Below, piece by piece: positions 1 to 64,000 of a stretch of DNA of 64,000 bases. The stretch lies in contig JAURZV010000093.1 in assembly GCA_030653175.1 (NCBI GenBank), positions 1 through 64,000 of the forward strand, given 5' to 3'. Source of the DNA: Methylobacter sp. GTDB lineage: Bacteria; Pseudomonadota; Gammaproteobacteria; Methylococcales; Methylomonadaceae. The number at the start of each line of letters is the position of its first letter. Position 1 is the first letter of the stretch. The translations under genes and the position numbers were made by a program. The notes beneath the pieces are model-generated. The model was given only the letters and a program-made list of their open reading frames with translations, was not told where the DNA came from and did no database searches.

Positions 1-40
1 CACAGCAATAAACATAAATGATAAAGTCTTCTAGTGGCAT
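1..40 (-). CDS. Start of a transposase, cut by the window edge
   Basis: On the minus strand an ATG at 40 opens a frame to the window edge reading MPLEDFIIYVYCC. It follows a strong Shine-Dalgarno, GGGAGGT, about six bases upstream. The peptide resembles the first residues of DDE transposases that begin with an LEDFII-like stretch, IS982-like as I remember them; only 13 residues are visible, so the family is tentative. If right, an insertion sequence begins around 40-140 and extends left of the window, bordering the glycan locus. Confidence 0.45.
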   Translation of the reverse strand, partial: MPLEDFIIYVYCC

Positions 41-245
41 GGCACACCTCCCGCTATCGTATGTTTTATGATAATTTAACTTTACGACAGAAAAGGTCGT
101 CATGCCATTCTTTCTGCATTTAGAAAGTTGAGCATCGCGTATCTATTATATAAAATGAAAAACCCATGTGGATATAATTCCTTTTTTACAAGAATAAACT
201 ATTCCTGAGTATCCGGCTATTCCAAGAATGCTTTCAGGGCCTACC
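41..245. other. Non-coding flank between putative IS and amidotransferase gene
   Basis: No gene is supported here. The stretch is AT-rich and contains a short inverted repeat (ACGAC...GTCGT near 85-102) that could belong to the right end of the putative insertion sequence, but I cannot define its terminal repeat. The amidotransferase stop lies at 246. Confidence 0.4.
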
Positions 246-2144
246 CTAAGGCAAACCGTGACCATTGACGAATTGCTGGTGTAATAGTTCGAGTACGAGC
301 AGACTGAAAACTTCTTGAGAACAACCTTCACCGTGCTGATTCATTTCGAGTAAATTAATAAGACCCTCTTTGCAAAAGTAATTTCTCAAATTGCTATTGG
401 AATTTAAAATCGTTTCAAAAACGAAATCTTTCAATTCTTTTTTTAGCCATCTATCGTATGGCACCGGGAAGCCGGTTTTTTTTCGTTTGAGAATGGCCTT
501 TGGAACAGAGTCCTGTAGAGCCGCTTTTAGGATGCGTTTGGTTGTCAAACCCCTAACCTTAAAATGCGGGGGCAGGGAAGCTGCAAATTCAAGAACTTGA
601 GAGTCAAGCAGCGGCACGCGCAGTTCAACAGATGTCGCCATGGTCATTTTATCCGCTTTGACCAGCAGATCATCCGGCAGCCAAGATTTAGTATCAACAT
701 AAAGCATTTGATGAAGCAATGGGAGGTCGCCTGCTTGCTCAAAGAGACGCCGCGTAGGCTCGTCGGATGCCCTTGGCTCGAGGAAATCAATGAAATCTTT
801 GTTATAAAGGGTATGTTTTTGGCGGTTGAATGGAGTGTCAGGCGTTGCTGTACAGCTGTAGTAATATTGCGACAGCGGTAGGTTAATTAAATTGGAGTAT
901 TTTGCGATACGTTTCCATCCTAGATGTGCCAGCGTCTCTACCCCGTAACGCAAGGAACTTTTTGCGGACCCAAAGGATGACTTTAGGGCTTCCAGCGTAA
1001 GCAGATTCCTGTATTTATTGTAACCACCGAATGCCTCGTCTCCGCCCTCACCAGACAATAAAACCTTGACCGACGACTCGCGAGCCAGCCGTGACACTAA
1101 ATAAAGAGCGAAGGCTGGGGGCTCGCAGACCGGTTCCTCCATGTGCCAGATATATTTTGGAAGAAAGTCGATAAAATCAGCTGCACTAATGGTGATTTCC
1201 TGATGCATCGTTCCATAATGTTGGGCAGCAAGCCGGGCATAAGGCCTTTCATCAGGAAAAGCCTCCCCCTCGAAGCCAACGGTAAATGTATGAATCGGCT
1301 GGTCACTCTGTTCTGCCGCATAGCGCAATACTCCGGTCGAGTCCACGCCTCCGCTCAACAGCACCCCGACCGGAACATCGCTAATCATGTGATCTTTAAC
1401 GCTACGTTGCAGTAATTCCTGTAGTGCCTCCACTGCATCATCGAACCGAGTCCAATGTGGCGAGACACCGAAATGTAAATCCCAGTACTGACATTTCCTA
1501 ATCTGTCCATTACTTACGGTCAGATAGTGTCCGGGATCAAGTTTGTATATATTCTCGAACAGTGTTTCATTTCCTGGTAGGTAATAGTACGTTAGAAAGC
1601 GATCAACGCCGCGCGGGCTAATTCTCCTAGCAACCGAAGTATCCACCAGCAAAGATTTGATTTCTGAGGCGAACAGTAGTTCAGTTCCAGTATTGGTGTA
1701 GTACAGCGGTTTGATGCCGACGCGGTCGCGGGCTAAGAGGAGCTTCTGTTTATGTTCGTCCCAGATGGCGAACGCAAACATGCCCTGGAGGCGCGATACA
1801 CACTGCTCCCCCAGTTCTTCATACAGGTGGACGATGACCTCGGTATCACTGGCGGACTTAAAGGTATGACCTTGGGCTTTCAACTCGGCCCTTAGTGAAA
1901 GGTAGTTGTAGATCTCACCGTTGAAAACAATCCAGACTGTGCCATCCTCGTTACACATAGGCTGAGAGCCGGTGTTCAGATCGATAATGGATAGTCGCCG
2001 ATGCCCCAATCCAATTGGCCCTGTTACGTGCTGCCCCTCGCCATCAGGTCCACGATGTGCGATCACGTCTGTCATTCTTTTAATGAGTTCAGGATCAACC
2101 GGTTGTCGGCCATCAAGGGAGAATTTGCCTACGATACCACACAT
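246..2144 (-). CDS. Asparagine synthase-like amidotransferase (AsnB family)
   Basis: This 632-residue protein is a class II glutamine amidotransferase fused to an ATP-pyrophosphatase synthetase domain, the architecture of glutamine-dependent asparagine synthetase. The ATG at 2144 is chosen because it places the catalytic cysteine at residue 2 (MCGIVGKF); GGAGAT lies upstream, whereas an in-frame start at 2192 would bury the cysteine and is rejected. RHRGPDGEG-, GEIYNY- and SDTEV-type motifs mark the glutaminase half. LLSGGVDS is the PPi loop and LSGEGGDEAFGGY the second synthetase motif, so catalysis looks intact. In surface-polysaccharide loci such paralogs are thought to amidate sugar acids or similar acceptors rather than make free asparagine. 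It is the last gene of the minus-strand locus, after a GT2 transferase, and resembles the amidotransferases seen with exosortase A systems, though no exosortase is visible here. Confidence 0.9.
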   Translation of the reverse strand: MCGIVGKFSLDGRQPVDPELIKRMTDVIAHRGPDGEGQHVTGPIGLGHRRLSIIDLNTGSQPMCNEDGTVWIVFNGEIYNYLSLRAELKAQGHTFKSASDTEVIVHLYEELGEQCVSRLQGMFAFAIWDEHKQKLLLARDRVGIKPLYYTNTGTELLFASEIKSLLVDTSVARRISPRGVDRFLTYYYLPGNETLFENIYKLDPGHYLTVSNGQIRKCQYWDLHFGVSPHWTRFDDAVEALQELLQRSVKDHMISDVPVGVLLSGGVDSTGVLRYAAEQSDQPIHTFTVGFEGEAFPDERPYARLAAQHYGTMHQEITISAADFIDFLPKYIWHMEEPVCEPPAFALYLVSRLARESSVKVLLSGEGGDEAFGGYNKYRNLLTLEALKSSFGSAKSSLRYGVETLAHLGWKRIAKYSNLINLPLSQYYYSCTATPDTPFNRQKHTLYNKDFIDFLEPRASDEPTRRLFEQAGDLPLLHQMLYVDTKSWLPDDLLVKADKMTMATSVELRVPLLDSQVLEFAASLPPHFKVRGLTTKRILKAALQDSVPKAILKRKKTGFPVPYDRWLKKELKDFVFETILNSNSNLRNYFCKEGLINLLEMNQHGEGCSQEVFSLLVLELLHQQFVNGHGLP

Positions 2145-2201
2145 ATAATCATCTCCAGTCTGCGGATAGTTTTCGTGCTGGTTGAAAGTCAATGAACAGT
2201 T

Positions 2202-3164
2202 TCATGACTGGTTTGATGCGGCAGCTTTGAGTCCCAAGCTCCAAGTCAGGATAGCCTGCCATTTTTTCAACGATGCATTCCATGATGGCCTGCTCTGTCT
2301 GAAATAGTGCAGAGGTAATAGAATTATTAGCAGGAGCAAACGACCGATTGCCGAAATCGCTATAGAAGCCCGATAGGCTAAACCATATATCTTGCCTCGG
2401 TTTTTTTTCATAAATCGCCAAATGGATTCACGCATCATAACGACCGAGAAATCACTGGGCCTCTTTTCTGTACTCCCTCCACCGAAGTGTGTGACAGAGG
2501 CACCGGGGATATAATAATTCGTAAAACCAGGCTGACTGATTTTGTAGCAGAGATCCAAATCCTCAGCGTACATGAAATAATCCTCGCTGAAGAGCCCAAC
2601 TTGTTCAAACAGCGATCGCTTCAGCATTAAACAAGCCCCCGAAATCACGTCCACTTCTGCAGGCTCATCCTTGGTGGCGTTGAAAAGCGATGCCATACCC
2701 CAAAGCGGGGATCTCGGAAATAAGGCCCTTAAAAATTCCGAGTTCAGTAGTTGGTTAAGAATCGTTGGGAATGCTTGAATACAACTGGTTTGGACGGATC
2801 CGTCCGCATTGAGTAGCTTGCAGCCAATTGCGCCGGCTTTTGGCAATACCTGAATATAATCAAGCAAAATATTTATGGCTGGACCGATGAGTTCGGTATC
2901 CGGATTCAAAAACAAGATATTGCTGCCGGTTGACACTCTAAAGGCCGCATTGTTCGCTTTCGCAAAACCTAGGTTTCTGTCGCTTTGCATAAATCGAACC
3001 TGCGGGTAGCATCGCTTGAGCATTTCATCGACACCGTCGAAAGAGGCACTATCAATGACCACAATTTCAAAGTTGATATCGGTGGTCCATGACAATATCG
3101 ATGCTATACACTTTTGAAGATAATCTTTGGAGTTCCAGTTAACAATGATAATTGATAGGTCCAT
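2202..3164 (-). CDS. Glycosyltransferase family 2, rhamnosyltransferase-like
   Basis: This 320-residue GT2 enzyme (GT-A fold) probably adds a sugar from a nucleotide donor to the lipid-linked repeat unit at the cytoplasmic face. It starts with SIIIVNWNS, typical of WbbL-like rhamnosyltransferases. NPDTE near residue 90 is the DXD-like metal site, and YAEDLDLC near residue 200 is the acceptor-side ED motif. A hydrophobic stretch around residues 265-285 (IGRLLLLIILLPLHYF) suggests C-terminal membrane association. It lies between the two asparagine-synthase paralogs, 24 bases downstream of the second one, so the three are probably co-transcribed. The sugar transferred cannot be read from sequence. 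Confidence 0.85.
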   Translation of the reverse strand: MDLSIIIVNWNSKDYLQKCIASILSWTTDINFEIVVIDSASFDGVDEMLKRCYPQVRFMQSDRNLGFAKANNAAFRVSTGSNILFLNPDTELIGPAINILLDYIQVLPKAGAIGCKLLNADGSVQTSCIQAFPTILNQLLNSEFLRALFPRSPLWGMASLFNATKDEPAEVDVISGACLMLKRSLFEQVGLFSEDYFMYAEDLDLCYKISQPGFTNYYIPGASVTHFGGGSTEKRPSDFSVVMMRESIWRFMKKNRGKIYGLAYRASIAISAIGRLLLLIILLPLHYFRQSRPSWNASLKKWQAILTWSLGLKAAASNQS

Positions 3165-3188
3165 GTTATTTTAAAGTTTGGATAAAGG

Positions 3189-5066
3189 TTACTTGCGGAT
3201 AAATTTTCGATACCACAATTCAAAAGAAAGCAGGAGATAAATATGGCGACGAAACTGATCCTTACCATCTCGATCATCCATCAGCATTTGGCGAATAAAT
3301 TTCTGATCGAAGAATAAGGCCGAAGCCGAATCAGGTCCCAAGAGATATTCCTCCAAGTAGCTCCGCATCCCGGTTCGGAACCATTCTTCAATGGGATTCG
3401 CAAATCCTTTTTTCTTGCGGTAAATCACATCCTTTGGTAGCCACTTTTCCAGTGCCTTTTTATGAAGATATTTGCCCGTAAAGCCGCGTAGCTTCAAGTT
3501 TGGAGGCAGACTTTCGATAAACTCTATCAATCGATAGTCCAGGAAGGGAACGCGGACTTCAAGGGAGTTCGCCATGGCTGTCTTATCTCCGACCATAAGA
3601 AGATCGTCAGGCAGGTTAGCTCGCGTATCGATATAGAGCATCTGCGAAACAGGATCCAAATGCTGAACGTCTGATTGAAGGTGACGAATGGCCTCTTTCG
3701 ACTGATAACCATTAACAAACACCTTTTCTTTTAAGGCACCCTCAAAAAGCTGGCGCTTCATATCATCACTAAAGAATGAGTAAATCTTGACAAACCGAGT
3801 CAGCACATCAGGTTCACCAAGAGAAACGACGCCCCGTTTCAATCGTTCGAATCGTCCGGGCATTCTAGTCACTAACCACGCAAGCGGATCTGTGACATTA
3901 GATGGCAGGCGATTATATATGTTCGAAAGTTTGACACCTATATGACGATCATACCCCGCCCAGGGTTCATCTGCTCCCTGACCGGTCAAAGCGACTTTGA
4001 CATGCGAGCTGGTTCCCTTTGCCAAAAAGTAAAAAGCAGCTGCAGCTTCGTGCCCGACGGGTTCTTCGATATCCCACAGGAAACGCTCGTAATACTCAAG
4101 GTAGTCTTTAGGACCCACCATTGTGAAGTGGTGTTCCGCTCCAAACATATCTGCGAGAAACCGGGCATCTGCAACTTCATTTGTCTTCTCGCCTCCCTCA
4201 AAACCGATTGTAAATGCCTGGATCCGGCTAGGAGAATATTTGCTCATAATAGCCAAAAGGACACCTGAATCAATACCTGAGCTGAGAAACAATCCCAACG
4301 GTACATCACTACGCAATTGTAGCCGGACGGCATCGTCAAGCAATCCTTGATATTCTTCGATCAAGTCCCGTTCATGCCATTTTTTTCTTATTTGAGGAAT
4401 CCATTTCCAAAATCGTTCTATTCTCATAGAGCTTGTGGTCACCTGCATCATATGCCCGGCAGGTAGTTTAAAAATACCTTTAAACAGCGTTTTTGGCGAG
4501 GGGACATATCGAAATGTAAATAGCTCAGCCAACGATTCCACATCAACTTCGCGTGGGCAATCGGGGTGTTGCAGCAATGCTTTAATCTCAGACGCAAACA
4601 GCAGTTGGGATCCGATCCAAATGTAATAGAGAGGCTTGATGCCCAGATGATCTCTCGCCAGAAACATGGTTTTTTCGCGTACGTTGACGATTGCAAATGC
4701 AAACATCCCGTTAAATCGATTTACGCACTCTACCCCCCACTGTTGATAGGCATGGACAATGACCTCGGTATCGGAGCGTGTTCGGAATCGATGCCCTAAG
4801 GCCGACAATTCCTCTTTCAACTCGATGTAGTTGTAAATCTCACCGTTGAAAATAACCTGTAGTGTTCCGTCTCCGTTGGGCATAGGCTGGGCACCGCCAT
4901 CCAAGTCAATGATACTGAGTCGGCGATGCCCCAACCCGATCCCGCCATCCACAAAGTACCCCTCTCCATCAGGCCCCCGATGCTGGAGAACCGTATTCAT
5001 CCGCTTGAGAGTGGCTTGGTCAATGGGACCACCCGACCGATCAAAGATACCGCAAATGCCGCACAT
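3189..5066 (-). CDS. Asparagine synthase-like amidotransferase with altered synthetase motifs
   Basis: This 625-residue protein starts MCGICGIF with the nucleophilic cysteine at position 2, preceded by AGAGGT. The glutaminase half is canonical (HRGPDGEG, GEIYNY, RSDTEV). The synthetase half departs from the textbook motifs: the PPi loop is LSSGIDS instead of SGG(L/V)DS, and the motif usually written SGEGADE reads LTGQGADEPWAGY, replacing the glutamate by glutamine. The corresponding glutamate is important in bacterial asparagine synthetase B, so this copy may use another acceptor or be impaired. It is 30-35 percent similar by eye to its neighbour at 246-2144 and likely acts in the same glycan pathway. 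The two are not a recent duplication, since spacing and many segments differ. Confidence 0.88.
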   Translation of the reverse strand: MCGICGIFDRSGGPIDQATLKRMNTVLQHRGPDGEGYFVDGGIGLGHRRLSIIDLDGGAQPMPNGDGTLQVIFNGEIYNYIELKEELSALGHRFRTRSDTEVIVHAYQQWGVECVNRFNGMFAFAIVNVREKTMFLARDHLGIKPLYYIWIGSQLLFASEIKALLQHPDCPREVDVESLAELFTFRYVPSPKTLFKGIFKLPAGHMMQVTTSSMRIERFWKWIPQIRKKWHERDLIEEYQGLLDDAVRLQLRSDVPLGLFLSSGIDSGVLLAIMSKYSPSRIQAFTIGFEGGEKTNEVADARFLADMFGAEHHFTMVGPKDYLEYYERFLWDIEEPVGHEAAAAFYFLAKGTSSHVKVALTGQGADEPWAGYDRHIGVKLSNIYNRLPSNVTDPLAWLVTRMPGRFERLKRGVVSLGEPDVLTRFVKIYSFFSDDMKRQLFEGALKEKVFVNGYQSKEAIRHLQSDVQHLDPVSQMLYIDTRANLPDDLLMVGDKTAMANSLEVRVPFLDYRLIEFIESLPPNLKLRGFTGKYLHKKALEKWLPKDVIYRKKKGFANPIEEWFRTGMRSYLEEYLLGPDSASALFFDQKFIRQMLMDDRDGKDQFRRHIYLLLSFELWYRKFIRK

Positions 5067-5089
5067 AACAGTTATTACCTCTGCATCAA

Positions 5090-5257
5090 TTATGAGGATA
5101 TTTCTTTAAAGTATCGACTGCGTTCCGGGAGAAAAGCATCATGCGAATATTCCATTGCCACGATTGTTCTACGTTTAAATAACTGCGTTACCCGCCCTTG
5201 GTCAAGCAATATACTGTTGGACGACGGGGTATCGGTTGTAGTTGAATGTTGTGACAT
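5090..5257 (-). CDS. Possible small ORF or gene fragment, 55 residues
   Basis: A 55-codon frame starts with ATG at 5257 and ends with TAA at 5090, just ahead of the amidotransferase start at 5066. It begins MSQHSTTTDTPSSNS and ends FLPERSRYFKEISS. AGGA lies about eleven bases upstream. The charged C-terminal half reads like normal protein and looks like the beginning of a longer gene that has been cut, perhaps a glycosyltransferase, but I do not recognise the family. It sits in an otherwise gene-free 350-bp gap inside a dense same-strand locus, which favours a real or decayed gene over chance. Confidence 0.35.
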   Translation of the reverse strand: MSQHSTTTDTPSSNSILLDQGRVTQLFKRRTIVAMEYSHDAFLPERSRYFKEISS

Positions 5258-5416
5258 ATGTTATGTATCCTTGGATCAAATTTAGGTTGATTGATAGGCT
5301 TGCTAATGTTTTGTTTTAATAAACACTGAGGTATAAATTAATTTAAATAACGCGGCATATCGATATATCAGATTGCTCCTTTATAATTAAGCATTAGCCA
5401 ATGTAGCTGATCGAAA
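5258..5416. other. Rest of the gap between GT2 gene and amidotransferase gene
   Basis: AT-rich stretch without a supported gene. It lies directly upstream (minus strand) of the small frame at 5090-5257 and may hold an internal promoter for the amidotransferase group, but no clear -35/-10 pair stands out. Confidence 0.35.
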
Positions 5417-6322
5417 TCACGCATCTTTTTGTAACCTATGCGAGCGTCGTAAATAACGCAAGAGCTTATCTCGCTGTTCAGCTCTTAAATACTGGACAAC
5501 ATTTGGGGGCAAAACAATCGGAGTCTTCTTGATTACGCCTTTGAAGTAGCCATAGAGAGTGGCGACACTTCCTACAACTCTTGGCCTGTCCATCAAGCGA
5601 TACACACAGCGTAGACTCAGGAACAAGAAGTCATATCCTAGCGATTGAAAGCGCTGTCCATCCTTTACCCTCGATGCTAGCGGTCGGGCTGTTGCGGTGC
5701 CTGTTCGGCGATGCTCAAACACGTGAAGATCAGGGAATGTCCGCGTCTTCCATCCTTTCATTCGGGCCATGATTTCTGCTGCGGCGTCAATTCCGCCTTG
5801 CGGTAATGCCATATAGCCACCTATCTGCTCGAAACACTCACGACGGAATAATTGGACAGCTCCTGCCACGCTATCGAGCGCTACGTTCTGGCTGATAAAC
5901 TTATCGCCAATACAGGTAGAGACCATTCCTCCGGCAACTCCAAGATTAGGGCATCTATCAAACTCACAAAGGATCTTCTCGAAGTAATCCGTTTCCAGAG
6001 AAATATCGGCGTCCAGATTACCAATGTATTGGTAATCACATAGTTGCGCCTCGTTTAGGCCACAATTAAAAGCTTGTACTTTGTTGCCGAAATTTCTGCC
6101 GCCCGATCGACTCAAATTGACCAACTGAAGAAAATCATATTGCTTCGCGTATTGTTCAGCGATTTCCGCCGTGCGGTCTGTTGAATTATCATTTACCACA
6201 ATCCATTTAAGTGGCCGGACTGTTTGGTTAATCATGGAGTGGATCGTTTTTTCGATAAAAGCTTCCTCATTGTGCGCAGGCGTAATAATTATGTATGGCG
6301 CCACGGTTTGCTCTATGTCCAC
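5417..6322 (-). CDS. Glycosyltransferase family 2
   Basis: This 301-residue GT2 protein opens with APYIIITPAHNEEAFIEKT, followed by VVNDNSTDRTAEIAE, the nucleotide-binding part of a GT-A fold. NLDADIS near residue 103 supplies the DXD metal ligand, and GGYMALPQGGIDAAAE near residue 170 matches the acceptor region. There is no obvious membrane helix. The start is a GTG at 6322 with GGAG six bases upstream; an ATG at 6324 is out of frame. It differs clearly from the other GT2 at 2202-3164 and probably adds a different sugar. It is the first intact gene after the decayed transposon region, so it may depend on its own promoter. Confidence 0.85.
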   Translation of the reverse strand: MDIEQTVAPYIIITPAHNEEAFIEKTIHSMINQTVRPLKWIVVNDNSTDRTAEIAEQYAKQYDFLQLVNLSRSGGRNFGNKVQAFNCGLNEAQLCDYQYIGNLDADISLETDYFEKILCEFDRCPNLGVAGGMVSTCIGDKFISQNVALDSVAGAVQLFRRECFEQIGGYMALPQGGIDAAAEIMARMKGWKTRTFPDLHVFEHRRTGTATARPLASRVKDGQRFQSLGYDFLFLSLRCVYRLMDRPRVVGSVATLYGYFKGVIKKTPIVLPPNVVQYLRAEQRDKLLRYLRRSHRLQKDA

Positions 6323-6736
6323 ATTATCTCCAGTTGCTCTGTTTAAGTCGTTAAATTATAAAAACCAGATATACCAGTGAAAGGAAAGTAAGGCTAAAAT
6401 TGATTTCCCATTGCTCCCAAGCGTTGTTTATCCCACTCAAAGTAACGAAGCCGAATTTATCGGAATTGTTGTTCACAATGAGCGAGCAAAGGCGTAAGAG
6501 TTTGCTCATTGTGCTGTATGAACAGCTTTGAAACGAACGGAAGCAACTTTTCAGGCGTGTTTCTGGAAGATTGCGGTCATCCAAGCCCATCGCCATCGCC
6601 TAGCATGTGGGGCCGCATTTCCGCTACCTAGCGGTTATGCTGCTTCCGTATTCCCTTTATCCTAAAAATCCTAAAAAATCGGTTGGTGTTATATAAGTGT
6701 CTTTAGGATAGATAATTCAATTTTCTTAATCAATAA
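6323..6736. other. Gene-poor stretch upstream of GT2 gene
   Basis: No gene is supported. It adjoins the decayed transposase and contains T/A-rich and short repeated words (AAATCCTAAAAAATCGG near 6664) but no convincing terminal inverted repeats. An 81-codon minus-strand frame here has no recognisable features and no good ribosome site. Confidence 0.35.
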
Positions 6737-7166
6737 GTGCGATTACCTATCAGTAGTTCTCATTATGACGTTAACTATATGTTTCGCGCGACAGATAATC
6801 GATTGCTGATAGCATTGGATGGAACTCAATATTTTTCATCACAAAAGCTACACGGTTCATGCTGTTCATGCAAAACACACGGCAACGGCAAAGTCAGCTA
6901 TTCGCACACAGTAGTGACGCCGGTATTGGTTAAGCCTGGAAGCGACAAGGCCAATTCAAGGTGAATCGTCATTGGAAAGTCTCCTGCCAACAAGGCGCAA
7001 TGTTAAGCTAAAAAACGCAAACAACCTCAGGTTCAATTTAGCAAAAAACTCAATTTATGACCGAGCCAAGTATAACTGGGAGCATCTGCTCAATTTCATG
7101 CTGGAAGGCTGGTCTCATACGTCGGAAAGCCGGATCGTTCGACCCCAAAAGCCTGAAATCAGATAG
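6737..7166 (+). pseudogene. Decayed transposase (two fragments, frameshifted and internally deleted)
   Basis: Two short plus-strand frames fit pieces of one transposase. The first (6737-6964) contains LLIALDGTQYFSSQKLH followed by a CSCKTHGNG-like zinc-ligand stretch and SYSHTVVTPVLVKPG, which matches the catalytic core of a transposase family common in methanotrophs (ISNCY-like from memory). The second, in another frame (6972-7166), contains YNWEHLLNFMLEGW, resembling the C-terminal end of the same family. The middle part is missing. The copy therefore cannot make an active enzyme. It abuts a truncated DUF354 gene on the other strand, consistent with an insertion that destroyed that gene and then decayed. 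Confidence 0.55.
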
Positions 7167-7204
7167 GCTTGGGTCATAATGAGAATTGCTGCAATATAAC
7201 GGTG

Positions 7205-7286
7205 CACCCTTTTTTCCAATTCCCGTAATTATAGGTTTGAAAAAAGGCACATGCGGCGTATTATCGAGATCAATCCAAATTTTCAT
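7205..7286 (-). pseudogene. Truncated 5' end of a DUF354 family gene
   Basis: Minus-strand translation from the ATG at 7286 reads MKIWIDLDNTPHVPFFKPII and continues to about residue 26, matching the strongly conserved start of DUF354 proteins, which are roughly 340 residues and have a GT-B-like fold. Similarity stops at about 7205, where the decayed transposase sequence begins; the frame then runs on to 7050 without likeness. DUF354 genes are common in surface-polysaccharide loci, so this locus probably once had a working copy. Confidence 0.65.
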
Positions 7287-7375
7287 CATGGTATTAAGGG
7301 AATAAGTGAAATAAAAAAAATACAGCATATCCATTCTCAGTCATGCTGTCCGTAGGTCAGAAGCTGCCGTCAGTT

Positions 7376-8131
7376 CTAACCAGCCTCGGATACATATCCA
7401 TACTGGTATGTTGGCAGCGGCTGTCTTGACTTGTTCAGAACCAAGCCAAGCAGGTTGGTCTGCTCCAGAATGTACATGGAATGTTGAAGCTCTTCGGTAG
7501 TATTCTTCCCATCCTCTACAACAAGTAGCGCAGCATCGGCATACGGCATCAATACCATCGCATCGTCCGCCGCAAAAAGCGGCGGAAGATCTAAAATAAT
7601 TATCCGGGATTCGTAGCGCGATTTGATTTCTTGAATCAGGCTGATCATTTTTCGGGATGAAATCAATTCCGAAGAATTGTTATCGGAATTTTTCCCGGGC
7701 AATACAACCAGGCGCTCAATGCCGGGATTGACTAAAACATCCTCCAATGCAACATCGCTCTTCAGGCAATCGACAAGCCCGAATTCACACTGGAGACCCA
7801 GGTATTGGCCCACACTTGGGCGTCTGAGATCAGCATCAACGATGAGCACGCTTTGGTTGCCCTCCATCGCTATGGCAATCGCCAGATTTACGGATATGAA
7901 GGTTTTTCCCGCCCCTGGCGTCGCGCTCGTTATGGCAAAGCTGTTCCAGTTATTTTCCCGCAGTTGCTTGAGGACATTCGTCCGGAGCACGCGAAACAAA
8001 TCCGCTCGTGGATCGTTGTTGAGTCCCATAATTACTCGATTATTCCGCAACACATCCTGATCAATAATGACCGATTGAGTTTTTGTGTAGCGTATCGAGT
8101 CGAGTGGGTATTCATCAGCATTTTTAATCAT
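7376..8131 (-). CDS. Polysaccharide tyrosine autokinase, CpsD/CapB type
   Basis: This 251-residue cytoplasmic BY-kinase is a P-loop protein of the ParA/MinD superfamily. Walker A is TPGAGKTFISVNLA near residue 70, Walker A' is VLIVDADLRRPS near residue 97, and Walker B is IIILDLPPL near residue 175. The C-terminus has a short tyrosine cluster (TYQYGYVSEAG) that would be the autophosphorylation site. It lacks its own membrane segment, so it should be activated by the Wzz-like protein encoded directly upstream; the two genes overlap by four bases (8128-8131), which implies coupled translation. Together they control polymer length and export. Length and motifs fit the family well. Confidence 0.9.
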   Translation of the reverse strand: MIKNADEYPLDSIRYTKTQSVIIDQDVLRNNRVIMGLNNDPRADLFRVLRTNVLKQLRENNWNSFAITSATPGAGKTFISVNLAIAIAMEGNQSVLIVDADLRRPSVGQYLGLQCEFGLVDCLKSDVALEDVLVNPGIERLVVLPGKNSDNNSSELISSRKMISLIQEIKSRYESRIIILDLPPLFAADDAMVLMPYADAALLVVEDGKNTTEELQHSMYILEQTNLLGLVLNKSRQPLPTYQYGYVSEAG

Positions 8132-9873
8132 TGATTTCTCTCCGGGAAGGGCGCTAACGGAAGGAAAAAGAAGTATGTTAAAACGGCGATAGCCAACAGG
8201 ATGAGAGCTGCGCCGGTCCAGACTACAATTTTCCTCTTTTGACTCTGCTTAACAAGGCGTTCTTCCAACTCGGATGGGGACTCGATGTAGGGGACTACAA
8301 CCAGCGGCATAAGGCCGGTGACTTCGCTAATTGCCCGGTACCCCCTAACTCCGGGTTCCAGGAATTCGACAAAAAAAGCAACGCCAAGACCTGCGATGAT
8401 TCCCATAAAAAAACCGCCAATGGCCACTTTTCTCCTGATCGCTTTTTCCGGGTGCGAAGCGATAGCAGGTTGTTCGATGATGGTAATGGTTTGGCCCTGC
8501 TGCTGCTCTTCCAGCGTTTGAACAAGTTTGGCATCCAGCCATTTTTCTTTGAGCTGAGTGTATTTCTTTATGGTGTTATCTCGCTCTCTTATTAAGTCGG
8601 TATAGCCCATTTCAACCTGAGGGGCCAGCAACAGGGTGTTGTGTATTTTTTCAAGCTTTTCTTTCAAATAGTCCTGCTTCTGTAGCAACGACTGAAGTTC
8701 CGATTGACTGCTTTTATATTGTGCCTCTACACCGAAGTAAGCCGGATTAGTCGTATGCATGGACACCTCTTCCGGTTGCGAACGCGGCGGCGTGTTTTTC
8801 AATTGTTGTTCCAGCCTGTCGATTTGTTTTCTACGCTGGGCTATATCCGGGTGATTGCCGGCATACGTTTCTTCCAGCAATTTAAGTTCGCGCCCTGCCT
8901 CTGCCAACTGTTTGAGAAGGTCTTCTTCAACGGGTTGCCCTTCAAAGGCGGGATCCAAAGCCTTTATTTCACGTTTTAGGCGAATCACGGACGGATGTGT
9001 AGGGGAATAAATGCTGGAAAATCGAAGGTATTGCGCCCGCAAGGTCCTTAGGAGATCATCCTTGGTTTGTGGCGCTTTGTCATCGAGTCTGCCGGGTAGT
9101 TCTTGTTGCGCTCTAGCCAACTCCGCCGTTAAGAAAGCAATCCTTTCCTTCGTAGCGCGGATCTGGCTATCGGTGTCCCTCATTTCGTTCTCCATACGGT
9201 CTATTGCCGCCATATTCCCTTGCACTTGCTCCGGCAAACTGAAGTTATTTTGCTCCTTGTATGTTGCGATTTTGCCGTCAATTTCCTGAAGTTCACGGTT
9301 TAGCTTGTCCGATTCCTCCATAAGGAAATCAGCCGCTTTAATAGCACGCCGAGTTCTGGCCTTATCATTTTGTTCAATGAATAAGGTAGTCAACTGATCG
9401 GTAATCTCTTTTGCCTTGGTTGCGTCGCTATCACTAAATGAAATATTAAAGGCGATTTCGGCCATTCCAGAACTAGTCTTAGGGGTTAAAGAAGGGTTTA
9501 AAGAGGAGGTAGTCAACATAACTTCAGTATTCTCCTTGAAAAAATCCGCTAGTTCATATCGCGTAAAGCCGTTCTTAATATCATCATAAAGACCATTCGA
9601 TTCAATAATCGAAAGCACATTATCGGTCGTCATGACCCTCTGATAAATTGATTGAATCTGCTCATCTGCAAATTGAGATACCGCCGAGTCGATAAGACTT
9701 GTCGGGATTGGCGCGTCGATCAACATCGTTGCCGTTGAGCGATAAATTTTGGGTAAATTATACGCAACGATTACCGATATTAAGCTGACAAGCAGCCAAG
9801 TAACCACGATGTAATACTTGCGCCGTCTTACAAGGTCAAGGTAATCGGCTCGTGTTTTAGTGTAGGGTTCCAT
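8128..9873 (-). CDS. Wzz/GumC-type polysaccharide co-polymerase
   Basis: This 581-residue inner-membrane protein regulates chain length and assembly of the exported polysaccharide. A first membrane helix lies at about residues 18-40 (YYIVVTWLLVSLISVIVAY), followed by a Wzz domain (IYRSTATMLIDAPIPTS). A long periplasmic region has heptad-like coiled coil at about residues 185-260 and 320-450. A helix at about 480-505 and a C-terminal one (VVWTGAALILLAIAVLTYFFF) follow. The proline- and glutamine-rich segment near 380 is unusual. The kinase domain is encoded separately by the overlapping downstream gene, so this is the split PCP-2 arrangement. Confidence 0.9.
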   Translation of the reverse strand: MEPYTKTRADYLDLVRRRKYYIVVTWLLVSLISVIVAYNLPKIYRSTATMLIDAPIPTSLIDSAVSQFADEQIQSIYQRVMTTDNVLSIIESNGLYDDIKNGFTRYELADFFKENTEVMLTTSSLNPSLTPKTSSGMAEIAFNISFSDSDATKAKEITDQLTTLFIEQNDKARTRRAIKAADFLMEESDKLNRELQEIDGKIATYKEQNNFSLPEQVQGNMAAIDRMENEMRDTDSQIRATKERIAFLTAELARAQQELPGRLDDKAPQTKDDLLRTLRAQYLRFSSIYSPTHPSVIRLKREIKALDPAFEGQPVEEDLLKQLAEAGRELKLLEETYAGNHPDIAQRRKQIDRLEQQLKNTPPRSQPEEVSMHTTNPAYFGVEAQYKSSQSELQSLLQKQDYLKEKLEKIHNTLLLAPQVEMGYTDLIRERDNTIKKYTQLKEKWLDAKLVQTLEEQQQGQTITIIEQPAIASHPEKAIRRKVAIGGFFMGIIAGLGVAFFVEFLEPGVRGYRAISEVTGLMPLVVVPYIESPSELEERLVKQSQKRKIVVWTGAALILLAIAVLTYFFFLPLAPFPERNQ

Positions 9874-9897
9874 AACTTTTTAAAATGGAGATTCTAT

Positions 9898-11094
9898 TCA
9901 GTTAACAGATATAACGCCCAATGCATCATGGAGTGCCTTTACTACGTAATCTTGCTGATCAAGACTCATTTGAGGGAACAACGGCAAGATAATAGTGTGA
10001 TCCTGAGCTTCTTGGCTATGCCGGAGGCGCTGACAAAATCCAGCAGTGCAGGCACAACCCTCAGTTCTACCGACACATGACCATGTATTAGCCGGATAAG
10101 CGACCTCCCTGTGTGAACACATCACACCCCGCCGAGTCGCCACACCCGTATCCAGCATGGACTGCATAACCTGCCGTTGGTCTGATTCAACAGGCAGACG
10201 AACACAAAAGCTTTGCCAGGTACTGCGTGCCCAGTCCGGCTCCACCGGCAAACCCAGTCCCGGTATTTCTGCGAGCAGTGACTGGTAGCGGGAAGCCAAG
10301 CCCCGGCGTTTGTCGACAATCTCCGGTAGACGCTTAAGTTGTTCCCTGCCAACCGCCGCCTGTATATCAGTTATGCGGAAGTTGAAACCGACTATCGGAT
10401 AAGACTCGAAGATCACCTGGCTCGCTCCATGGCGAACGGTATCGGGGACACTCATGCCATGCTGTCGCAACAGCCTGAACTTGGCGTCCCATTCGGCATT
10501 CGCTGTCGTAATCATTCCGCCGTCGCCAGTACTTATCACCTTGCGCGGATGAAACGAAAAGCATGCAATATCGCTTTGCGGTTTGCCGATTTTTTCCCAT
10601 TGTCCCTGCCAAAGAATTTCGCTGCCGATGGCGCAAGCGGCATCTTCAACGACGGGGAGCGAATGGCGGTGCGCTATTTCGAGAATCGCCGCAAGATCGC
10701 AGGGCATCCCGATCTGATGCACACATAAAATAGCGCGAGTGCGCTCTGTCACGGCGTTTTCGATCTGAGTGGGATCAAGATTGAACATAGCGGGTTCGAT
10801 GTCCACGAATACCGGTGTGGCGCCGCAGTAGCGGATCACGTTGGCAGTGGCTATGTAAGAGTGGCTGACGGTAATGACTTCATCGCCAGGCTGCACACCT
10901 ACAGCCAGCAGCGCCAAATGCAAGGCGGTGGTGCAACTGGATACCGCGCAGGCGTACGGTGCGCCTACGTATTCGGCAAACTCCTTTTCGAACGCGGCAA
11001 CTTCCGGACCCTGACTGGTCCAGCCACTCAAGATGACGCGCCGTGCCGCCTCCGCCTCATTCTCGCCCAGCATGGGTTTGGTAATCGGGATCAT
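9898..11094 (-). CDS. DegT/DnrJ/EryC1/StrS sugar aminotransferase
   Basis: This 398-residue PLP enzyme should transfer an amino group, usually from glutamate, to a nucleotide keto-sugar. The ATG at 11094 is chosen because it has GGAGGTG seven bases upstream and overlaps the preceding stop as ATGA; a start at 11124 would extend into the upstream gene. MIPITKPMLGENEAEA is a classic family start. The PLP lysine lies in CFSFHPRKVISTGDGG near residue 190, and VVEDAACAIGSE holds the PLP-ring aspartate. A Cys/His-rich piece near 335-370 (CSHREVAYP, CVGRTEGCACTAGFCQRL) is longer than usual. With the epimerase upstream it probably makes an amino-sugar donor. Confidence 0.88.
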   Translation of the reverse strand: MIPITKPMLGENEAEAARRVILSGWTSQGPEVAAFEKEFAEYVGAPYACAVSSCTTALHLALLAVGVQPGDEVITVSHSYIATANVIRYCGATPVFVDIEPAMFNLDPTQIENAVTERTRAILCVHQIGMPCDLAAILEIAHRHSLPVVEDAACAIGSEILWQGQWEKIGKPQSDIACFSFHPRKVISTGDGGMITTANAEWDAKFRLLRQHGMSVPDTVRHGASQVIFESYPIVGFNFRITDIQAAVGREQLKRLPEIVDKRRGLASRYQSLLAEIPGLGLPVEPDWARSTWQSFCVRLPVESDQRQVMQSMLDTGVATRRGVMCSHREVAYPANTWSCVGRTEGCACTAGFCQRLRHSQEAQDHTIILPLFPQMSLDQQDYVVKALHDALGVISVN

Positions 11095-12065
11095 GATTGC
11101 ACCTCCGGCTTGTTTGTGCGCCACCAGTCGACCAGCTGAGAAAGCCCGTCTTCCAGGTCAATTTGTGCTTTGAATCCGAGCAATTGTTCAGCCTTGGTCG
11201 TGTCGGCCAAGCGCCTGGATACAGGATTCACTGTTCGCTCCGGCCCGTACTCCGGCTTTAGATCGGAACCCATCACCTTAAGCAAGGTTACGGCCAAGTC
11301 ATTGAGGCTGGTTTCGGTACCGCTGGCTATGTTGAAGACATCATCGGTCAGGTCCGATTGCAGGGCCAGGATATTGGATCGGGCGACGTCTTCGATGTAC
11401 ACGAAGTCCATGGTTTGGGCGCCATCTCCGAGGATCAGCGGCGGCGTTCCGGCCGCGATGCGTTCCATCCAGCGGATCAGCACCTCGGTGTATTTGCCAT
11501 GAATATCCATGCGAGGACCATAGACGTTAAAATAGCGCAATGCCACGTAGGGTAGGCCGTACATTTCATTGAACGAACGGAGCAAACCTTCCAGCATAAT
11601 TTTGCTGGCGCCGTACCAGGTGCGGTTGTTGTAAGGGTGATGATCCTCGCGAGTAGGGAAGGTGTCGGCCAGACCATAAATCGATGCCGAGGATGCCGCC
11701 ACTACCTTTTTTACTCCGGCAGCCTGTGCGGCTTCCACCACATTGAAACTACCGTCGCACATCACATTCATCGCTTCACGAGGATTGGCCGCGCAAGCGG
11801 TGATGCGAAGGGTTGCCATATGGATCACCGCGTCCATGCCCTGAGTCGCGCTACGAACGGCCTCCGGATCGCGAATATCCTCCTGAACCAGTTTCACGCG
11901 AGGATCTTTCAAGGCCGCCTCAACATTGGCCAGCGTCCCTCGACTCAAATTATCGAGAATGACGATGCTTGCGGGTGAATAGTCCCGCAGTAACAAATCT
12001 ATGGTTGTGGAGCCGACCAGACCGCAGCCGCCTGTGACCAATATGTTCGAATCTTTAATGTCCAT
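11091..12065 (-). CDS. NAD-dependent sugar epimerase/dehydratase
   Basis: This 324-residue extended short-chain dehydrogenase acts on nucleotide sugars (UDP-glucose 4-epimerase-like). The NAD-binding motif is VTGGCGLVGS near residue 12, ASSASIYG supplies the catalytic serine near residue 125, and YGASK the Tyr-Lys pair near residue 150. RYFNVYGPRMD is the substrate-loop motif of GalE/RmlB-like members. Its stop overlaps the aminotransferase start, so the two proteins are probably made together and could work in sequence. The exact substrate and whether it epimerises or dehydrates cannot be decided here. Confidence 0.87.
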   Translation of the reverse strand: MDIKDSNILVTGGCGLVGSTTIDLLLRDYSPASIVILDNLSRGTLANVEAALKDPRVKLVQEDIRDPEAVRSATQGMDAVIHMATLRITACAANPREAMNVMCDGSFNVVEAAQAAGVKKVVAASSASIYGLADTFPTREDHHPYNNRTWYGASKIMLEGLLRSFNEMYGLPYVALRYFNVYGPRMDIHGKYTEVLIRWMERIAAGTPPLILGDGAQTMDFVYIEDVARSNILALQSDLTDDVFNIASGTETSLNDLAVTLLKVMGSDLKPEYGPERTVNPVSRRLADTTKAEQLLGFKAQIDLEDGLSQLVDWWRTNKPEVQS

Positions 12066-12373
12066 TAATCAATTTACCTCTCTAATAACGTCTTCGTTTC
12101 ATGCTCAAAAAAATACCAAGGTTGACCTTGTAGTGGCAAGTCAAAGCAGCACTATTGGAAAGCCCGTTTTACGCAATTCATGCTACTTGGATACTTGAGT
12201 ACGGTTATAACTTGCGTTTTTAGAATACTTTCCCATACATAAGCGCTAACTTAAAGCCCAAATCGCTTGATTTTGACCTCAGAATAAATCTGCCACCAAT
12301 TGATTTAATTGCCATCAAATGCTAATTGGTTTTCAATCTCGTATACGATGGTTACCGAATATCTCTCGTTACG
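12066..12373. other. Gap of about 300 bp between epimerase and flavin-reductase-like genes
   Basis: I see no gene on either strand. The stretch is AT-rich and could contain a promoter for the epimerase-aminotransferase-Wzz-kinase group, but no convincing -35/-10 pair or terminator hairpin is visible. Confidence 0.4.
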
Positions 12374-13768
12374 TCACCGCCTAATTACATCAGGATACGG
12401 ATACCACTTCATTGGATTGCTCAAATTTACGTCATCGCGAACCTGAATTGATTTTACTTCCCCTAAATATAGAAAATGAGTCCCTAGCCGAATTACCTTC
12501 ACCACTTCACAGAAAAAGTGAATGGGTAGAGCCGGTAGCACGGGCGACCACTCATGCGCGCTAACTTGAAGGCCGGCATGCTGTACCTTCTCCTTATCTT
12601 TATCAATTGATATATTTCCGGCGTATCTGATCGCATCAATAATGGAATCATTGACAAAAGGCACACCGCAACCGAAACGTTTGGTCTTGTTCAGTGCTCG
12701 CAAAGATCCACGCGGGGCATAACGGACATTAATCTCTGCGTAAGAAACACAAATGCCTATACATAATGGGTGGCGAACAAGAATGCTGGTAGAACCGCAG
12801 GGCATTAAATTTGGTGCCCCACTCGAATCCCATGTAGTGATCATGCCGGCAGAAGAAGGAAAAAAACAAGGCCAGCGTGCACGATCATTGTCTACTTCTA
12901 CTTGATCTTCTGGTAACGGAGGTAGAAATTTTACCGCCATACCATTATCGATCTTGTCGTATTCAAATGAAACGGTATTGCCTGATGGGAAGAAATAATT
13001 CGGAGAATAGCCTTTCTGGTACTTTAGATCTATCAATGGCTGCGACTCCTGCACAATCTCGTCCTGAAGTTTATTCAGTGGAGTCCAAAACGGAAGTGCT
13101 TGCCAAGAAATCTGAGAATCTCCCTTTGCGATATCTTCTCGCAACTGTATGGCTTCAATCTCGAAATAGTAGATGCGATGGCTACCGTAATCTGTATAAG
13201 GTTGTTCAAAGATCGGTACCCCTTCAAAATCTTTACCGGTTTTTGCTAGTCGTGCCTCATAGACCATATACGCATCCTTGAAAACAGGCGAATCATTTGT
13301 CATTGCTTTCCGAATCGGCAACCGGGAATAAGCAATCCGTTTCTCTATCTCTTCATCCGGCACCTGATTGATGGCAGTCATGGCGGCATCGATATAAGAA
13401 CCGGGTTCAAAATATTGAATGGCCACTACTCCACTTTTTTCGATCATTTCTGTGAAACGATTGCGGGGATAATGGCGTTTTGACAGTGGCTCAATACAGA
13501 AACTAAGCGCGATTATATAAGGGAAACGATTAACAATAGTTGCCCCTACTACCTTTTCCAACGCGACAACCTCTCCGTTAGTGGTCGTAACAAAACAAAT
13601 TGGAGAAGGAAAAAAACCAGGCCAACGACTGTCCAATTTGAGTTCTTCTTTCATTTCCGGAAGCTGACGTATATGACTACTATTATCGCTCTTTTTCCAG
13701 TGAGTATCTTCGTCCGGATTAAAGTGCGGCCAGTTGTATTTATAACTTTCAAGTTTTTCAGATGACAT
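12374..13768 (-). CDS. Tandem flavin-reductase-like (FMN split-barrel) protein
   Basis: This 464-residue protein carries two related halves. The first contains SRWPGFFPSPICFVTTT near residue 47 and the second ARWPCFFPSSAGMITTW near residue 297; each then runs through a barrel-like segment and a conserved tail (GSHRIYYFEIEAIQL, LPIHFFCEVVKVIRLG). This pattern fits two copies of the flavin-reductase-like, FMN-binding split barrel joined in one chain. No signal peptide or membrane helix is seen, so it is probably cytoplasmic. The reaction is unknown. Its place between amino-sugar genes suggests a flavin-dependent or flavin-derived role in glycan or precursor chemistry, but that is inference. Family members are usually single-domain and under 220 residues, so this fused form is uncommon. 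Confidence 0.7.
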   Translation of the reverse strand: MSSEKLESYKYNWPHFNPDEDTHWKKSDNSSHIRQLPEMKEELKLDSRWPGFFPSPICFVTTTNGEVVALEKVVGATIVNRFPYIIALSFCIEPLSKRHYPRNRFTEMIEKSGVVAIQYFEPGSYIDAAMTAINQVPDEEIEKRIAYSRLPIRKAMTNDSPVFKDAYMVYEARLAKTGKDFEGVPIFEQPYTDYGSHRIYYFEIEAIQLREDIAKGDSQISWQALPFWTPLNKLQDEIVQESQPLIDLKYQKGYSPNYFFPSGNTVSFEYDKIDNGMAVKFLPPLPEDQVEVDNDRARWPCFFPSSAGMITTWDSSGAPNLMPCGSTSILVRHPLCIGICVSYAEINVRYAPRGSLRALNKTKRFGCGVPFVNDSIIDAIRYAGNISIDKDKEKVQHAGLQVSAHEWSPVLPALPIHFFCEVVKVIRLGTHFLYLGEVKSIQVRDDVNLSNPMKWYPYPDVIRR

Positions 13769-13878
13769 AAATTCTCGCTCTGCTTAAAAGACTTCTCAGT
13801 GAATTTCTACCATATGGTCATCACTAAGCTATGGACAGCTACTCTCTGTAGCTACGTTAAATAATTACTACATTCTTT

Positions 13879-14550
13879 TCATTTTGGTTTTGCTGGATTT
13901 CCGATCATCGTTGAATTGGAAGGTACCGGACAGACTACATTGGCGGCCATTCCAATCATGCTGCGATCACCTATATTTATACCATTCTTTATTGAGCTAG
14001 CGCTGCCTAGGTAGCAGCTTTCACCGACCTTTACATGACCGGCAATCGTAACGTTAGCTCCTATCATAGTGTAGTCACTAATATTTACATCATGATGGAC
14101 TATAGAGTTTGGCAATATAAATACGTGGTTACCTATTACTGCATTTGCAGTTACAATTACACCAGCAAAAACTATAACATCATGACCGATTTTTGCGAGC
14201 CGTGAAACCACAGCTGTCGGATGAATGATCGTAGCGAAACGCGAATCAGGGACTTTAAAGTCGTTGATGATCTTTTTTCGGTTTCGAAAATTAGCTTCCG
14301 AACCAATCAACGTTATCACCTTGACATCTTTGTATTTCTCTAACACCTGACGTGTATATACAGGTATACCTTCAAAACTTAGTTTTTGGCGCTCTGGGTT
14401 GTCATCTATAAAACCAATTATCTCGTAGCTATTTTCAATAGTATCTATAGCGTCAATGGCATTTCCCCCGAAGCCTAAAACGAGTAATGGCGATTTAGCT
14501 ATATTTTCCTCTTTTCTGAAATCTCGACATTCTGTCACTCCGTTATACAT
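13879..14550 (-). CDS. NeuD/PglD-type sugar acyltransferase
   Basis: This 223-residue enzyme has an N-terminal nucleotide-sugar-binding domain ([14 protein letters not shown] near residue 22, [12 protein letters not shown] near residue 45) and a C-terminal left-handed beta-helix made of isoleucine-rich hexapeptides. The catalytic histidine is probably one of the HH pair in [11 protein letters not shown] near residue 150. PglD-type enzymes acetylate the amine of UDP-4-amino sugars with acetyl-CoA. The start at 14550 is supported by GGAGGTGG six bases upstream; the gene overlaps the 3' end of the aminotransferase gene by 16 bases, so aminotransfer followed by N-acetylation is the natural reading. 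Confidence 0.88.
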
Positions 14551-15659
14551 TCAACCACCTCCTGATTTGCGAGCATCGTGACGGCCTCACTGACTTCTTT
14601 GCATTGAGCCCGACTTAACTCGGCGAACATCGGAAGGGAAAGCACTTCGTCGGCCGCCTGCTCCGAATGGGGAAAATCCCCCTTGGTATAGCCCAGGTCG
14701 GCATAGGCCGGCAGGAGATGCACGGGGATTGGATAATGAATTCCGGTCTGGATTCCTTCGGCTTGCAAGGCCTGCTGCCACTCACTTCGCTGCCGGGTAC
14801 GGATCGCATAGATATGATACACATGCCGAGCATAAGGCATTGCCTCTGGCGTTGGCACGCCGCTATCGGACAACAGTTCGTTGTAATGCGCTGCAGCCGC
14901 TCGCCGTGCTTCGGTCCATGCTTCCAGGTGGCGCAGCTTGACCCTGAGGACCGCCCCCTGAATGCCCTCCAGGCGAAAGTTGTAGCCCTTGAGCACATGC
15001 TGATATTTCTGCTCTGCACCCCAGTCACGAAGCATGCGGATGGTACGGGTATATTCGGCATTGTTGGTAACCACCATGCCGCCTTCGCCGTAGGCACCGA
15101 GATTCTTGCCGGGATAAAAGCTAAAACAGCCCATGTCGCCGATGCTGCCCACGCGTTTGCCCTTGTACTCCGCACCGTGAGCTTGAGCCGCATCTTCGAT
15201 GACCACCAAACCATGTCGTTTGGCGATATCCAGGATGGGATCCATGTCCGCAGGTTGACCATACAAATGCACCGGCATGATAGCTTTGGTTCGTTCGGTG
15301 ATTGCGCCTTCGATCGCTTTTACGTCGATTGTGAAAGTGCGAGGATCGATGTCAACAAATACGGGCGTAGCGCCGGTGTAGTAAATCGCCGCTACGGTCG
15401 CCACAAAGGTAAACGGAACGGTAATCACCTCATCGCCGGGGCCAATTCCGGCCGCGAGCAGGGCAAGGTGCAAAGCGCTGGTTCCGGTGTTCACGCCAAT
15501 TCCGTATTGGGCCTGACTATAGGTGGCGAATTCCTCCTCAAACGCGGCCACTTCGCTGCCCAAGGTAAACTGGCAGGTTTCCAATACACCCTGAATGGCC
15601 GCGTTAACTTCGTCTTTAATTCCGGTGTACTGAGCTTTGAGATCGACAAACGGGATCAT
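14535..15659 (-). CDS. DegT/DnrJ/EryC1/StrS sugar aminotransferase (WbpE/WlbC-like)
   Basis: This 374-residue PLP enzyme begins [11 protein letters not shown], the characteristic start of 3-amino- or 4-amino-sugar transaminases. The PLP lysine is in [16 protein letters not shown] near residue 185, and [13 protein letters not shown] carries the cofactor aspartate near residue 158. GGAGAG precedes the ATG. It overlaps the upstream dehydrogenase by four bases and the downstream NeuD-type gene by 16, so the three form a tight cassette. With the dehydrogenase it could carry out oxidation and transamination at C3 of a UDP-HexNAc-derived acid, as WbpB/WbpE do. A C4 reaction feeding the NeuD-type enzyme is the alternative. 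Confidence 0.9.
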
Positions 15660-16699
15660 GCCACTCTCCTGCCTTGATATATGGCCGATCCGTTGATTTC
15701 AACGGATCGGCCATGTTCATTCATCGAGCGGGTCGCCGCCTCGATTAATTCCACCACCCGCAGTCCCAGAGAACCGTTGGTCAGCGGCGTCTTGCCGTTT
15801 TCGATGCAATCGGCAAAATGCTCGCCCTCGACGCGCAAGGCCTCTGAGGAGTCCAGCTGCGGCGCCCACATGTCCCCGGTACGATAGCCGACCCGCATTT
15901 CATAAATCTTCTGCGGGTCATCGGTGAAGCTGACACCCTTGTCGTAAATCTTGATCTTTTCGCTCGGCTCCAGATCGTCGTAGATGATCATTTTCTTGCT
16001 GCCGCCAATCAGAATCTGGCGCAATTTTACCGGCGCCAACCAACTCACATTGATATGCGCTATCATTCCTGAGTCGTAAAACAGTGTAATGTATGCCAGA
16101 TTTTCCGGTGTGTGGGGAAAGTGGTTGGTGCCGACGGCGGACACCGCCACCGGCTGTTCTCCCAGTAGATAGTCGAGAATCGAGAAGTCATGTACCGCCA
16201 AATCGGCGATGACGTTGGCATCCCGTTGGAACAAGCCGAGATTGATTCGGGTGGAATCGTAGTAATGAATATGACCCAGTTCTCCCGACTTTACCAGATC
16301 CGCCATTTTGCGCACCGCACCCGTGTAAATGAACGTATGATCGACGATCAGTACGAGCTTGCGCTTATTAGCTTCATTAATCAGTTTGCGTGCCTGCTCC
16401 GAGGTTTCCGTCATCGGTTTTTCCAGCCAGACATGTTTACCGGCCTTGAGAGCAGCCATTCCCAGTTCGAAATGGCTATTAACCGGGGTCGCTATCGCGA
16501 TGGCATCGATGTCTTTATTCTCAAGCAGATCCTGGAAACGTGTTGTGGTGTTTACCCCGGGAAAGCGCTTCTGAACAATTTCAAGTTTTTTCGGATCGAA
16601 ATCAGCCACGCCGGCAACTGTAAGTCCCGGTGTCTCGGCGAAATTCCTCACCAAGTTGGGTCCCCAGTAGCCGTATCCAATAACACCTATTCTAATCAT
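15656..16699 (-). CDS. Gfo/Idh/MocA-family sugar dehydrogenase (WbpB/WlbA-like)
   Basis: This 347-residue NAD(P)-dependent oxidoreductase has a Rossmann start ([18 protein letters not shown]) and the family signature [11 protein letters not shown] near residue 95, whose lysine is catalytic. [15 protein letters not shown] near residue 170 is the substrate-binding helix. AAGGAGAA precedes the ATG. WbpB/WlbA enzymes oxidise C3 of UDP-N-acetylglucosaminuronate; a following transaminase (15659) and a beta-helix acetyltransferase (17568) would complete a 2,3-diacetamido sugar acid. The same gene trio appears here in order, which supports but does not prove this pathway. Confidence 0.88.
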
Positions 16700-16856
16700 G
16701 ATAATTCTCCTTAATTGGAATGAAATAATTGTATTGCTTTCAGTATTGTTAAAAAATCGATCATTTTGCGCAGCAACAGTAAATCACCGAATATTGAGGA
16801 CAATTCCGACAACCACCGGCATAAAAGTTAGCTCCGGCCGGGCTGATGCGAATAAT

Positions 16857-17059
16857 CCTCCGCAGTCAATGGCATAGGTATCTACACAACTTTTTTGCAT
16901 TATAAATACAAAGAGTTGCAAGTCGACCTGGCTCCCTCTCCTGTTGGAGAGGGTTGGGGAGAGGAGAATAAAAACAACCCTTATATATCCCCCTCATCCC
17001 AACCTTCTCCCTCAAGGGAGAAGGGGCAGGTACTTGTGTAGATACCTCCGCAGTCAATG
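16857..17059. repeat. MITE-like element with 14-bp terminal inverted repeats
   Basis: Between the acetyltransferase stop and the dehydrogenase start lies a 172-bp non-coding element (16876-17047). It begins AGGTATCTACACAA (16876-16889) and ends with the exact reverse complement (17034-17047). A 15-bp direct repeat, CCTCCGCAGTCAATG, occurs at 16857-16871 and 17045-17059, looking like a target duplication; the right copy shares three bases with the element end and four bases separate the left copy from it. Inside are two pyrimidine-rich hairpins (about 16931-16966 and 16991-17028; CTCCCTCAAGGGAG at the centre of the second). No transposase is encoded. Confidence 0.65.
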
Positions 17060-17061
17060 TA

Positions 17062-17568
17062 CTAGGCAAAACTTGGCACTGTCTCGCGGCTCTCTCCCCG
17101 TATGCGGGCATCGCCAACGACTCGGGCAGGGACGCCGGCGACAATTGCATAATCGGGCACATCGCGGGTAACCACGGCTCCAGCGCCAATCAAAGCCCCT
17201 TCGCCAATAGTGATTCCGCAAAGGATGGTCGCGTTGCTGCCGATAGATGCACGGGCCTTGACGCGGGTCCTGATAACTTGCCAATCGTCCTCTGTTTGCA
17301 GCTCTCCGTCCTCGTTAACCGCTTTTGGATAAACATCATTGGTAAACATGACACCATGGCCTATGAAGACTCCATCCTCGATGTCAACGCCTTCGCAAAT
17401 AAAAGTATGGCTGGATATTTTGCAGCGGGCGCCCACCGAAACGCCTTTTTGTATCTCAACGAATGTACCGATTTTGGAATCCTCTCCAATAATGCAACCG
17501 TAGAGATTTACAAGCTGAGGATGGTATATGGCAACCCCTTCGCCTAAAACTACATTTTCTTTAATCAT
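17062..17568 (-). CDS. Left-handed beta-helix sugar N-acetyltransferase (WbpD/WlbB-like)
   Basis: This 168-residue trimeric hexapeptide-repeat acetyltransferase starts MIKENVVLGEGVAIYHPQLV. Hexapeptide repeats run from about residue 5 to 150, with the loop FTNDVYPKAVNEDGE near residue 82 as in WlbB/WbpD enzymes, which N-acetylate UDP-2-acetamido-3-amino-2,3-dideoxyglucuronate. AAGGGG precedes the ATG. With the following dehydrogenase and transaminase genes it would make a 2,3-diacetamido hexuronic acid donor. A 172-bp MITE-like element separates it from the dehydrogenase gene, but the genes remain co-directional. Confidence 0.87.
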   Translation of the reverse strand: MIKENVVLGEGVAIYHPQLVNLYGCIIGEDSKIGTFVEIQKGVSVGARCKISSHTFICEGVDIEDGVFIGHGVMFTNDVYPKAVNEDGELQTEDDWQVIRTRVKARASIGSNATILCGITIGEGALIGAGAVVTRDVPDYAIVAGVPARVVGDARIRGESRETVPSFA

Positions 17569-17634
17569 TATTTTTCCCCTTAGTTGGCATGAGTTGTTCT
17601 ATTTATTGCAAATCACTTGTTGCCCAAATCTGAA

Positions 17635-20600
17635 TTATTGGTATGTAACCTGTACCGCCGCCAAATCCAGCGAAAAGTCGCGGTTGGTGTTTGAAGCCAC
17701 ATTAATGATGCGTGTGCGGAAGCCGGTATCCGACACGTTACTCACGGTCCAGGCGCGGCCCCACGTATCGGCGGCGCCGCCCAGAATGTAAGTGGCCTCA
17801 CTTGTGGTGAGCGTCGCCGTGGTCTTGGCCGCCGTCCATGTCGTGCCGCCATCCCAGGACAGCTGTACGCACATCCTGGGGGCGCCGGCAGTGGCGTCGA
17901 CCCGTGCGTCCATACGAACTTCAATGCCCGCGATGGACGCACCGCTCGGCAAGTTGAAACCGTAGTTGTAGTAAATATGCTTGTCTTTGCCGGCATTGGT
18001 ACAGGAAGTATTTGTATTGGTGCCGCTGTTTGTATCCACCGCGAATAGGCCATCATTGGAATAAGCATTGGTCGGAGTAGTCTGGAAGCCGTTATTGTCA
18101 CCGGCGTTAACTGTCACTGCCGCGTTAGCGCTAGGTGCCAGAAAGCCGGTAGTCGTGGCAACAGTAATACTCAGGGCTTTGGTGGCCGTCCCGACAGGAC
18201 TGGCGGAATCACTCACCTGTGCGGTGAAGTTGAAGATGCCGGTCGCGGTGGGCGTCCCGGTAATCGCGCCGGTGGCGGTGGTCAAGCTCAAGCCGGGGGG
18301 CAGCGCACCGCCGGCGATCGACCACGACGTGTATGGCGGAGTGCCGCCGCTCGCCGTCAACGTCGTCGCCGGGTAAGCGACATTCAGCGTCCCGTTAGGC
18401 AACGAAGTGGTGGTTATGCTAAGCGGTGCGGCATTTACCGTCAGGACGGTATTGCCGCTCACACTGCCAGAAGTCGCCGAGATCGTCGTACTGCCTGGGC
18501 TGACACCGGTCGCCAGCCCGCCGGCATTAATGGTGGCCACTGCGGTGCTCGAAGACGCCCACGTCACCTGACTGGTGAGGTTCTGCGTGGAACTATCCGA
18601 GTAAGTTCCTGTTGCTGTGAAGGACTGCGTCGCTCCAGTCAGGATTGCAGGGTTCGTCGGCGTCACCGCGATGGACGTCAGAGTCGGCGGTGGACTTGAA
18701 CTGAACACCACGTCCACCCAATAGTTGGTGCTATTAAAGGTCTGGCTTGGGAAGGCGCTGGTTGCACCGTAGGCATACACACCGTTCGCTGACACACCGG
18801 CGGATAGCGCATGCAGCGGCGGGCTGTCCACCCCGGTACTCGCAAAGTAGTTCAGATCGGCGCTATAGTGCCCGGCGTTGGCGTGATACGAGGCCACGTA
18901 GACGGTATTGGCAGTGATCGCCACTGGGGTGGGGAATAGCACCTGCTGCCAGCCCGATGCTGTTTCTCCGCTGAAGGTAGCCGACGCCAGCAGCGTTCCG
19001 GTGCTCGACCACAGGTTGCCAACGTGCGTCCCGGTGTTGGTGCCGGCCTTGTAGAAACGGATGCCGGTGATGGTGCCGCTGACATCGGCCCTGAACTTCA
19101 CGCCCAACTCCACCGCACTGTCCGGACCGCCGTCAATCACACCCGGCACCGTTGCGCTGGGCCAGATGGTACAGTTGCTGCCGGTGCATGAGGTTCCGCT
19201 GCCAACGGTGACGCTGATGCCGGCATTGGGCGTTTCGAGGATGCCGCTGTCGTCCGCGGCGCGGCTTTTGATCGTCACGGAACCGGGGATGTTGGCTGTC
19301 CAGGTATAGCTCCAGTTTGCGCGACCATTGGCAGGGTGCCATGTGGCTCCGCCGTCAATCGAGACCTCGACACCGCCGACCACGCCGCCTCCAGTATCTG
19401 TTGCTGTGCCGGTAATAGAGACCTGGCTACCGCTAGTTATTGTTGATCCGTTGGCGGGAGCGGTAATCGTCGAACTTGGCGCGGTCACATCGGCCGAAGC
19501 GGCGGCGGCCGTTAGACCGGATTGCAGGGTGGCCGGCTGGACTCCCATGTCGGCAAACAAGTTGACCGTCGCCTGCTGCATTCGTACGTCGGGCGGATTG
19601 CTGCCACGATCATGGTTGCTGTCCAGGCCCCAAGACCACTGTACGGTTCCCGCACCGAAAACGAGTGCTCCGCTGACCGAGCGATACAGCGTCAGGGCGT
19701 GATTTGCAGTACCCGAGCCGAAGGTGGAGCCGTAGTCGGTCAGGACCGGTGCATTGTTGACGATGGTCGTTGAATTCCGAACCAGACCGGCGGGCCGGAA
19801 GCCATTATCCAGATCCACGTCCCATTCGTAGCCCAGTGTGCTTCCAGCCAGCGTGGCGGTAGTTCCGGCAGTCAGGGTAGCGATACTGGTGTTACGCCAG
19901 AAGCGCATCTTGCCGTCCGCTTCGGGCACAGTGATCGCTGTGGTGGCCCCATCGTTTACCATGAAGATCGGTCCCAGCAACGCATTCTCCGGACGCCCTC
20001 CATCTGCCGTCCCGATCGGCGGGGAGTTCCTTGGATCGCGCCAGGTACCGGTCCAGATTGGCGGGTCGAGCGGATCGCGATTGTTGGGGAAGTTATGAGT
20101 TTCCTTGTAGCACACGAGGGTTCGATTGGCCGTATTTGAACCATCAATACTGTTTTCCCAGCGAGTCTTCCAGAACACCTCGTTGCCGCTGAAGAATACC
20201 AGATTGACTGGGTTTGACGTTGCGTCCCGTGCTGTCTCAACATTAGTACGTTGTGCGCCGGACCAATACTCGTCATGGCCGACGGATAGAAACACCTTAT
20301 GGTTGCTGATCAGGTTGCCGCGCCGGTCGCTGTCGACGCCGGCGAAATAACTGACATCGTAACCGTTGGCTTCGAGCCAGCGCACCATCGGATACTCGGC
20401 GTTGAATACCCAGTCCTGGCCGCCATCAACAGCACGCGTGTTGAAAGGCCGGTTGTAGCTGACCTTGTAGGCCCGGCCATTTGCCGCGCCGCCGGTGCCA
20501 GGGCCACTACCGGTGTACAGGCTGTTTCCGCCGTAGTTGTTGTAAGCCTGCCAGGTGGTATCCGAGGTCTGGAAGAGCATCTTGGAGGTGCCGGCGTCGT

Positions 20601-23600
20601 CTCGGACCACAAATACGATGTGGCTGGCGCCGCCGGTATCCGAACGTACTGCTCGTGCAAAGTAAATGCCGGAGGTTGCATCAACGGGTACCGCCCATGA
20701 AGCAGACTGTGCCCAATTGCCGCAGTCGATCAGTCCTGTGGTGTTAGTCATGCAGGCCGGCTGAGTCTGAGACGGCAAAGAGGTTATTGTTGCCACCTTC
20801 CGCGCACCGTTCCCGCCGTAATAGCCCATGCGGTAGATATCGAGGCGATAGGCCGCGACGCTTTTGATCTTGAAATTGACCGTGCCGCCCCGGTTTACGC
20901 TGATATCCGTAGCGAAGCCTTGGATGTTCAGGTCGCCGGCGCCGATAATGTCCCATTCACTCGATGGATTACCGGCCTTGCCGTTCTCGCACACGATCGG
21001 ATTGCCTCCGGATGTGCACGGATCTGTGCCGGTGGTGAACGACCATATGCGGTCCATAGCAAGAGTATTGCCTGCCAAGTCTTGAACCCCTCCGGCTCCG
21101 CCCTTCACGGTAGCCGTATAGGTCGTGTTTGCCGTCAAAGCGCTGTTCGGCGTCAGCGTTGCGGTATTGCCGGCATAGGTCACCGTGGCGGACACCGGCG
21201 GATTGTTCCCGGTCTGCAATTGGAAGTTAGAAGTGGTGATAGTCGTGGCTTTCATCGCCTCGCTGAAGAGCGCAGTCACTGCCGTTGTCGGGTTAATTCC
21301 CGTGGCGCCCTCCGTTGGCGACGTCGACACGACTGTCGGCGGCGTCGTGTCAGGGCCGGTGCCGGTCGTGAACACTACGTCCACCCAGTAGTTCGTGGAC
21401 TGGTAAGTGTTGGCGGGGAATCCGCCGCCGATGCCGTACAGATACACGCCATTGCCGCCGCTCACGCCGTCTCTCAGCAAATGTACCGGCGGCGCATCGA
21501 CACCCGAGGTACCGAATTCCGGGCTGTTTGTTGCGGCGTAATTGCCGTTGGGCGCGTAGTACGAGGCGACGTACACTGTACCCGCAGTGACCGGCACCGG
21601 CGTATTAAAGCTCACCTGTTGCCAACCCGTGGCGGTTTCGTTGCTGAAGGTTGCCGTTGCCATCTGCGCCCCGGCGCTGGTCCAGAGATGTCCCACGTGG
21701 GTGCCGGTGTTGGTGCTGCCCTTGTAAAACCGGATGCCGGTGATGAAGCCATCGAGATCGACGGTGAATTTAACACCCAATTCGACGGCATTCGGATCGT
21801 TTACGGACGGAGTGCCAGGGATGGTTGAGCTGCTCCACGCGTTGCAGGGTGTAGACACGCATGGCTGGGCCTGGGTCGTGAAAGACCAAGTGTAAGGGGC
21901 AGCCAGGGCGTTGCCGGCCGAATCCTTGATACCTGTCAAAATCGTTGCGGTATAGAGCGTCGAACCAGCCAGCAAGGTGCTGGGCGTCAGTCTCGCCGTG
22001 CGTGTGCTTGCATCATAGCTGACTGTGGCGGACACCGGCGGGTTGCTTCCGGTCTGCAATTGAAAGTTGGACGTAGTGACGGTCGCCGGATCGATCGACT
22101 CGCTAAAGGTAGCCGTGACTGTAGGCTGTTGAATCACGCCGGTAGCACCGCTCGCCGGAGAGGTCGAAGTTACCGTTGGAGGTGTTGTATCTGCCCCGTA
22201 AGTGGCGGTATAAGCTCCCGCCGCTGCCGTGAAAAAGGCATACTGAATGCCTTTGATGATATCGGTCGTATACGCAACGGCGCCATTTGGCCCGGTGAGG
22301 CCAACGAGGACGCCTGTGGCGGAATTTACCGGCAGCATGGCTTGCAGACCGTTGGCTCCTGCGCCTGCCGTGACCGTGAAACTCAGGCTGCCGTTGTTCC
22401 ACGCCGGCGATCCGAACGAGGAACTGTTGCGGCCGTCCAGCCAATCCAACATCTGCTTGCTCGAAACGACCGGGACACTGCGAGCCAGGGCCGAATTGAC
22501 CGTAGTGGTTGCTTCGGGGATTTGAGATACATCGGTATGAGCATTGATGGTATAAGCCCCATAATAACCTTCGGCCCCGAGTGCTCTATCCAATAACGTA
22601 TCGATAGTGAATGGATAGGTCTGCCCGGATTCGTCGGTCATCTGACTGGCGGCATGGTAGACATCGATCATGGAACCGTCCAGGTTGACAAAACGCATCG
22701 GCATGCCGGAACCGCTGAAAAATCCAGGACGATTCAGCACCCAGCCGGGAGGCCAGAAGTAATAGCTGGTATCGAAACGGATTGCGTTTTCTAACTGTAC
22801 GATCGCGCCGGTGACCCAGTCACTCCAGGCAATGCAATGGTGCCGCTGAGTGATGGGAGCCGGTATGCTCGAATACTTGGTTGTGAAATCCCCAATTTGC
22901 TGGGTATAAAAAGTCCTGAGAGATGCGGGAGTAAAATCTGCGCAGTTCGTATTGACATGCAGTCCCACTTCAAAACCATCCGCGTTATAGGCGGCGGCTT
23001 GTGCATTGGTCAACGGGGTATTCGGGTAGATATACGAAGTACCTCGTATGCATTCCCAGTTAGCCACCGAACAACCTGCGGGGCTCATTGACTTAAACTG
23101 ATCAAAACGGCCTTGTGTGCCATTGTTGCCGTGATCGTCTCCGGTCATGATGACGACTGCTTTTTTGCCGCGCGGAAAATACCAGAAGCGGGGTAACGGT
23201 TTCTTGTCGCGATTCATCTCGAGAATCAGGTTTGCGAGCAGTCTCTGCTGCTCATCCGCCTGCGGAATCGCGATCTTGTCGAAATCAATCCAGTCAGCCT
23301 GCGGATCGCCGGAGGCATTACCGAAGAACTTGTCGTCGGAGCGGATCGGGCTAAATCCGTCGCGCTCCTGCGTGGCCCAGGCAGGATTGCCTTGCCGGGT
23401 ATAGACGATGGAAGTGGCGAGGTCATAGGTAAAAGCGGCTGCTTGACCGCCGTTGGTACCGACGCTTCGCAGAGTCACGGCAGGATTGGTGGTCGCTGTT
23501 GTTGCGTTCGTGTAAAGTATCGCAAGGCTCGAAGCGCTGGTAACCGTATAACGATCAGCAGCACCATGAAACTGGAGGGTTTGGTTCACGATTCCGTTAC

Positions 23601-26361
23601 CCGGCGCCTGCGATGTATCAACCAGCAGATAACCATTCGAGAGCGTGGTTCCGCTAGCGGTGACGCCCAGTAAATCGGCAAGCTGCGCGTTTGGGCGCAT
23701 GGCGATCAAGTTACCGCCTGCTGTAGCCCAATCGGTGAGCATGGTCACTTGGGCGGATGTCAATGTCATCTGCGCCAGAATCACCACGTCGTAGGCAGCT
23801 AAGGTAGTCGCGTTAACGGTCGAAATATCGGCCATGGCAAATTCATTGAAGCCTTCGGTCCGTAGAATCTCCGCGTAATACTTACCAAAGGAGTCGGATG
23901 CGGTGGTTACGACCAGGATCGGCCCACCCGGCGGGTTAGGGATGGCGGCCTCAGCTGCTGGGATTAACCAGTCCAGCACCCGATTGAAGATACTGGATAG
24001 CGTGACCGTCGCCAATGGAGTAGAAATCGGCTGTGTAATCTGACCGGTGCCGGCAGGAACCGATTCAATTGAAGATACAGATACGGTGGGGATTGTTTCG
24101 GAATTATTGGATTGTGGTTGTACGGGTACGCTGATGATCTGTTTGGTTTGGCCTTTATTAACATCCCATTCTTTGATCTCGCCGTCTTCACTTCCTGCAA
24201 TTAAATTACCGAGTGGGTTGAACGCGAGTGCATTGATGGCATTCGTTGCGCCGGCTATTTGCTTGTCCAATTTACGCGTCGCCGTATCCCAAACCAAAAT
24301 TTTGGTGTCTTCGCCCGCACTGACCAATATTTGACCATTCGGACTGAACGCAACTGCTCTAATGGAAGCCTGATGTCCCGCAAAGCTCTGGATTTGCCGG
24401 CCGGTTGCGGCATCCCACAAAATCACCAGGCTATCAGCGCTTCCGCTAGCCAGGAACTTGCCGTTTCGGCTAAAAGCAACCGCGTTGACCTCATTCGAGT
24501 GACCCAGTAGCGTTTGAACAAGCTGTCCTGTTATTACATCCCACAGCAGGATACGACCATCGGCGTCTGCGCTGGCCAGGCGTTTTCCGTCGGGGCTGAA
24601 ACTGACAGCATTCACGAAATCAGTATGGCCGGAAAGAATTCTGATCAGCTTGCCGGACTGCGCATCCCATAACATGATTCTCGTTTCTTCGCCGGCGCTG
24701 GCGAGGAACTTGCCGTCAGGACTAGCCGCGACGGTCCTGATCGGGTGTTCATGAGCCAATAAAGTCCGGCCCTTTTTGCCATTCGTGACGTCCATCATTT
24801 GGATTTCCGTATCCCTGCCTACGCTCACTAAGCTCTTTCCATCGGCACTAAAAACAACCCCGGTTACAGCAGCGCCATGATGTCCTGAAATGGCAAAACG
24901 CTCTTTTCCGGCTGAAGTCCAAAGCCTAACTTTACCGTCCCTGGTCGTGCCGCCATAGAGCGCTCCATCCGGACTAATGGCGAGCGCCGTAACTCCCTTC
25001 CAATCGTGGTTGCTTTTCTTCTTGTTAGGGCTTTTAGTGCTCTGATTAACGCCAGTTCCTTTAACGGCTTGGCCATTCTCATTGGGCAAGCCCGGCCCCG
25101 CTGCGACAGCCGTGGCTGTATTTGTGATTGAATTGCCGGAAGCGAGCCCCTGCGGGTTTACACTGGCGGCGCCTAACGAGGGAACCTGAAAAAACAACCG
25201 CTCCAGCCCGGTCATTAAGTCCCATACGACGACCTGTCCGGTTTTGCCCACGCTGGCCAAGGTCTTCTGTTTGGAATTGAAAATGACCTTGTCCACCCAA
25301 TCCGTATGCCCTGTTAGAAGTTGTGGCAGTTGATTGGACACATCCCACAAAAAAACCGGCTCGCTTTCACCCACGCTGGCCAAGGTCTTGCCGTCCGGGT
25401 TAAATACCAGGCCGGTAATAGCGACACCGCTCTCTCCCGGTAGGTTCGCCTGTTCCTTGCCTGTTGTTCTATCCCATAGTTTAATCTGGGCATCCTGACC
25501 GCCGGTGGCCAGGATTTTACTGTTCGGGCTAAACGCAATGGCATTAACGCCATTTTGGTGACCGGTTAAAATCTGGGATGTAGAACCGGATTGCGAATCC
25601 CAAAGCGTGATGCGGGCATTCTGGTCTACAGCGGCCAAGGTCTTGCCGTCCGGGCTAAATAGCAGATCGGTGACAGCGGTATCAACCACGCCGGGCAGGT
25701 TCACCTGTTTCAGGCCTGTTGCCTTACTCCAGAGGTTAATCTGAGCATCCTGACCGCCGATGGCCAGGATCGTACTGTCCGGACTAAATGCGATAGCATT
25801 AACGCCTCCTTGATGACTGGCTATGACCTGAGTTATGGAACCGGATTGTGAATTCCAGAGCGTGATACGGGCATCCTGACCCACAGCGGCGAGACTCTTA
25901 CCGTCCGGACTAAATGCCAGGTCGGTAACAACGCCGCTCTTGGGAAGAATTAATCGGGCGTCACCGGATGTGACGTCCCATAGTCGAATTGAGTTGTCGC
26001 TTACGCTAGCCAGCGTATTGCCGTCCCGACTAAAAACAATATCGCTAACCGGGTTTGCAAACTGGCTCGGAAGCGTCATGCGCATTTGGCCGGAGACCAC
26101 ATCCCAGAGCATAATTTGCCCGTCGGAGTCCGCACTGGCCAAGGTATTGCCATCCGGGCTGAACGCAACGGGGTCGGGTCCCTCGCCAGGGAGCTTAATA
26201 GAGGAAGACTTGATCGCCTGATTGGCGCTTGCAGCTCTGGCAGGTTCCGAAGTGCCTATTGTTTGAACAAAAGCAATCAAAGTCAGAATGATAAGCACGA
26301 GGTCCGTTTTGTTAAGTACAAGCCCCGTCAGGTATTGGTATTTTATCTTTAGCTTATTCAC
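17635..26361 (-). CDS. Giant secreted WD40/deacetylase-like/DUF4082/dimethylformamidase-like protein
   Basis: This 2908-residue protein starts at a GTG (26361) with AGGAG seven bases upstream. A signal-like helix (LVLIILTLIAFVQTIG) covers residues 21-36. Fifteen WD40-type repeats follow at about 55-745 (signatures such as LASADSDGQIMLWDV), split 8 plus 7 by a low-complexity linker at 395-450. Residues 800-1390 hold an ILVVTTASDSFG domain and a polysaccharide-deacetylase-like domain (IMTGDDHGNNG near 1072, GLHVNTN near 1134, HHCIAWSDW near 1173). Then come Big_5-like (about 1395-1500), DUF4082 (1510-1660), Big_5-like (1668-1770), an N,N-dimethylformamidase beta-subunit-like domain (1780-2270; LDIYRMGYYGG, SVGHDEYWS), an Ig-like domain, a second DUF4082 (2397-2553), Big_2, He_PIG and a beta-rich C-terminal domain (2737-2908). 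No LPXTG or PEP-CTERM anchor is visible. It probably works outside the inner membrane on the polysaccharide; catalysis is unproven. Confidence 0.85.
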   Translation of the reverse strand: MNKLKIKYQYLTGLVLNKTDLVLIILTLIAFVQTIGTSEPARAASANQAIKSSSIKLPGEGPDPVAFSPDGNTLASADSDGQIMLWDVVSGQMRMTLPSQFANPVSDIVFSRDGNTLASVSDNSIRLWDVTSGDARLILPKSGVVTDLAFSPDGKSLAAVGQDARITLWNSQSGSITQVIASHQGGVNAIAFSPDSTILAIGGQDAQINLWSKATGLKQVNLPGVVDTAVTDLLFSPDGKTLAAVDQNARITLWDSQSGSTSQILTGHQNGVNAIAFSPNSKILATGGQDAQIKLWDRTTGKEQANLPGESGVAITGLVFNPDGKTLASVGESEPVFLWDVSNQLPQLLTGHTDWVDKVIFNSKQKTLASVGKTGQVVVWDLMTGLERLFFQVPSLGAASVNPQGLASGNSITNTATAVAAGPGLPNENGQAVKGTGVNQSTKSPNKKKSNHDWKGVTALAISPDGALYGGTTRDGKVRLWTSAGKERFAISGHHGAAVTGVVFSADGKSLVSVGRDTEIQMMDVTNGKKGRTLLAHEHPIRTVAASPDGKFLASAGEETRIMLWDAQSGKLIRILSGHTDFVNAVSFSPDGKRLASADADGRILLWDVITGQLVQTLLGHSNEVNAVAFSRNGKFLASGSADSLVILWDAATGRQIQSFAGHQASIRAVAFSPNGQILVSAGEDTKILVWDTATRKLDKQIAGATNAINALAFNPLGNLIAGSEDGEIKEWDVNKGQTKQIISVPVQPQSNNSETIPTVSVSSIESVPAGTGQITQPISTPLATVTLSSIFNRVLDWLIPAAEAAIPNPPGGPILVVTTASDSFGKYYAEILRTEGFNEFAMADISTVNATTLAAYDVVILAQMTLTSAQVTMLTDWATAGGNLIAMRPNAQLADLLGVTASGTTLSNGYLLVDTSQAPGNGIVNQTLQFHGAADRYTVTSASSLAILYTNATTATTNPAVTLRSVGTNGGQAAAFTYDLATSIVYTRQGNPAWATQERDGFSPIRSDDKFFGNASGDPQADWIDFDKIAIPQADEQQRLLANLILEMNRDKKPLPRFWYFPRGKKAVVIMTGDDHGNNGTQGRFDQFKSMSPAGCSVANWECIRGTSYIYPNTPLTNAQAAAYNADGFEVGLHVNTNCADFTPASLRTFYTQQIGDFTTKYSSIPAPITQRHHCIAWSDWVTGAIVQLENAIRFDTSYYFWPPGWVLNRPGFFSGSGMPMRFVNLDGSMIDVYHAASQMTDESGQTYPFTIDTLLDRALGAEGYYGAYTINAHTDVSQIPEATTTVNSALARSVPVVSSKQMLDWLDGRNSSSFGSPAWNNGSLSFTVTAGAGANGLQAMLPVNSATGVLVGLTGPNGAVAYTTDIIKGIQYAFFTAAAGAYTATYGADTTPPTVTSTSPASGATGVIQQPTVTATFSESIDPATVTTSNFQLQTGSNPPVSATVSYDASTRTARLTPSTLLAGSTLYTATILTGIKDSAGNALAAPYTWSFTTQAQPCVSTPCNAWSSSTIPGTPSVNDPNAVELGVKFTVDLDGFITGIRFYKGSTNTGTHVGHLWTSAGAQMATATFSNETATGWQQVSFNTPVPVTAGTVYVASYYAPNGNYAATNSPEFGTSGVDAPPVHLLRDGVSGGNGVYLYGIGGGFPANTYQSTNYWVDVVFTTGTGPDTTPPTVVSTSPTEGATGINPTTAVTALFSEAMKATTITTSNFQLQTGNNPPVSATVTYAGNTATLTPNSALTANTTYTATVKGGAGGVQDLAGNTLAMDRIWSFTTGTDPCTSGGNPIVCENGKAGNPSSEWDIIGAGDLNIQGFATDISVNRGGTVNFKIKSVAAYRLDIYRMGYYGGNGARKVATITSLPSQTQPACMTNTTGLIDCGNWAQSASWAVPVDATSGIYFARAVRSDTGGASHIVFVVRDDAGTSKMLFQTSDTTWQAYNNYGGNSLYTGSGPGTGGAANGRAYKVSYNRPFNTRAVDGGQDWVFNAEYPMVRWLEANGYDVSYFAGVDSDRRGNLISNHKVFLSVGHDEYWSGAQRTNVETARDATSNPVNLVFFSGNEVFWKTRWENSIDGSNTANRTLVCYKETHNFPNNRDPLDPPIWTGTWRDPRNSPPIGTADGGRPENALLGPIFMVNDGATTAITVPEADGKMRFWRNTSIATLTAGTTATLAGSTLGYEWDVDLDNGFRPAGLVRNSTTIVNNAPVLTDYGSTFGSGTANHALTLYRSVSGALVFGAGTVQWSWGLDSNHDRGSNPPDVRMQQATVNLFADMGVQPATLQSGLTAAAASADVTAPSSTITAPANGSTITSGSQVSITGTATDTGGGVVGGVEVSIDGGATWHPANGRANWSYTWTANIPGSVTIKSRAADDSGILETPNAGISVTVGSGTSCTGSNCTIWPSATVPGVIDGGPDSAVELGVKFRADVSGTITGIRFYKAGTNTGTHVGNLWSSTGTLLASATFSGETASGWQQVLFPTPVAITANTVYVASYHANAGHYSADLNYFASTGVDSPPLHALSAGVSANGVYAYGATSAFPSQTFNSTNYWVDVVFSSSPPPTLTSIAVTPTNPAILTGATQSFTATGTYSDSSTQNLTSQVTWASSSTAVATINAGGLATGVSPGSTTISATSGSVSGNTVLTVNAAPLSITTTSLPNGTLNVAYPATTLTASGGTPPYTSWSIAGGALPPGLSLTTATGAITGTPTATGIFNFTAQVSDSASPVGTATKALSITVATTTGFLAPSANAAVTVNAGDNNGFQTTPTNAYSNDGLFAVDTNSGTNTNTSCTNAGKDKHIYYNYGFNLPSGASIAGIEVRMDARVDATAGAPRMCVQLSWDGGTTWTAAKTTATLTTSEATYILGGAADTWGRAWTVSNVSDTGFRTRIINVASNTNRDFSLDLAAVQVTYQ

Positions 26362-26555
26362 ACGCTTGCTCCTATATGATTAAGTCTCTGAAAACGTGGC
26401 GATCGCTGCCCCGACCATTCTTCAGATTTAGCGGTTGATTAGACAAACCAAATGCCCTGAGGGGTATCTAATGCAATTCAACCGAAAATGTACAATTAAC
26501 GTTATTCCTAAACCTTATAGCCTAAGGTCTTGACCGGATTTTATTGCTTTATGCA

Positions 26556-27695
26556 TTACATGGCGCCTCTGCACTTTAAAACTTCCTTGACCGTTCTGAG
26601 TAATATCTTTAAATCAAATAGTAGAGACCAGTTCCGGATGTACCGAATATCCAGCCTCACCGAGTCATTCCATTCTGTTTTACTTCGTCCTTCTACCTGC
26701 CAGAGTCCGGTGATCCCAGGCTTCATCTCCAGTATTCGTCTGAGATGCCACGCTTGGTATTTCTCAGCTTCGTAAGGAAGGGGCGGTCTCGGTCCAACCA
26801 GGCTCATGTCTCCCTTTAACACATTAAAAAACTGCGGCAGCTCATCAATACTGGTTTTTCGAATGAATTTTCCAATCCGGGTTATCCTGGGATCGGATTT
26901 AATTTTAAATAATGGTTTTTCCGCATCCCCTTGATTGATTTTTGCGTGATTACCTTTGATAAAGTCTTGGACGTATTCGCGGTGTATTTGATTATCCATA
27001 TTCACATACATGGATCGAAATTTATAGAATGTGAAAGGAGTGCCTTGCTTGCCCAAGCGGATTTGACTGAAAATGACAGGTCCCGGGGAAGTTACTTTGA
27101 TAGCCAATGCTGTAATTAACATTACTGGCATAAAAATAAGTATGCCGATAATCGATCCTACGATATCAACACCCCTTTTTAATAGAGATTTAAACCGTGA
27201 AGCACCCGTTAAATCCCCTGAATCCCACAGTTCGAAAGGGAAAGCATCGGGTCGAACACATCCGTTTTTTGTGAGGCTTTCAAATATATGATCAGGATAA
27301 CTTGAGGTAGTAATAGAAAATCGTGAATTGTCATTAACTAGTTTTGCACAAATTTCTTTCGCCCCTGTCTCGTCTGTATCGGGGAGGAGTACACATATGG
27401 CTTTATGGTTAACGAAGCCGCTAATGTCGGTATCTCGTGTTTTTCCCCGAATAACGCCTAAAACCTCATTCATATTAATGGGTTCAACATCTGTCTCTTT
27501 ATCAAGGGTTAGTAATATAAGTGATAACGTGGATTTAGACCGCTGCGCCCGGAGCGTCTCAAGGCGCAACTGCTCGTGAAACCAAAAATCATAAAAAATC
27601 TCACCAGGAGTAACCCGATATTGACCTGAATTATTGGGCGGGACGGGCGATGGTCCAGGCCCTACTAATAAATGTTCATTTATTTTCATTTTCAT
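26556..27695 (-). CDS. Initiating sugar-1-phosphate transferase with GGDEF-like N-terminus
   Basis: This 379-residue protein should start repeat-unit synthesis by moving a sugar phosphate onto undecaprenyl phosphate. The C-terminal half is a bacterial sugar transferase domain: KRGVDIVGSIIGILIFMPVM is its membrane segment near residue 190, then SPGPVIFSQIRLGKQG, FYKFRSM, and the end motifs VGPRPPLPYE and PGITGLWQVEGRS. The N-terminal 150 residues resemble a degenerate GGDEF domain (FWFHEQLRLETLRAQRS, ICVLLPDTDETGA) without the GG(D/E)EF signature, so it is not expected to make cyclic di-GMP. ATG at 27695 is preferred over a TTG at 27701; ATG at 27689, six bases after GGGA, is equally possible. 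It is the first gene of the minus-strand locus. Confidence 0.88.
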   Translation of the reverse strand: MKMKINEHLLVGPGPSPVPPNNSGQYRVTPGEIFYDFWFHEQLRLETLRAQRSKSTLSLILLTLDKETDVEPINMNEVLGVIRGKTRDTDISGFVNHKAICVLLPDTDETGAKEICAKLVNDNSRFSITTSSYPDHIFESLTKNGCVRPDAFPFELWDSGDLTGASRFKSLLKRGVDIVGSIIGILIFMPVMLITALAIKVTSPGPVIFSQIRLGKQGTPFTFYKFRSMYVNMDNQIHREYVQDFIKGNHAKINQGDAEKPLFKIKSDPRITRIGKFIRKTSIDELPQFFNVLKGDMSLVGPRPPLPYEAEKYQAWHLRRILEMKPGITGLWQVEGRSKTEWNDSVRLDIRYIRNWSLLFDLKILLRTVKEVLKCRGAM

Positions 27696-28620
27696 TCCCA
27701 ATCTTTACTATGTTGTAGTTACCTGGATCGCTCTTCTTTTATTTAAAAAAGATATATAACGAAATAATAAAGTAACTTCTCACTAGTGACAGGTAAGCGT
27801 AAAAATCAACAAGTTACGGTCAATGAAAAATTAACTTTTCAAACGATCTTTGTTGAAAATCGCTATAAGCCATTGGCTATTCGTTGGCGGACTAACAAAT
27901 AACGCGCTTATCTTAAAGGTTTATCATAATGTAACTGATTGAAATATAATGCCATTACGGTTAATGGAAAGTTGCATAATGAACAAGCATGAGCATAGCT
28001 GTGCCTTTTAAGTAATTATTAAAAATCAAATGGCTATAAAAAAATATCACTGTTCATAGAATAAATGCGATTCTAACTTATTGATTTAAAATTATTTTAT
28101 GTCGTTGAGCAGTTACGCTATATTTAAATCGATGAGCAGCAAATATTGAACTCTAATCCATTAACCAAGAAAACCGTTGGGATGGGGCTTAGGTTAGAAG
28201 AAACAAATCATTTGCACAATCAGTGGAAATACTTATTGGATGAAAGTATTAATCGCCCGAATGCGTGTTATTCGGCTTGCGGACAGGTGTCGGCACGATA
28301 GACATACCTATGCATTGCTGTCTCCAATCTTCCGGCGCCTGGCGCCGGACGCGGCTAATGTGTGCTGCCTTTGAATGGGTGTCAGGGCAACCCTGTACCT
28401 TATCGTATTGTGGGTAGACAGGCAGGTGATATTGTAATGTTGGCCAAAGTAGAATTCGGCTGAGTCCTGATGAGATACGTGCCGACTTGTGGCGGTGGCA
28501 GCAATTTGCGCGAGAGGCGTTGTTGTGTAAGGTTCTATCGCACTGAACCCCAAAAGTTGTACGAATAGAGGTCATCTGTCACAATAACATCAATATAGTG
28601 ACTAACAAAAGGACAGCTCC
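27696..28620. promoter_or_regulatory. Long divergent intergenic region between glycan locus and fhc operon
   Basis: This 925-bp region must hold the promoters for the sugar transferase gene (leftward) and fhcB (rightward). No gene is supported. Two short plus-strand frames (28182-28301, starting MGLRLEETNHLHNQ, and 28240-28374, starting MKVLIARMRVIRL) read plausibly but have no ribosome site or known relatives. A 19-base near-perfect palindrome, TCCGGCGCC-T-GGCGCCGGA, lies at 28331-28349. The left half is strongly AT-rich and the right half (28240-28575) has gene-like composition, so it may contain a decayed gene or a leader RNA. Confidence 0.45.
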
Positions 28621-29982
28621 ATGGCTGAGATAACTGAAGTACCTAGCCCTTTTTGCGGTATCGGCACGGATGACCTGACCATTCAGGTTGACGGTGTATC
28701 GCTTAAGGTGGTTGAAAATGGCTGTGCGGTTAATTCGCCCGCTTTTGAACAGGCGATTACCGATACTTGTCCAAGAGTTGATGGTAAGGATGTCAGTCTG
28801 GATGTGGCCGTGGCAAAGGCGGCGGCGCTGTTAAAGAACACTAATCAACCGGTTATCGGCGGTTGCGCAACGGATGTCAACGGGATGCGGGCGTTGCTGG
28901 CATTGGCTGATCGTAGCGGCGCGGTGGTCGATAATATGAATTTTACCGGCGCACGGAATAACTTTCTGGCCTTGCAGGATTCCGGCTGGATGAATACTAC
29001 GCTGGCGGAAGTAAAAAACCGCTGTGATTTGTTGTTGGTGGTCGGCATTGATCTGGAAGGTTTTTCGCCGCGCTTTTTTGAGCGTTATCTATGGAATGAA
29101 GAATCCATGTTTCTGGATGATACCGGCAAGCGTGAGGTTATCTATTTAGGTAAAGCGCCTTCCGGTAACGCCTCGACTTCACCTGACGGCCAAACAGCGC
29201 TGGTTTTTGAATGCGTAAACGAAGATTTGCCGGATGTTGTCGCGGTATTAAGGGCGCTGGTTAAAGGCAATCCGATTCGGGTTGATTCAGTCGGCGGCAT
29301 TGCAGTTGGTCGCACCGGTTCCGTACCGGTTGCGACACTTCTGACCTCCAGGGATGGAGGAAATGCCGAGGACTGCCGGGAGCAGTCTCGGCCGCCATCC
29401 ATGGCAGTTGCCGATTTACAGTGTATTGCCGATAAATTAAAAGCGGCAAGCTATAGCGTAGTAACCTGGGCGGCCGGTGCGTTGGCTTATAGCCAAGCCG
29501 AATTGACGGTGCAGACCATTTCTGAAATGGTTAAGGATATTAATGATCAAAATACACGTAGCTCCGGTTTGCCGTTAGGCGGTAAAGAAGGCGATCAGAC
29601 GGCTAATCAGGTTTGCGGATGGACTACCGGTTATCCTGCGCGTACCCGTTTTTCCAGTGGTTATCCTGAATACGATCCTTATTTGAATGATACAAATTTT
29701 TTGCTGGGCAATGGCGAGGCTGACGCTTTGGTTTGGGTGCAGGCCTTTAATGTTAACGCCGTACCGCCGGTAACAGGTTTGCCGACTATTGTGGTGGGCC
29801 GTTCCGGGATGATGTTTGCAAAAGAACCGGACGTGTTTATTCCTGTCGGTACACCGGGTATTGATCATGCCGGTCATGCTTATCGTATGGATAACGTGGT
29901 TGCGATACGGCTGAAAAAATTACGTGAATCCGGCTTGCCCAGTACGTCTGACGTACTCAATGCCATTGAACAAGCTTTGTAG
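28621..29982 (+). CDS. fhcB: Formyltransferase/hydrolase complex subunit B (FwdB/FmdB-like)
   Basis: This 453-residue protein is homologous to the molybdopterin-containing subunit of archaeal formylmethanofuran dehydrogenase. In bacterial methylotrophs it belongs to the Fhc complex, which converts formyl-tetrahydromethanopterin to formate, but it no longer does the redox reaction. It starts MAEITEVPSPFCGIGTDDL, with AAGGACAG ahead of the ATG. The Gly-Cys-Ala-Thr-Asp-Val stretch near residue 80 (VIGGCATDVNGMRAL) follows the family. Length is close to bacterial FhcB. It is the first gene of a five-gene operon and is nine bases from fhcA. Confidence 0.92.
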   Translation: MAEITEVPSPFCGIGTDDLTIQVDGVSLKVVENGCAVNSPAFEQAITDTCPRVDGKDVSLDVAVAKAAALLKNTNQPVIGGCATDVNGMRALLALADRSGAVVDNMNFTGARNNFLALQDSGWMNTTLAEVKNRCDLLLVVGIDLEGFSPRFFERYLWNEESMFLDDTGKREVIYLGKAPSGNASTSPDGQTALVFECVNEDLPDVVAVLRALVKGNPIRVDSVGGIAVGRTGSVPVATLLTSRDGGNAEDCREQSRPPSMAVADLQCIADKLKAASYSVVTWAAGALAYSQAELTVQTISEMVKDINDQNTRSSGLPLGGKEGDQTANQVCGWTTGYPARTRFSSGYPEYDPYLNDTNFLLGNGEADALVWVQAFNVNAVPPVTGLPTIVVGRSGMMFAKEPDVFIPVGTPGIDHAGHAYRMDNVVAIRLKKLRESGLPSTSDVLNAIEQAL

Positions 29983-29991
29983 GAATATAGT

Positions 29992-31659
29992 ATGTTGATA
30001 AAGTTAACAGGCGGAGCGGTCTATGACCCTGCAAGCGGGATTGATGGCGCGAAACAGGATATTTACATTCAGGACGGACGCATCGTCAACAAGCCCGCCG
30101 ATGATGTTCAAGTTGATAAAGAGTACAACTTAAAAGGCAAGGTAGTGATGTCCGGCGCGATTGATATGCATACGCATATTGGCGGCGGTAAAGGCAATAT
30201 CGCCAGGACCTTGTTGCCGGAAGATCATCGTGCCGATCCCGTCGCTCGCACCGATATTACCCGTTCCGGCTGCGGCCATGCGATGCCCAGCACTTTTGTA
30301 ACCGGCTATCGCTATGCGGAGATGGGTTATACCGCCGGCTTCGAGCCCGCCGTATTGCCGGTTAACGCACGCCAGGCACATATGGAAATGGCCGATATTC
30401 CGATTCTGGATAAAGGCGGTTACGTCATGCTGGGCAGTGATGATTATTTGCTGCGCATGTTGACTGCCAAAAAAGACCAGAAAGCCATCAATGATTATGT
30501 GGCCTGGACAATGCAGGCAGCAAAAGCCATCGGCGTTAAAGTCGTTAATCCCGGCGGTATCAGTGCGTTCAAATTTAACCAGCGCAAACTGGATCTGGAT
30601 GAGCAAAACAGCCATTATGGTGTGACCCCGCGCGAAATTCTGCGCGTATTGGCGACAGCGGTTAAAGAACTGGGCGTTACTCATCCCCTGCATGTGCATG
30701 GCTGTAATCTGGGGGTGCCCGGCAACATGAATACCACGCTGGATACCATTCAGGGCATAGGCGGCTTGCCGATGCATTTAACCCATATCCAGTTCCATAG
30801 TTACGGCACGGAAGGTGATTTCAAGTTTTCATCGGGTGCGGCGCAGATTGCCGAAGCCGTCAATAAAAACAAAAACATCACTATCGATGTCGGGCAGATT
30901 CTGTTTGGACAAACCGTAACCGCGTCCGGCGACAACATGCGTCAACATGCCAATCATAAACATGCCAGCCCGAATAAATGGGTGACCATGGATATTGAAT
31001 GCGATGCAGGTTGTGGCGTTGTGCCGTTCAAATACAAAGATAAGAACTTTGTCAATGCGCTGCAATGGGCGATCGGTCTGGAAACCTTCTTGCTGGTTGA
31101 TGATCCCTGGCGTATTTTCCTGACTACGGATCATCCCAACGGCGCGCCATTCACCAGCTACCCGCATTTGATACGCTTGTTGATGGATAGAAGTTTCCGT
31201 AACGATATGCTGGCTACGATTCATCCTGAAGCGCAAAAAATGACGACTCTGGCATCGATAACGCGTGAATACAGTTTGCAGGAAATTGCCATCATGACCC
31301 GCGCCGGAGCAGCCAAGCTGATTGGCTTGCAAGACCGTGGCGGCCTGAGCGCCGGTAACTGGGCGGATATTACCGTTTATACCGACAATGCCGATCGGCA
31401 GCTTATGTTTGAGAAACCGGATTATGTGTTCAAGGATGGTGAGCTGGTGGTGGTTGACGGTAAGGTCATTCATACTAAATGGGGTACGACCCACGTTGTT
31501 AAGCCCGACTTTGATTCATCGGTAGAAAAAGATTTGCAAAAATATTTTGACAGGTTCCTGACTATGAAACTCGGCAACTTTAAGATCAGTGATGATGAAA
31601 TGACAGAGGATGGGCGCGGCAGTTTGACCGTGCATCCGCTTAAAGGAGATGTGACATGA
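29992..31659 (+). CDS. fhcA: Formyltransferase/hydrolase complex subunit A (formyl-methanofuran amidohydrolase)
   Basis: This 555-residue amidohydrolase is the hydrolytic subunit of the Fhc complex and releases formate from the formylated methanofuran-type cofactor. The binuclear-metal HXH motif is in IDMHTHIGGGKGN near residue 58. Further ligands lie in HPLHVHGCN near residue 230, LTHIQFHSYG near 263, and the aspartate in FLTTDHPNGAP near 382, all as in FwdA/FmdA. It follows fhcB directly. Together these subunits make up the pathway step that links methylene-H4MPT oxidation to formate in methanotrophs. Confidence 0.93.
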   Translation: MLIKLTGGAVYDPASGIDGAKQDIYIQDGRIVNKPADDVQVDKEYNLKGKVVMSGAIDMHTHIGGGKGNIARTLLPEDHRADPVARTDITRSGCGHAMPSTFVTGYRYAEMGYTAGFEPAVLPVNARQAHMEMADIPILDKGGYVMLGSDDYLLRMLTAKKDQKAINDYVAWTMQAAKAIGVKVVNPGGISAFKFNQRKLDLDEQNSHYGVTPREILRVLATAVKELGVTHPLHVHGCNLGVPGNMNTTLDTIQGIGGLPMHLTHIQFHSYGTEGDFKFSSGAAQIAEAVNKNKNITIDVGQILFGQTVTASGDNMRQHANHKHASPNKWVTMDIECDAGCGVVPFKYKDKNFVNALQWAIGLETFLLVDDPWRIFLTTDHPNGAPFTSYPHLIRLLMDRSFRNDMLATIHPEAQKMTTLASITREYSLQEIAIMTRAGAAKLIGLQDRGGLSAGNWADITVYTDNADRQLMFEKPDYVFKDGELVVVDGKVIHTKWGTTHVVKPDFDSSVEKDLQKYFDRFLTMKLGNFKISDDEMTEDGRGSLTVHPLKGDVT

Positions 31660-31687
31660 TCATTTGCAGCTTTATTGGTAATAAATA

Positions 31688-31984
31688 ATGACTACATTAG
31701 CCTTTGATACCTACGCGTACATTCGTAAGCTGAAAGAGTCAGGTATAACCGAGGAACAAGCGAGGGCTCAAGTGGAAGCGCTAAGTTTGGCGCTTGAGCA
31801 GTTTCAATCTGAATTGCACTTGTCCGAATCTGCGACTAAACAGGATGTTAGAGAGTCTGAATTAATGCTGGAGTTAAAGATTGCTGAAACTAAAGCTGAA
31901 CTGGTTCGCTGGATTGTGGGAGCTGGATTTTTACAAACGGCCTTGATCGCCGCATTATTAATTAAACTGAGCGCTGGAATATGA
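31688..31984 (+). CDS. DUF1640-like small coiled-coil membrane protein inside the fhc operon
   Basis: This 98-residue protein has an N-terminal helix-rich segment (FDTYAYIRKLKESGITEEQA), a coiled coil at about residues 15-75, and one C-terminal membrane helix (WIVGAGFLQTALIAALLIKL, residues 75-94). That layout matches DUF1640/CCDC90-like proteins. Its stop overlaps the fhcD start by four bases (ATGA at 31981-31984), so the two are translationally coupled. It is not a known Fhc subunit. It may be a membrane tether or simply an operon passenger; the sequence does not decide. Such proteins are often found near transposons and toxin genes as well. Confidence 0.7.
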   Translation: MTTLAFDTYAYIRKLKESGITEEQARAQVEALSLALEQFQSELHLSESATKQDVRESELMLELKIAETKAELVRWIVGAGFLQTALIAALLIKLSAGI

Positions 31985-32877
31985 TTATTAACGGTGTAGC
32001 AATAGACGCAACCTTTGCCGAGGCCTTTCCGATGAAAGCTACTCGTGCAATCATCACCGCACAAAATGAAAAATGGGCGATGATTTCAGCTCAAGCCATG
32101 ACCGGCTTTGCCACCTCGGTGATTGCCTGCGGTTGTGAGGCAGGGATTGAGCGGGTTCTTGATCCTTCCGAAACCCCGGACGGTCGCCCCGGCGTGTCCG
32201 TCATGATTTTTGCGATGGGCGGCAAAGGCTTGGCCAAGCAGCTTGAAACGCGGGCAGGGCAATGTGTGCTGACATCGCCGACCTCAGCTCTGTTTGCAGG
32301 CATTGATGGCGGTACGCGCATAGCCTTGGGTAAAAACCTGCGCTATTTCGGCGACGGTTTTCAGGTGGCTAAATTGATCGACGGCAAGCGTTACTGGCGT
32401 ATTCCGGTGATGGATGGCGAGTTTTTAACCGAGGCGACTACCGGGCAAGTCGATGCAATCGGCGGTGGCAACTTTTTGGTGCTGGCCCAGTCGCAACCGC
32501 AAGCCTTGGCCGCCTGTGAAGCAGCAATTGAAGAAATGCGTAAAATTCCCAATGTGATCATGCCTTTCCCCGGTGGCGTAGTGCGGTCGGGTTCCAAGGT
32601 CGGTTCAAAATATGCGGCTTTGGGCGCGTCAACCAATGACGCCTTCTGCCCGACTTTAAAAGGCATGACCAAAACCGATCTGTCACCGGAAATCGAATCG
32701 GTCATGGAAATCGTAATTGACGGTTTAACCAAAGAAGACATTGATAAAGCCATGCGTGTTGGTATTCAGGCGGTATGCGATTTAGGCGCTGCGAATGGCA
32801 TCAAACGCATTAGTGCGGGTAATTACGGTGGCAAGTTGGGGCCGTTCCACTTTCACTTACAGGAGATTATGGCATGA
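31981..32877 (+). CDS. fhcD: Formylmethanofuran:tetrahydromethanopterin formyltransferase, subunit D
   Basis: This 298-residue protein is the bacterial Ftr homologue. It moves the formyl group between tetrahydromethanopterin and the methanofuran-like carrier inside the Fhc complex. It starts MIINGVAIDATFAEAFPMK, the normal Ftr N-terminus, and has FGDGFQ, MPFPGGVVRSGSKVG near residue 200 and the long C-terminal lobe typical of the family. Length is nearly the same as archaeal Ftr (about 297). It overlaps the genes on both sides by four bases, which favours balanced translation with fhcC. Confidence 0.95.
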   Translation: MIINGVAIDATFAEAFPMKATRAIITAQNEKWAMISAQAMTGFATSVIACGCEAGIERVLDPSETPDGRPGVSVMIFAMGGKGLAKQLETRAGQCVLTSPTSALFAGIDGGTRIALGKNLRYFGDGFQVAKLIDGKRYWRIPVMDGEFLTEATTGQVDAIGGGNFLVLAQSQPQALAACEAAIEEMRKIPNVIMPFPGGVVRSGSKVGSKYAALGASTNDAFCPTLKGMTKTDLSPEIESVMEIVIDGLTKEDIDKAMRVGIQAVCDLGAANGIKRISAGNYGGKLGPFHFHLQEIMA

Positions 32878-33689
32878 GCGCTTTAACCTTTACGCTGAAA
32901 CAAAGACCTGATCAACGCGTGGATATGTCGCCGCTGGTTTGTCAGAAACTGGTTGATTTGGAGCTCGCTGAAATTGCCGCGATTACCTTGCAGAATGGCA
33001 AACGCAAAATCAGGGTAGATGAATTATTCAGCATTGCAGGTGCTGATGCGCAAAATATCGTGATAAAAAACAGCTTTGGCAAGCTCGATTTTATCGGTAA
33101 AGAGCTGGATGGCGGGCGCATAACAGTCGAAGGCGATGCGGGGGCTTATCTCGGCTTGGGCATGAAATCAGGAGAGATCGAAGTGTCGGGTGATGTCGGG
33201 CTTTATGCGGCCTGCGAAATGAAGAAAGGTAAGCTGATCATTAACGGTAATGCCGGCGATTTTTTGGGCGCGGCCTTGCCGGGCAACAAAATGGGTATGA
33301 AAGGCGGAACCATTCTGGTGAAAGGTAATGTGGGTGAGCGTGCCGGTGATCATATGCGTCGCGGCAATATTCTGATTGAGGGTAATGCCGGTGATTATTG
33401 CGGCTCCAGAATGACGGCGGGCACTATCGCAGTAATGGGGCAGACCGGCAGGTACTTGGGTTTTGCGATGCGCCGGGGTACGTTATTGTTATGGAATCAA
33501 CCGCAGGCATCGGCAAGATTCAATGATTGCGGTGCGCATACCTTGGCATTTTTACCGATATTGTTTGCATCGTTTAAAAAGCTTAATTCCAAATTTGCCG
33601 ACAACTCGGCGGCCTTTAACCGGGTACAACGTTATGCCGGCGATATGTCGGAAATGGGCCGTGGCGAGGTTTTGGTTAAAATAAGCTGA
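32874..33689 (+). CDS. fhcC: Formyltransferase/hydrolase complex subunit C (FwdC-like)
   Basis: This 271-residue structural subunit has the repeated glycine-rich strands of the FwdC/GltB C-terminal beta-helix: GDAGAYLG, GDVGLYAA, GNAGDFLG, GNVGERAG, GNAGDYCG and GQTGRYLG at regular spacing of about 19-20 residues between positions 85 and 200. It completes the fhcBADC set. The ATG overlaps the fhcD stop. No catalytic residues are expected. The operon ends here; a palindromic repeat element follows rather than a clear terminator. Confidence 0.93.
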   Translation: MSALTFTLKQRPDQRVDMSPLVCQKLVDLELAEIAAITLQNGKRKIRVDELFSIAGADAQNIVIKNSFGKLDFIGKELDGGRITVEGDAGAYLGLGMKSGEIEVSGDVGLYAACEMKKGKLIINGNAGDFLGAALPGNKMGMKGGTILVKGNVGERAGDHMRRGNILIEGNAGDYCGSRMTAGTIAVMGQTGRYLGFAMRRGTLLLWNQPQASARFNDCGAHTLAFLPILFASFKKLNSKFADNSAAFNRVQRYAGDMSEMGRGEVLVKIS

Positions 33690-33723
33690 TCAATAGTATT
33701 AGGTTAGGGATGAACGAAAAGTC

Positions 33724-33914
33724 CGTAGGTTGGGTTGCGACTGCATGGACAGATATTTGCTCCTGCAATATCTGCATTCCCCACGTCCATGTGGGTTATG
33801 CAGGAGGTAGAGCAATGCAGGAGCAGCGTAGCGGTGTGCCGAGGCGCTAGCCGTAACCCCCCAACGCATTAACACAGCAAATGTTGGGTTACGCTACCGC
33901 TAACCCAACCTACG
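33724..33914. repeat. Palindromic repeat element with 13-bp terminal inverted repeats
   Basis: A 191-bp non-coding element starts CGTAGGTTGGGTT (33724-33736) and ends with its exact reverse complement (33902-33914). Inside are a 23-bp word (33738-33760) that reappears inverted at 60517-60539, and a GCAGGAGGTAGAGCAATGCA word (33800-33819) related to the tandem repeat at 44889-44984. It lies between fhcC and the radical SAM gene. It is best read as a non-autonomous mobile or REP-like element. Confidence 0.6.
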
Positions 33915-33945
33915 TGCTGTTGCAGTGTTATGTTCAAATATAGTC

Positions 33946-34800
33946 ATGGTAACAAGATTAACAACAACCAATCATAGTCGGGATATTGCCGGGTTAAAGT
34001 ACGTATACCCGGTGCTTTCCAGGCGAGCAGGCGGCTTGTCTATCGGTATCAATTTCAATATTAATAATGCCTGTAACTGGCGTTGCATTTATTGTCAGGT
34101 ACCTGATTTAAAAATCGGCGCCGCGCCTGATTTGGATTTTCAGTTATTGGAAGATGAGCTGAGGTTTTTTCTTGATGATGTGTTGAATGGTGATTTCTAT
34201 GAACGTTTTCAGGTCGATGAAGACAAACGGATCATTAAGGATATTGCTATTTCCGGCAATGGCGAGCCGACCAGCTTAAAAGACTTTGATAAGGCTGTAG
34301 CTTTAATTGGTCAGGTAGCGACAGAAGCAGGGGTTTTGCCCCAGAGTAATTTTGTGTTAATCACCAACGGTAGCTTGGTGCATCGACCTAGCGTCCGGAA
34401 TGGCCTGAAAAAACTAAAGGAATATGGCGGAGAAGTATGGTTTAAGTTGGATAGCGCTACGGAAGAAGGCAGGGCTTTAATGAATAATGCAGGGCAAAGT
34501 TGTCAGGCGAGCGTGGATAATCTGTTGCTTTCAGCAAAGCTGTGTCCGACAAAGCTGCAAACATGTTTAGTGGATTATGATAAACATGGCTTATCCTCGA
34601 AGGAAAAAGTCGCATTTCTTGATTTGCTGAGGAGTATTAAAACAAAGGGCTGTGTGCTGAAGGGTGTGATGTTGTATACGATTGCGAGGCCGTCTCTTCA
34701 GCCGGAGTCCGGTCGGCTGGAGAGGTTGCCGGTAGAGGCACTGAATGCATTTGCTGATGAAATCAGGCTCTTGGGTTTTGAGGTCTTAGTGTGTTGGTGA
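33946..34800 (+). CDS. Radical SAM protein of unknown substrate
   Basis: This protein of about 284 residues has the CX3CX2C iron-sulfur motif in NACNWRCIYCQVPD near residue 38 and a SAM-contacting ISGNGEPT motif near residue 100. The ATG at 33946 is preferred; a GTG at 33925 in frame has no better support. The GINFNINNACNWRC arrangement differs from better-known families such as MoaA or NrdG. Its location after fhcC suggests a role in C1 metabolism or in making a related cofactor, but this is only context, since a repeat element separates it from the operon. It converges with the small gene that follows. Confidence 0.75.
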   Translation: MVTRLTTTNHSRDIAGLKYVYPVLSRRAGGLSIGINFNINNACNWRCIYCQVPDLKIGAAPDLDFQLLEDELRFFLDDVLNGDFYERFQVDEDKRIIKDIAISGNGEPTSLKDFDKAVALIGQVATEAGVLPQSNFVLITNGSLVHRPSVRNGLKKLKEYGGEVWFKLDSATEEGRALMNNAGQSCQASVDNLLLSAKLCPTKLQTCLVDYDKHGLSSKEKVAFLDLLRSIKTKGCVLKGVMLYTIARPSLQPESGRLERLPVEALNAFADEIRLLGFEVLVCW

Positions 34801-34808
34801 GCGATGTG

Positions 34809-35060
34809 TTAGCCTTTGATATCCAATAGAGATCCAATCGTTTCTTTATCGGCTTCAAGTAATTTAACAGCGGCAGAGGTTTCAAGTTCGGCTTCTTTTA
34901 GGCTGAGCACCGGTTTGATGATGTCGCTGGATATGAACTCTGAACTGCCGACTTCATCGTTTTGTATGGGCAGCTTAGCTATCACTTGAGCGGCATCCGC
35001 TGATTTATGTTGAGCGGTACTGATTAGATTGACTGCGCTGCTAGTTGGTGTGATGTTCAT
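34809..35060 (-). CDS. Small protein of unknown function, 83 residues
   Basis: The ATG at 35060 has AAGGGG about seven bases upstream and gives MNITPTSSAVNLISTAQHK; an in-frame start at 35078 is less likely. The protein is Ala-, Ser- and Glu-rich with a probable helix at the end (EAELETSAAVKLLEADKE) and no signal or membrane segment. The form recalls small proteins of the putative motility/YjfB-like type, but I cannot assign it. It ends nine bases from the stop of the radical SAM gene. Confidence 0.6.
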   Translation of the reverse strand: MNITPTSSAVNLISTAQHKSADAAQVIAKLPIQNDEVGSSEFISSDIIKPVLSLKEAELETSAAVKLLEADKETIGSLLDIKG

Positions 35061-35206
35061 TTCGTGCCCCTTATACATTGAATTGGCGTCAAACTAATAC
35101 TACATCGATATGGGCAATATGCAAAGATTGGATTGTGATTTTAGGATAGAAGTGTGAATAACAAAGCATTTTTTAAACGACGAGCAACCATAGGTGCGCG
35201 CTCTTT

Positions 35207-35237
35207 TTGAATTTATAGCTTGTTATGCTCGTATAAT
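35207..35237 (+). promoter_or_regulatory. Probable promoter of tRNA-Leu
   Basis: TTGAAT (35207-35212) and TATAAT (35232-35237) are separated by 19 bases. The -10 box is a perfect match and lies 30 bases before the tRNA, which fits a short 5' leader. Confidence 0.5.
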
Positions 35238-35267
35238 TATGGATATAATTATAAGTTCATTTAAAGT

Positions 35268-35352
<85 letters not shown>

Positions 35353-35367
35353 CCCAATTCATAATGA

Positions 35368-35391
35368 GAGTTAACGATTCATCGTTAACTC
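35368..35391 (+). terminator. Hairpin after tRNA-Leu
   Basis: GAGTTAACGA and TCGTTAACTC pair perfectly around a short loop, 16 bases after the tRNA. The T-tract after it is poor, so it may be a processing or attenuating hairpin rather than a strong terminator ahead of tig. Confidence 0.5.
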
Positions 35392-35460
35392 TTCAGTTCT
35401 TTTGAGCCGTTTACCGGTATTCTATAAAAATTCTTATTTAAATTTAGTTGAGGTAAAGAA

Positions 35461-36756
35461 ATGCAAGTTTCTGTCGAAAAGACATCAGAATTAAGCAGAA
35501 AAATGACTGTTAGCGTGCCTGAAGAGGTTGTTCAGGAAAAAATGGCGGCACGTTTAAAGTCGTTAGCGCGCGAAGTTAAAGTTGATGGCTTTCGTCCGGG
35601 TAAAGTACCCCAGCATGTCATTAAGAAAATGTATGGAGATCGGGTTCGCGGTGAAATAGCGGGGGATTTGGTTGAAACTACTTATTTTGAAGCATTGAAG
35701 GAGCAGGACTTAAGGCCCGCCGGCTATCCGCATATTCATTCATCAGATGAAGCCGAAGGTTTCAAATATACCGCTGAGTTTGAAGTCTATCCTGAAATAT
35801 CACTGGAAGGCGTTGAGCAAATTGAAGTGTCGCGTCCTGTTGCTACCGTTCAAGATGTTGATGTTGACGGCATGATTGAAAAGCTAAGAGCGCAAAAGAA
35901 AAGTTGGATCATCGTTGAACGTGCATCCCAGGAACATGATCGCGTGACGATTAGTTTTTCAGGAGTCTCCGAAGGCGAGAACTTTACCGACGGAAAAGTA
36001 GAAAATTATCAGGTTGAAATCGGCGCGAAACAAATGATTCCGGGTTTTGAAGAAAATCTGATTGGTCTCAAGGCGGGCGCTAATAAAACCTTTGAAGTGT
36101 CTTTCCCGGAAGAATATGGCAATGAAAAATTAGCCGGTAAAGTGGCCGAGTTTGATGTTGAAGTCGTCAGTGTTGAGGAGCCTGTGCTGCCGGAAATCGA
36201 TGACGCTTTTATCAAGGCGTATGGTATTGACGGTTCGGTGGATGTGTTCCGTGAAGATATCAGAAGTAATCTGGAAAGTGAGCTCGAGCAGGCATTGCGT
36301 GGCAAGCTGAAAAACGCAGTGATGAATGCTTTATATGAAAAGATTCAGATTGCCGTTCCAAATACATTGGTCGATCAGGAAGTCGAGAACATGATGAAAC
36401 CGTACATTGAAACTGCCAAAAGACAGAAAATGAAGCTGGAAGATTTGAAACTGCCCAGAGATGCATTTGAAGAACAGGCAAAACGTCGAGTGGCGTTGGG
36501 CCTGATCTTAAGCGAAATTATTCATAAAAACGATATTAAAGTGGACGATAATAAAGTACGCTCTACTATTGAAGACATGGCGAAAAGCTACGAACGCCCT
36601 GGAGACGTTGTTGAGTGGTATTATTCCGACAAAAGCCGATTGAACGATGTGCGGCAGATGGTTTTGGAAAACCAAACTATCGACTGGCTGGTTGCGCGAG
36701 CAAAAGTGTCTGATGAAGCTATAAATTTTACTGATGCCATGAGCAAACAAGGGTAA
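35461..36756 (+). CDS. tig: Trigger factor
   Basis: This 431-residue ribosome-bound chaperone meets nascent chains and has peptidyl-prolyl isomerase activity. The N-terminal domain has the ribosome-docking signature in GFRPGKVPQHVIKKMYG near residue 43. An FKBP-like domain covers about 150-245 (VEIGAKQMIPGFEENLIG), and a helical C-terminal domain follows. GAGGTAAAG precedes the ATG. It heads the conserved tig-clpP-clpX-lon order. Confidence 0.97.
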   Translation: MQVSVEKTSELSRKMTVSVPEEVVQEKMAARLKSLAREVKVDGFRPGKVPQHVIKKMYGDRVRGEIAGDLVETTYFEALKEQDLRPAGYPHIHSSDEAEGFKYTAEFEVYPEISLEGVEQIEVSRPVATVQDVDVDGMIEKLRAQKKSWIIVERASQEHDRVTISFSGVSEGENFTDGKVENYQVEIGAKQMIPGFEENLIGLKAGANKTFEVSFPEEYGNEKLAGKVAEFDVEVVSVEEPVLPEIDDAFIKAYGIDGSVDVFREDIRSNLESELEQALRGKLKNAVMNALYEKIQIAVPNTLVDQEVENMMKPYIETAKRQKMKLEDLKLPRDAFEEQAKRRVALGLILSEIIHKNDIKVDDNKVRSTIEDMAKSYERPGDVVEWYYSDKSRLNDVRQMVLENQTIDWLVARAKVSDEAINFTDAMSKQG

Positions 36757-36765
36757 GGAATTTAG

Positions 36766-37413
36766 ATGTATAACCAGCACATAAGAAATCAAATGATGGC
36801 GCCGGAAGCAGCAGGTGGATTGGTTCCTATCGTTATTGAGCAAACTGCTCGAGGTGAGCGTTCTTTCGACATTTATTCAAGGTTATTAAAGGAGCGGGTA
36901 ATTTTTCTGGTAGGGCAGGTTGAAGATTACATGGCTAATCTGGTTGTCGCCCAGTTGCTTTTTTTGGAGTCGGAAAACCCTGATAAAGATATCCATTTAT
37001 ATATCAATTCGCCCGGCGGCTCAGTAACGGCAGGCATGTCAATTTATGACACCATGCAGTTTATTAAGCCTGATGTCAGTACCATGTGTATTGGTCAGGC
37101 TGCCAGTATGGGGGCATTGCTGCTGACTGGCGGAGCAAAAGGTAAGCGTTATTGTTTGCCTCACTCAAGGATGATGATTCATCAGCCATTGGGCGGTTAT
37201 CAGGGGCAGGCTTCTGATATTGATATTCATGCCAGAGAAATTCTGTTAATCAGAGAAAAACTGAATAAAATTCTTTCCGATCATACTGGTCAGCCGATAG
37301 AAAAAGTTCAGCAAGACACCGACAGAGATAACTTCTTAAGTGCAAATGATGCCGTTAGCTATGGTCTTATTGATCAGGTGCTGTTGAGTCGAGCAACTGT
37401 TGCTAATAAATAA
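36766..37413 (+). CDS. clpP: ATP-dependent Clp protease proteolytic subunit
   Basis: This 215-residue serine protease forms the tetradecameric barrel that ClpX feeds. The catalytic serine is in [11 protein letters not shown] near residue 110, the histidine in [12 protein letters not shown] near residue 135, and the aspartate in the DTDRDNFLS region near 184. The start [21 protein letters not shown] is longer than a mature subunit and the propeptide should be removed by self-cleavage. It starts ten bases after tig and precedes clpX by 87 bases. Confidence 0.97.
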
Positions 37414-37500
37414 CGGTTGGTATTTTTTTGTATTTCGAACTATTCTTTGCCCAATCGAAAGTAAAAACATCATCTCCGGATGTTTGCGGGAGTCCAATTT

Positions 37501-38775
37501 ATGAGTAATGACAAAAACAGCAAAGATGACGATAAACTGCTTTATTGTTCTTTTTGCGGTAAAAGTCAGCATGAGGTCAGAAAGCTTATTGCAGGGCCAT
37601 CGGTTTATGTCTGTGATGAATGTGTAGATCTTTGTAATGATATTATAAAAGACGAATTACAGGATGATTCTTCTTCTTTTAGTGGCGGTGAGTTGCCCAA
37701 GCCGAAAGAGATAAAAGAAGAGCTTGATAGCTATGTTATCGGGCAGGAAAATGCGAAAAAGATTTTGGCGGTGGCTGTTTATAATCACTATAAACGCCTG
37801 CGTAGCAAATCTAAAAAAGATACAGTTGAATTAGCCAAAAGCAATATTTTGTTGATCGGACCTACCGGGTCAGGGAAAACCTTATTGGCTGAGACCTTGG
37901 CTCGATTACTGGACGTGCCTTTTACCATTGCTGATGCAACTACGCTGACAGAAGCCGGTTATGTGGGTGAGGATGTAGAAAACATTATTCAGAAAATTCT
38001 ACAAAAATGTGATTATGATGTAGAGAAGGCTGAAACCGGTATCGTTTATATCGATGAAATCGACAAGATTTCCAGAAAATCCGATAACCCGTCAATTACC
38101 CGTGATGTTTCGGGTGAAGGTGTTCAGCAGGCTTTATTGAAACTGATTGAAGGGACTATTGCATCGGTTCCTCCTCAAGGTGGACGCAAGCACCCTCAGC
38201 AGGAGTTTTTGCAAGTTAATACGGCTAATATCCTGTTCATAGTCGGAGGCGCTTTTGCCGGTTTGGATCGGGTTATTAAAGATCGTTCGGAAAAAGGCGG
38301 GATCGGTTTCTCTGCCGAAATAAAAACCAAAGACGAATCCAAAAATATTGGGCAACTCTTTGCCGAAGTCGAGGCTGAAGATCTGATTAAATACGGATTG
38401 ATTCCTGAGTTTGTTGGTCGCCTTCCGGTTATTGCTACATTAGAAGAGCTGGATGAGAAAGCGTTGGTGCAGATATTGACCGAACCTAAAAATGCGTTGA
38501 TTAAACAATATAAGCATTTGTTCGAGATGGAAGGCGCTGAGCTGGAATTTCGGGATGATTCCTTAGCTGCAATTGCTCGTAAAGCTATGGAAAGAAAAAC
38601 GGGCGCGAGAGGACTAAGGACAATTGTTGAAAATGTCCTGCTGAACACCATGTATGAATTGCCGTCTGCGGATAATATTTGCAAAGTTGTTATTGATGGG
38701 GGTGTTATTTTAGGTGAATCAGAGCCTATTTTGGTGTATGAAACCGAAAAGAAAAAGGCTTCTGCTGAATCTTAA
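37501..38775 (+). CDS. clpX: Clp protease ATP-binding subunit ClpX
   Basis: This 424-residue AAA+ unfoldase delivers substrates to ClpP. The start at 37501 is chosen for GGGAG upstream and because [20 protein letters not shown] is the normal N-terminus; the in-frame upstream codon at 37480 is rejected. The zinc-binding domain uses CSFC and CDEC. Walker A is [15 protein letters not shown] near residue 119, Walker B is VYIDEIDKI near 180, and pore-loop and sensor motifs follow. A strong terminator follows. Confidence 0.97.
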
Positions 38776-38803
38776 ATTTTAAAACTTATTACTGGATGAT
38801 AAA

Positions 38804-38842
38804 AAAGGGAGCTTTTGTTTTTTTTAAAGCTCCCTTTTTTTT
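38804..38842 (+). terminator. Rho-independent terminator after clpX
   Basis: AAAGGGAGCTTT pairs with AAAGCTCCCTTT around a T-rich loop and runs into eight T residues. It separates the tig-clpP-clpX unit from lon. Confidence 0.9.
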
Positions 38843-38936
38843 GTGCTGAAGATACTATTTTGAGTCGGCATCCTTGCTATTTTAATTAACGTCCCAATAA
38901 TCTTCTTTTCCAAGAAATAGTTAGAAGGTTCCATTT

Positions 38937-41369
38937 ATGGAAACGCACAAAATGACAGAGTTACAACAAATAAATGTACTGATTCCGGTGTTGCCGCTCA
39001 GAGATGTAGTAGTTTATCCGCACATGGTGATTCCCTTGTTTGTCGGCCGGGAAAGATCGATTGACGCTTTAGATGCTGCGATGAAAGACAATAAACAGAT
39101 TTTGTTGGTCGCGCAAAAAGAAGCGGAAATTGATGAACCGGATATTGCTGATCTTTATGAGGTCGGTACTCTGGCTAATATCCTGCAGATGCTGAAATTG
39201 CCCGATGGAACAGTCAAGGTTTTGGTTGAAGGGATTCAGCGCAGCAAAGTGTTGCGCTATAAACAAACAGACGGCTATTTTTCTGCTGTGGTAACGGAAA
39301 TTTACAATATTTCAAAGCTAACCGAGCAAGAGCAGGATGTATTGCAGCGGACGGTAATTAATTCGTTTGATCAATACGTTAAATTGAATAATAAGATCCC
39401 TCCGGAAGTCTTGAATTCGTTGTCCGGCATTGATGACCCAAGCCGACTTGCCGATACTATGGCGGCTCATATGACTTTAAAAGTCAATGAAAAGCAGATT
39501 ATTCTTGAAACGGCAGATATTGAAAAGCGTCTTGAAGATTTGATGACGATAATGGAAGGAGAGGTTGACCTTCTGGAAATGGAAAAAAGAATTCGGGTGC
39601 GCGTTAAGCAGCAAATGGAGAAGAATCAAAGGGAATATTATTTGAATGAACAGATGAAGGCAATTCAAAAAGAACTGGGAGATATGGATGATGTACCCAA
39701 TGAAATTGAAGAACTGGCGAAGAAAATTGAAAACGCCGGCATGTCAAAAGAAGCCAGAACAAAAGCGGATGCAGAGCTTAATAAGCTTAAACAGATGTCG
39801 CCTATGTCAGCCGAGGCAACGGTGGTGCGCAATTATATTGACTGGATGGTCAATGTGCCTTGGAAGAAAAAGACCAAGGTACGACATGATTTAAAGCTTG
39901 CTGAACAGGTTCTGGAGGCTGAACATTATGGTTTGGATAAGGTTAAAGAACGTATCCTTGAATATCTTGCTGTTCAGCAGCGGGTTAAGCAGCTCAAAGG
40001 GCCTATTTTGTGCCTGGTAGGTCCTCCAGGCGTAGGAAAAACTTCTTTGGGCGAGTCCATTGCCAGGGCAACCAATCGCAAATATGTGCGCATGGCCTTG
40101 GGAGGTGTGCGTGATGAGGCCGAAATTCGCGGACATCGTCGAACTTATATAGGTTCTATGCCGGGCAAGATTTTACAAAATTTGTCCAAAATTAAAACGC
40201 GCAATCCGATGTTTTTGCTTGATGAAATCGATAAGATGGCTGCTGATTTTCGAGGAGACCCGGCATCGGCTTTACTAGAGGTGTTGGATCCCGAGCAGAA
40301 CCATACTTTTTCGGATCATTATCTGGAGGTGGATTTTGATTTGTCTGATGTGATGTTTGTCGCGACGGCCAATACCATGAATATTCCTCCGGCATTGCTG
40401 GATAGAATGGAAGTCATACGCATCGCCGGCTATACAGAAGATGAAAAAATCAATATCGCAATCCGGTATTTGATCCCAAAACAGGTTAAAAATAACGGTC
40501 TTAAAGATCGGGAAATTCAGATCACTGAAGAAGCTGTCAGAGATATGATTCGTTATTACTCTCGAGAAGCGGGGGTTCGAAGTCTTGAGCGGGAAATTTC
40601 GAAAATTTGTCGTAAAGTGGTTAAAGATTTGCTATTGAGACCGGAGAAAACCAAAGTCGTGGTTAATCCTGAAAGTTTGGATAAATATCTGGGAGTTAAG
40701 CGTTTTCATTACGGTCTCGCAGAAGAGAAAGATCAAATTGGACAGGTTACCGGTTTGGCTTGGACCGAAGTGGGAGGCGAATTATTAACCATTGAGACGG
40801 CGGTAATCCCCGGAAAAGGCAAGCACTCGTCAACAGGTAAGCTTGGCGATGTTATGAAGGAGTCAATTGAAGCAGCGATGACGGTAGTCAGGAGTCGATC
40901 GGAAATCTTGGGTATTGATAATGAGCTGTTTCAGAAGAATGATATCCATATCCATGTTCCTGAAGGTGCAACGCCAAAAGATGGTCCGAGTGCAGGTGTA
41001 GGGATGTGTACCGCTATTATCTCAGCCTTGACCAAGATACCTGTTCGGGCTTCTGTCGCCATGACGGGTGAAATTACTTTGCGAGGTGAGGTGTTGCCTA
41101 TCGGAGGCTTAAAAGAAAAGCTTCTGGCAGCTCATCGCGGTGGCATAACAACGGTTTTAATTCCTGCTGAGAATGAAAAAGATTTGGCTGAGATACCGGA
41201 AAATATCAAGCAAAACCTGAAGATAAAACCCGTTCATTGGATAGATGAAGTATTGGAGGTCGCTTTGCAATATATGCCCATTCCTCTTGAAAAAAGGGAA
41301 GCTGAAGAGCAAGGAAAAAATGAAACTGAAGTGGTTAAAGTAATAAAACAGGGTTTAACTGCGCATTAA
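38937..41369 (+). CDS. lon: Lon protease
   Basis: This 810-residue ATP-dependent serine protease degrades misfolded and regulatory proteins. The N-terminal LAN domain begins near [18 protein letters not shown] coiled region leads to the AAA+ domain with [15 protein letters not shown] near residue 362 and FLLDEIDKM near 423. The protease domain holds the catalytic serine in [11 protein letters not shown] near residue 685 and the lysine near 728 ([14 protein letters not shown]). Length is slightly above E. coli Lon (784). AGAAGG lies upstream of the ATG. I see no clear heat-shock promoter. Confidence 0.97.
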
Positions 41370-41373
41370 TTAA

Positions 41374-41410
41374 TTTGCGGTTTTGTCGGGAAAGTTGGCA
41401 AAACCGCAAA
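41374..41410 (+). terminator. Inverted repeat after lon
   Basis: TTTGCGGTTTTG (41374-41385) pairs perfectly with CAAAACCGCAAA (41399-41410), starting four bases after the lon stop. No long T-tract follows, so termination may be inefficient or factor-assisted. Confidence 0.6.
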
Positions 41411-41437
41411 AATCATGGCTTGCAGGGTGGTTAGTGC

Positions 41438-41467
41438 TTGACACTGCGTAAGTGCAGTTGTTATAAA
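41438..41467 (+). promoter_or_regulatory. Strong sigma-70-type promoter of hupB
   Basis: TTGACA (41438-41443) and TATAAA (41462-41467) are 18 bases apart, close to the consensus. The start codon of hupB lies about 97 bases downstream of the -10 box, leaving an untranslated leader with AAGGGGG near the ATG. Confidence 0.8.
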
Positions 41468-41563
41468 TACAGGTGTTTCTTGTGTCGTTGACGATGAGAC
41501 GTAAGAATTATAACGCTGGTCTTTTAGAATATAACTTTAAAAATGACTTCCTAAGGGGGAATA

Positions 41564-41836
41564 ATGAATAAATCGGAACTTATTGACGCTATAGCAGAGT
41601 CTGCTGAATTAACTAAAGTGGATGCGGGTCGTGCATTGGATGGCTTTATTGGCGCAGTTACAAAAGCATTGAGCGGTGGTGATTCAGTTGCTTTAGTTGG
41701 ATTTGGAACATATGCCGTAAAAGAAAGAGCTGAGCGTAAAGGGCGTAATCCACAGACTGGAGCTGAGATTACTATTAAGGCTGCAAAAATTCCATCTTTT
41801 AAAGCTGGTAAATCTTTAAAAGATGCTGTAAACTAG
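41564..41836 (+). CDS. hupB: Nucleoid protein HU, beta type
   Basis: This 90-residue DNA-bending protein starts [39 protein letters not shown] near residues 46-66 is the HU DNA-binding arm, with the usual proline at its tip, and [12 protein letters not shown] ends the protein. AAGGGGG precedes the ATG. hupB after lon is the usual order in gammaproteobacteria. Two tRNA genes follow closely. Confidence 0.97.
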
Positions 41837-41849
41837 GATTTCTTTAGTC

Positions 41850-41925
41850 GGGTGCTTAGCTCAGCCGGGAGAGCATCGCCCTTACAAGGCGAGGGTCGGG
41901 GGTTCGAACCCCTCAGCACCCACCA
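41850..41925 (+). tRNA. tRNA-Val (anticodon TAC)
   Basis: Acceptor arms GGGTGCT and AGCACCC pair and are followed by A and CCA. The anticodon stem TCGCC/GGCGA encloses CTTACAA, giving TAC. The D-arm (AGCTCAGCCGGGAGAGC) and T-arm (GGGGGTTCGAACCCC) are standard. Confidence 0.97.
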
Positions 41926-41931
41926 GACTTT

Positions 41932-42008
41932 GGAGTGGTAGTTCAGTTGGTTAGAATACCGGCCTGTCACGCCGGTGGTCGCGGGTTCGAGCCCCGTCCA
42001 CTCCGCCA
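41932..42008 (+). tRNA. tRNA-Asp (anticodon GTC)
   Basis: Acceptor arms GGAGTGG and CCACTCC pair, then G and an encoded CCA. The anticodon loop CTGTCAC gives GTC. It lies six bases after tRNA-Val and is surely co-transcribed with it. Confidence 0.97.
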
Positions 42009-42013
42009 AAATC

Positions 42014-42052
42014 AAAAAGCTCCGGATCGATTGGTTCGGGGCTTTTTTTTTG
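42014..42052 (+). terminator. Rho-independent terminator after the tRNA pair
   Basis: AAAAAGCTCCG pairs with CGGGGCTTTTT (one G-U pair) and ends in nine T residues. It closes the hupB-tRNA-Val-tRNA-Asp stretch before ppiD. Confidence 0.85.
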
Positions 42053-42086
42053 ATTAAAATTTAAGTTGTTTCTTTAGGACAGAGCT

Positions 42087-43961
42087 ATGCTGACAAAGAT
42101 TAGAGAAAAAGCACAAGGTGCTTTTGCATGGGGTATTTTGATAATAATTTGTGTGCCTTTTGCTTTATGGGGTATTCAGAATTATCTGGATACCGGAGAA
42201 GAAGCCCCCGTCGCTTCCGTCGGCGATAAGGATTTTTTTCAGCGCGATGTTAATAAGGCTTATGAGCAATATAGCCAGAATCTTCAAGGGATGACGATTG
42301 ATGAACAAACCTTGAAAGCGCAAGCATTGGAGAAACTGATAAAAGATGAAGTTTTATTGCAGTATGTGCATGCCAAGGGTCTTGTCACAACTGATGATAC
42401 CGCGCGTGAATTCATACAAACCCTGCCCTATTTTCAGGTAGATGGTAAGTTTGATGAGAAGCGTTATAAGACAATGCTTAATTTACAAAAAATATCCTCA
42501 GCGGAGTTTGTAAACAGAATCAAGAATGCACTGATTATGGAACAGTTTCAGCGCAGCATTATAGATAGCAGTTTTGCAACGAAATATGATGTAGAAAGTT
42601 TTTTCAAAATCCAGAATCAACAGCGTGATGTGGATTATGTTACCGTTGCGGTACAGAAGCTGGCAGAACAACCATCAGAACAACCATCAGAGCAAGAAAT
42701 AGAGGCCTATTATCAGCAGCATCAGGATTTATATCAAACACCTGAGCAGGTTTCTGTAGAGTATATAGAATTATCACTTGAAGATATAGCCAAGACTATA
42801 GCGGTAACTGATGACAAGTTGAAAGCCTTCTATGAAGAGCAAAAAGATCAATACACCACTCCCGAGAGAAGGAAAATCAGTCATATCCTGTTTGCAATCA
42901 ATGACAAGACCGACGAAAAAACCGCGTTGGAAAAAGCCTTAAAAGCAAAGAAAGAACTGGCGAATAAAGACTTTGCAGCTGTTGCGGCGGAAGTTTCCGA
43001 TGATAAATTAACCGCTAAAACAGGCGGAGATTTAGGTCTGTTTAATACGGGCGTCATGGAGAAATCGTTTGAAGACGCAGCGAGTGCTTTAAATCTGGGC
43101 GAAGTATCAAATCCCGTTAAATCGGCATTCGGTTATCACTTGATTAAAGTAACCGAGTTAGTGCCGGGAGAAATCAAACCGTTCGATTCAGTTAAAAATG
43201 AAGTGACCAAGGCTTATCAGAAAGCCCAGGCAGAAAACGCTTTTTATGAAGCGGGTGAGACTTTAACCGAAATGAGTTATGAAAATCCCGACAACCTGAA
43301 AACAGTGGCAGACGCTTTAGGCGTCACCATTAAGAAATCAGTGTTGTTCACCAAAGATAAAGGTGACGGCATTGCAGCTGACGAAAAAATTCGTAACGCC
43401 GCCTTTACTGAAGAAGTTTTGCAAGGTAACAATAGTACACCCATAGAATTGGGAACCGATCGCTTGGTTGTTTTAAGACTGTTGGAACACAAAGCTGCTG
43501 CTGCGCGCGAGCTAAAGGATGTTAAGAAAGACATAGTCGCTGTATTGCTGGCTGATAAAGCCAAGCAACAGGCTGTCGAAAAAGCTCGTCAGATCAAGGC
43601 TCGACTACAGGCAGGTGAGTCCATTCAAACTGTTGCGGCTGAAAATAAGCTACAAGTAAAGACAATTGCAGGATTAACACGCAGCAAGGAAGATGTGCCA
43701 TTGCCGTTGAGTCAGGCAATTTTCAAGGCGGCTAAACCTGTTGGCGGTAAACCGACGGTCTTTATCGCCGAATTACCCGCCGGCGAACAAGTGGTCGTGA
43801 GTCTGTCAAAAGTAAAAGAAGGCGTAATGACTGAGGATGACAGGAAACAAATGGAACTGGCGACCAAAAACATTGCCAAAGCTTTTGGTCAGACTGAATT
43901 CAATGCGTTGATAAACAGTTTGCAGGCAGATGCCGACGTATCGGTGAAGGCGTCCAAATAA
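42087..43961 (+). CDS. ppiD: Periplasmic folding chaperone, peptidyl-prolyl isomerase D
   Basis: This 624-residue protein is anchored in the inner membrane by a helix at residues 12-30 (GAFAWGILIIICVPFALWG) and faces the periplasm, where it helps newly exported proteins fold near the Sec translocon. A SurA_N-like domain follows. A parvulin PPIase domain lies at about 265-360 (RRKISHILFAI, GGDLGLFNTGVM, FGYHLIKVTEL). A second parvulin-like region is present toward the C-terminus. Length and layout fit PpiD. Confidence 0.93.
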   Translation: MLTKIREKAQGAFAWGILIIICVPFALWGIQNYLDTGEEAPVASVGDKDFFQRDVNKAYEQYSQNLQGMTIDEQTLKAQALEKLIKDEVLLQYVHAKGLVTTDDTAREFIQTLPYFQVDGKFDEKRYKTMLNLQKISSAEFVNRIKNALIMEQFQRSIIDSSFATKYDVESFFKIQNQQRDVDYVTVAVQKLAEQPSEQPSEQEIEAYYQQHQDLYQTPEQVSVEYIELSLEDIAKTIAVTDDKLKAFYEEQKDQYTTPERRKISHILFAINDKTDEKTALEKALKAKKELANKDFAAVAAEVSDDKLTAKTGGDLGLFNTGVMEKSFEDAASALNLGEVSNPVKSAFGYHLIKVTELVPGEIKPFDSVKNEVTKAYQKAQAENAFYEAGETLTEMSYENPDNLKTVADALGVTIKKSVLFTKDKGDGIAADEKIRNAAFTEEVLQGNNSTPIELGTDRLVVLRLLEHKAAAARELKDVKKDIVAVLLADKAKQQAVEKARQIKARLQAGESIQTVAAENKLQVKTIAGLTRSKEDVPLPLSQAIFKAAKPVGGKPTVFIAELPAGEQVVVSLSKVKEGVMTEDDRKQMELATKNIAKAFGQTEFNALINSLQADADVSVKASK

Positions 43962-43975
43962 TTGTCGATCCGGAA

Positions 43976-44009
43976 ATAAAAAAGGGAGCGTTAAGCTCCC
44001 TTTTTTTGT
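43976..44009. terminator. Bidirectional terminator between ppiD and fabI
   Basis: AAAAAAGGGAGC and GCTCCCTTTTTT pair around a short GTTAA loop and have A and T runs on the two sides, so the hairpin can end transcription from both convergent genes. Confidence 0.85.
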
Positions 44010-44025
44010 GTCAAAATTTCTTGCT

Positions 44026-44808
44026 TTAAGATGCCGCCAAACCGGCAATATTATAGCCGCAATCGACAAAAGTGATTTCGCCGGTAATACCTGAAGCCAG
44101 ATCGGAACACATAAATGCCGCCGCATTGCCTACTTCTTCAATGGTTACATTTTTCTTTAACGGCGCAGTATCGGCCGCTTTGTTGAGCATGGATTTAAAG
44201 TCATTAATACCCGACGCGGCAAGCGTTCTGATGGGACCTGCTGAAATCGCATTAACGCGAGTACCTTCGGCTCCTAACGCCACAGCCATATAGCGAACAT
44301 TGGCTTCCAGGCTGGCCTTGGCTACTCCCATGACATTATAATTAGGAATCGCCCTATCGGCGCCTAAATAAGTCAGCGTTAAAAGAGAACCGTTGCGGCC
44401 TTGCATCATCGCGCGTCCGGCTTTTGCCAGAGCGGTAAAGCTGTAGGAGCTGATATCATGGGCAATCTGAAAGTTTTCGCGGGTGGTGACATCAACATAA
44501 TCACCATTCAGTGCGTCGCGGGGCGCGTAAGCGACCGAATGTACGATACAATCCAAACCGTCCCAGTGTTCGCCCAGCTTGTTAAATACAGTGTCGATAT
44601 GTTCATCAATGCTGACATCGCATTCAATGGTAATGTTGGAATTGCATTTCCCAGCCATTTCCTCGACGCGACTTTGCAGCTTTTCATTTTGAAAGGTAAA
44701 AGCTAATTCAGCGCCTTCTCGATGCATGGCTTGAGCAATACCCCATGCGATAGAACGATTACTGGCTAAGCCCACAATCAAGACCCGTTTGCCCTGCATA
44801 AAACCCAT
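44026..44808 (-). CDS. fabI: Enoyl-[acyl-carrier-protein] reductase, NADH type
   Basis: This 260-residue short-chain dehydrogenase reduces the enoyl-ACP double bond in each round of fatty acid elongation. The ATG at 44808 is preferred, with GGGAG seven bases upstream; the ATG at 44814 would leave only one base of spacing. [19 protein letters not shown] is the FabI start. [16 protein letters not shown] holds substrate residues, and Y-X6-K is in [11 protein letters not shown] near residue 155-165. The AMP-type [14 protein letters not shown] follows. It is convergent with ppiD and essential in most relatives. Confidence 0.95.
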
Positions 44809-44888
44809 TATCATCTCCCGGTGTTTTTGTTGTTACAATAGAGTTTCAAGTATCTATGACCCTTTTATTGATGTCCAGTCTTTTGTCT

Positions 44889-44984
44889 CGACAATTGCTC
44901 CATGCATTGTTCTACCTCCTGCATCCGTGCAGTCGTCGACAATTGCTCCATGCATTGTTCTACCTTCCACTTCCATGTAGTCGT
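44889..44984. repeat. Tandem 48-bp repeat upstream of the peptide-binding protein gene
   Basis: A 29-bp word beginning CGACAATTGCTCCATGCATT appears at 44889-44917 and again exactly at 44937-44965. Each is followed by a diverged 19-base half, giving a 48-bp period. The repeat is in frame with the next gene but lies upstream of its signal peptide and is not thought to be translated. Its reverse complement resembles part of the element at 33798-33825. Confidence 0.75.
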
Positions 44985-47147
44985 ATGAAGATGAAAACCT
45001 GCAAAGCTCGTGTATTAGTTCTGATGTTGTCGGTCATATTTTGGGCTGCCTCGTTTTCGTGCGTAGCGTGGGAATCAGAACAACTTAATAATCCTTATCC
45101 TGAAGATGAGGACAATCAGGCGATTTTGTACGAATCATTTTCAGAACGACCCAAGCATCTGGATCCGGCTGTATCCTACAGCAACAGTGAATATACTTTT
45201 ATTGCGCAGATTTACGAGCCTCCGTTCCAATATCATTATCTGAAAAGGCCTTATCAAGTGGTGCCGCTAACCGCCACTCGCATGCCTGAAGTTAGTTACC
45301 TGAATCCAAAAGGCGAAAAACTGGGCAATGGGGCAAATGACAGCGATATTGCATTTACTGATTATATGATTGAAATTCAGTCGGGTATTCGCTACCAGCC
45401 GCACCCCGCGCTGGCTAAAAACACCCAAGGCGATTATAAATACCATCAGTTAGACAAAGCGCAAATTGAGGCCGCTACGTCGCTGAATGATTTTAAAACC
45501 ACCGGTTCGCGTGAACTCACCGCCGAGGATTATATTTATCAGATCAAGCGTCTGGCGCATCCCAAAATTCAGTCGCCGATAGCAGAAATCATGAAAAATT
45601 ATATTGTCGGCTTTGATGACTATGCCAAACAAGTCAAAGATAAAGCCAAGACGGCGATTAGAGGCTTGCCGATAGAAGGAGCAACAGCACTCAACCGTTA
45701 TCAATACCGTATTCGCATTAAAGGCAAATATCCGCAGTTTATCTACTGGTTGGCCATGCCGTTTTTCTCGCCGATGCCGTGGGAAGCGGATGTGTTTTAT
45801 GACCAGAAGGGACTTGTCGACAAAAACATTACGCTGGACTGGTTTCCGATAGGTACGGGGCCTTACCTGATGGCGGAGAATAACCCGAACCGGCGCATGA
45901 TCCTGCTTAAAAACCCCTTGTTTCATCTTGAATCCTATCCGACTGAAGGCGAACCTGAAGACAAGCAAAAAGGCTTACTGGTTGATGCAGGGAAACAACT
46001 GCCGTTTATCAATAAAGTGGTTTTCATGCTGGAAAAAGAAACCATCCCCTACTGGACCAAGTTTTTGCAAGGTTATTACGATGCATCGGGTATTGCCTCG
46101 GACAGTTTCGATCAGGCCATACAATTTACCGGCAGCGGTGGCGTGGCGCTGACGCCGTCGATGCTGGAAAAAGGCATCCAGTTGCAAACTTCGGTGACGA
46201 CCTCCAGTTTTTACATGGGCTTTAATATGCTTGACGCCACCGTGGGCGGTGCAACCGAGCAGGCCAGAAAGTTGCGGCAGGCTATCGCTATCGCGGTCGA
46301 TTATGAAGAATATATCTCTATTTTTACCAACGGGCGCGGTGTTGCGGCTCAAGGGGTTTTGCCTCCCGGCATCTACGGCGTTGACGATAAATCGGGTATC
46401 AATCCTTATGTTTACGATAATCAGGATGGCAAAGCTCAGCGTAAAAAAATCGATGTCGCTCGGCAACTGATGGCCGAAGCCGGTTATGCCGGCGGCATAG
46501 ACCCCAAAACCAAAGAAGCCTTGATTTTGTATTTTGATACCACGTCCACCAGCATCGACGACCGTCCCAGAATGAACTGGTATCGTAAACAATTTGAAAA
46601 ACTGGGCATAAAACTGGTGATTCGCGCCACCGACTACAATCGTTTCCAGGAAAAAATGCGCACCGGCAACGCCCAGATCTTTGTGTGGGGCTGGAATGCC
46701 GACTACCCCGATCCCGAGAATTTCTTTTTTCTGCTGTACGGTGCAAATTCCAAAGTGCAGCACGGCGGTGAAAATGCCTCAAATTATCATAATCCCGAAT
46801 TCGACCGCCTATTCGAGCAAATGCGCAACATGGATAACAGCGAGCAACGCTACCGGATCATCCAGCAAATGCAGGAGATCGTGCGCCATGATGCGCCGTG
46901 GGTGTTCGGCTTTCACCCCAAGAACTTTTCGTTGTTTCACGGTTGGTACAAAAATCTTAAACCGAACCTGATGGCGAATAACCAGCTTAAATATACCCGT
47001 ATCGATACGGCCGATCGAGCAGAAAAAAGGCGACAATGGAACAAACCGGTGTTTTGGCCTTTGGCGCTGGGCGGCGCAGTGTTTGTGCTGATGTTGATTC
47101 CGGCGATTAATGCCTATCGCCGCCGTGTAAGGAAAACCAATCTATGA
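44985..47147 (+). CDS. Peptide ABC transporter substrate-binding protein (family 5), C-terminally anchored
   Basis: This 720-residue periplasmic binding protein starts at ATG 44985 (or 44991), giving MKMKTCKARVLVLMLSVIFW, a clear signal peptide; an in-frame start at 44856 would translate a tandem DNA repeat and is rejected. The family 5 solute-binding core has FSERPKHLDPAVSYS, GTGPYLMAENNPNR and WGWNADYPDPENFFFLLYG. Unusually, a membrane helix lies at the C-terminus (FWPLALGGAVFVLMLIPAI) followed by basic residues, so the receptor would stay tethered to the inner membrane. The stop overlaps the permease start. With the next genes it forms a YejABEF-like oligopeptide importer. Confidence 0.88.
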   Translation: MKMKTCKARVLVLMLSVIFWAASFSCVAWESEQLNNPYPEDEDNQAILYESFSERPKHLDPAVSYSNSEYTFIAQIYEPPFQYHYLKRPYQVVPLTATRMPEVSYLNPKGEKLGNGANDSDIAFTDYMIEIQSGIRYQPHPALAKNTQGDYKYHQLDKAQIEAATSLNDFKTTGSRELTAEDYIYQIKRLAHPKIQSPIAEIMKNYIVGFDDYAKQVKDKAKTAIRGLPIEGATALNRYQYRIRIKGKYPQFIYWLAMPFFSPMPWEADVFYDQKGLVDKNITLDWFPIGTGPYLMAENNPNRRMILLKNPLFHLESYPTEGEPEDKQKGLLVDAGKQLPFINKVVFMLEKETIPYWTKFLQGYYDASGIASDSFDQAIQFTGSGGVALTPSMLEKGIQLQTSVTTSSFYMGFNMLDATVGGATEQARKLRQAIAIAVDYEEYISIFTNGRGVAAQGVLPPGIYGVDDKSGINPYVYDNQDGKAQRKKIDVARQLMAEAGYAGGIDPKTKEALILYFDTTSTSIDDRPRMNWYRKQFEKLGIKLVIRATDYNRFQEKMRTGNAQIFVWGWNADYPDPENFFFLLYGANSKVQHGGENASNYHNPEFDRLFEQMRNMDNSEQRYRIIQQMQEIVRHDAPWVFGFHPKNFSLFHGWYKNLKPNLMANNQLKYTRIDTADRAEKRRQWNKPVFWPLALGGAVFVLMLIPAINAYRRRVRKTNL

Positions 47148-48121
47148 CTCAATATATTATCCGGCGACTCTTATACAGCCTGCCTTTATTGATGGGCGTC
47201 AATATCTTAACGTTCGTCTTGTTCTTCGTCGTCAACAGCCCGGACGATATGGCGCGTATGCAGCTGGGGCAAAAGCACGTTACCGGGCAATCCATCGCCA
47301 ACTGGAAACAGCAACACGGCTACGATGTGCCGTTGCTCTGGAATGCCGATGCGCAAGGTGAGAAAAAAATAACCGACACCATTTTTTATCAAAAATCGGT
47401 CGGCTTGTTTTTGTTTCGTTTCGGCGTGTCCGATAGCGGCCGGAATATCGGCGCAGACATTAAAGAGCGCGCCTGGCCCAGTCTTGCCGTGGCGTTGCCG
47501 ACTTTGCTGGTCGGCCTGCTGGTGAATATTTGTTTTGCGCTGATGATGGTGTTGTTTCGCAACAGCTATCTGGAACATGCGGGCATCGTGTTATGCGTGA
47601 TTTTGATGTCGATTTCTTCGCTGTTTTATATCATCGGCGGGCAGTTTTTCATCGGTAAAGTCTTAAGGTTAGTGCCTATTTCCGGCTATGATGACGGCAT
47701 GGCGGCGATTAAATTTCTGATCCTGCCGGTGTTGATCGGCGTATTTTCAGGCATAGGCTCAGGCGTTCGCTGGTATAGAACTCTATTTTTAGAAGAAGTC
47801 GAAAAAGACTATGTACGCACTGCAAGAGCCAAGGGCTTAACCGAAACCCAAACCCTGTTTCAACATGTGTTACCCAATGCGATGATTCCTATTTTGACCG
47901 GCGTCGTGGTGGTGTTGCCGCTGTTATTCATGGGCAGTTTAATCATGGAATCGTTTTTCAGCATCCCCGGTTTAGGCAGTTACACCATAGACGCGATCAA
48001 CAGCCAGGATTTCGCTATCGTTCGCGCGATGGTGTTTCTGGGCTCTGTGTTATATGTGATTGGGTTGCTGTTGACCGATATTTCCTACACCCTGGTTGAC
48101 CCGCGCGTGAGATTATCGTAG
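47144..48121 (+). CDS. Peptide ABC transporter permease (YejB-like)
   Basis: This 325-residue inner-membrane permease of the DppB/OppB family has six predicted helices (IIRRLLYSLPLLMGVNILTF at the start). The EAA loop that contacts the ATPase lies near residue 225 (VRTARAKGLTETQTLFQHVLPNA). It is about 40 residues shorter than E. coli YejB. It overlaps the binding-protein gene by four bases. A RAYT gene separates it from its partner permease at 48813. Confidence 0.9.
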   Translation: MTQYIIRRLLYSLPLLMGVNILTFVLFFVVNSPDDMARMQLGQKHVTGQSIANWKQQHGYDVPLLWNADAQGEKKITDTIFYQKSVGLFLFRFGVSDSGRNIGADIKERAWPSLAVALPTLLVGLLVNICFALMMVLFRNSYLEHAGIVLCVILMSISSLFYIIGGQFFIGKVLRLVPISGYDDGMAAIKFLILPVLIGVFSGIGSGVRWYRTLFLEEVEKDYVRTARAKGLTETQTLFQHVLPNAMIPILTGVVVVLPLLFMGSLIMESFFSIPGLGSYTIDAINSQDFAIVRAMVFLGSVLYVIGLLLTDISYTLVDPRVRLS

Positions 48122-48126
48122 CTATT

Positions 48127-48146
48127 GTTCAAAGCCGGCTTTGAAC
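48127..48146. repeat. REP palindrome, family A, copy 1
   Basis: GTTCAAAGCCGGCTTTGAAC is a perfect 20-base palindrome just after the yejB-like stop and upstream of the RAYT gene. Related copies lie at 48704, 48755 and 53063. Confidence 0.85.
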
Positions 48147-48165
48147 GATTTGTAAAGGTGTTGCG

Positions 48166-48702
48166 ATGCTAAAGAAAAGTCTACATACGCCAGCGCATTT
48201 GTTTTTGGACAATACTCCCTATTTTGTCACCAGCGCCATTTATCAAAAAAGACCGTTATTAGCAGCTGATACCGTCAAGCTGCATTTACTTGAGACAATT
48301 CAGGACTGCTTTTGTGAGAAAAACTGGACGCTCAATGATTGGGTAATTTTGGATAATCATTATCATCTGCTTGGTGTGAGCAATAAGGGCGATGATTTGA
48401 GCAAGATTTTTCGTAAAATTCATGGCATAACCAGTCATGTTATTCAAGCGCATTGCTTGTGCGATTTGCCGGTCTGGTGGAACTATTGGGATTATTGTCC
48501 GCGTGATGAAAAGGATTATAGGGTGCGGTTGAATTATTTGCTAATTAACCCGGTCAAGCATGGTTATTGTGATAATTTACACGATTACCCGTTTTCCAGT
48601 TTTCATCAACGGCTAGCACAATCGGGACGGAAAAACCTGGCTAAACAATTTAAAGACAACGATGATTATCAAAAAATGATATTACAAGAAGATGATTTTT
48701 AA
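48166..48702 (+). CDS. REP-associated tyrosine transposase (RAYT), family A
   Basis: This 178-residue protein of the Y1/HUH transposase type (TnpA-REP) has the histidine motif in VILDNHYHLLGV near residue 65 and the tyrosine helix in RLNYLLINPVKHG near residue 125. RAYTs are single-copy, domesticated relatives of IS200/IS605 transposases that act on nearby REP palindromes. Here three copies of an AAAGCCGGCTTT palindrome flank it. It interrupts a peptide-transport operon on the same strand, so transcription of the operon may run through it. Confidence 0.88.
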   Translation: MLKKSLHTPAHLFLDNTPYFVTSAIYQKRPLLAADTVKLHLLETIQDCFCEKNWTLNDWVILDNHYHLLGVSNKGDDLSKIFRKIHGITSHVIQAHCLCDLPVWWNYWDYCPRDEKDYRVRLNYLLINPVKHGYCDNLHDYPFSSFHQRLAQSGRKNLAKQFKDNDDYQKMILQEDDF

Positions 48703-48703
48703 T

Positions 48704-48776
48704 AGTCCAAAGCCGGCTTTGGACTCCGATTTAGGCGTCCGTCATTTAAAATGGAGTTCAAAGCCGGCTTTGAACT
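48704..48776. repeat. REP palindromes, family A, copies 2 and 3
   Basis: Two perfect 22-base palindromes with the AAAGCCGGCTTT core lie at 48704-48725 (arm AGTCCAAAGCC) and 48755-48776 (arm AGTTCAAAGCC). They follow the RAYT stop by two bases and lie 29 bases apart. In copy 2 both arms carry compensating changes, so pairing is kept. This pairing of REPs near a RAYT is the usual BIME layout. Confidence 0.85.
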
Positions 48777-48812
48777 TTGCCGAACATGACTTGACCAACA
48801 CAGGCTAACGCA

Positions 48813-50156
48813 ATGATTGTTTTATGGACAGACGCACTGATCTACTTGCTGATTGTTGTGATGCTGGCGCTGGGCTTGTATCTGCGCGGCAAGGAACACA
48901 TCAAGCGCCCGCTGCAACAAATAGGCCGCAGTAAAATCGGCATGGTGTCGCTGGTGGTGCTGCTGTTTTTTGTGCTGATCGGCTTGCTCGATTCCGTGCA
49001 TTTTAAGCCAGCCAATGATAAGAAAAACGAGATTATCAGCCTGCTGGACGATTGGGCGGCGCCGCTTCGGGAGCATGGCGAAAAAACCTATTCCGCGCCT
49101 TTTGCGACCACGCTGTACAGCAAGGAAATGATGACACTGGAAGACGGCTCCATGCAATGGGGTTATCCGCGCCTGGAGTTCGGCGGCAGGTATTTGAATA
49201 ATCCTGAGACAGAGAAAATCCCCGATATTTTACAAAAAACACTTTACGGCTTGGCCCAAGGCGCCAGCCTGATCGGTTTTTTTATGCTGCTTATGTGGGG
49301 ATTATTAGCTGAGCAGCATAAACGCTTCATGCGCAGTTCAACGGCAAAAACAGTCTGGGCGGTAGTATTTGTTATTGTGTCGCTTAGTTACGCCTTAATC
49401 TATTTATCCGGCTATTATCACGTGTTCGGCACCGACAAAGTCGGCGAAGACGTTTTTTATCAGGCCGTAAAAAGCATACGCACCGGCCTGGTCATCGGTA
49501 CCTTAACCACGTTAATCATGCTGCCGATGGCGATTATCTTCGGCATCCTGGCCGGATTTTTTCGCGGCTGGGTGGACGATGTCATTCAATACATCTACAC
49601 CACCCTCAATTCCATCCCCGGCGTGTTGCTGATCGCCGCCTCAATCCTGATGGTGCAGGTGTACATGGCCAATCACGAGGCGGACTTTACCAGCGTTATC
49701 GTCAGGGCCGATATGCGGCTATTGTTCCTGTGCATGATTCTCGGCGTAACCAGCTGGACAGGCCTATGCCGATTGCTCCGGGCGGAAACCCTTAAACTCC
49801 GGGAAATGGAATACGTCCAGGCCGCCTCGGCGTTGGGCGTTAAGCAAGGTGCGATTTTACTGCGCCACATCCTGCCCAATGTCATGCACATCGTATTGAT
49901 CTCCGTGGTGCTGGATTTCAGTTCGCTGGTGCTGGCCGAAGCGGTGTTGTCGTACATCAATATCGGCGTCGATCCGACCAGCTACAGCTGGGGCAATATG
50001 ATTAACGGCGCACGGCTGGAAATGGCGCGTGAGCCTATCGTGTGGTGGTCGCTGACGGCCGCCTTTGTGTTTATGTTCGCGCTGGTGCTGGCAGCCAATC
50101 TGTTTGCCGACGTGGTGCAGGATGCGTTTGATCCGAGACGGAGCGGCAATGAATAA
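48813..50156 (+). CDS. Peptide ABC transporter permease (YejE-like)
   Basis: This 447-residue second permease of the DppC/OppC family has an N-terminal helix, a second at about residues 45-60 (KIGMVSLVVLLFFVLIGLLD) and four to five more. The EAA motif lies near residue 325-350 (REMEYVQAASALGVKQGAILLRHILPN). It is about 100 residues longer than E. coli YejE, with an insertion after the second helix. Its stop overlaps the ATPase start by eight bases. Confidence 0.9.
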   Translation: MIVLWTDALIYLLIVVMLALGLYLRGKEHIKRPLQQIGRSKIGMVSLVVLLFFVLIGLLDSVHFKPANDKKNEIISLLDDWAAPLREHGEKTYSAPFATTLYSKEMMTLEDGSMQWGYPRLEFGGRYLNNPETEKIPDILQKTLYGLAQGASLIGFFMLLMWGLLAEQHKRFMRSSTAKTVWAVVFVIVSLSYALIYLSGYYHVFGTDKVGEDVFYQAVKSIRTGLVIGTLTTLIMLPMAIIFGILAGFFRGWVDDVIQYIYTTLNSIPGVLLIAASILMVQVYMANHEADFTSVIVRADMRLLFLCMILGVTSWTGLCRLLRAETLKLREMEYVQAASALGVKQGAILLRHILPNVMHIVLISVVLDFSSLVLAEAVLSYINIGVDPTSYSWGNMINGARLEMAREPIVWWSLTAAFVFMFALVLAANLFADVVQDAFDPRRSGNE

Positions 50157-51753
50157 TCCGATACTGGCCGTCCGGCATCTTAGCGTCACCTTCAACCACC
50201 GGCAGACGGTGGTCGATGACATCAGTTTTGAAATCCATGCAGGCGAAACTTTTGCGTTGGTCGGCGAGTCGGGTTCCGGCAAATCGATCACCGCCCTGTC
50301 GGTGCTCAGATTATTGCCCAACAATGCAAGGCTTAACGCCGACGCGATCGACCTGCAAGACGATAATTTACTGAACCATTCTGAATTTGAGCTGTGCAAA
50401 ATTCGCGGTCGACGCATCGGCTTTATTTTTCAGGACCCGATGTCCTCGCTGAACCCGGTGATGACCATCGGCAGCCAGATCGAGGAAGTCATCAAGCTGC
50501 ATTTCGACCTGCCCAGGGAAGCGGTTAAACAACGGGTGCTGGAATTATTGCAGCAAGTTGAACTACCCGAACCGCAGCTGCGCATTAAGGACTATCCGCA
50601 TCAGCTTTCCGGCGGTCAGCGGCAACGGGTGATGATTGCTATCGCATTGGCGGGCAAGCCGGATTTATTAATCGCCGATGAACCGACTACGTCGCTGGAT
50701 GTGACCATACAGGCGCAAATCCTGGCGCTGCTGAAGAGTATCCAGCAACAAACCGGCATGGCATTGTGGCTGATCAGCCATGACTTGGCGCTGGTATCCA
50801 CGATGGCAGACCGGGTTGCAGTCATGCAACAGGGTAAAATCGTCGAAACCGGCGCGACTGCCGAGTTTTTTAACCAGCCCAAACACCCATATACCCGTAA
50901 GCTGCTGAATGCGCTGCCGTCGATGGGCAGTTGCTTAACGCACAGCGCCGAGGAAAAACCGCCGCTACTCCAGGTCAGCGATTTTTATTGTTATTACCCG
51001 ATACGGAAAGGCATTTTCAAACGGATCGTCGATTTTGTGCGGGCGGTCGACGGCGTCAGTTTCGATATACAGCAAGGCAAAACCCTGGCCTTGGTCGGCG
51101 AATCCGGCTGCGGCAAAACCACCCTGGGCAAGAGCTTGTTAAACCTGATACCCGGCAGCGGACGGGTCGTCATCAACGGCGTCGAGTTGAATGCCTTAAC
51201 CGGCGAAGCTCTGCGTCAACAACGCGCCAATATCCAGATCGTGTTCCAAGACCCGTTTTCATCAATGAACCCGCGCATGCTGGTCGGCGACATCATCGCC
51301 GAAGGCATCAGAGCCTTGCATCCCGAGGTGAGTTCCGATCAGCGCAAGGCCAGAGTCCGACAACTGTTGCAGCAAGTCGATTTGCCCGAAGATTCGGCGC
51401 TGCGTTACCCGCATGAGTTTTCCGGCGGCCAGCGTCAGCGCATCTGCATTGCCCGCGCACTGGCGGTCGATCCCAAACTGATCGTCTGCGACGAACCGAC
51501 CAGCGCGCTGGATGTATCGGTACAGGCGCAGATTATCCAGTTACTCAAAACCTTGCAGCAGGAAAAAGGCGTCAGTTATTTGTTCATCACCCATGATCTT
51601 GCCGTCGTTGCGGAAATAGCCGATGATGTCGCCGTGATGTACCAAGGCAAGATCATAGAGCAGGGCAGCGTGGCCGAGGTTTTGACCCAGCCCAAACAGG
51701 CTTATACCAAAAAGCTGTTGGCGGCTGTGCCTGTTTTGAAAATGGATCATTGA
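50149..51753 (+). CDS. Peptide ABC transporter ATPase with two nucleotide-binding domains (YejF-like)
   Basis: This 534-residue protein carries two fused ATPase halves that power the permease pair. Walker A is ALVGESGSGKS near residue 38 and ALVGESGCGKTT near residue 320; signature sequences are LSGGQRQRVMIAIAL and FSGGQRQRICIARAL. ATG 50149 is taken as start because MNNPILAVRHLSVTFNHRQ is the family N-terminus; an in-frame start at 50065 lies inside the permease gene. DppD/DppF-like C-terminal oligopeptide regions follow each half. Fused ATPases are typical of the Yej system. Confidence 0.93.
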   Translation: MNNPILAVRHLSVTFNHRQTVVDDISFEIHAGETFALVGESGSGKSITALSVLRLLPNNARLNADAIDLQDDNLLNHSEFELCKIRGRRIGFIFQDPMSSLNPVMTIGSQIEEVIKLHFDLPREAVKQRVLELLQQVELPEPQLRIKDYPHQLSGGQRQRVMIAIALAGKPDLLIADEPTTSLDVTIQAQILALLKSIQQQTGMALWLISHDLALVSTMADRVAVMQQGKIVETGATAEFFNQPKHPYTRKLLNALPSMGSCLTHSAEEKPPLLQVSDFYCYYPIRKGIFKRIVDFVRAVDGVSFDIQQGKTLALVGESGCGKTTLGKSLLNLIPGSGRVVINGVELNALTGEALRQQRANIQIVFQDPFSSMNPRMLVGDIIAEGIRALHPEVSSDQRKARVRQLLQQVDLPEDSALRYPHEFSGGQRQRICIARALAVDPKLIVCDEPTSALDVSVQAQIIQLLKTLQQEKGVSYLFITHDLAVVAEIADDVAVMYQGKIIEQGSVAEVLTQPKQAYTKKLLAAVPVLKMDH

Positions 51754-51850
51754 GAGTAAAACTTGAGTGAGTTCGCGACAAGGGTTTAATATTCAAAGCC
51801 GCGTTCAGGTAATAAAGGCAGTATAACTTCTTAACTTTGTGGATAAACTT

Positions 51851-52318
51851 ATGAAAAAACAAATCTTGCTTGCGGTAACAATAGTTCTCAGCACATTAGC
51901 CTTTACTGTGTCAGCCGAAGAAATCGGTGATGTCAGCACGACATTTAAGCTGCTTGGAGCCAATCATAAAATTGTGATTGAAGCCTTCGACGACCCTGAT
52001 GTTTCCGGTGTTGCCTGTCATATATCACGCGCTAAAACAGGTGGAATGAAAGGCGCGGTAGGTCTGGCTGAAGATCCAACAGAAGCGTCAATTGCATGTC
52101 GGCAAATAGGCGTAATCGATACGAGCAAACTGGATAAATTGAAAAATGGTGAGGTGGTGTTTAAAGAAAGCCTGTCGCTGGTTTTTAAGAGTCTGCAAGT
52201 GGTGCGTTTTTATGATAAAAAACGTAATGTTCTGGTCTATCTGGCTTACAGTGACAAGGTGATTGAAGGTTCCCCAAAGAATTCTATTTCATCTGTGCCG
52301 GTTATGAAGTGGGATTAG
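51851..52318 (+). CDS. CreA family exported protein
   Basis: This 155-residue protein has a signal peptide ([21 protein letters not shown], cleaved near residue 23) and the CreA core: [19 protein letters not shown] and [14 protein letters not shown], with two cysteines likely joined in a disulfide. CreA is a conserved periplasmic protein of unknown activity. The ATG at 51851 is preferred over an upstream GTG (51839), because it gives a compact signal peptide. Confidence 0.9.
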
Positions 52319-52330
52319 TAACGCGGTTGC

Positions 52331-52398
52331 AGGATGGGTAGAGCGGGTAGCGAAACCCATCGAAGGGAGGGCTGATTGTGATGGGTTTCGCGCATCCT
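52331..52398. repeat. Palindromic repeat after creA-like gene
   Basis: GCGAAACCCATC (52350-52361) pairs with GATGGGTTTCGC (52380-52391), extended by AGGATG (52331-52336) and CATCCT (52393-52398). It lies between convergent genes and may act as terminator, but the word GATGGGTTTCGC suggests a dispersed repeat. Confidence 0.6.
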
Positions 52399-52409
52399 AC
52401 CTCGCGGCA

Positions 52410-52985
52410 TCAAACGGCTGTCATAAATGACCAATCAATGCTCAGATCCGGGAATCGTTGCACAGCGGTGGACTCATCCATGCCAAACACACCGGGCTGT
52501 CCATACCGTCCTTGTGCATCCAGCGTATACGCCAAAATCCAACGATCTTCCGGGTGGATAATCCAATATTCCTGCACCCCATGCTGCTGGTAAAGGCTGC
52601 GTTTGGTGTTCATGTCTTTGAGCGCGGTAAAAGGAGAAAGCGCTTCAACAATCCAATCCGGCGCACCACGGCAGCCTTGCTTGTCCAGCTTGGACTGGTC
52701 GCAAATGACGCTTAGATCGGGCTGCACCACCGTTTCCACATTGGCGTCGGCTTCATCTTTGCGTGGCAGGCGCACGTCAAAGGGCGAGACATAAAATTTA
52801 CAAGGCTTGCCTTGCAAATAATTACCGACTTGTCTGCACAATTCGGACACAATATCCTGATGCAGCCGCTGCGGGGCAGTCATGGCGTACGCCTCGCCGT
52901 TAATCAATTCCCAGCGCTCATCTTCAGGCCATTGGGCATAATCGGCATAAGTGTACTTTTTCTGCAATTTTTCTGCGGTACTCAT
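52410..52985 (-). CDS. Uma2 family endonuclease-like protein
   Basis: This 191-residue protein belongs to the Uma2/DUF820 group with a PD-(D/E)XK nuclease-like fold. ERWELINGEAYAMTAP near residue 25, VQPDLSVICD near 100 and PDWIVEALSP near 120 give the candidate acidic residues. The ATG at 52985 has GGAG upstream; an in-frame start at 53198 would run through a palindromic repeat and into the next gene and is rejected. Uma2 genes are often present in many copies in cyanobacteria and some methanotrophs; function is unclear. Confidence 0.85.
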   Translation of the reverse strand: MSTAEKLQKKYTYADYAQWPEDERWELINGEAYAMTAPQRLHQDIVSELCRQVGNYLQGKPCKFYVSPFDVRLPRKDEADANVETVVQPDLSVICDQSKLDKQGCRGAPDWIVEALSPFTALKDMNTKRSLYQQHGVQEYWIIHPEDRWILAYTLDAQGRYGQPGVFGMDESTAVQRFPDLSIDWSFMTAV

Positions 52986-53032
52986 CGTCTTTTCTCCAAA
53001 GTGAAAGCTATGTAGGGTAGGCTCCATACCGG

Positions 53033-53082
53033 AGTACAAGGCTCGCCTTGTACTTGTAAATCGTTCAAAGCCGGCTTTGAAC
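53033..53082. repeat. Two palindromes upstream of the Uma2 gene, including REP family A copy 4
   Basis: AGTACAAGGC-TC-GCCTTGTACT (53033-53054) is followed by the family A palindrome GTTCAAAGCCGGCTTTGAAC (53063-53082), identical to copy 1 at 48127. This fourth copy is 4.4 kb from the RAYT. Confidence 0.8.
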
Positions 53083-53173
53083 TCCGAAACAACATCATGG
53101 GTTACACACTGTGCTCCGAGCGGGAACGAAATAGGCCTGAATGGTTGCAAATATACAGGCTTTCTCTTAACAA

Positions 53174-54487
53174 TCAACCTGACAACCGCTCCCGCCATTC
53201 GGCGATTTTGATTCTCAATTCATCAATATTGACCGTAGTCAAATGACGCTGCTTTAACAGGCGTTTGCCAGCCACCCAGACATCGGTGACTTGCTGACGG
53301 CCGGCGGCATATACAATCTGCGAAACCGGGCAATATAACGGCTGGGTTTCCAAATACGATAAATCAACGGCAATCACGTCGGCGGCTTTGCCGATGCTTA
53401 ACGAACCGGTTTCATGATCCAGGCCTAAGGCCTTGGCGCCGTTGATGGTCGCCATGCGCAGGGCGGTCATGGCCGGAATGGCGCTGGCGTCACCGGCAAC
53501 GGCTTTGCCGAGCAATGCTGCGGTGCGCATTTCGCCGAACATATCCAGATCGTTATTACTGGCCGCGCCGTCGGTACCCAACGCCACATTGATGCCTGCA
53601 GCGATACATTTGGCAACCGGGCAAAAGCCGCTGGCCAGTTTTAAGTTGGATTCGGGGCAATGCACAATATGTGCGCCGGATTCCGCAAACCGGGCGATTT
53701 CGTCATCGGTTAACTGGGTCATGTGTACCGCGATGAATGACGGATCGATCAGGCCGAGTTCATGCAATCTTTGCAAGGGGCGCTGTCCGGTTTTTTCCTG
53801 CTCCTGCTTGATTTCGTGTTGCGTTTCGTGGACATGCATATGGATCGGCAGTTCCAGCTCATCGGCCAGGGTTTTGATTTTTTGCAAAGGTTCGTCCGAC
53901 ACCGTGTACGGCGCATGCGGCGCAAACGGTGTGGAAATCAGCGGGTGGTGGCGCAGTTGATCATGCAAAGCCAAACCCTTTTCAATATAGGCGTCGCTGT
54001 TTTCGGCCCAGACTGTCGGGAAATCGATGAGGATCAAGCCGACACTGGCGCGTATGCCGTGATGTATCGCCTGCGTTGCGGTGATTTCCGGAAAAAAATA
54101 CATGTCATTGAAACAGGTCGTACCTCCCAGTATCATTTCGGCTATCGCCAGATCGGTGCCGTCTTTGACAAACGCTTCACTCATCCATTTTTGTTCCAGC
54201 GGCCAGATGTGGTTTTGCAACCAGTCCAACAGATGCAAATCATCGGCAATACCGCGCATTAAAGTCATCGCGGCATGGGTATGGCTGTTGATTAGACCGG
54301 GCAGCAGGGCATGATTGCCCAGGTTTTCGGTGGTTGTACCCTGATATTTTTGCCTGGCAATTTCGGTAGGCAGCAGGTCGATAATTCGACCGCTATTGAT
54401 AACCAGCGTATGGTGTTCATAGGTTACGGATTCCGGTTCAACGGGTATAATCCAGCGAGCGTGGATGAGGGTATCGACAACTGTCAT
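53174..54487 (-). CDS. mtaD: TRZ/ATZ-type amidohydrolase, MtaD-like (methylthioadenosine/SAH deaminase)
   Basis: This 437-residue metal-dependent deaminase has the HXH motif in INSHTHAAMTLMRG near residue 68, a further ligand in MHVHETQHE near 217, and the catalytic aspartate in LGTDGAASNNDLDMFGEM near 310. The family deaminates 5'-methylthioadenosine or S-adenosylhomocysteine. It is divergent from mtnA, whose product also belongs to methionine salvage, which supports the assignment. A role on another N-heterocycle remains possible. The two start codons are about 60 bases apart, so they share a control region. Confidence 0.85.
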   Translation of the reverse strand: MTVVDTLIHARWIIPVEPESVTYEHHTLVINSGRIIDLLPTEIARQKYQGTTTENLGNHALLPGLINSHTHAAMTLMRGIADDLHLLDWLQNHIWPLEQKWMSEAFVKDGTDLAIAEMILGGTTCFNDMYFFPEITATQAIHHGIRASVGLILIDFPTVWAENSDAYIEKGLALHDQLRHHPLISTPFAPHAPYTVSDEPLQKIKTLADELELPIHMHVHETQHEIKQEQEKTGQRPLQRLHELGLIDPSFIAVHMTQLTDDEIARFAESGAHIVHCPESNLKLASGFCPVAKCIAAGINVALGTDGAASNNDLDMFGEMRTAALLGKAVAGDASAIPAMTALRMATINGAKALGLDHETGSLSIGKAADVIAVDLSYLETQPLYCPVSQIVYAAGRQQVTDVWVAGKRLLKQRHLTTVNIDELRIKIAEWRERLSG

Positions 54488-54546
54488 AAGATATTCCTGT
54501 ATTGGGTTGCCAAATTATAACTTTTTACCATTGGTTTTTGATAAAA

Positions 54547-55587
54547 ATGACTATGCAAAATAAATTGACTGTACAAGCCTTGCAATGGACAGGCGATGCT
54601 TTAAAAGTGCTGGATCAGCGACAATTGCCGGAAAAAATTGTTTACGATGAATACAAGGACGCCGTCGGTGTAACAGACGCCATTGCAAGCATGCGTGTTC
54701 GCGGCGCACCGGCTATCGGTATAGCCGCCGCTTACGGTGTGGCGCTGTCGGTCCGCAAGCATTACGCGCAGTCCAATCATTGGCGGCAAAAAGTGGCAGC
54801 TGATATAGCCATGTTGGCAACGTCCAGACCAACAGCGGTTAATTTGTTTTGGGCGTTGGATCAGATGAAGGCTGTACTGGCCAAGCAGCTTGATAATCCG
54901 ATGACGGCTGTTCTGGTTTGTGCGGAAAGAATCCATGCCGATGATATTGCCGCCAATCACAAAATGGGCGAACTGGGCGCGGATATTCTGGCCGGTGCCA
55001 AAGGCGTGATGACGCATTGCAACGCCGGCGCCTTGGCAACCGGCGGTTACGGCACGGCGTTGGGCGTTATCCGTAGCGCTTATCAACGAGAGCACATCAA
55101 TGTCTATGCGGGCGAAACCCGGCCCTGGCTGCAAGGCGCAAGGCTGACCGTTTGGGAGTTGGCTCAAGACGAGATTCCTTCGACCTTGATTGCCGATTCG
55201 GCGGCGGCATGGCTGATGAAATCCGGCGCTATCGATTGGATCGTGGTCGGCGCAGACCGCATTGCCGCCAATGGCGATGCCGCAAACAAAATCGGCACTT
55301 ATTCACTGGCCGTACTGGCCAAACAGCATGGCGTAAAGTTGATGGTGGTAGCGCCCACCACGACCATAGACTGGGGCATGCCTAGCGGCGACCTGATTGA
55401 AATCGAGCAACGCAACCAGAACGAATTATTGCCCGACTGTTATAACCACGAGGGTTCCCTGGTCAGCGCCTGGAATCCGGTTTTTGACGTGACTCCGGCG
55501 GAACTGATTGCCGCCATTGTGACCGAGCGCGGCGTGGTGTTGAATCCCGCCGGGCAAGGCGTGGGAGGTTTAAGAAATGCAATTTGA
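54547..55587 (+). CDS. mtnA: S-methyl-5-thioribose-1-phosphate isomerase
   Basis: This 346-residue enzyme isomerises methylthioribose-1-phosphate to methylthioribulose-1-phosphate in methionine salvage. RVRGAPAIGIAAAYG near residue 50 is the substrate-phosphate loop. The catalytic cysteine is in MTHCNAGALATGGYGTA near residue 160 and the aspartate in VGADRIAANGDAANKIG near residue 240. The start is taken at 54547 (54553 is also possible); a TTG at 54502 is not supported. It overlaps the next gene by 11 bases. Confidence 0.93.
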   Translation: MTMQNKLTVQALQWTGDALKVLDQRQLPEKIVYDEYKDAVGVTDAIASMRVRGAPAIGIAAAYGVALSVRKHYAQSNHWRQKVAADIAMLATSRPTAVNLFWALDQMKAVLAKQLDNPMTAVLVCAERIHADDIAANHKMGELGADILAGAKGVMTHCNAGALATGGYGTALGVIRSAYQREHINVYAGETRPWLQGARLTVWELAQDEIPSTLIADSAAAWLMKSGAIDWIVVGADRIAANGDAANKIGTYSLAVLAKQHGVKLMVVAPTTTIDWGMPSGDLIEIEQRNQNELLPDCYNHEGSLVSAWNPVFDVTPAELIAAIVTERGVVLNPAGQGVGGLRNAI

Positions 55588-56296
55588 TAAAAAAGGCAAC
55601 AACCCGGTATTAGCCATCGGCTTTTTATTTAAGGGCCTGAACTTATTGACCAGCCCGGAATTGCGCAAATTTATCATCATCCCCATTTTGATTAACGTGG
55701 TGCTGTACAGCGCCGCCTTGACCTTAGGTTATTTTTATATTTCAGACTTGATCGATCAATTCATCCCCGGCTGGCTGCAATGGTTGAGCTGGGTATTATG
55801 GCCGCTGTTTTTTATCAGTTTTTTTATAGCCGGTTTTTTTACCTTTACGGTATTGGCGAATATGCTTGCCGCGCCTTTTTACGGCAAGTTATCCGCAAAA
55901 ACGCTGGCCATGATTAGCGGCCAAGCCTTTGCAAATGCTGAACAGCCGCTGCCTAAAGTCCTTATTGCCGAAGCAAAGCGTATCGGCTATCTGACGACCA
56001 GAGCCTTGCCGCTGCTGATATTGTCGATTATTCCCGGCATCAATGTGCTTGCACCTTTCTTATGGGCGCTGTTCGGGGCCTGGGGCATGGCGCTGGAATA
56101 TTTGGCTTATCCGCTGGAAAACCAGGGCGTATTGTTTTCCGAGCAAAAAAAGCTGGTCAAAAGCGTAAGGCTGGGTGCGTTAAGTTTTGGCGGGCTGGCG
56201 GTGCTGGGGCTGACCATTCCGGTGCTGAATATCATCGTCGCACCGGCTGCGGTGATTGGCGCTACGCTTTATTTTAATGAGATTAAGCGGGATTGA
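55577..56296 (+). CDS. cysZ: CysZ-like (EI24 domain) membrane protein
   Basis: This 239-residue inner-membrane protein has four hydrophobic segments, including FIIIPILINVVLYSAALTLG near residue 31, WLSWVLWPLFFISFFIAGFF near 72 and a re-entrant-looking LILSIIPGINVLAPFLWALFG near 145. CysZ proteins supply sulfate for cysteine synthesis, although members also occur without that role. Its overlap with mtnA ties it to sulfur metabolism. Confidence 0.85.
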   Translation: MQFDKKGNNPVLAIGFLFKGLNLLTSPELRKFIIIPILINVVLYSAALTLGYFYISDLIDQFIPGWLQWLSWVLWPLFFISFFIAGFFTFTVLANMLAAPFYGKLSAKTLAMISGQAFANAEQPLPKVLIAEAKRIGYLTTRALPLLILSIIPGINVLAPFLWALFGAWGMALEYLAYPLENQGVLFSEQKKLVKSVRLGALSFGGLAVLGLTIPVLNIIVAPAAVIGATLYFNEIKRD

Positions 56297-56303
56297 GTCG
56301 CAG

Positions 56304-56486
56304 ATGAAAAAGCTGATTGATATACCGGATGATTCCAGTTCTGAACCAGCTAAAATTATTGTTTCCCCTATATTGCACGTAGGTATCGAAAAAGCTGAGT
56401 TAAATCCAGAGCAATTTTTTGGTGTCAGTCATTTAAACAATATTGATCAATTGCTTAGAATTATGCGTGATGAGTGGGAACACTAA
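56304..56486 (+). CDS. Antitoxin-like protein, N-terminally short paralog
   Basis: This 60-residue protein starts MKKLIDIPDDSSSEPAKIIV and ends ELNPEQFFGVSHLNNIDQLL followed by RIMRDEWEH. It is clearly the paralog of the antitoxin-like protein at 56792-57010 but lacks its first 15 residues. The ORF ends three bases before a toxin-like gene, the same spacing as in the second pair. It is likely the antitoxin of the first module, with the missing N-terminus possibly affecting DNA binding. Confidence 0.65.
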   Translation: MKKLIDIPDDSSSEPAKIIVSPILHVGIEKAELNPEQFFGVSHLNNIDQLLRIMRDEWEH

Positions 56487-56489
56487 GGC

Positions 56490-56789
56490 GTGAAGTTTGA
56501 AATTATATCCACTTCATATCGGGGAGCGGTAAGAAAACTTTCCCCCAAACTACGTGGGCGTGTTTTTCATATTACGAGTCCAGAAAATTTCATGTCAATT
56601 TGCAAATCTGGCGAAATACGTAACAACAAGGATGGTTCTCTTAAAACGAACTGGAGTAATGGCTATTATTTTGCAACTAAAGGTTGTGTATCCGTATGTG
56701 ACTTAGTCAACAACACAAAACCTAGTCAGGTAGGTCGGGCATGCTGTTTATGCCCGACATTTATACTAAAAATTGATCAGAGGAAATAA
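56490..56789 (+). CDS. Toxin-like protein, probable truncated ADP-ribosyltransferase-like fold
   Basis: This 99-residue ORF starts at GTG 56490. RVFHITSPENFMSICKSGEI near residues 24-43 and NGYYFATKGCVSVCDL near residues 57-72 resemble the NAD-binding core of DarT/ART-like toxins in which a His-Ile-Thr segment is followed by a glycine-Tyr loop. This is recognition by pattern only. The frame then crosses a palindrome (56734-56758) and ends soon after, so the true C-terminus seems lost or replaced. It stands three bases behind an antitoxin-like gene, exactly like the PIN toxin in the next module. Confidence 0.5.
   Translation: MKFEIISTSYRGAVRKLSPKLRGRVFHITSPENFMSICKSGEIRNNKDGSLKTNWSNGYYFATKGCVSVCDLVNNTKPSQVGRACCLCPTFILKIDQRK
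56734..56758. repeat. REP-like palindrome inside the toxin-like ORF
   Basis: GTCGGGCAT pairs with ATGCCCGAC around a seven-base loop. It encodes the last atypical residues of the toxin-like ORF, so it is probably an insertion that truncated the gene. Confidence 0.7.
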
Positions 56790-56791
56790 TG

Positions 56792-57010
56792 ATGCAAGCA
56801 ATAAGACAAATTGTCGAAACCAAAAAACTTAAAGACCTGATTGATATACCTGATGATTTCAGTTCTGAAACAGTTGAAATTATTGTTTTCCCTATGTTGT
56901 CCGCAGACACTGAAAAAAATCAGTTAAACCCGGAACAGTTTTTTGGCGTCAGTCATATAGAACATGTCGATCAATTGCTTGTAGCTATGCGCGACGAGTG
57001 GGAACACTAA
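56792..57010 (+). CDS. Antitoxin of a VapBC-like module
   Basis: This protein of about 72 residues (ATG 56789 or 56792) starts MQAIRQIVETKKLKDLIDI and ends DQLLVAMRDEWEH. Acidic patches and a short helix at each end fit small antitoxins that bind their toxin with the C-terminus. It is followed three bases later by a PIN-domain toxin gene, and it is paralogous to the protein at 56304-56486. Confidence 0.8.
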   Translation: MQAIRQIVETKKLKDLIDIPDDFSSETVEIIVFPMLSADTEKNQLNPEQFFGVSHIEHVDQLLVAMRDEWEH

Positions 57011-57013
57011 AGC

Positions 57014-57397
57014 ATGAAGCATTATTTGCTGGATACGAACATTCTCATTTATTACTTTAACGGTAATATGGAGTGTGCAGTAAAAGACAAGGTTTCAACA
57101 TTAATACGCGAGAGTTTTCAAATTTCAATCATTTCAAAGATGGAGTTTTTAGGTTTCTCTTTTAACGTGCAGGAAAGACAAAAAGCCGAGCAGTTTATGG
57201 AATGCGCCTCGATTAGGTCATTATCGGATGAAGTTGTTCAGCATGTAATTGATATTCGAAAGGAAAAAAGGATTAAGTTGCCCGATGCAATTATTGCCGC
57301 AACCGCTATGCAATATTCGGCAATTTTAGTAACGCGCAATACTAAGGATTTTAAAGCACTCGCGTTAGAAACCTACAATCCCTTTGATGGCGGTTAG
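57014..57397 (+). CDS. PIN-domain toxin, VapC-like ribonuclease
   Basis: This 127-residue toxin has the PIN acidic residues: YLLDTNILIYYF (Asp-7), a conserved glutamate in ISIISKMEFLGF near residue 44, and LPDAIIAATAMQY with a further aspartate near residue 95. TRNTKDF supplies the last motif. VapC enzymes cleave RNA, often tRNA or rRNA. Length and motifs are complete, so this module should be functional. Confidence 0.9.
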   Translation: MKHYLLDTNILIYYFNGNMECAVKDKVSTLIRESFQISIISKMEFLGFSFNVQERQKAEQFMECASIRSLSDEVVQHVIDIRKEKRIKLPDAIIAATAMQYSAILVTRNTKDFKALALETYNPFDGG

Positions 57398-57408
57398 CGT
57401 AAAACCCA

Positions 57409-57798
57409 ATGAAATTCGCCATTCAAGTTAACGCCAGCCCATACCAGTCCAATGCCGGGTATACCGCGTATCAATTTATCAACGCCGCCTTGGCGCAAGG
57501 CCATCAAGTATTCCAGGTGTTTTTTTATCACGACGGCATTTACCATGCGTTCAAATACGCGACGCCGCCGGATGACGAACTCCAGTTCACCGCGCAATGG
57601 AGCGAGCTGGCTAGGCTGCACCAAATTGACTTAGTAGTGTGCATTTCCGCTGCGCAACGGCGCGGCTTGTTATGCAGCGACGAGGCCCAGCGGCAGGGTA
57701 AGCAGGATAATGACTTGGCCGAGGGCTTTCGCATTTCCGGTTTGGGGCAGCTGGTCGAGGCCACGCTGGAAGCCGACCGCTTTATCGTATTCGGGTGA
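57409..57798 (+). CDS. tusD: Sulfur relay protein TusD (DsrE-like)
   Basis: This 129-residue sulfurtransferase subunit starts MKFAIQVNASPYQSNAGYTA and has the active cysteine in LVVCISAAQRRG near residue 78. It carries sulfur, as part of TusBCD, toward tRNA 2-thiouridine formation. The start of tusC follows five bases after the stop. The position in a stretch of plasmid-like toxin genes and repeats is unusual but the gene looks intact. Confidence 0.9.
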   Translation: MKFAIQVNASPYQSNAGYTAYQFINAALAQGHQVFQVFFYHDGIYHAFKYATPPDDELQFTAQWSELARLHQIDLVVCISAAQRRGLLCSDEAQRQGKQDNDLAEGFRISGLGQLVEATLEADRFIVFG

Positions 57799-57802
57799 GG
57801 GC

Positions 57803-58159
57803 ATGAAGCGTTATTTATTCGTATTGCGCAAGCCGCCGCACAGCGGAGCTCAGGTTCAGGAAATGCTGGATATTATTCTGACCACCGCCGCGTTTGACCA
57901 GCATGTCAGCATTTTGTTGCTGGACGATGGCGTGTTTCAGCTGAAAAACGGCCAAAATCCTGAAATTGCGGGCATGAAAGATACCGCAGCTATTTTTAAA
58001 GCGCTGGAAATCTATGATGTGAATGACATCTACACCGAAGTGGAGTCGCTGCAGGAGCGGGGCCTAAAGCCGGGGGATTTGTGTTTGCCGGTGCAGGAGT
58101 TTTACCGGAAAGATATAGCCGGATTGATGAAGCGGTTTGATGTGGTGTTTGCGGGGTAG
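57803..58159 (+). CDS. tusC: Sulfur relay protein TusC (DsrF-like)
   Basis: This 118-residue protein starts MKRYLFVLRKPPHSGAQVQE at ATG 57803, after GAGGGC. LLLDDGVFQLKNGQNPE near residue 44 is typical of TusC/DsrF. No tusB gene follows; a REP and a RAYT gene occupy that place. TusB may be elsewhere or lost. Confidence 0.88.
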   Translation: MKRYLFVLRKPPHSGAQVQEMLDIILTTAAFDQHVSILLLDDGVFQLKNGQNPEIAGMKDTAAIFKALEIYDVNDIYTEVESLQERGLKPGDLCLPVQEFYRKDIAGLMKRFDVVFAG

Positions 58160-58185
58160 GGTGATTGTCATCAAGTATATTGTGG

Positions 58186-58246
58186 GGGCGACTCCAGTCG
58201 CCCGGTCTATAATCAATCTACCGGTATATTGGCGACTGAAGTCGCC
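58186..58246. repeat. REP palindromes, family B, upstream of second RAYT
   Basis: GGGCGACT-CC-AGTCGCCC (58186-58203) and GGCGACT-GA-AGTCGCC (58231-58246) form a pair. TTGTGGG before the first and CCTCCACAA after the second extend the outer symmetry, the normal layout of a REP doublet (BIME). A third copy is at 58733. Confidence 0.85.
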
Positions 58247-58272
58247 TCCACAATCAGTTAGGTTCGCTCATC

Positions 58273-58764
58273 ATGCCCAGAGATGATTTACATAAAGGAC
58301 GAGTTTCTCTTGCTTATAACGCATATTTTGTAACAACTGTAACCCATAATAGAATTCCTTACTTCCATGACTTCTATTGTGCAAGATTGTTGGTTTCAGA
58401 AATGCGTAGGCTACATGAAGAAAATCAACTTGAATCATTGGCATGGGTGATTATGCCCGGTCATTTGCACTGGCTGTTTCAGTTGCAAGAAAATCAAAGC
58501 TTATCTCAAATTGTACGACTGCTTAAGGGGCGTTCTGCACATATAATCAACCACCATTTGCAGCGGCAAGGTTCAATTTGGGATAGGGCTTTTCATGACC
58601 ATGCACTAAGAAAAGACGAAGACATTAAGAGCATCGCCCGTTATATTGTGGCTAATCCTTTACGGGCAAAGCTGGTTGAAAAATTGGATGATTATTCGAT
58701 GTGGGATGCTGCTTACGTTGTAGCTTTTATAAGGGCGACTGAAGCCGCCCCCACAATCAACTGA
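58273..58764 (+). CDS. REP-associated tyrosine transposase (RAYT), family B
   Basis: This 163-residue protein has the histidine motif in VIMPGHLHWLFQL near residue 61 and the tyrosine helix ARYIVANPLRAKLV near residue 118. It differs clearly from the RAYT at 48166 and is flanked by another REP family (58186-58246 and 58733-58750), so each RAYT matches its own repeats. The 3' REP overlaps the last codons. Confidence 0.9.
   Translation: MPRDDLHKGRVSLAYNAYFVTTVTHNRIPYFHDFYCARLLVSEMRRLHEENQLESLAWVIMPGHLHWLFQLQENQSLSQIVRLLKGRSAHIINHHLQRQGSIWDRAFHDHALRKDEDIKSIARYIVANPLRAKLVEKLDDYSMWDAAYVVAFIRATEAAPTIN
58733..58750. repeat. REP family B copy overlapping the RAYT 3' end
   Basis: GGGCGACT-GA-AGCCGCCC forms an imperfect palindrome with one G-U pair, followed by CCACAATCA as in the upstream copies. 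It encodes the last residues of the RAYT. Confidence 0.75.
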
Positions 58765-58774
58765 TCAGTGTTGA

Positions 58775-60442
58775 TTACCCAGTCAGCTTCTTATACTTCA
58801 ACCGATGAGGATTATCCGCATCGCTACCCAAGCGGCGATGACGGTCGGCCTCGTAATCTTCATAGTTGCCCTCAAACCAGACCACATTACTGTCGCCCTC
58901 AAACGCCAGCATGTGCGTAGCGATTCTGTCCAGAAACCAGCGATCATGCGAAATAACCACTGCGCAGCCTGGAAAAGACAGCAGGGCCTCTTCCAGCGCG
59001 CGCAGAGTTTCAACGTCCAGATCGTTGGTCGGTTCGTCAAGCAGCAGCACGTTGCCGCCGGTTTTAAGCAGCTTGGCTAAATGCACACGGTTGCGTTCGC
59101 CGCCGGACAGATCGCCGATACGTTTTCCCTGGTCTGCACCTTTAAAGTTAAAACGACCGACATAAGCCCGTGATGGCGTTTCATATTTGCCAACGGTAAT
59201 CATGTCCAAGCCGCCTGCAATTTCATCGAACACGGTTTTCTTTGGATCCAGGTCATCGCGCAACTGATCAACATAGGCGAGTTGAACGGTTTGCCCTAGT
59301 GTTAGGGTGCCCGAATCGGGCTTGTCGACACCGGCCATCATGCGGAACAGCGTGGTTTTACCCGCGCCGTTCGGGCCGATAATGCCGACGATGCCGCCGG
59401 GCGGCAGTTTAAAACTCAAGCCGTTGAATAACAGCTTGTCGCCGAAAGCTTTGCTGATGTTGTCGGCTTCAATCACCACGTCGCCCAGGCGAGGGCCGGG
59501 CGGAATATAAATTTCCTGGGTTTCGTTGCGTTTTTGTACGTCGACTGACGACAATTCGTCAAAACGGGCCAGACGAGCCTTACTTTTGGCATGACGGCCT
59601 TTTTGGTTGGAACGTACCCATTCCAGTTCTTCTTTCATGGCTTTTTGGCGGGAAGATTCCTGCTTTTCTTCCTGCAACAGACGATTGCTTTTTTGCTCCA
59701 GCCAGCTGGAGTAATTGCCTTCCCACGGAATGCCGGAACCTCTGTCCAACTCCAGAATCCAGCCGGCAACATTATCGAGGAAATATCGATCATGAGTTAC
59801 CGCAACCACGGTTCCAGGGTAATCGTGCAGGAACCTTTCCAGCCAGGCGACAGATTCCGCGTCCAGATGGTTGGTCGGTTCGTCCAATAACAGCATGTCG
59901 GGGTTGGATAATAACAACCGGCATAATGCCACGCGGCGTTTTTCACCGCCCGATAAAGTGGCGACATTCGCATCCCAATCCGGCAGCCGCAACGCGTCGG
60001 CGGCAACTTCGAGTTTGCGTTCCAGATTATGGCCGTCGCAGGCATTCACAATGTCTTCCAGACGCGCCTGATCGGCGGCTAACTTGTCAAAATCGGCATC
60101 GGGCAGCGCATAAGCCGCGTAAACCGCATCAAGTTGTTCCAGAACCTCCTTGATTTCCGCGACTGCCTCTTCGACATTGCCGCGCACGGTTTTATTGGGA
60201 TCGAGTTGCGGTTCTTGCGGCAGATAGCCGATTTTAATGCCTTTTAGCGGGATAGCCTCGCCTTCAATCTCCTTATCGATGCCTGCCATGATTCTCAGCA
60301 GCGTCGATTTACCCGAGCCGTTTAAGCCCAGTACGCCGATTTTTGCGCCGGGGAAAAAAGACAGCGAGATGTCCTTAAGGATATATTTTTTGGGCGGGAC
60401 AATTTTGCCGACCCGGTTCATTGAATATATGTATTGCGCCAT
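58775..60442 (-). CDS. ettA: Energy-dependent translational throttle EttA (ABC-F)
   Basis: This 555-residue ribosome-associated ABC-F ATPase senses the energy state at the ribosomal E site. It starts [19 protein letters not shown] at 60442; a longer in-frame start at 60532 passes through a repeat and is rejected. Walker A is GLNGSGKST near residue 42 and GPNGAGKTT near residue 355. Signature motifs are TLSGGEKRR and [15 protein letters not shown]. The arm domain and the P-site tRNA interaction motif lie between. It has no membrane domain. Confidence 0.95.
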
Positions 60443-60896
60443 AGTGTTTAATTTCATCAGTTTAAGGTTAATAGAGGGTACCAGAAGTAGTCGCCTTAGG
60501 CACAGCTTTTGCCGAGGCAAATATCTGTCCATGCAGTCGTGCTCACGCTAAGCACCTGCCTCCTGTAGGCAACGCGATGTTGGCTATTATTCCACGTTAT
60601 TTAGCAATTTTTAAGTGTTGATGAACCTGGATAAATCATTTCGTCCACGAAATGGTTTATCCAGGTTTAACAGAATGCAAGCTCGCGTTTGGCTACGAGC
60701 CGCGCTTTTATCTTATGAAGTAAGGCTACTGAAGCTTTTTATCGTCAGTCAAATTGACTTTATTTGATGACTGGCTACGAGCATATTTCATTACAAAACA
60801 GTCAGTATGCGACAACCTATTTAATATATTTATCATTAAGTTGTCGCATATGGGTATTATATCCTCGTCCAGCTTTGATGTGCAGCGATCTGGCCT
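60443..60896. other. Repeat-bearing intergenic region between ettA and the oxidoreductase gene
   Basis: No gene is supported. A 23-base word at 60517-60539 repeats, inverted, the word at 33738-33760. A long hairpin at 60624-60667 has 21-base arms (AACCTGGATAAATCATTTCG start) with one G-U pair and a two-base loop. An 11-base inverted repeat TATGCGACAAC lies at 60806-60816 and 60840-60850. TGGCTACGAGC occurs twice (about 60691 and 60772). This could include a terminator for the oxidoreductase gene and mobile-repeat debris. Confidence 0.6.
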
Positions 60897-63800
60897 CTAA
60901 TTCCGGCGCTGTTTCTCCAGCAAATAATCCAGCCAAAGATTAGACAGCTTTTCCTGCACGGTATTTTGCCGCAGTCGGGCGTTCAGATGCGGAAAATCAA
61001 CCTTATCCAAATCCTGATCCTGGTTGTAGCAGGAATACACAAAGTATTCCTTGCCGGTATCGGCATCGATATGCTTGCATAAACACTGGGCGCAAATGCC
61101 TTTCATCATGCACTGCATCGGCGAGTTGATGGAGCCGATGGCGTGATGCGCTTTATTTAAATAAGGCTTCAACACATCGAAGCGTGCGCTTTTTACTGCC
61201 GCCATCATGCGATCCGAGCCGATCACGATCAGGTGATCGACATCGGCCAGCGAAATAGGCTGTTCGCCTAATTCGCCTTGGGCGTAAGCCAGCATACTTT
61301 CCAGAATATTGCCGACAAAAGTCTTATCTTGCGGACGGGTTGGGATAATCGCTTCAACGCCTTCGCCCTTGTCGACCGACCAGATGATAATGTCGGCGGC
61401 GGCTTCAACATCCTCGACTTTAAAACGGTCTTGCGCGTATTTGTAACCGGCAAAATAGATCACTTTATTGCCCGCTGCTCTTAAGGCTTTGCCGATGGAG
61501 AACAATACCGCATTGCCCAATCCGCCGCCGAGCAACAACACGGTTTTGCCGGTCGGTATATCGGTCGGCGTACCGGTTACGCCCATGATCACCAGCGGAT
61601 CGCCGACTTTCCAGGTTGCGCACAGGCGCGAGGATGAACCCATTTCCAGCGCGATCAGCGAGATCGTGCCTTTTTCCTTGTCGACTTCCGCTCCGGTCAG
61701 CGCCAAACCTTCGGCTGCCAGTACCGTGCCTTCGACGACAGGCGCAAAAGCTTCGTAGTTTTGGACGCGATAAAATTGTCCTGGGTGGAATTTTTCCGCC
61801 GCCATCGGCGCTTTGACCACGACTTCGATAATCGTCGGCGTCAGGCGGTTAATGGCTACGATAGTGGCTTTAAACGCGTCGTCCAATCGGGCAAACAAGG
61901 CTTTTAATGCCGCATCGCGTTCCGGTTGTTGTACCGGATTCAATCCGGCCAATTCCTGTTCAAACAGTTTGACCACGTAAGGGTAGCCGTTTTTGGCGCT
62001 GGCCATGGCTTTAACCACGTTGCCTGCGTAAACGGGATGGTTGTCGCCGTAAAAACTGATGAATTTGCCGTCTTTTTGATAAGACGTCAGCGGCGCGGGT
62101 TTGCCGAGCTTAGGCATGGCGTCATCGTGCATCGGCACCAATTCGACCGAGTCGTTGGTCCATTCAGGCTGATAGCGCTGGAAGAACCATTTGTCCATCA
62201 CAAAGGTGTCGGGATATTCGCTTTGATAAATGGTGTTCGGCGAGGTACCTGCGGCAACGTATAAGCTGCGCAACGGAACATTGACGGTTTGCCCCGAGCT
62301 TTTCCAGCGGCCTTCTTCCAGTACCAGTTTTTCAAATTCTACCGCGTTTAAATGCCCGTATTCGTCTGCTTGAGCGCCGAGCGGACTCATGCCTTCGGCC
62401 AAGGCGATGCCTTCTTCCAGCGCTTTAGCGATTTCTTCGTGGTTTTGGCGATACGCGGGCGCATCGTTAATGCCTTTACGATAAAACAGCGTGACGCCGC
62501 CCCACGATTCTACCAGCGGTTGAAAATCCGGTTGTTCATCCGCCGCTTCGGCACGTTGGCGTTCGGCGGCTATGGCTTTGCCGTGCGCCAGAAACTCATC
62601 GAGAATGATGGTTTCTTCCCGGTCGTAACGATCGCGGACGGTTTGCTCGCCATACACGTTAACCAGCGTTTTATAACGATGCAGGATTTTTTCGACCTGC
62701 ACCGGATAATACGCCATCAATTCGGTTGCGGTATCCATAGCGGTCAAACCGCCGCCGATAACACCGGAAGGCAAACGCACCTGCAAGTTTGCCAGCGATG
62801 AGGCTTTGGCGGCACCGGTTAATTGCAATGCCATCAGGAAATCCGAGGCTTTGCGTATGCCGCGCATCAGATTGTTTTTCATGTCGATAATAGTCGGTTT
62901 ACCGGCGCCAGAAGCGATACAGATATGGTCGAAGCCCATGCGCCATGCGTCTTCAATGGTGATGGTTCCGCCAAAACGTACACCGCCGTAAGCACGAAAC
63001 GCTTCGCGCCGTTGCAGGGTCAGGTAAATGACTTTCAGAAAGTTCTTGTCCCAGCGCACGGTAATGCCGTATTCGGCCACGCCGCCGAAACCGGCCAGAA
63101 TGCGTTTGTCCAAATCTTCGTACAGGTCTTGAAAGTTTACAATCGGCGCAGGCAGATTTTCGCTGTCGCCGGTCAATGCCACCGGTAACGGCTCCAGTTT
63201 TAAGCCGTCGATACCGGCAACACCGAAGCCTTCATTTAATAAATAATGGCTCATCGTGTAACCGGCGGGGCCAAGACCGACCACCAGCGCGTTTTTGCCG
63301 TTGTAAGGCAGCATGTACGGGCGCTTGACGTTTAACGGATTCCAGCGGGTCAGCAAGCTGTATATTTCAAAGCCGTAGGGCATGAACAGCACATCGGTCA
63401 GTACATTGGTTTCAATTTGCGGAATATCGACGGGATCGGTTTTTTGATAGATACATCCTTTCATGCACTCATTGCAAATACGATGCCCGGTGCCCGGACA
63501 CATCGGATTGTCGATAATGATAATCGCCAATGCGCCGATATTGTCGCCGTTGCGTTTGACGAGGTGCATTTCCGATATTTTTTCATCCAGCGGACAGCCG
63601 ATGGTGGTTACGCCCAGCGGGTCAACCTTGAAAGTATTGGTTTTTTTGTTGCGCATACCTTTGGAGCAGGAATCGGTATCGCGCTCGTGGCAGTAAATGC
63701 AGTGATTGACTTCGGACAATACCTGACGTTGATTAAAACGCGGGTCGGTTAGCTTGAAACCATCCCGACGGCGGCGGTGTTCCCGCTCACCCATCCATGC

Positions 63801-64000
63801 CTTAAATTCGCCGCGATCGACGAGTTCATGCTCAACCAACTGGTCGAAATCGCGTTTTTCCGGGAGTTTAAAACTCGGCCAGTTCGCGACCACATCGTTA
63901 TCCTGTTGGGCTACAAAACTCCAGCGCAGCACGACGTCCATCAGGCCGTTGATAAACTCAGCGGGGTCTTGCAAACCGATGATGTCATTAAATTCGGTTG
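60897..64000 (-). CDS. Large Fe-S/FAD/NAD oxidoreductase, N-terminus beyond the window
   Basis: At least 1034 residues are visible and the frame stays open to the window edge, so the start is outside; the TTG at 63974 is internal. The N-terminal part has cysteines CIYC and CNECMKGC of a DPYD/GltD-like Fe-S domain. An FAD-binding GltD-like domain follows (VVGLGPAGYTMSHYLLNEG), then a second nucleotide-binding motif (GVIGGGLTAMDTATE). The C-terminal third resembles a PyrK/ferredoxin-reductase-like module (HPGQFYRVQNYE, LLLGGGLGNAVL), ending with CMMKGICAQCLCKHID, which fits a 2Fe-2S site. The layout suggests electron transfer between NAD(P)H and a partner through FAD and Fe-S clusters. Substrate is unknown. 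Confidence 0.8.
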   Translation of the reverse strand, partial: TEFNDIIGLQDPAEFINGLMDVVLRWSFVAQQDNDVVANWPSFKLPEKRDFDQLVEHELVDRGEFKAWMGEREHRRRRDGFKLTDPRFNQRQVLSEVNHCIYCHERDTDSCSKGMRNKKTNTFKVDPLGVTTIGCPLDEKISEMHLVKRNGDNIGALAIIIIDNPMCPGTGHRICNECMKGCIYQKTDPVDIPQIETNVLTDVLFMPYGFEIYSLLTRWNPLNVKRPYMLPYNGKNALVVGLGPAGYTMSHYLLNEGFGVAGIDGLKLEPLPVALTGDSENLPAPIVNFQDLYEDLDKRILAGFGGVAEYGITVRWDKNFLKVIYLTLQRREAFRAYGGVRFGGTITIEDAWRMGFDHICIASGAGKPTIIDMKNNLMRGIRKASDFLMALQLTGAAKASSLANLQVRLPSGVIGGGLTAMDTATELMAYYPVQVEKILHRYKTLVNVYGEQTVRDRYDREETIILDEFLAHGKAIAAERQRAEAADEQPDFQPLVESWGGVTLFYRKGINDAPAYRQNHEEIAKALEEGIALAEGMSPLGAQADEYGHLNAVEFEKLVLEEGRWKSSGQTVNVPLRSLYVAAGTSPNTIYQSEYPDTFVMDKWFFQRYQPEWTNDSVELVPMHDDAMPKLGKPAPLTSYQKDGKFISFYGDNHPVYAGNVVKAMASAKNGYPYVVKLFEQELAGLNPVQQPERDAALKALFARLDDAFKATIVAINRLTPTIIEVVVKAPMAAEKFHPGQFYRVQNYEAFAPVVEGTVLAAEGLALTGAEVDKEKGTISLIALEMGSSSRLCATWKVGDPLVIMGVTGTPTDIPTGKTVLLLGGGLGNAVLFSIGKALRAAGNKVIYFAGYKYAQDRFKVEDVEAAADIIIWSVDKGEGVEAIIPTRPQDKTFVGNILESMLAYAQGELGEQPISLADVDHLIVIGSDRMMAAVKSARFDVLKPYLNKAHHAIGSINSPMQCMMKGICAQCLCKHIDADTGKEYFVYSCYNQDQDLDKVDFPHLNARLRQNTVQEKLSNLWLDYLLEKQRRN

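Follow-up and report, generated by a model that had tools for sequence, protein, structure and literature searches.

A 64,000-nucleotide stretch of Methylobacter sp. DNA (hereafter the window) encodes a 2908-residue protein that is, in our judgement, reasonably likely to be an exported, bifunctional polysaccharide N-deacylase of the neighbouring glycan locus, combining two unrelated chemistries in one chain. The protein is probably exported, with a signal sequence that would direct the chain out of the cytoplasm, and its two candidate catalytic units would cleave amide-bound acyl groups from the amino-sugar polymer of the locus. Unit 1 would be a metal-dependent deacetylase of the NodB type that also has a GATase-like domain, with an overall build like that of Agd3, PelA and NDST, while unit 2 would be a DMFA2_C module with the mononuclear-iron residues of dimethylformamidase, a putative relative of N-acetyl-beta-phenylalanine acylase. 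The WD40 propellers may form a docking platform, and the Ig-like and DUF4082 modules may be spacers or glycan-binding parts. The labour could be divided between the two units, for example if the two N-acyl groups of a di-N-acyl sugar each had their own unit.

Domain architecture and genetic neighbourhood

The gene occupies positions 17635-26361 of the window, so that the coordinates and length of the preliminary description were correct; the strand is minus. Translation gives a real open reading frame, which starts with a GTG codon at 26361 with AGGAG just upstream, and the plus-strand frame over the same positions contains many stops. A scan for promoters and terminators gave a result near chance. 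The domains and neighbouring genes are collected in Table 1.

Table 1. Domains of the 2908-residue protein and neighbouring genes of the glycan locus (window coordinates).
Feature	Residues	Coordinates	Strand	Basis
Sec-type signal sequence	1-43	26233..26361	-	By eye; n-region KLKIK, hydrophobic LVLIILTLIAFVQTIG, ARA-A site
WD40 propeller A, 8 blades	60-385	25207..26184	-	Pfam and repeat pattern; boundaries set by analyst
Low-complexity linker	390-450	25012..25194	-	Repeat pattern scan
WD40 propeller B, 7 blades	450-750	24112..25014	-	Pfam and repeat pattern; boundaries set by analyst
GATase/ThuA-like alpha/beta domain	810-1050	23212..23934	-	AF2 model; VIA-align to ThuA-like and related chains, Z 15.6-16.3
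NodB-type deacetylase barrel (predicted)	1055-1312	22426..23199	-	Predicted fold and conserved residues
C-terminal beta-rich part of deacetylase unit	1315-1385	22207..22419	-	Secondary structure of model
Big_5 Ig-like domain	1391-1496	21874..22191	-	Pfam
DUF4082 copy 1	1510-1655	21397..21834	-	Pfam; boundaries set by analyst
Big_5 Ig-like domain 2	1665-1770	21052..21369	-	Pfam; boundaries set by analyst
DMFA2_C iron-amidohydrolase-like module with its own Ig-like N-part	1775-2255	19597..21039	-	Pfam and profile alignments
Big_7 / Mo-co_dimer-like Ig domain	2293-2375	19237..19485	-	Pfam
DUF4082 copy 2	2400-2550	18712..19164	-	Pfam
Big_2 Ig-like domain	2562-2642	18436..18678	-	Pfam
C-terminal domain	2745-2908	17638..18129	-	Common to two other proteins of relatives
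Initiating polyprenyl glycosylphosphotransferase (Bac_transf)		26556..27701	-	Bac_transf E 2.6e-71; TIGR03025 above its cut-off
Hexapeptide sugar N-acetyltransferase		17062..17568	-	Best PDB match 3mqg 'Lipopolysaccharides biosynthesis acetyltransferase'
Gfo/Idh/MocA oxidoreductase		15656..16699	-	Closest NCBIfam model UDP-GlcNAc 3-dehydrogenase, 174 bits, below the cut-off of 450
DegT/DnrJ sugar aminotransferase		14535..15659	-	Family profiles
NeuD/PglD-type sugar acetyltransferase		13879..14550	-	TIGR03570 above cut-off
Epimerase/dehydratase, second DegT aminotransferase, chain-length determinant, tyrosine autokinase		7376..12065	-	Family profiles

The 15 WD40-type repeats first described from the letters of the sequence, as 8 + 7 around a low-complexity linker, were recovered, 14 of them by an ad hoc pattern and one by eye (INLWS near residue 208). 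The repeats are about 42 residues long with WD ends, the spacing between blades is mostly 41-43 residues, and 12 WD40 stretches were scored by Pfam on their own. The E-values in Pfam were 6.7e-111 for WD40, 2.5e-100 for DMFA2_C and 4.3e-100 for DUF4082 (two stretches), with further matches to Big_5 (two stretches), Big_7 and Big_2, which bears out the two DUF4082 domains, the dimethylformamidase-like domain and the several Ig-like domains of the preliminary description. The source for residues 1-759 is the whole-protein Pfam search, of which the best 25 of 73 families are considered; residues 760-2908 match seven Pfam families at E <= 0.1, with no glycoside hydrolase and no sulfotransferase among them. 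DUF4082 is named in the accessible text of a paper on a Methylococcus secretome. A Sec-type signal sequence, also claimed earlier, is readable by eye in this protein and in four orthologs. By eye, the C-terminus shows no PEP-CTERM tail, though three exosortase matches, of which one is strong and two are weaker, exist in the genome (C20:1421-2170, C62:103394-103801 and C64:108631-109227). The C-terminal domain is possibly a sorting or binding domain. It also ends two proteins of relatives (L008 and L009) that by eye are secreted and zinc carboxypeptidase-like.

As had been described, the gene adjoins that of an initiating sugar transferase, and it does so in all five genomes that carry it, including one (G048) in which the transferase is read as two overlapping ORFs. 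The neighbouring genes may encode a 2,3-diamino-sugar (Wlb/Wbp-type) nucleotide-sugar pathway, in which the hexapeptide N-acetyltransferase would be WlbB. The candidates for the 3-dehydrogenase, aminotransferase and N-acetyltransferase of such a pathway fall in the right superfamilies, with the Gfo/Idh protein below its cut-off and the acetyltransferase nearest to 3mqg. For the chain-length determinant and the tyrosine autokinase the nearest models are those of the XrtA system, both below cut-off, and the exosortase matches in the genome are in keeping with these XrtA-like genes. The glycan locus also contains two asparagine-synthase-type amidotransferases (window 246-2192 and 3189-5066; XrtA-system model below cut-off), which possibly amidate uronic acids. 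Formylmethanofuran genes of one-carbon metabolism lie near the giant gene.

The deacetylase-like and dimethylformamidase-like units

Unit 1 (residues 800-1385, 586 residues) has no Pfam or PDB sequence match. Sequence searches with the deacetylase part gave weak unrelated matches at best, and a profile built from 24 sequences (alignment A2, the window and 23 loci; L089 was left out for a frame break and L090 as a fragment) had a flavodoxin as its sole match among PDB sequences (E 0.22). The AlphaFold model of residues 800-1385 from the 24 sequences has a pLDDT of 88.8 and a pTM of 0.91, and is composed of a GATase-like alpha/beta domain followed by a barrel and a beta-rich end. Its best Foldseek match is the heparan N-deacetylase/N-sulfotransferase NDST1 (9f6z, E 5.1e-9; TM-score 0.29 of the query) and the second is the Pel modification enzyme PelA (9cgy, E 2.5e-8; TM-score 0.44 of the query), both TM-scores being low; ranks 3-20 are carbohydrate-active enzymes, mostly glycoside hydrolases. 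With VIA-align, the top scores are those of two glycoside hydrolases (6tvk, Z 18.4, 261 residues; 5xb7, Z 18.0, 237 residues), and the glycoside hydrolase fold matches presumably arise through the GATase-like domain. The longest alignment listed is that with the CE18 galactosaminogalactan deacetylase Agd3 (6nwz; Z 17.3, 463 residues), where the rmsd of 10.0 is presumably due to domain shifts. Single-domain deacetylases (3rxz, Z 16.9; 3qbu, Z 16.2; 1z7a, Z 16.0) and ThuA-like chains (Z 15.6-15.8) were also matched, and a viral fold search was uninformative. The predicted fold agrees with the deacetylase-like region with an Asp-Asp motif that had been read from the sequence.

All 24 aligned sequences share D1075, D1076, H1077, H1135, R1173, H1175 and H1275. 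The Asp-Asp motif (CM1) is kept as D1075 and D1076, which the order of the strands would place as the structural equivalent of the motif in Agd3. The HxxxH metal motif (CM2) of CE4 and CE18 is not kept, as H1135 is present in 24/24 but the residue at +4 is N in 14, G in 7, S in 2 and D in 1. H1175 may be the replacement third metal ligand. In the model, unit 1 looks to be built like an Agd3/PelA-type N-deacetylase; since it fails one defining CE4/CE18 motif, it is not placed there and may represent a new esterase family.

Among known systems, Agd3 shares with unit 1 the GATase-like domain, the (beta/alpha) deacetylase barrel, the beta-rich end and the DD motif, and Agd3 homologues are reported from bacterial glycan operons in the accessible text of the source (PMC7229062). 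Agd3 differs in that there is no sequence-profile match between the two, HxxxH is not kept here, and the WD40, DMFA2_C and DUF4082 domains are extra here. PelA is likewise a polysaccharide N-deacetylase, whose class is given as CE21 and whose metal triad uses two His of one motif in the portion of the source available (PMC12022489). PelA has a hydrolase domain, whereas none is present in residues 760-2908 of the giant protein, and unlike NDST1 the giant protein has no sulfotransferase family in that range.

Unit 2, the DMFA2_C module (PF20254), scores 337 bits against a Pfam gathering cut-off of 27. Profile searches of the PDB matched two enzymes, N-acetyl-(R)-beta-phenylalanine acylase (8i5a, 8huy) at E 9.6e-14 and dimethylformamidase at E 8.8e-6 with a narrow profile, and at 3e-25 and 2.3e-26, respectively, with a wider one. 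The acylase is the best match of the narrow alignment; by its name it removes an N-acetyl group, and its substrate is an amino-acid derivative. A single-sequence phmmer search of the DMFA2_C region against the PDB had HMG-CoA synthase as its sole matches (E 0.03), and was superseded by the profile searches. In the accessible text on dimethylformamidase, Y399, Y440, H519, E521, N547 and E657 serve in iron binding or catalysis (PMC7686228), and all six align to matching residues here (Y1940, Y1949, H2029, E2031, N2060 and E2179). As aligned, these six putative active-site residues, a 2-Tyr-1-carboxylate iron site plus His, Asn and Glu, are identical in 21/21 close homologues (alignment A3, the window and 20 others) and in 15/15 mixed homologues down to 25% identity (alignment A4, 15 chosen rows, 8 of them from relatives); A4 excludes L048 and the fragment L046. 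Modelling of the DMFA2_C part with AlphaFold gave a poor result (pLDDT 53.7), so the assignment of unit 2 rests on sequence profiles. The large subunit of dimethylformamidase (6lvb) resembles unit 2 in its Ig part and its GATase-like domain III, but its pentraxin-like domain II (74-337) has no aligned counterpart here, and the known enzyme, as the available part of its description has it, degrades a solvent and has a large subunit that is inactive alone and requires a small subunit (PMC7686228).

Distribution of the two units and of the amino-sugar cassette

Two peptide patterns, run against one genome per species, recovered at least 25 deacetylase-unit loci, at 50-88% identity. The hosts are Methylococcaceae, Competibacteraceae, Betaproteobacteria, Calothrix, Nostoc, Actinomycetota, Acidobacteriota and a Dormibacterota MAG; three loci (L066, L068 and L070) belong to relatives already counted (G022, G025 and G020), and L079 and L090 come from one assembly. 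In 20 of the 25 loci, over four phyla, unit 1 has a same-subfamily DMFA2_C unit in its flank, in fused or neighbouring genes. The other five comprise three end-of-contig cuts (contig ends cut L069, L079 and L089) and two loci, L087 and L088, without unit 2 within flanks of about 10 kb. ORF calls are excluded from these unit counts, as wrong-strand ORFs were picked in several GC-rich loci. DMFA2_C is itself uncommon, being found in 8/101 relatives and 0/14 control genomes. Three of these eight relatives (G029, G031 and G057) have no deacetylase unit and carry stand-alone DMFA2_C proteins (L034, L037 and L041-L047), and eight aligned stand-alone proteins of relatives are 25-36% identical, with the six iron-site residues kept.

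The arrangement of the units varies. Both units and the propellers form one chain in six rows, the window included, which cluster with other Proteobacteria in a tree whose deep forks are weakly supported. The WD40 part is a separate gene beside the two fused units in L071, L072 and L077, and is fused to the deacetylase, with the DMFA unit separate, in the three Nostocales; eight Actinomycetota pair loci have both units without WD40, which was found at 12/25 loci overall. G048, a genome of the family itself, has two genes in place of one, and by eye the second has its own signal sequence. Most separate genes with inspected N-termini (14 in seven loci, two in L077) appear signal-like by eye; the signal is weak in the fused gene of L090, which the contig end truncates. 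In L077, a locus of a betaproteobacterial MAG, the propeller gene next to the pair (L077:8701-9843) shows, by eye, a lipoprotein-type site (VAGC). WD40 repeats had been called unusual in secreted bacterial proteins, and their secretion is supported by the signal-like N-termini, judged by eye, at the three loci with a separate propeller gene (moderate in L072).

Within the family, the giant gene is present in 5/101 relatives (own included), each time with the initiating sugar transferase on one side and the Gfo/Idh-DegT cassette on the other; for G048 the synteny count did not detect the adjacent acetyltransferase. The cassette Gfo/Idh is found in 8/101 relatives (own included). The question of whether homologous glycan loci of relatives lack the gene has a mixed answer, with the gene present in five of the eight cassette genomes and absent from three (G004, G050 and G060, 99-100% complete), where the sugar transferase adjoins the acetyltransferase. 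The giant protein is therefore not needed for polymer synthesis and would be an optional modifier. In G004, the acetyltransferase and Gfo/Idh genes are separated by a 430-aa ORF on the other strand (L059:2454-3746) that matches nothing in the window. The class sample of 369 genomes gave one match by profile, which is the own genome; in the phylum sample of 398 there were two, the own genome again and a marginal match of 92 residues.

Outside the family, Betaproteobacteria, Nostocales and an Acidobacteriota MAG have homologues of the acetyltransferase, Gfo/Idh and DegT trio next to the pair, and with family members included this trio is found in 11/25 loci. Over the five genes compared, the window and the Calothrix locus L074 are 62-76% identical. 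We take the trio to suggest that the amino sugar bears an additional N-acyl group, and work for two amidases would be in keeping with this. In a mirror-tree comparison, distance-matrix correlations of the units with the trio genes were 0.45-0.80, against 0.94 for the Gfo/Idh-DegT pair, a weak and mixed result that is not counted as support.

In Calothrix, a sugar N-formyltransferase (L074:20236-21204) lies between DegT and the epimerase, where the methanotrophs have the PglD-type acetyltransferase, and in the other two Nostocales (L075 and L076) a formyltransferase lies 0.4-0.5 kb past the examined locus. This position hints at N-formyl versus N-acetyl decoration. A formyltransferase was rejected as a general partner, as the three Nostocales are the only ones of the 15 genomes searched to have it in the cluster; the best matches in the other 12 are 27-33% identical, except in G510 (46%), and tblastn over the window and 32 other loci gave no match except L074 itself.

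Proposed role and its alternatives

Of the two roles first offered for the protein, polymer modification and scaffolding, the former is supported by the predicted fold of unit 1 and the conserved candidate active-site residues in both units, and a pure scaffold is less likely. Nevertheless, the enzyme-like units could by now be glycan-binding, in a structural matrix protein or adhesin whose scaffold cross-links or anchors the polymer. The chain is very long and beta-rich, the number of Big_5-DUF4082 units varies among relatives, the HxxxH motif of the deacetylase is altered, and the GATase-like domain of Agd3 is described as a binding module in the accessible text of the source (PMC7229062). 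The iron-site and candidate deacetylase residues are, however, fully conserved over several phyla, which would be unexpected for dead enzymes, and we consider such a structural role unlikely. It is improbable that the protein is a foraging or remodelling enzyme for foreign or recycled polymer, merely parked in the locus. Its optional presence among the cassette genomes would fit such an enzyme, as would the actinobacterial pair loci, of which two of eight have a nearby sugar transferase and none has the trio; among ten actinobacterial neighbours scanned, one sugar transferase was the sole match to a glycan family. The recurrence of the same trio as far away as the Nostocales and the Acidobacteriota MAG speaks against foraging, as does the lack of a glycoside hydrolase among the seven Pfam families of residues 760-2908.

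That the gene is a passenger, a mobile insertion unlinked to the glycan locus, seems very improbable. The patchy distribution (family and class sample), the occurrence of the locus without the gene and the GC content of 18-24 kb, which is above that of the surroundings, could be read in its favour, but the position is the same in 5/5 genomes and the linkage is repeated in other phyla, including cyanobacteria, in agreement with the preliminary description, which had placed the gene in the pathway. We therefore return to the N-deacylase. Because the two units recur together in distantly related bacteria, they probably act jointly, stripping acyl groups from a cell-surface sugar polymer. A bolder reading, put forward tentatively, is that the pair makes up a new system for modifying exopolysaccharides that spans several phyla. 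Unit 1 would then represent a new family of carbohydrate esterases whose metal site has changed, the unit 2 that usually accompanies it would be the first iron (2-Tyr-1-carboxylate) amidase acting on a polysaccharide, and each would take a different N-acyl group off a di-N-acyl amino sugar; in the Nostocales, where the formyltransferase is in the cluster, one of these groups is possibly N-formyl.

An exported polysaccharide deacetylase is an enzyme of a known kind, and to our knowledge the known systems PelA, PgaB and Agd3 use NodB-type enzymes alone. Searches of the literature library found no paper on the pairing of a polysaccharide deacetylase with a dimethylformamidase-type enzyme, the few matches being, by their titles, on other subjects, and no paper on a WD40 protein of such a type was found among the matches listed. 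De-N-acylation sets the charge, adhesion and stability of biofilm polymers. An ortholog of the giant protein is present in Methylobacter tundripaludum SV96 (L070), so the hypothesis can be tested. If true, it would provide a functional hint for DUF4082 and a biological role for dimethylformamidase-type enzymes outside solvent breakdown, and polysaccharide maturation would gain a new chemistry, in which an iron-based amidase is kept beside a NodB-type enzyme across four phyla.
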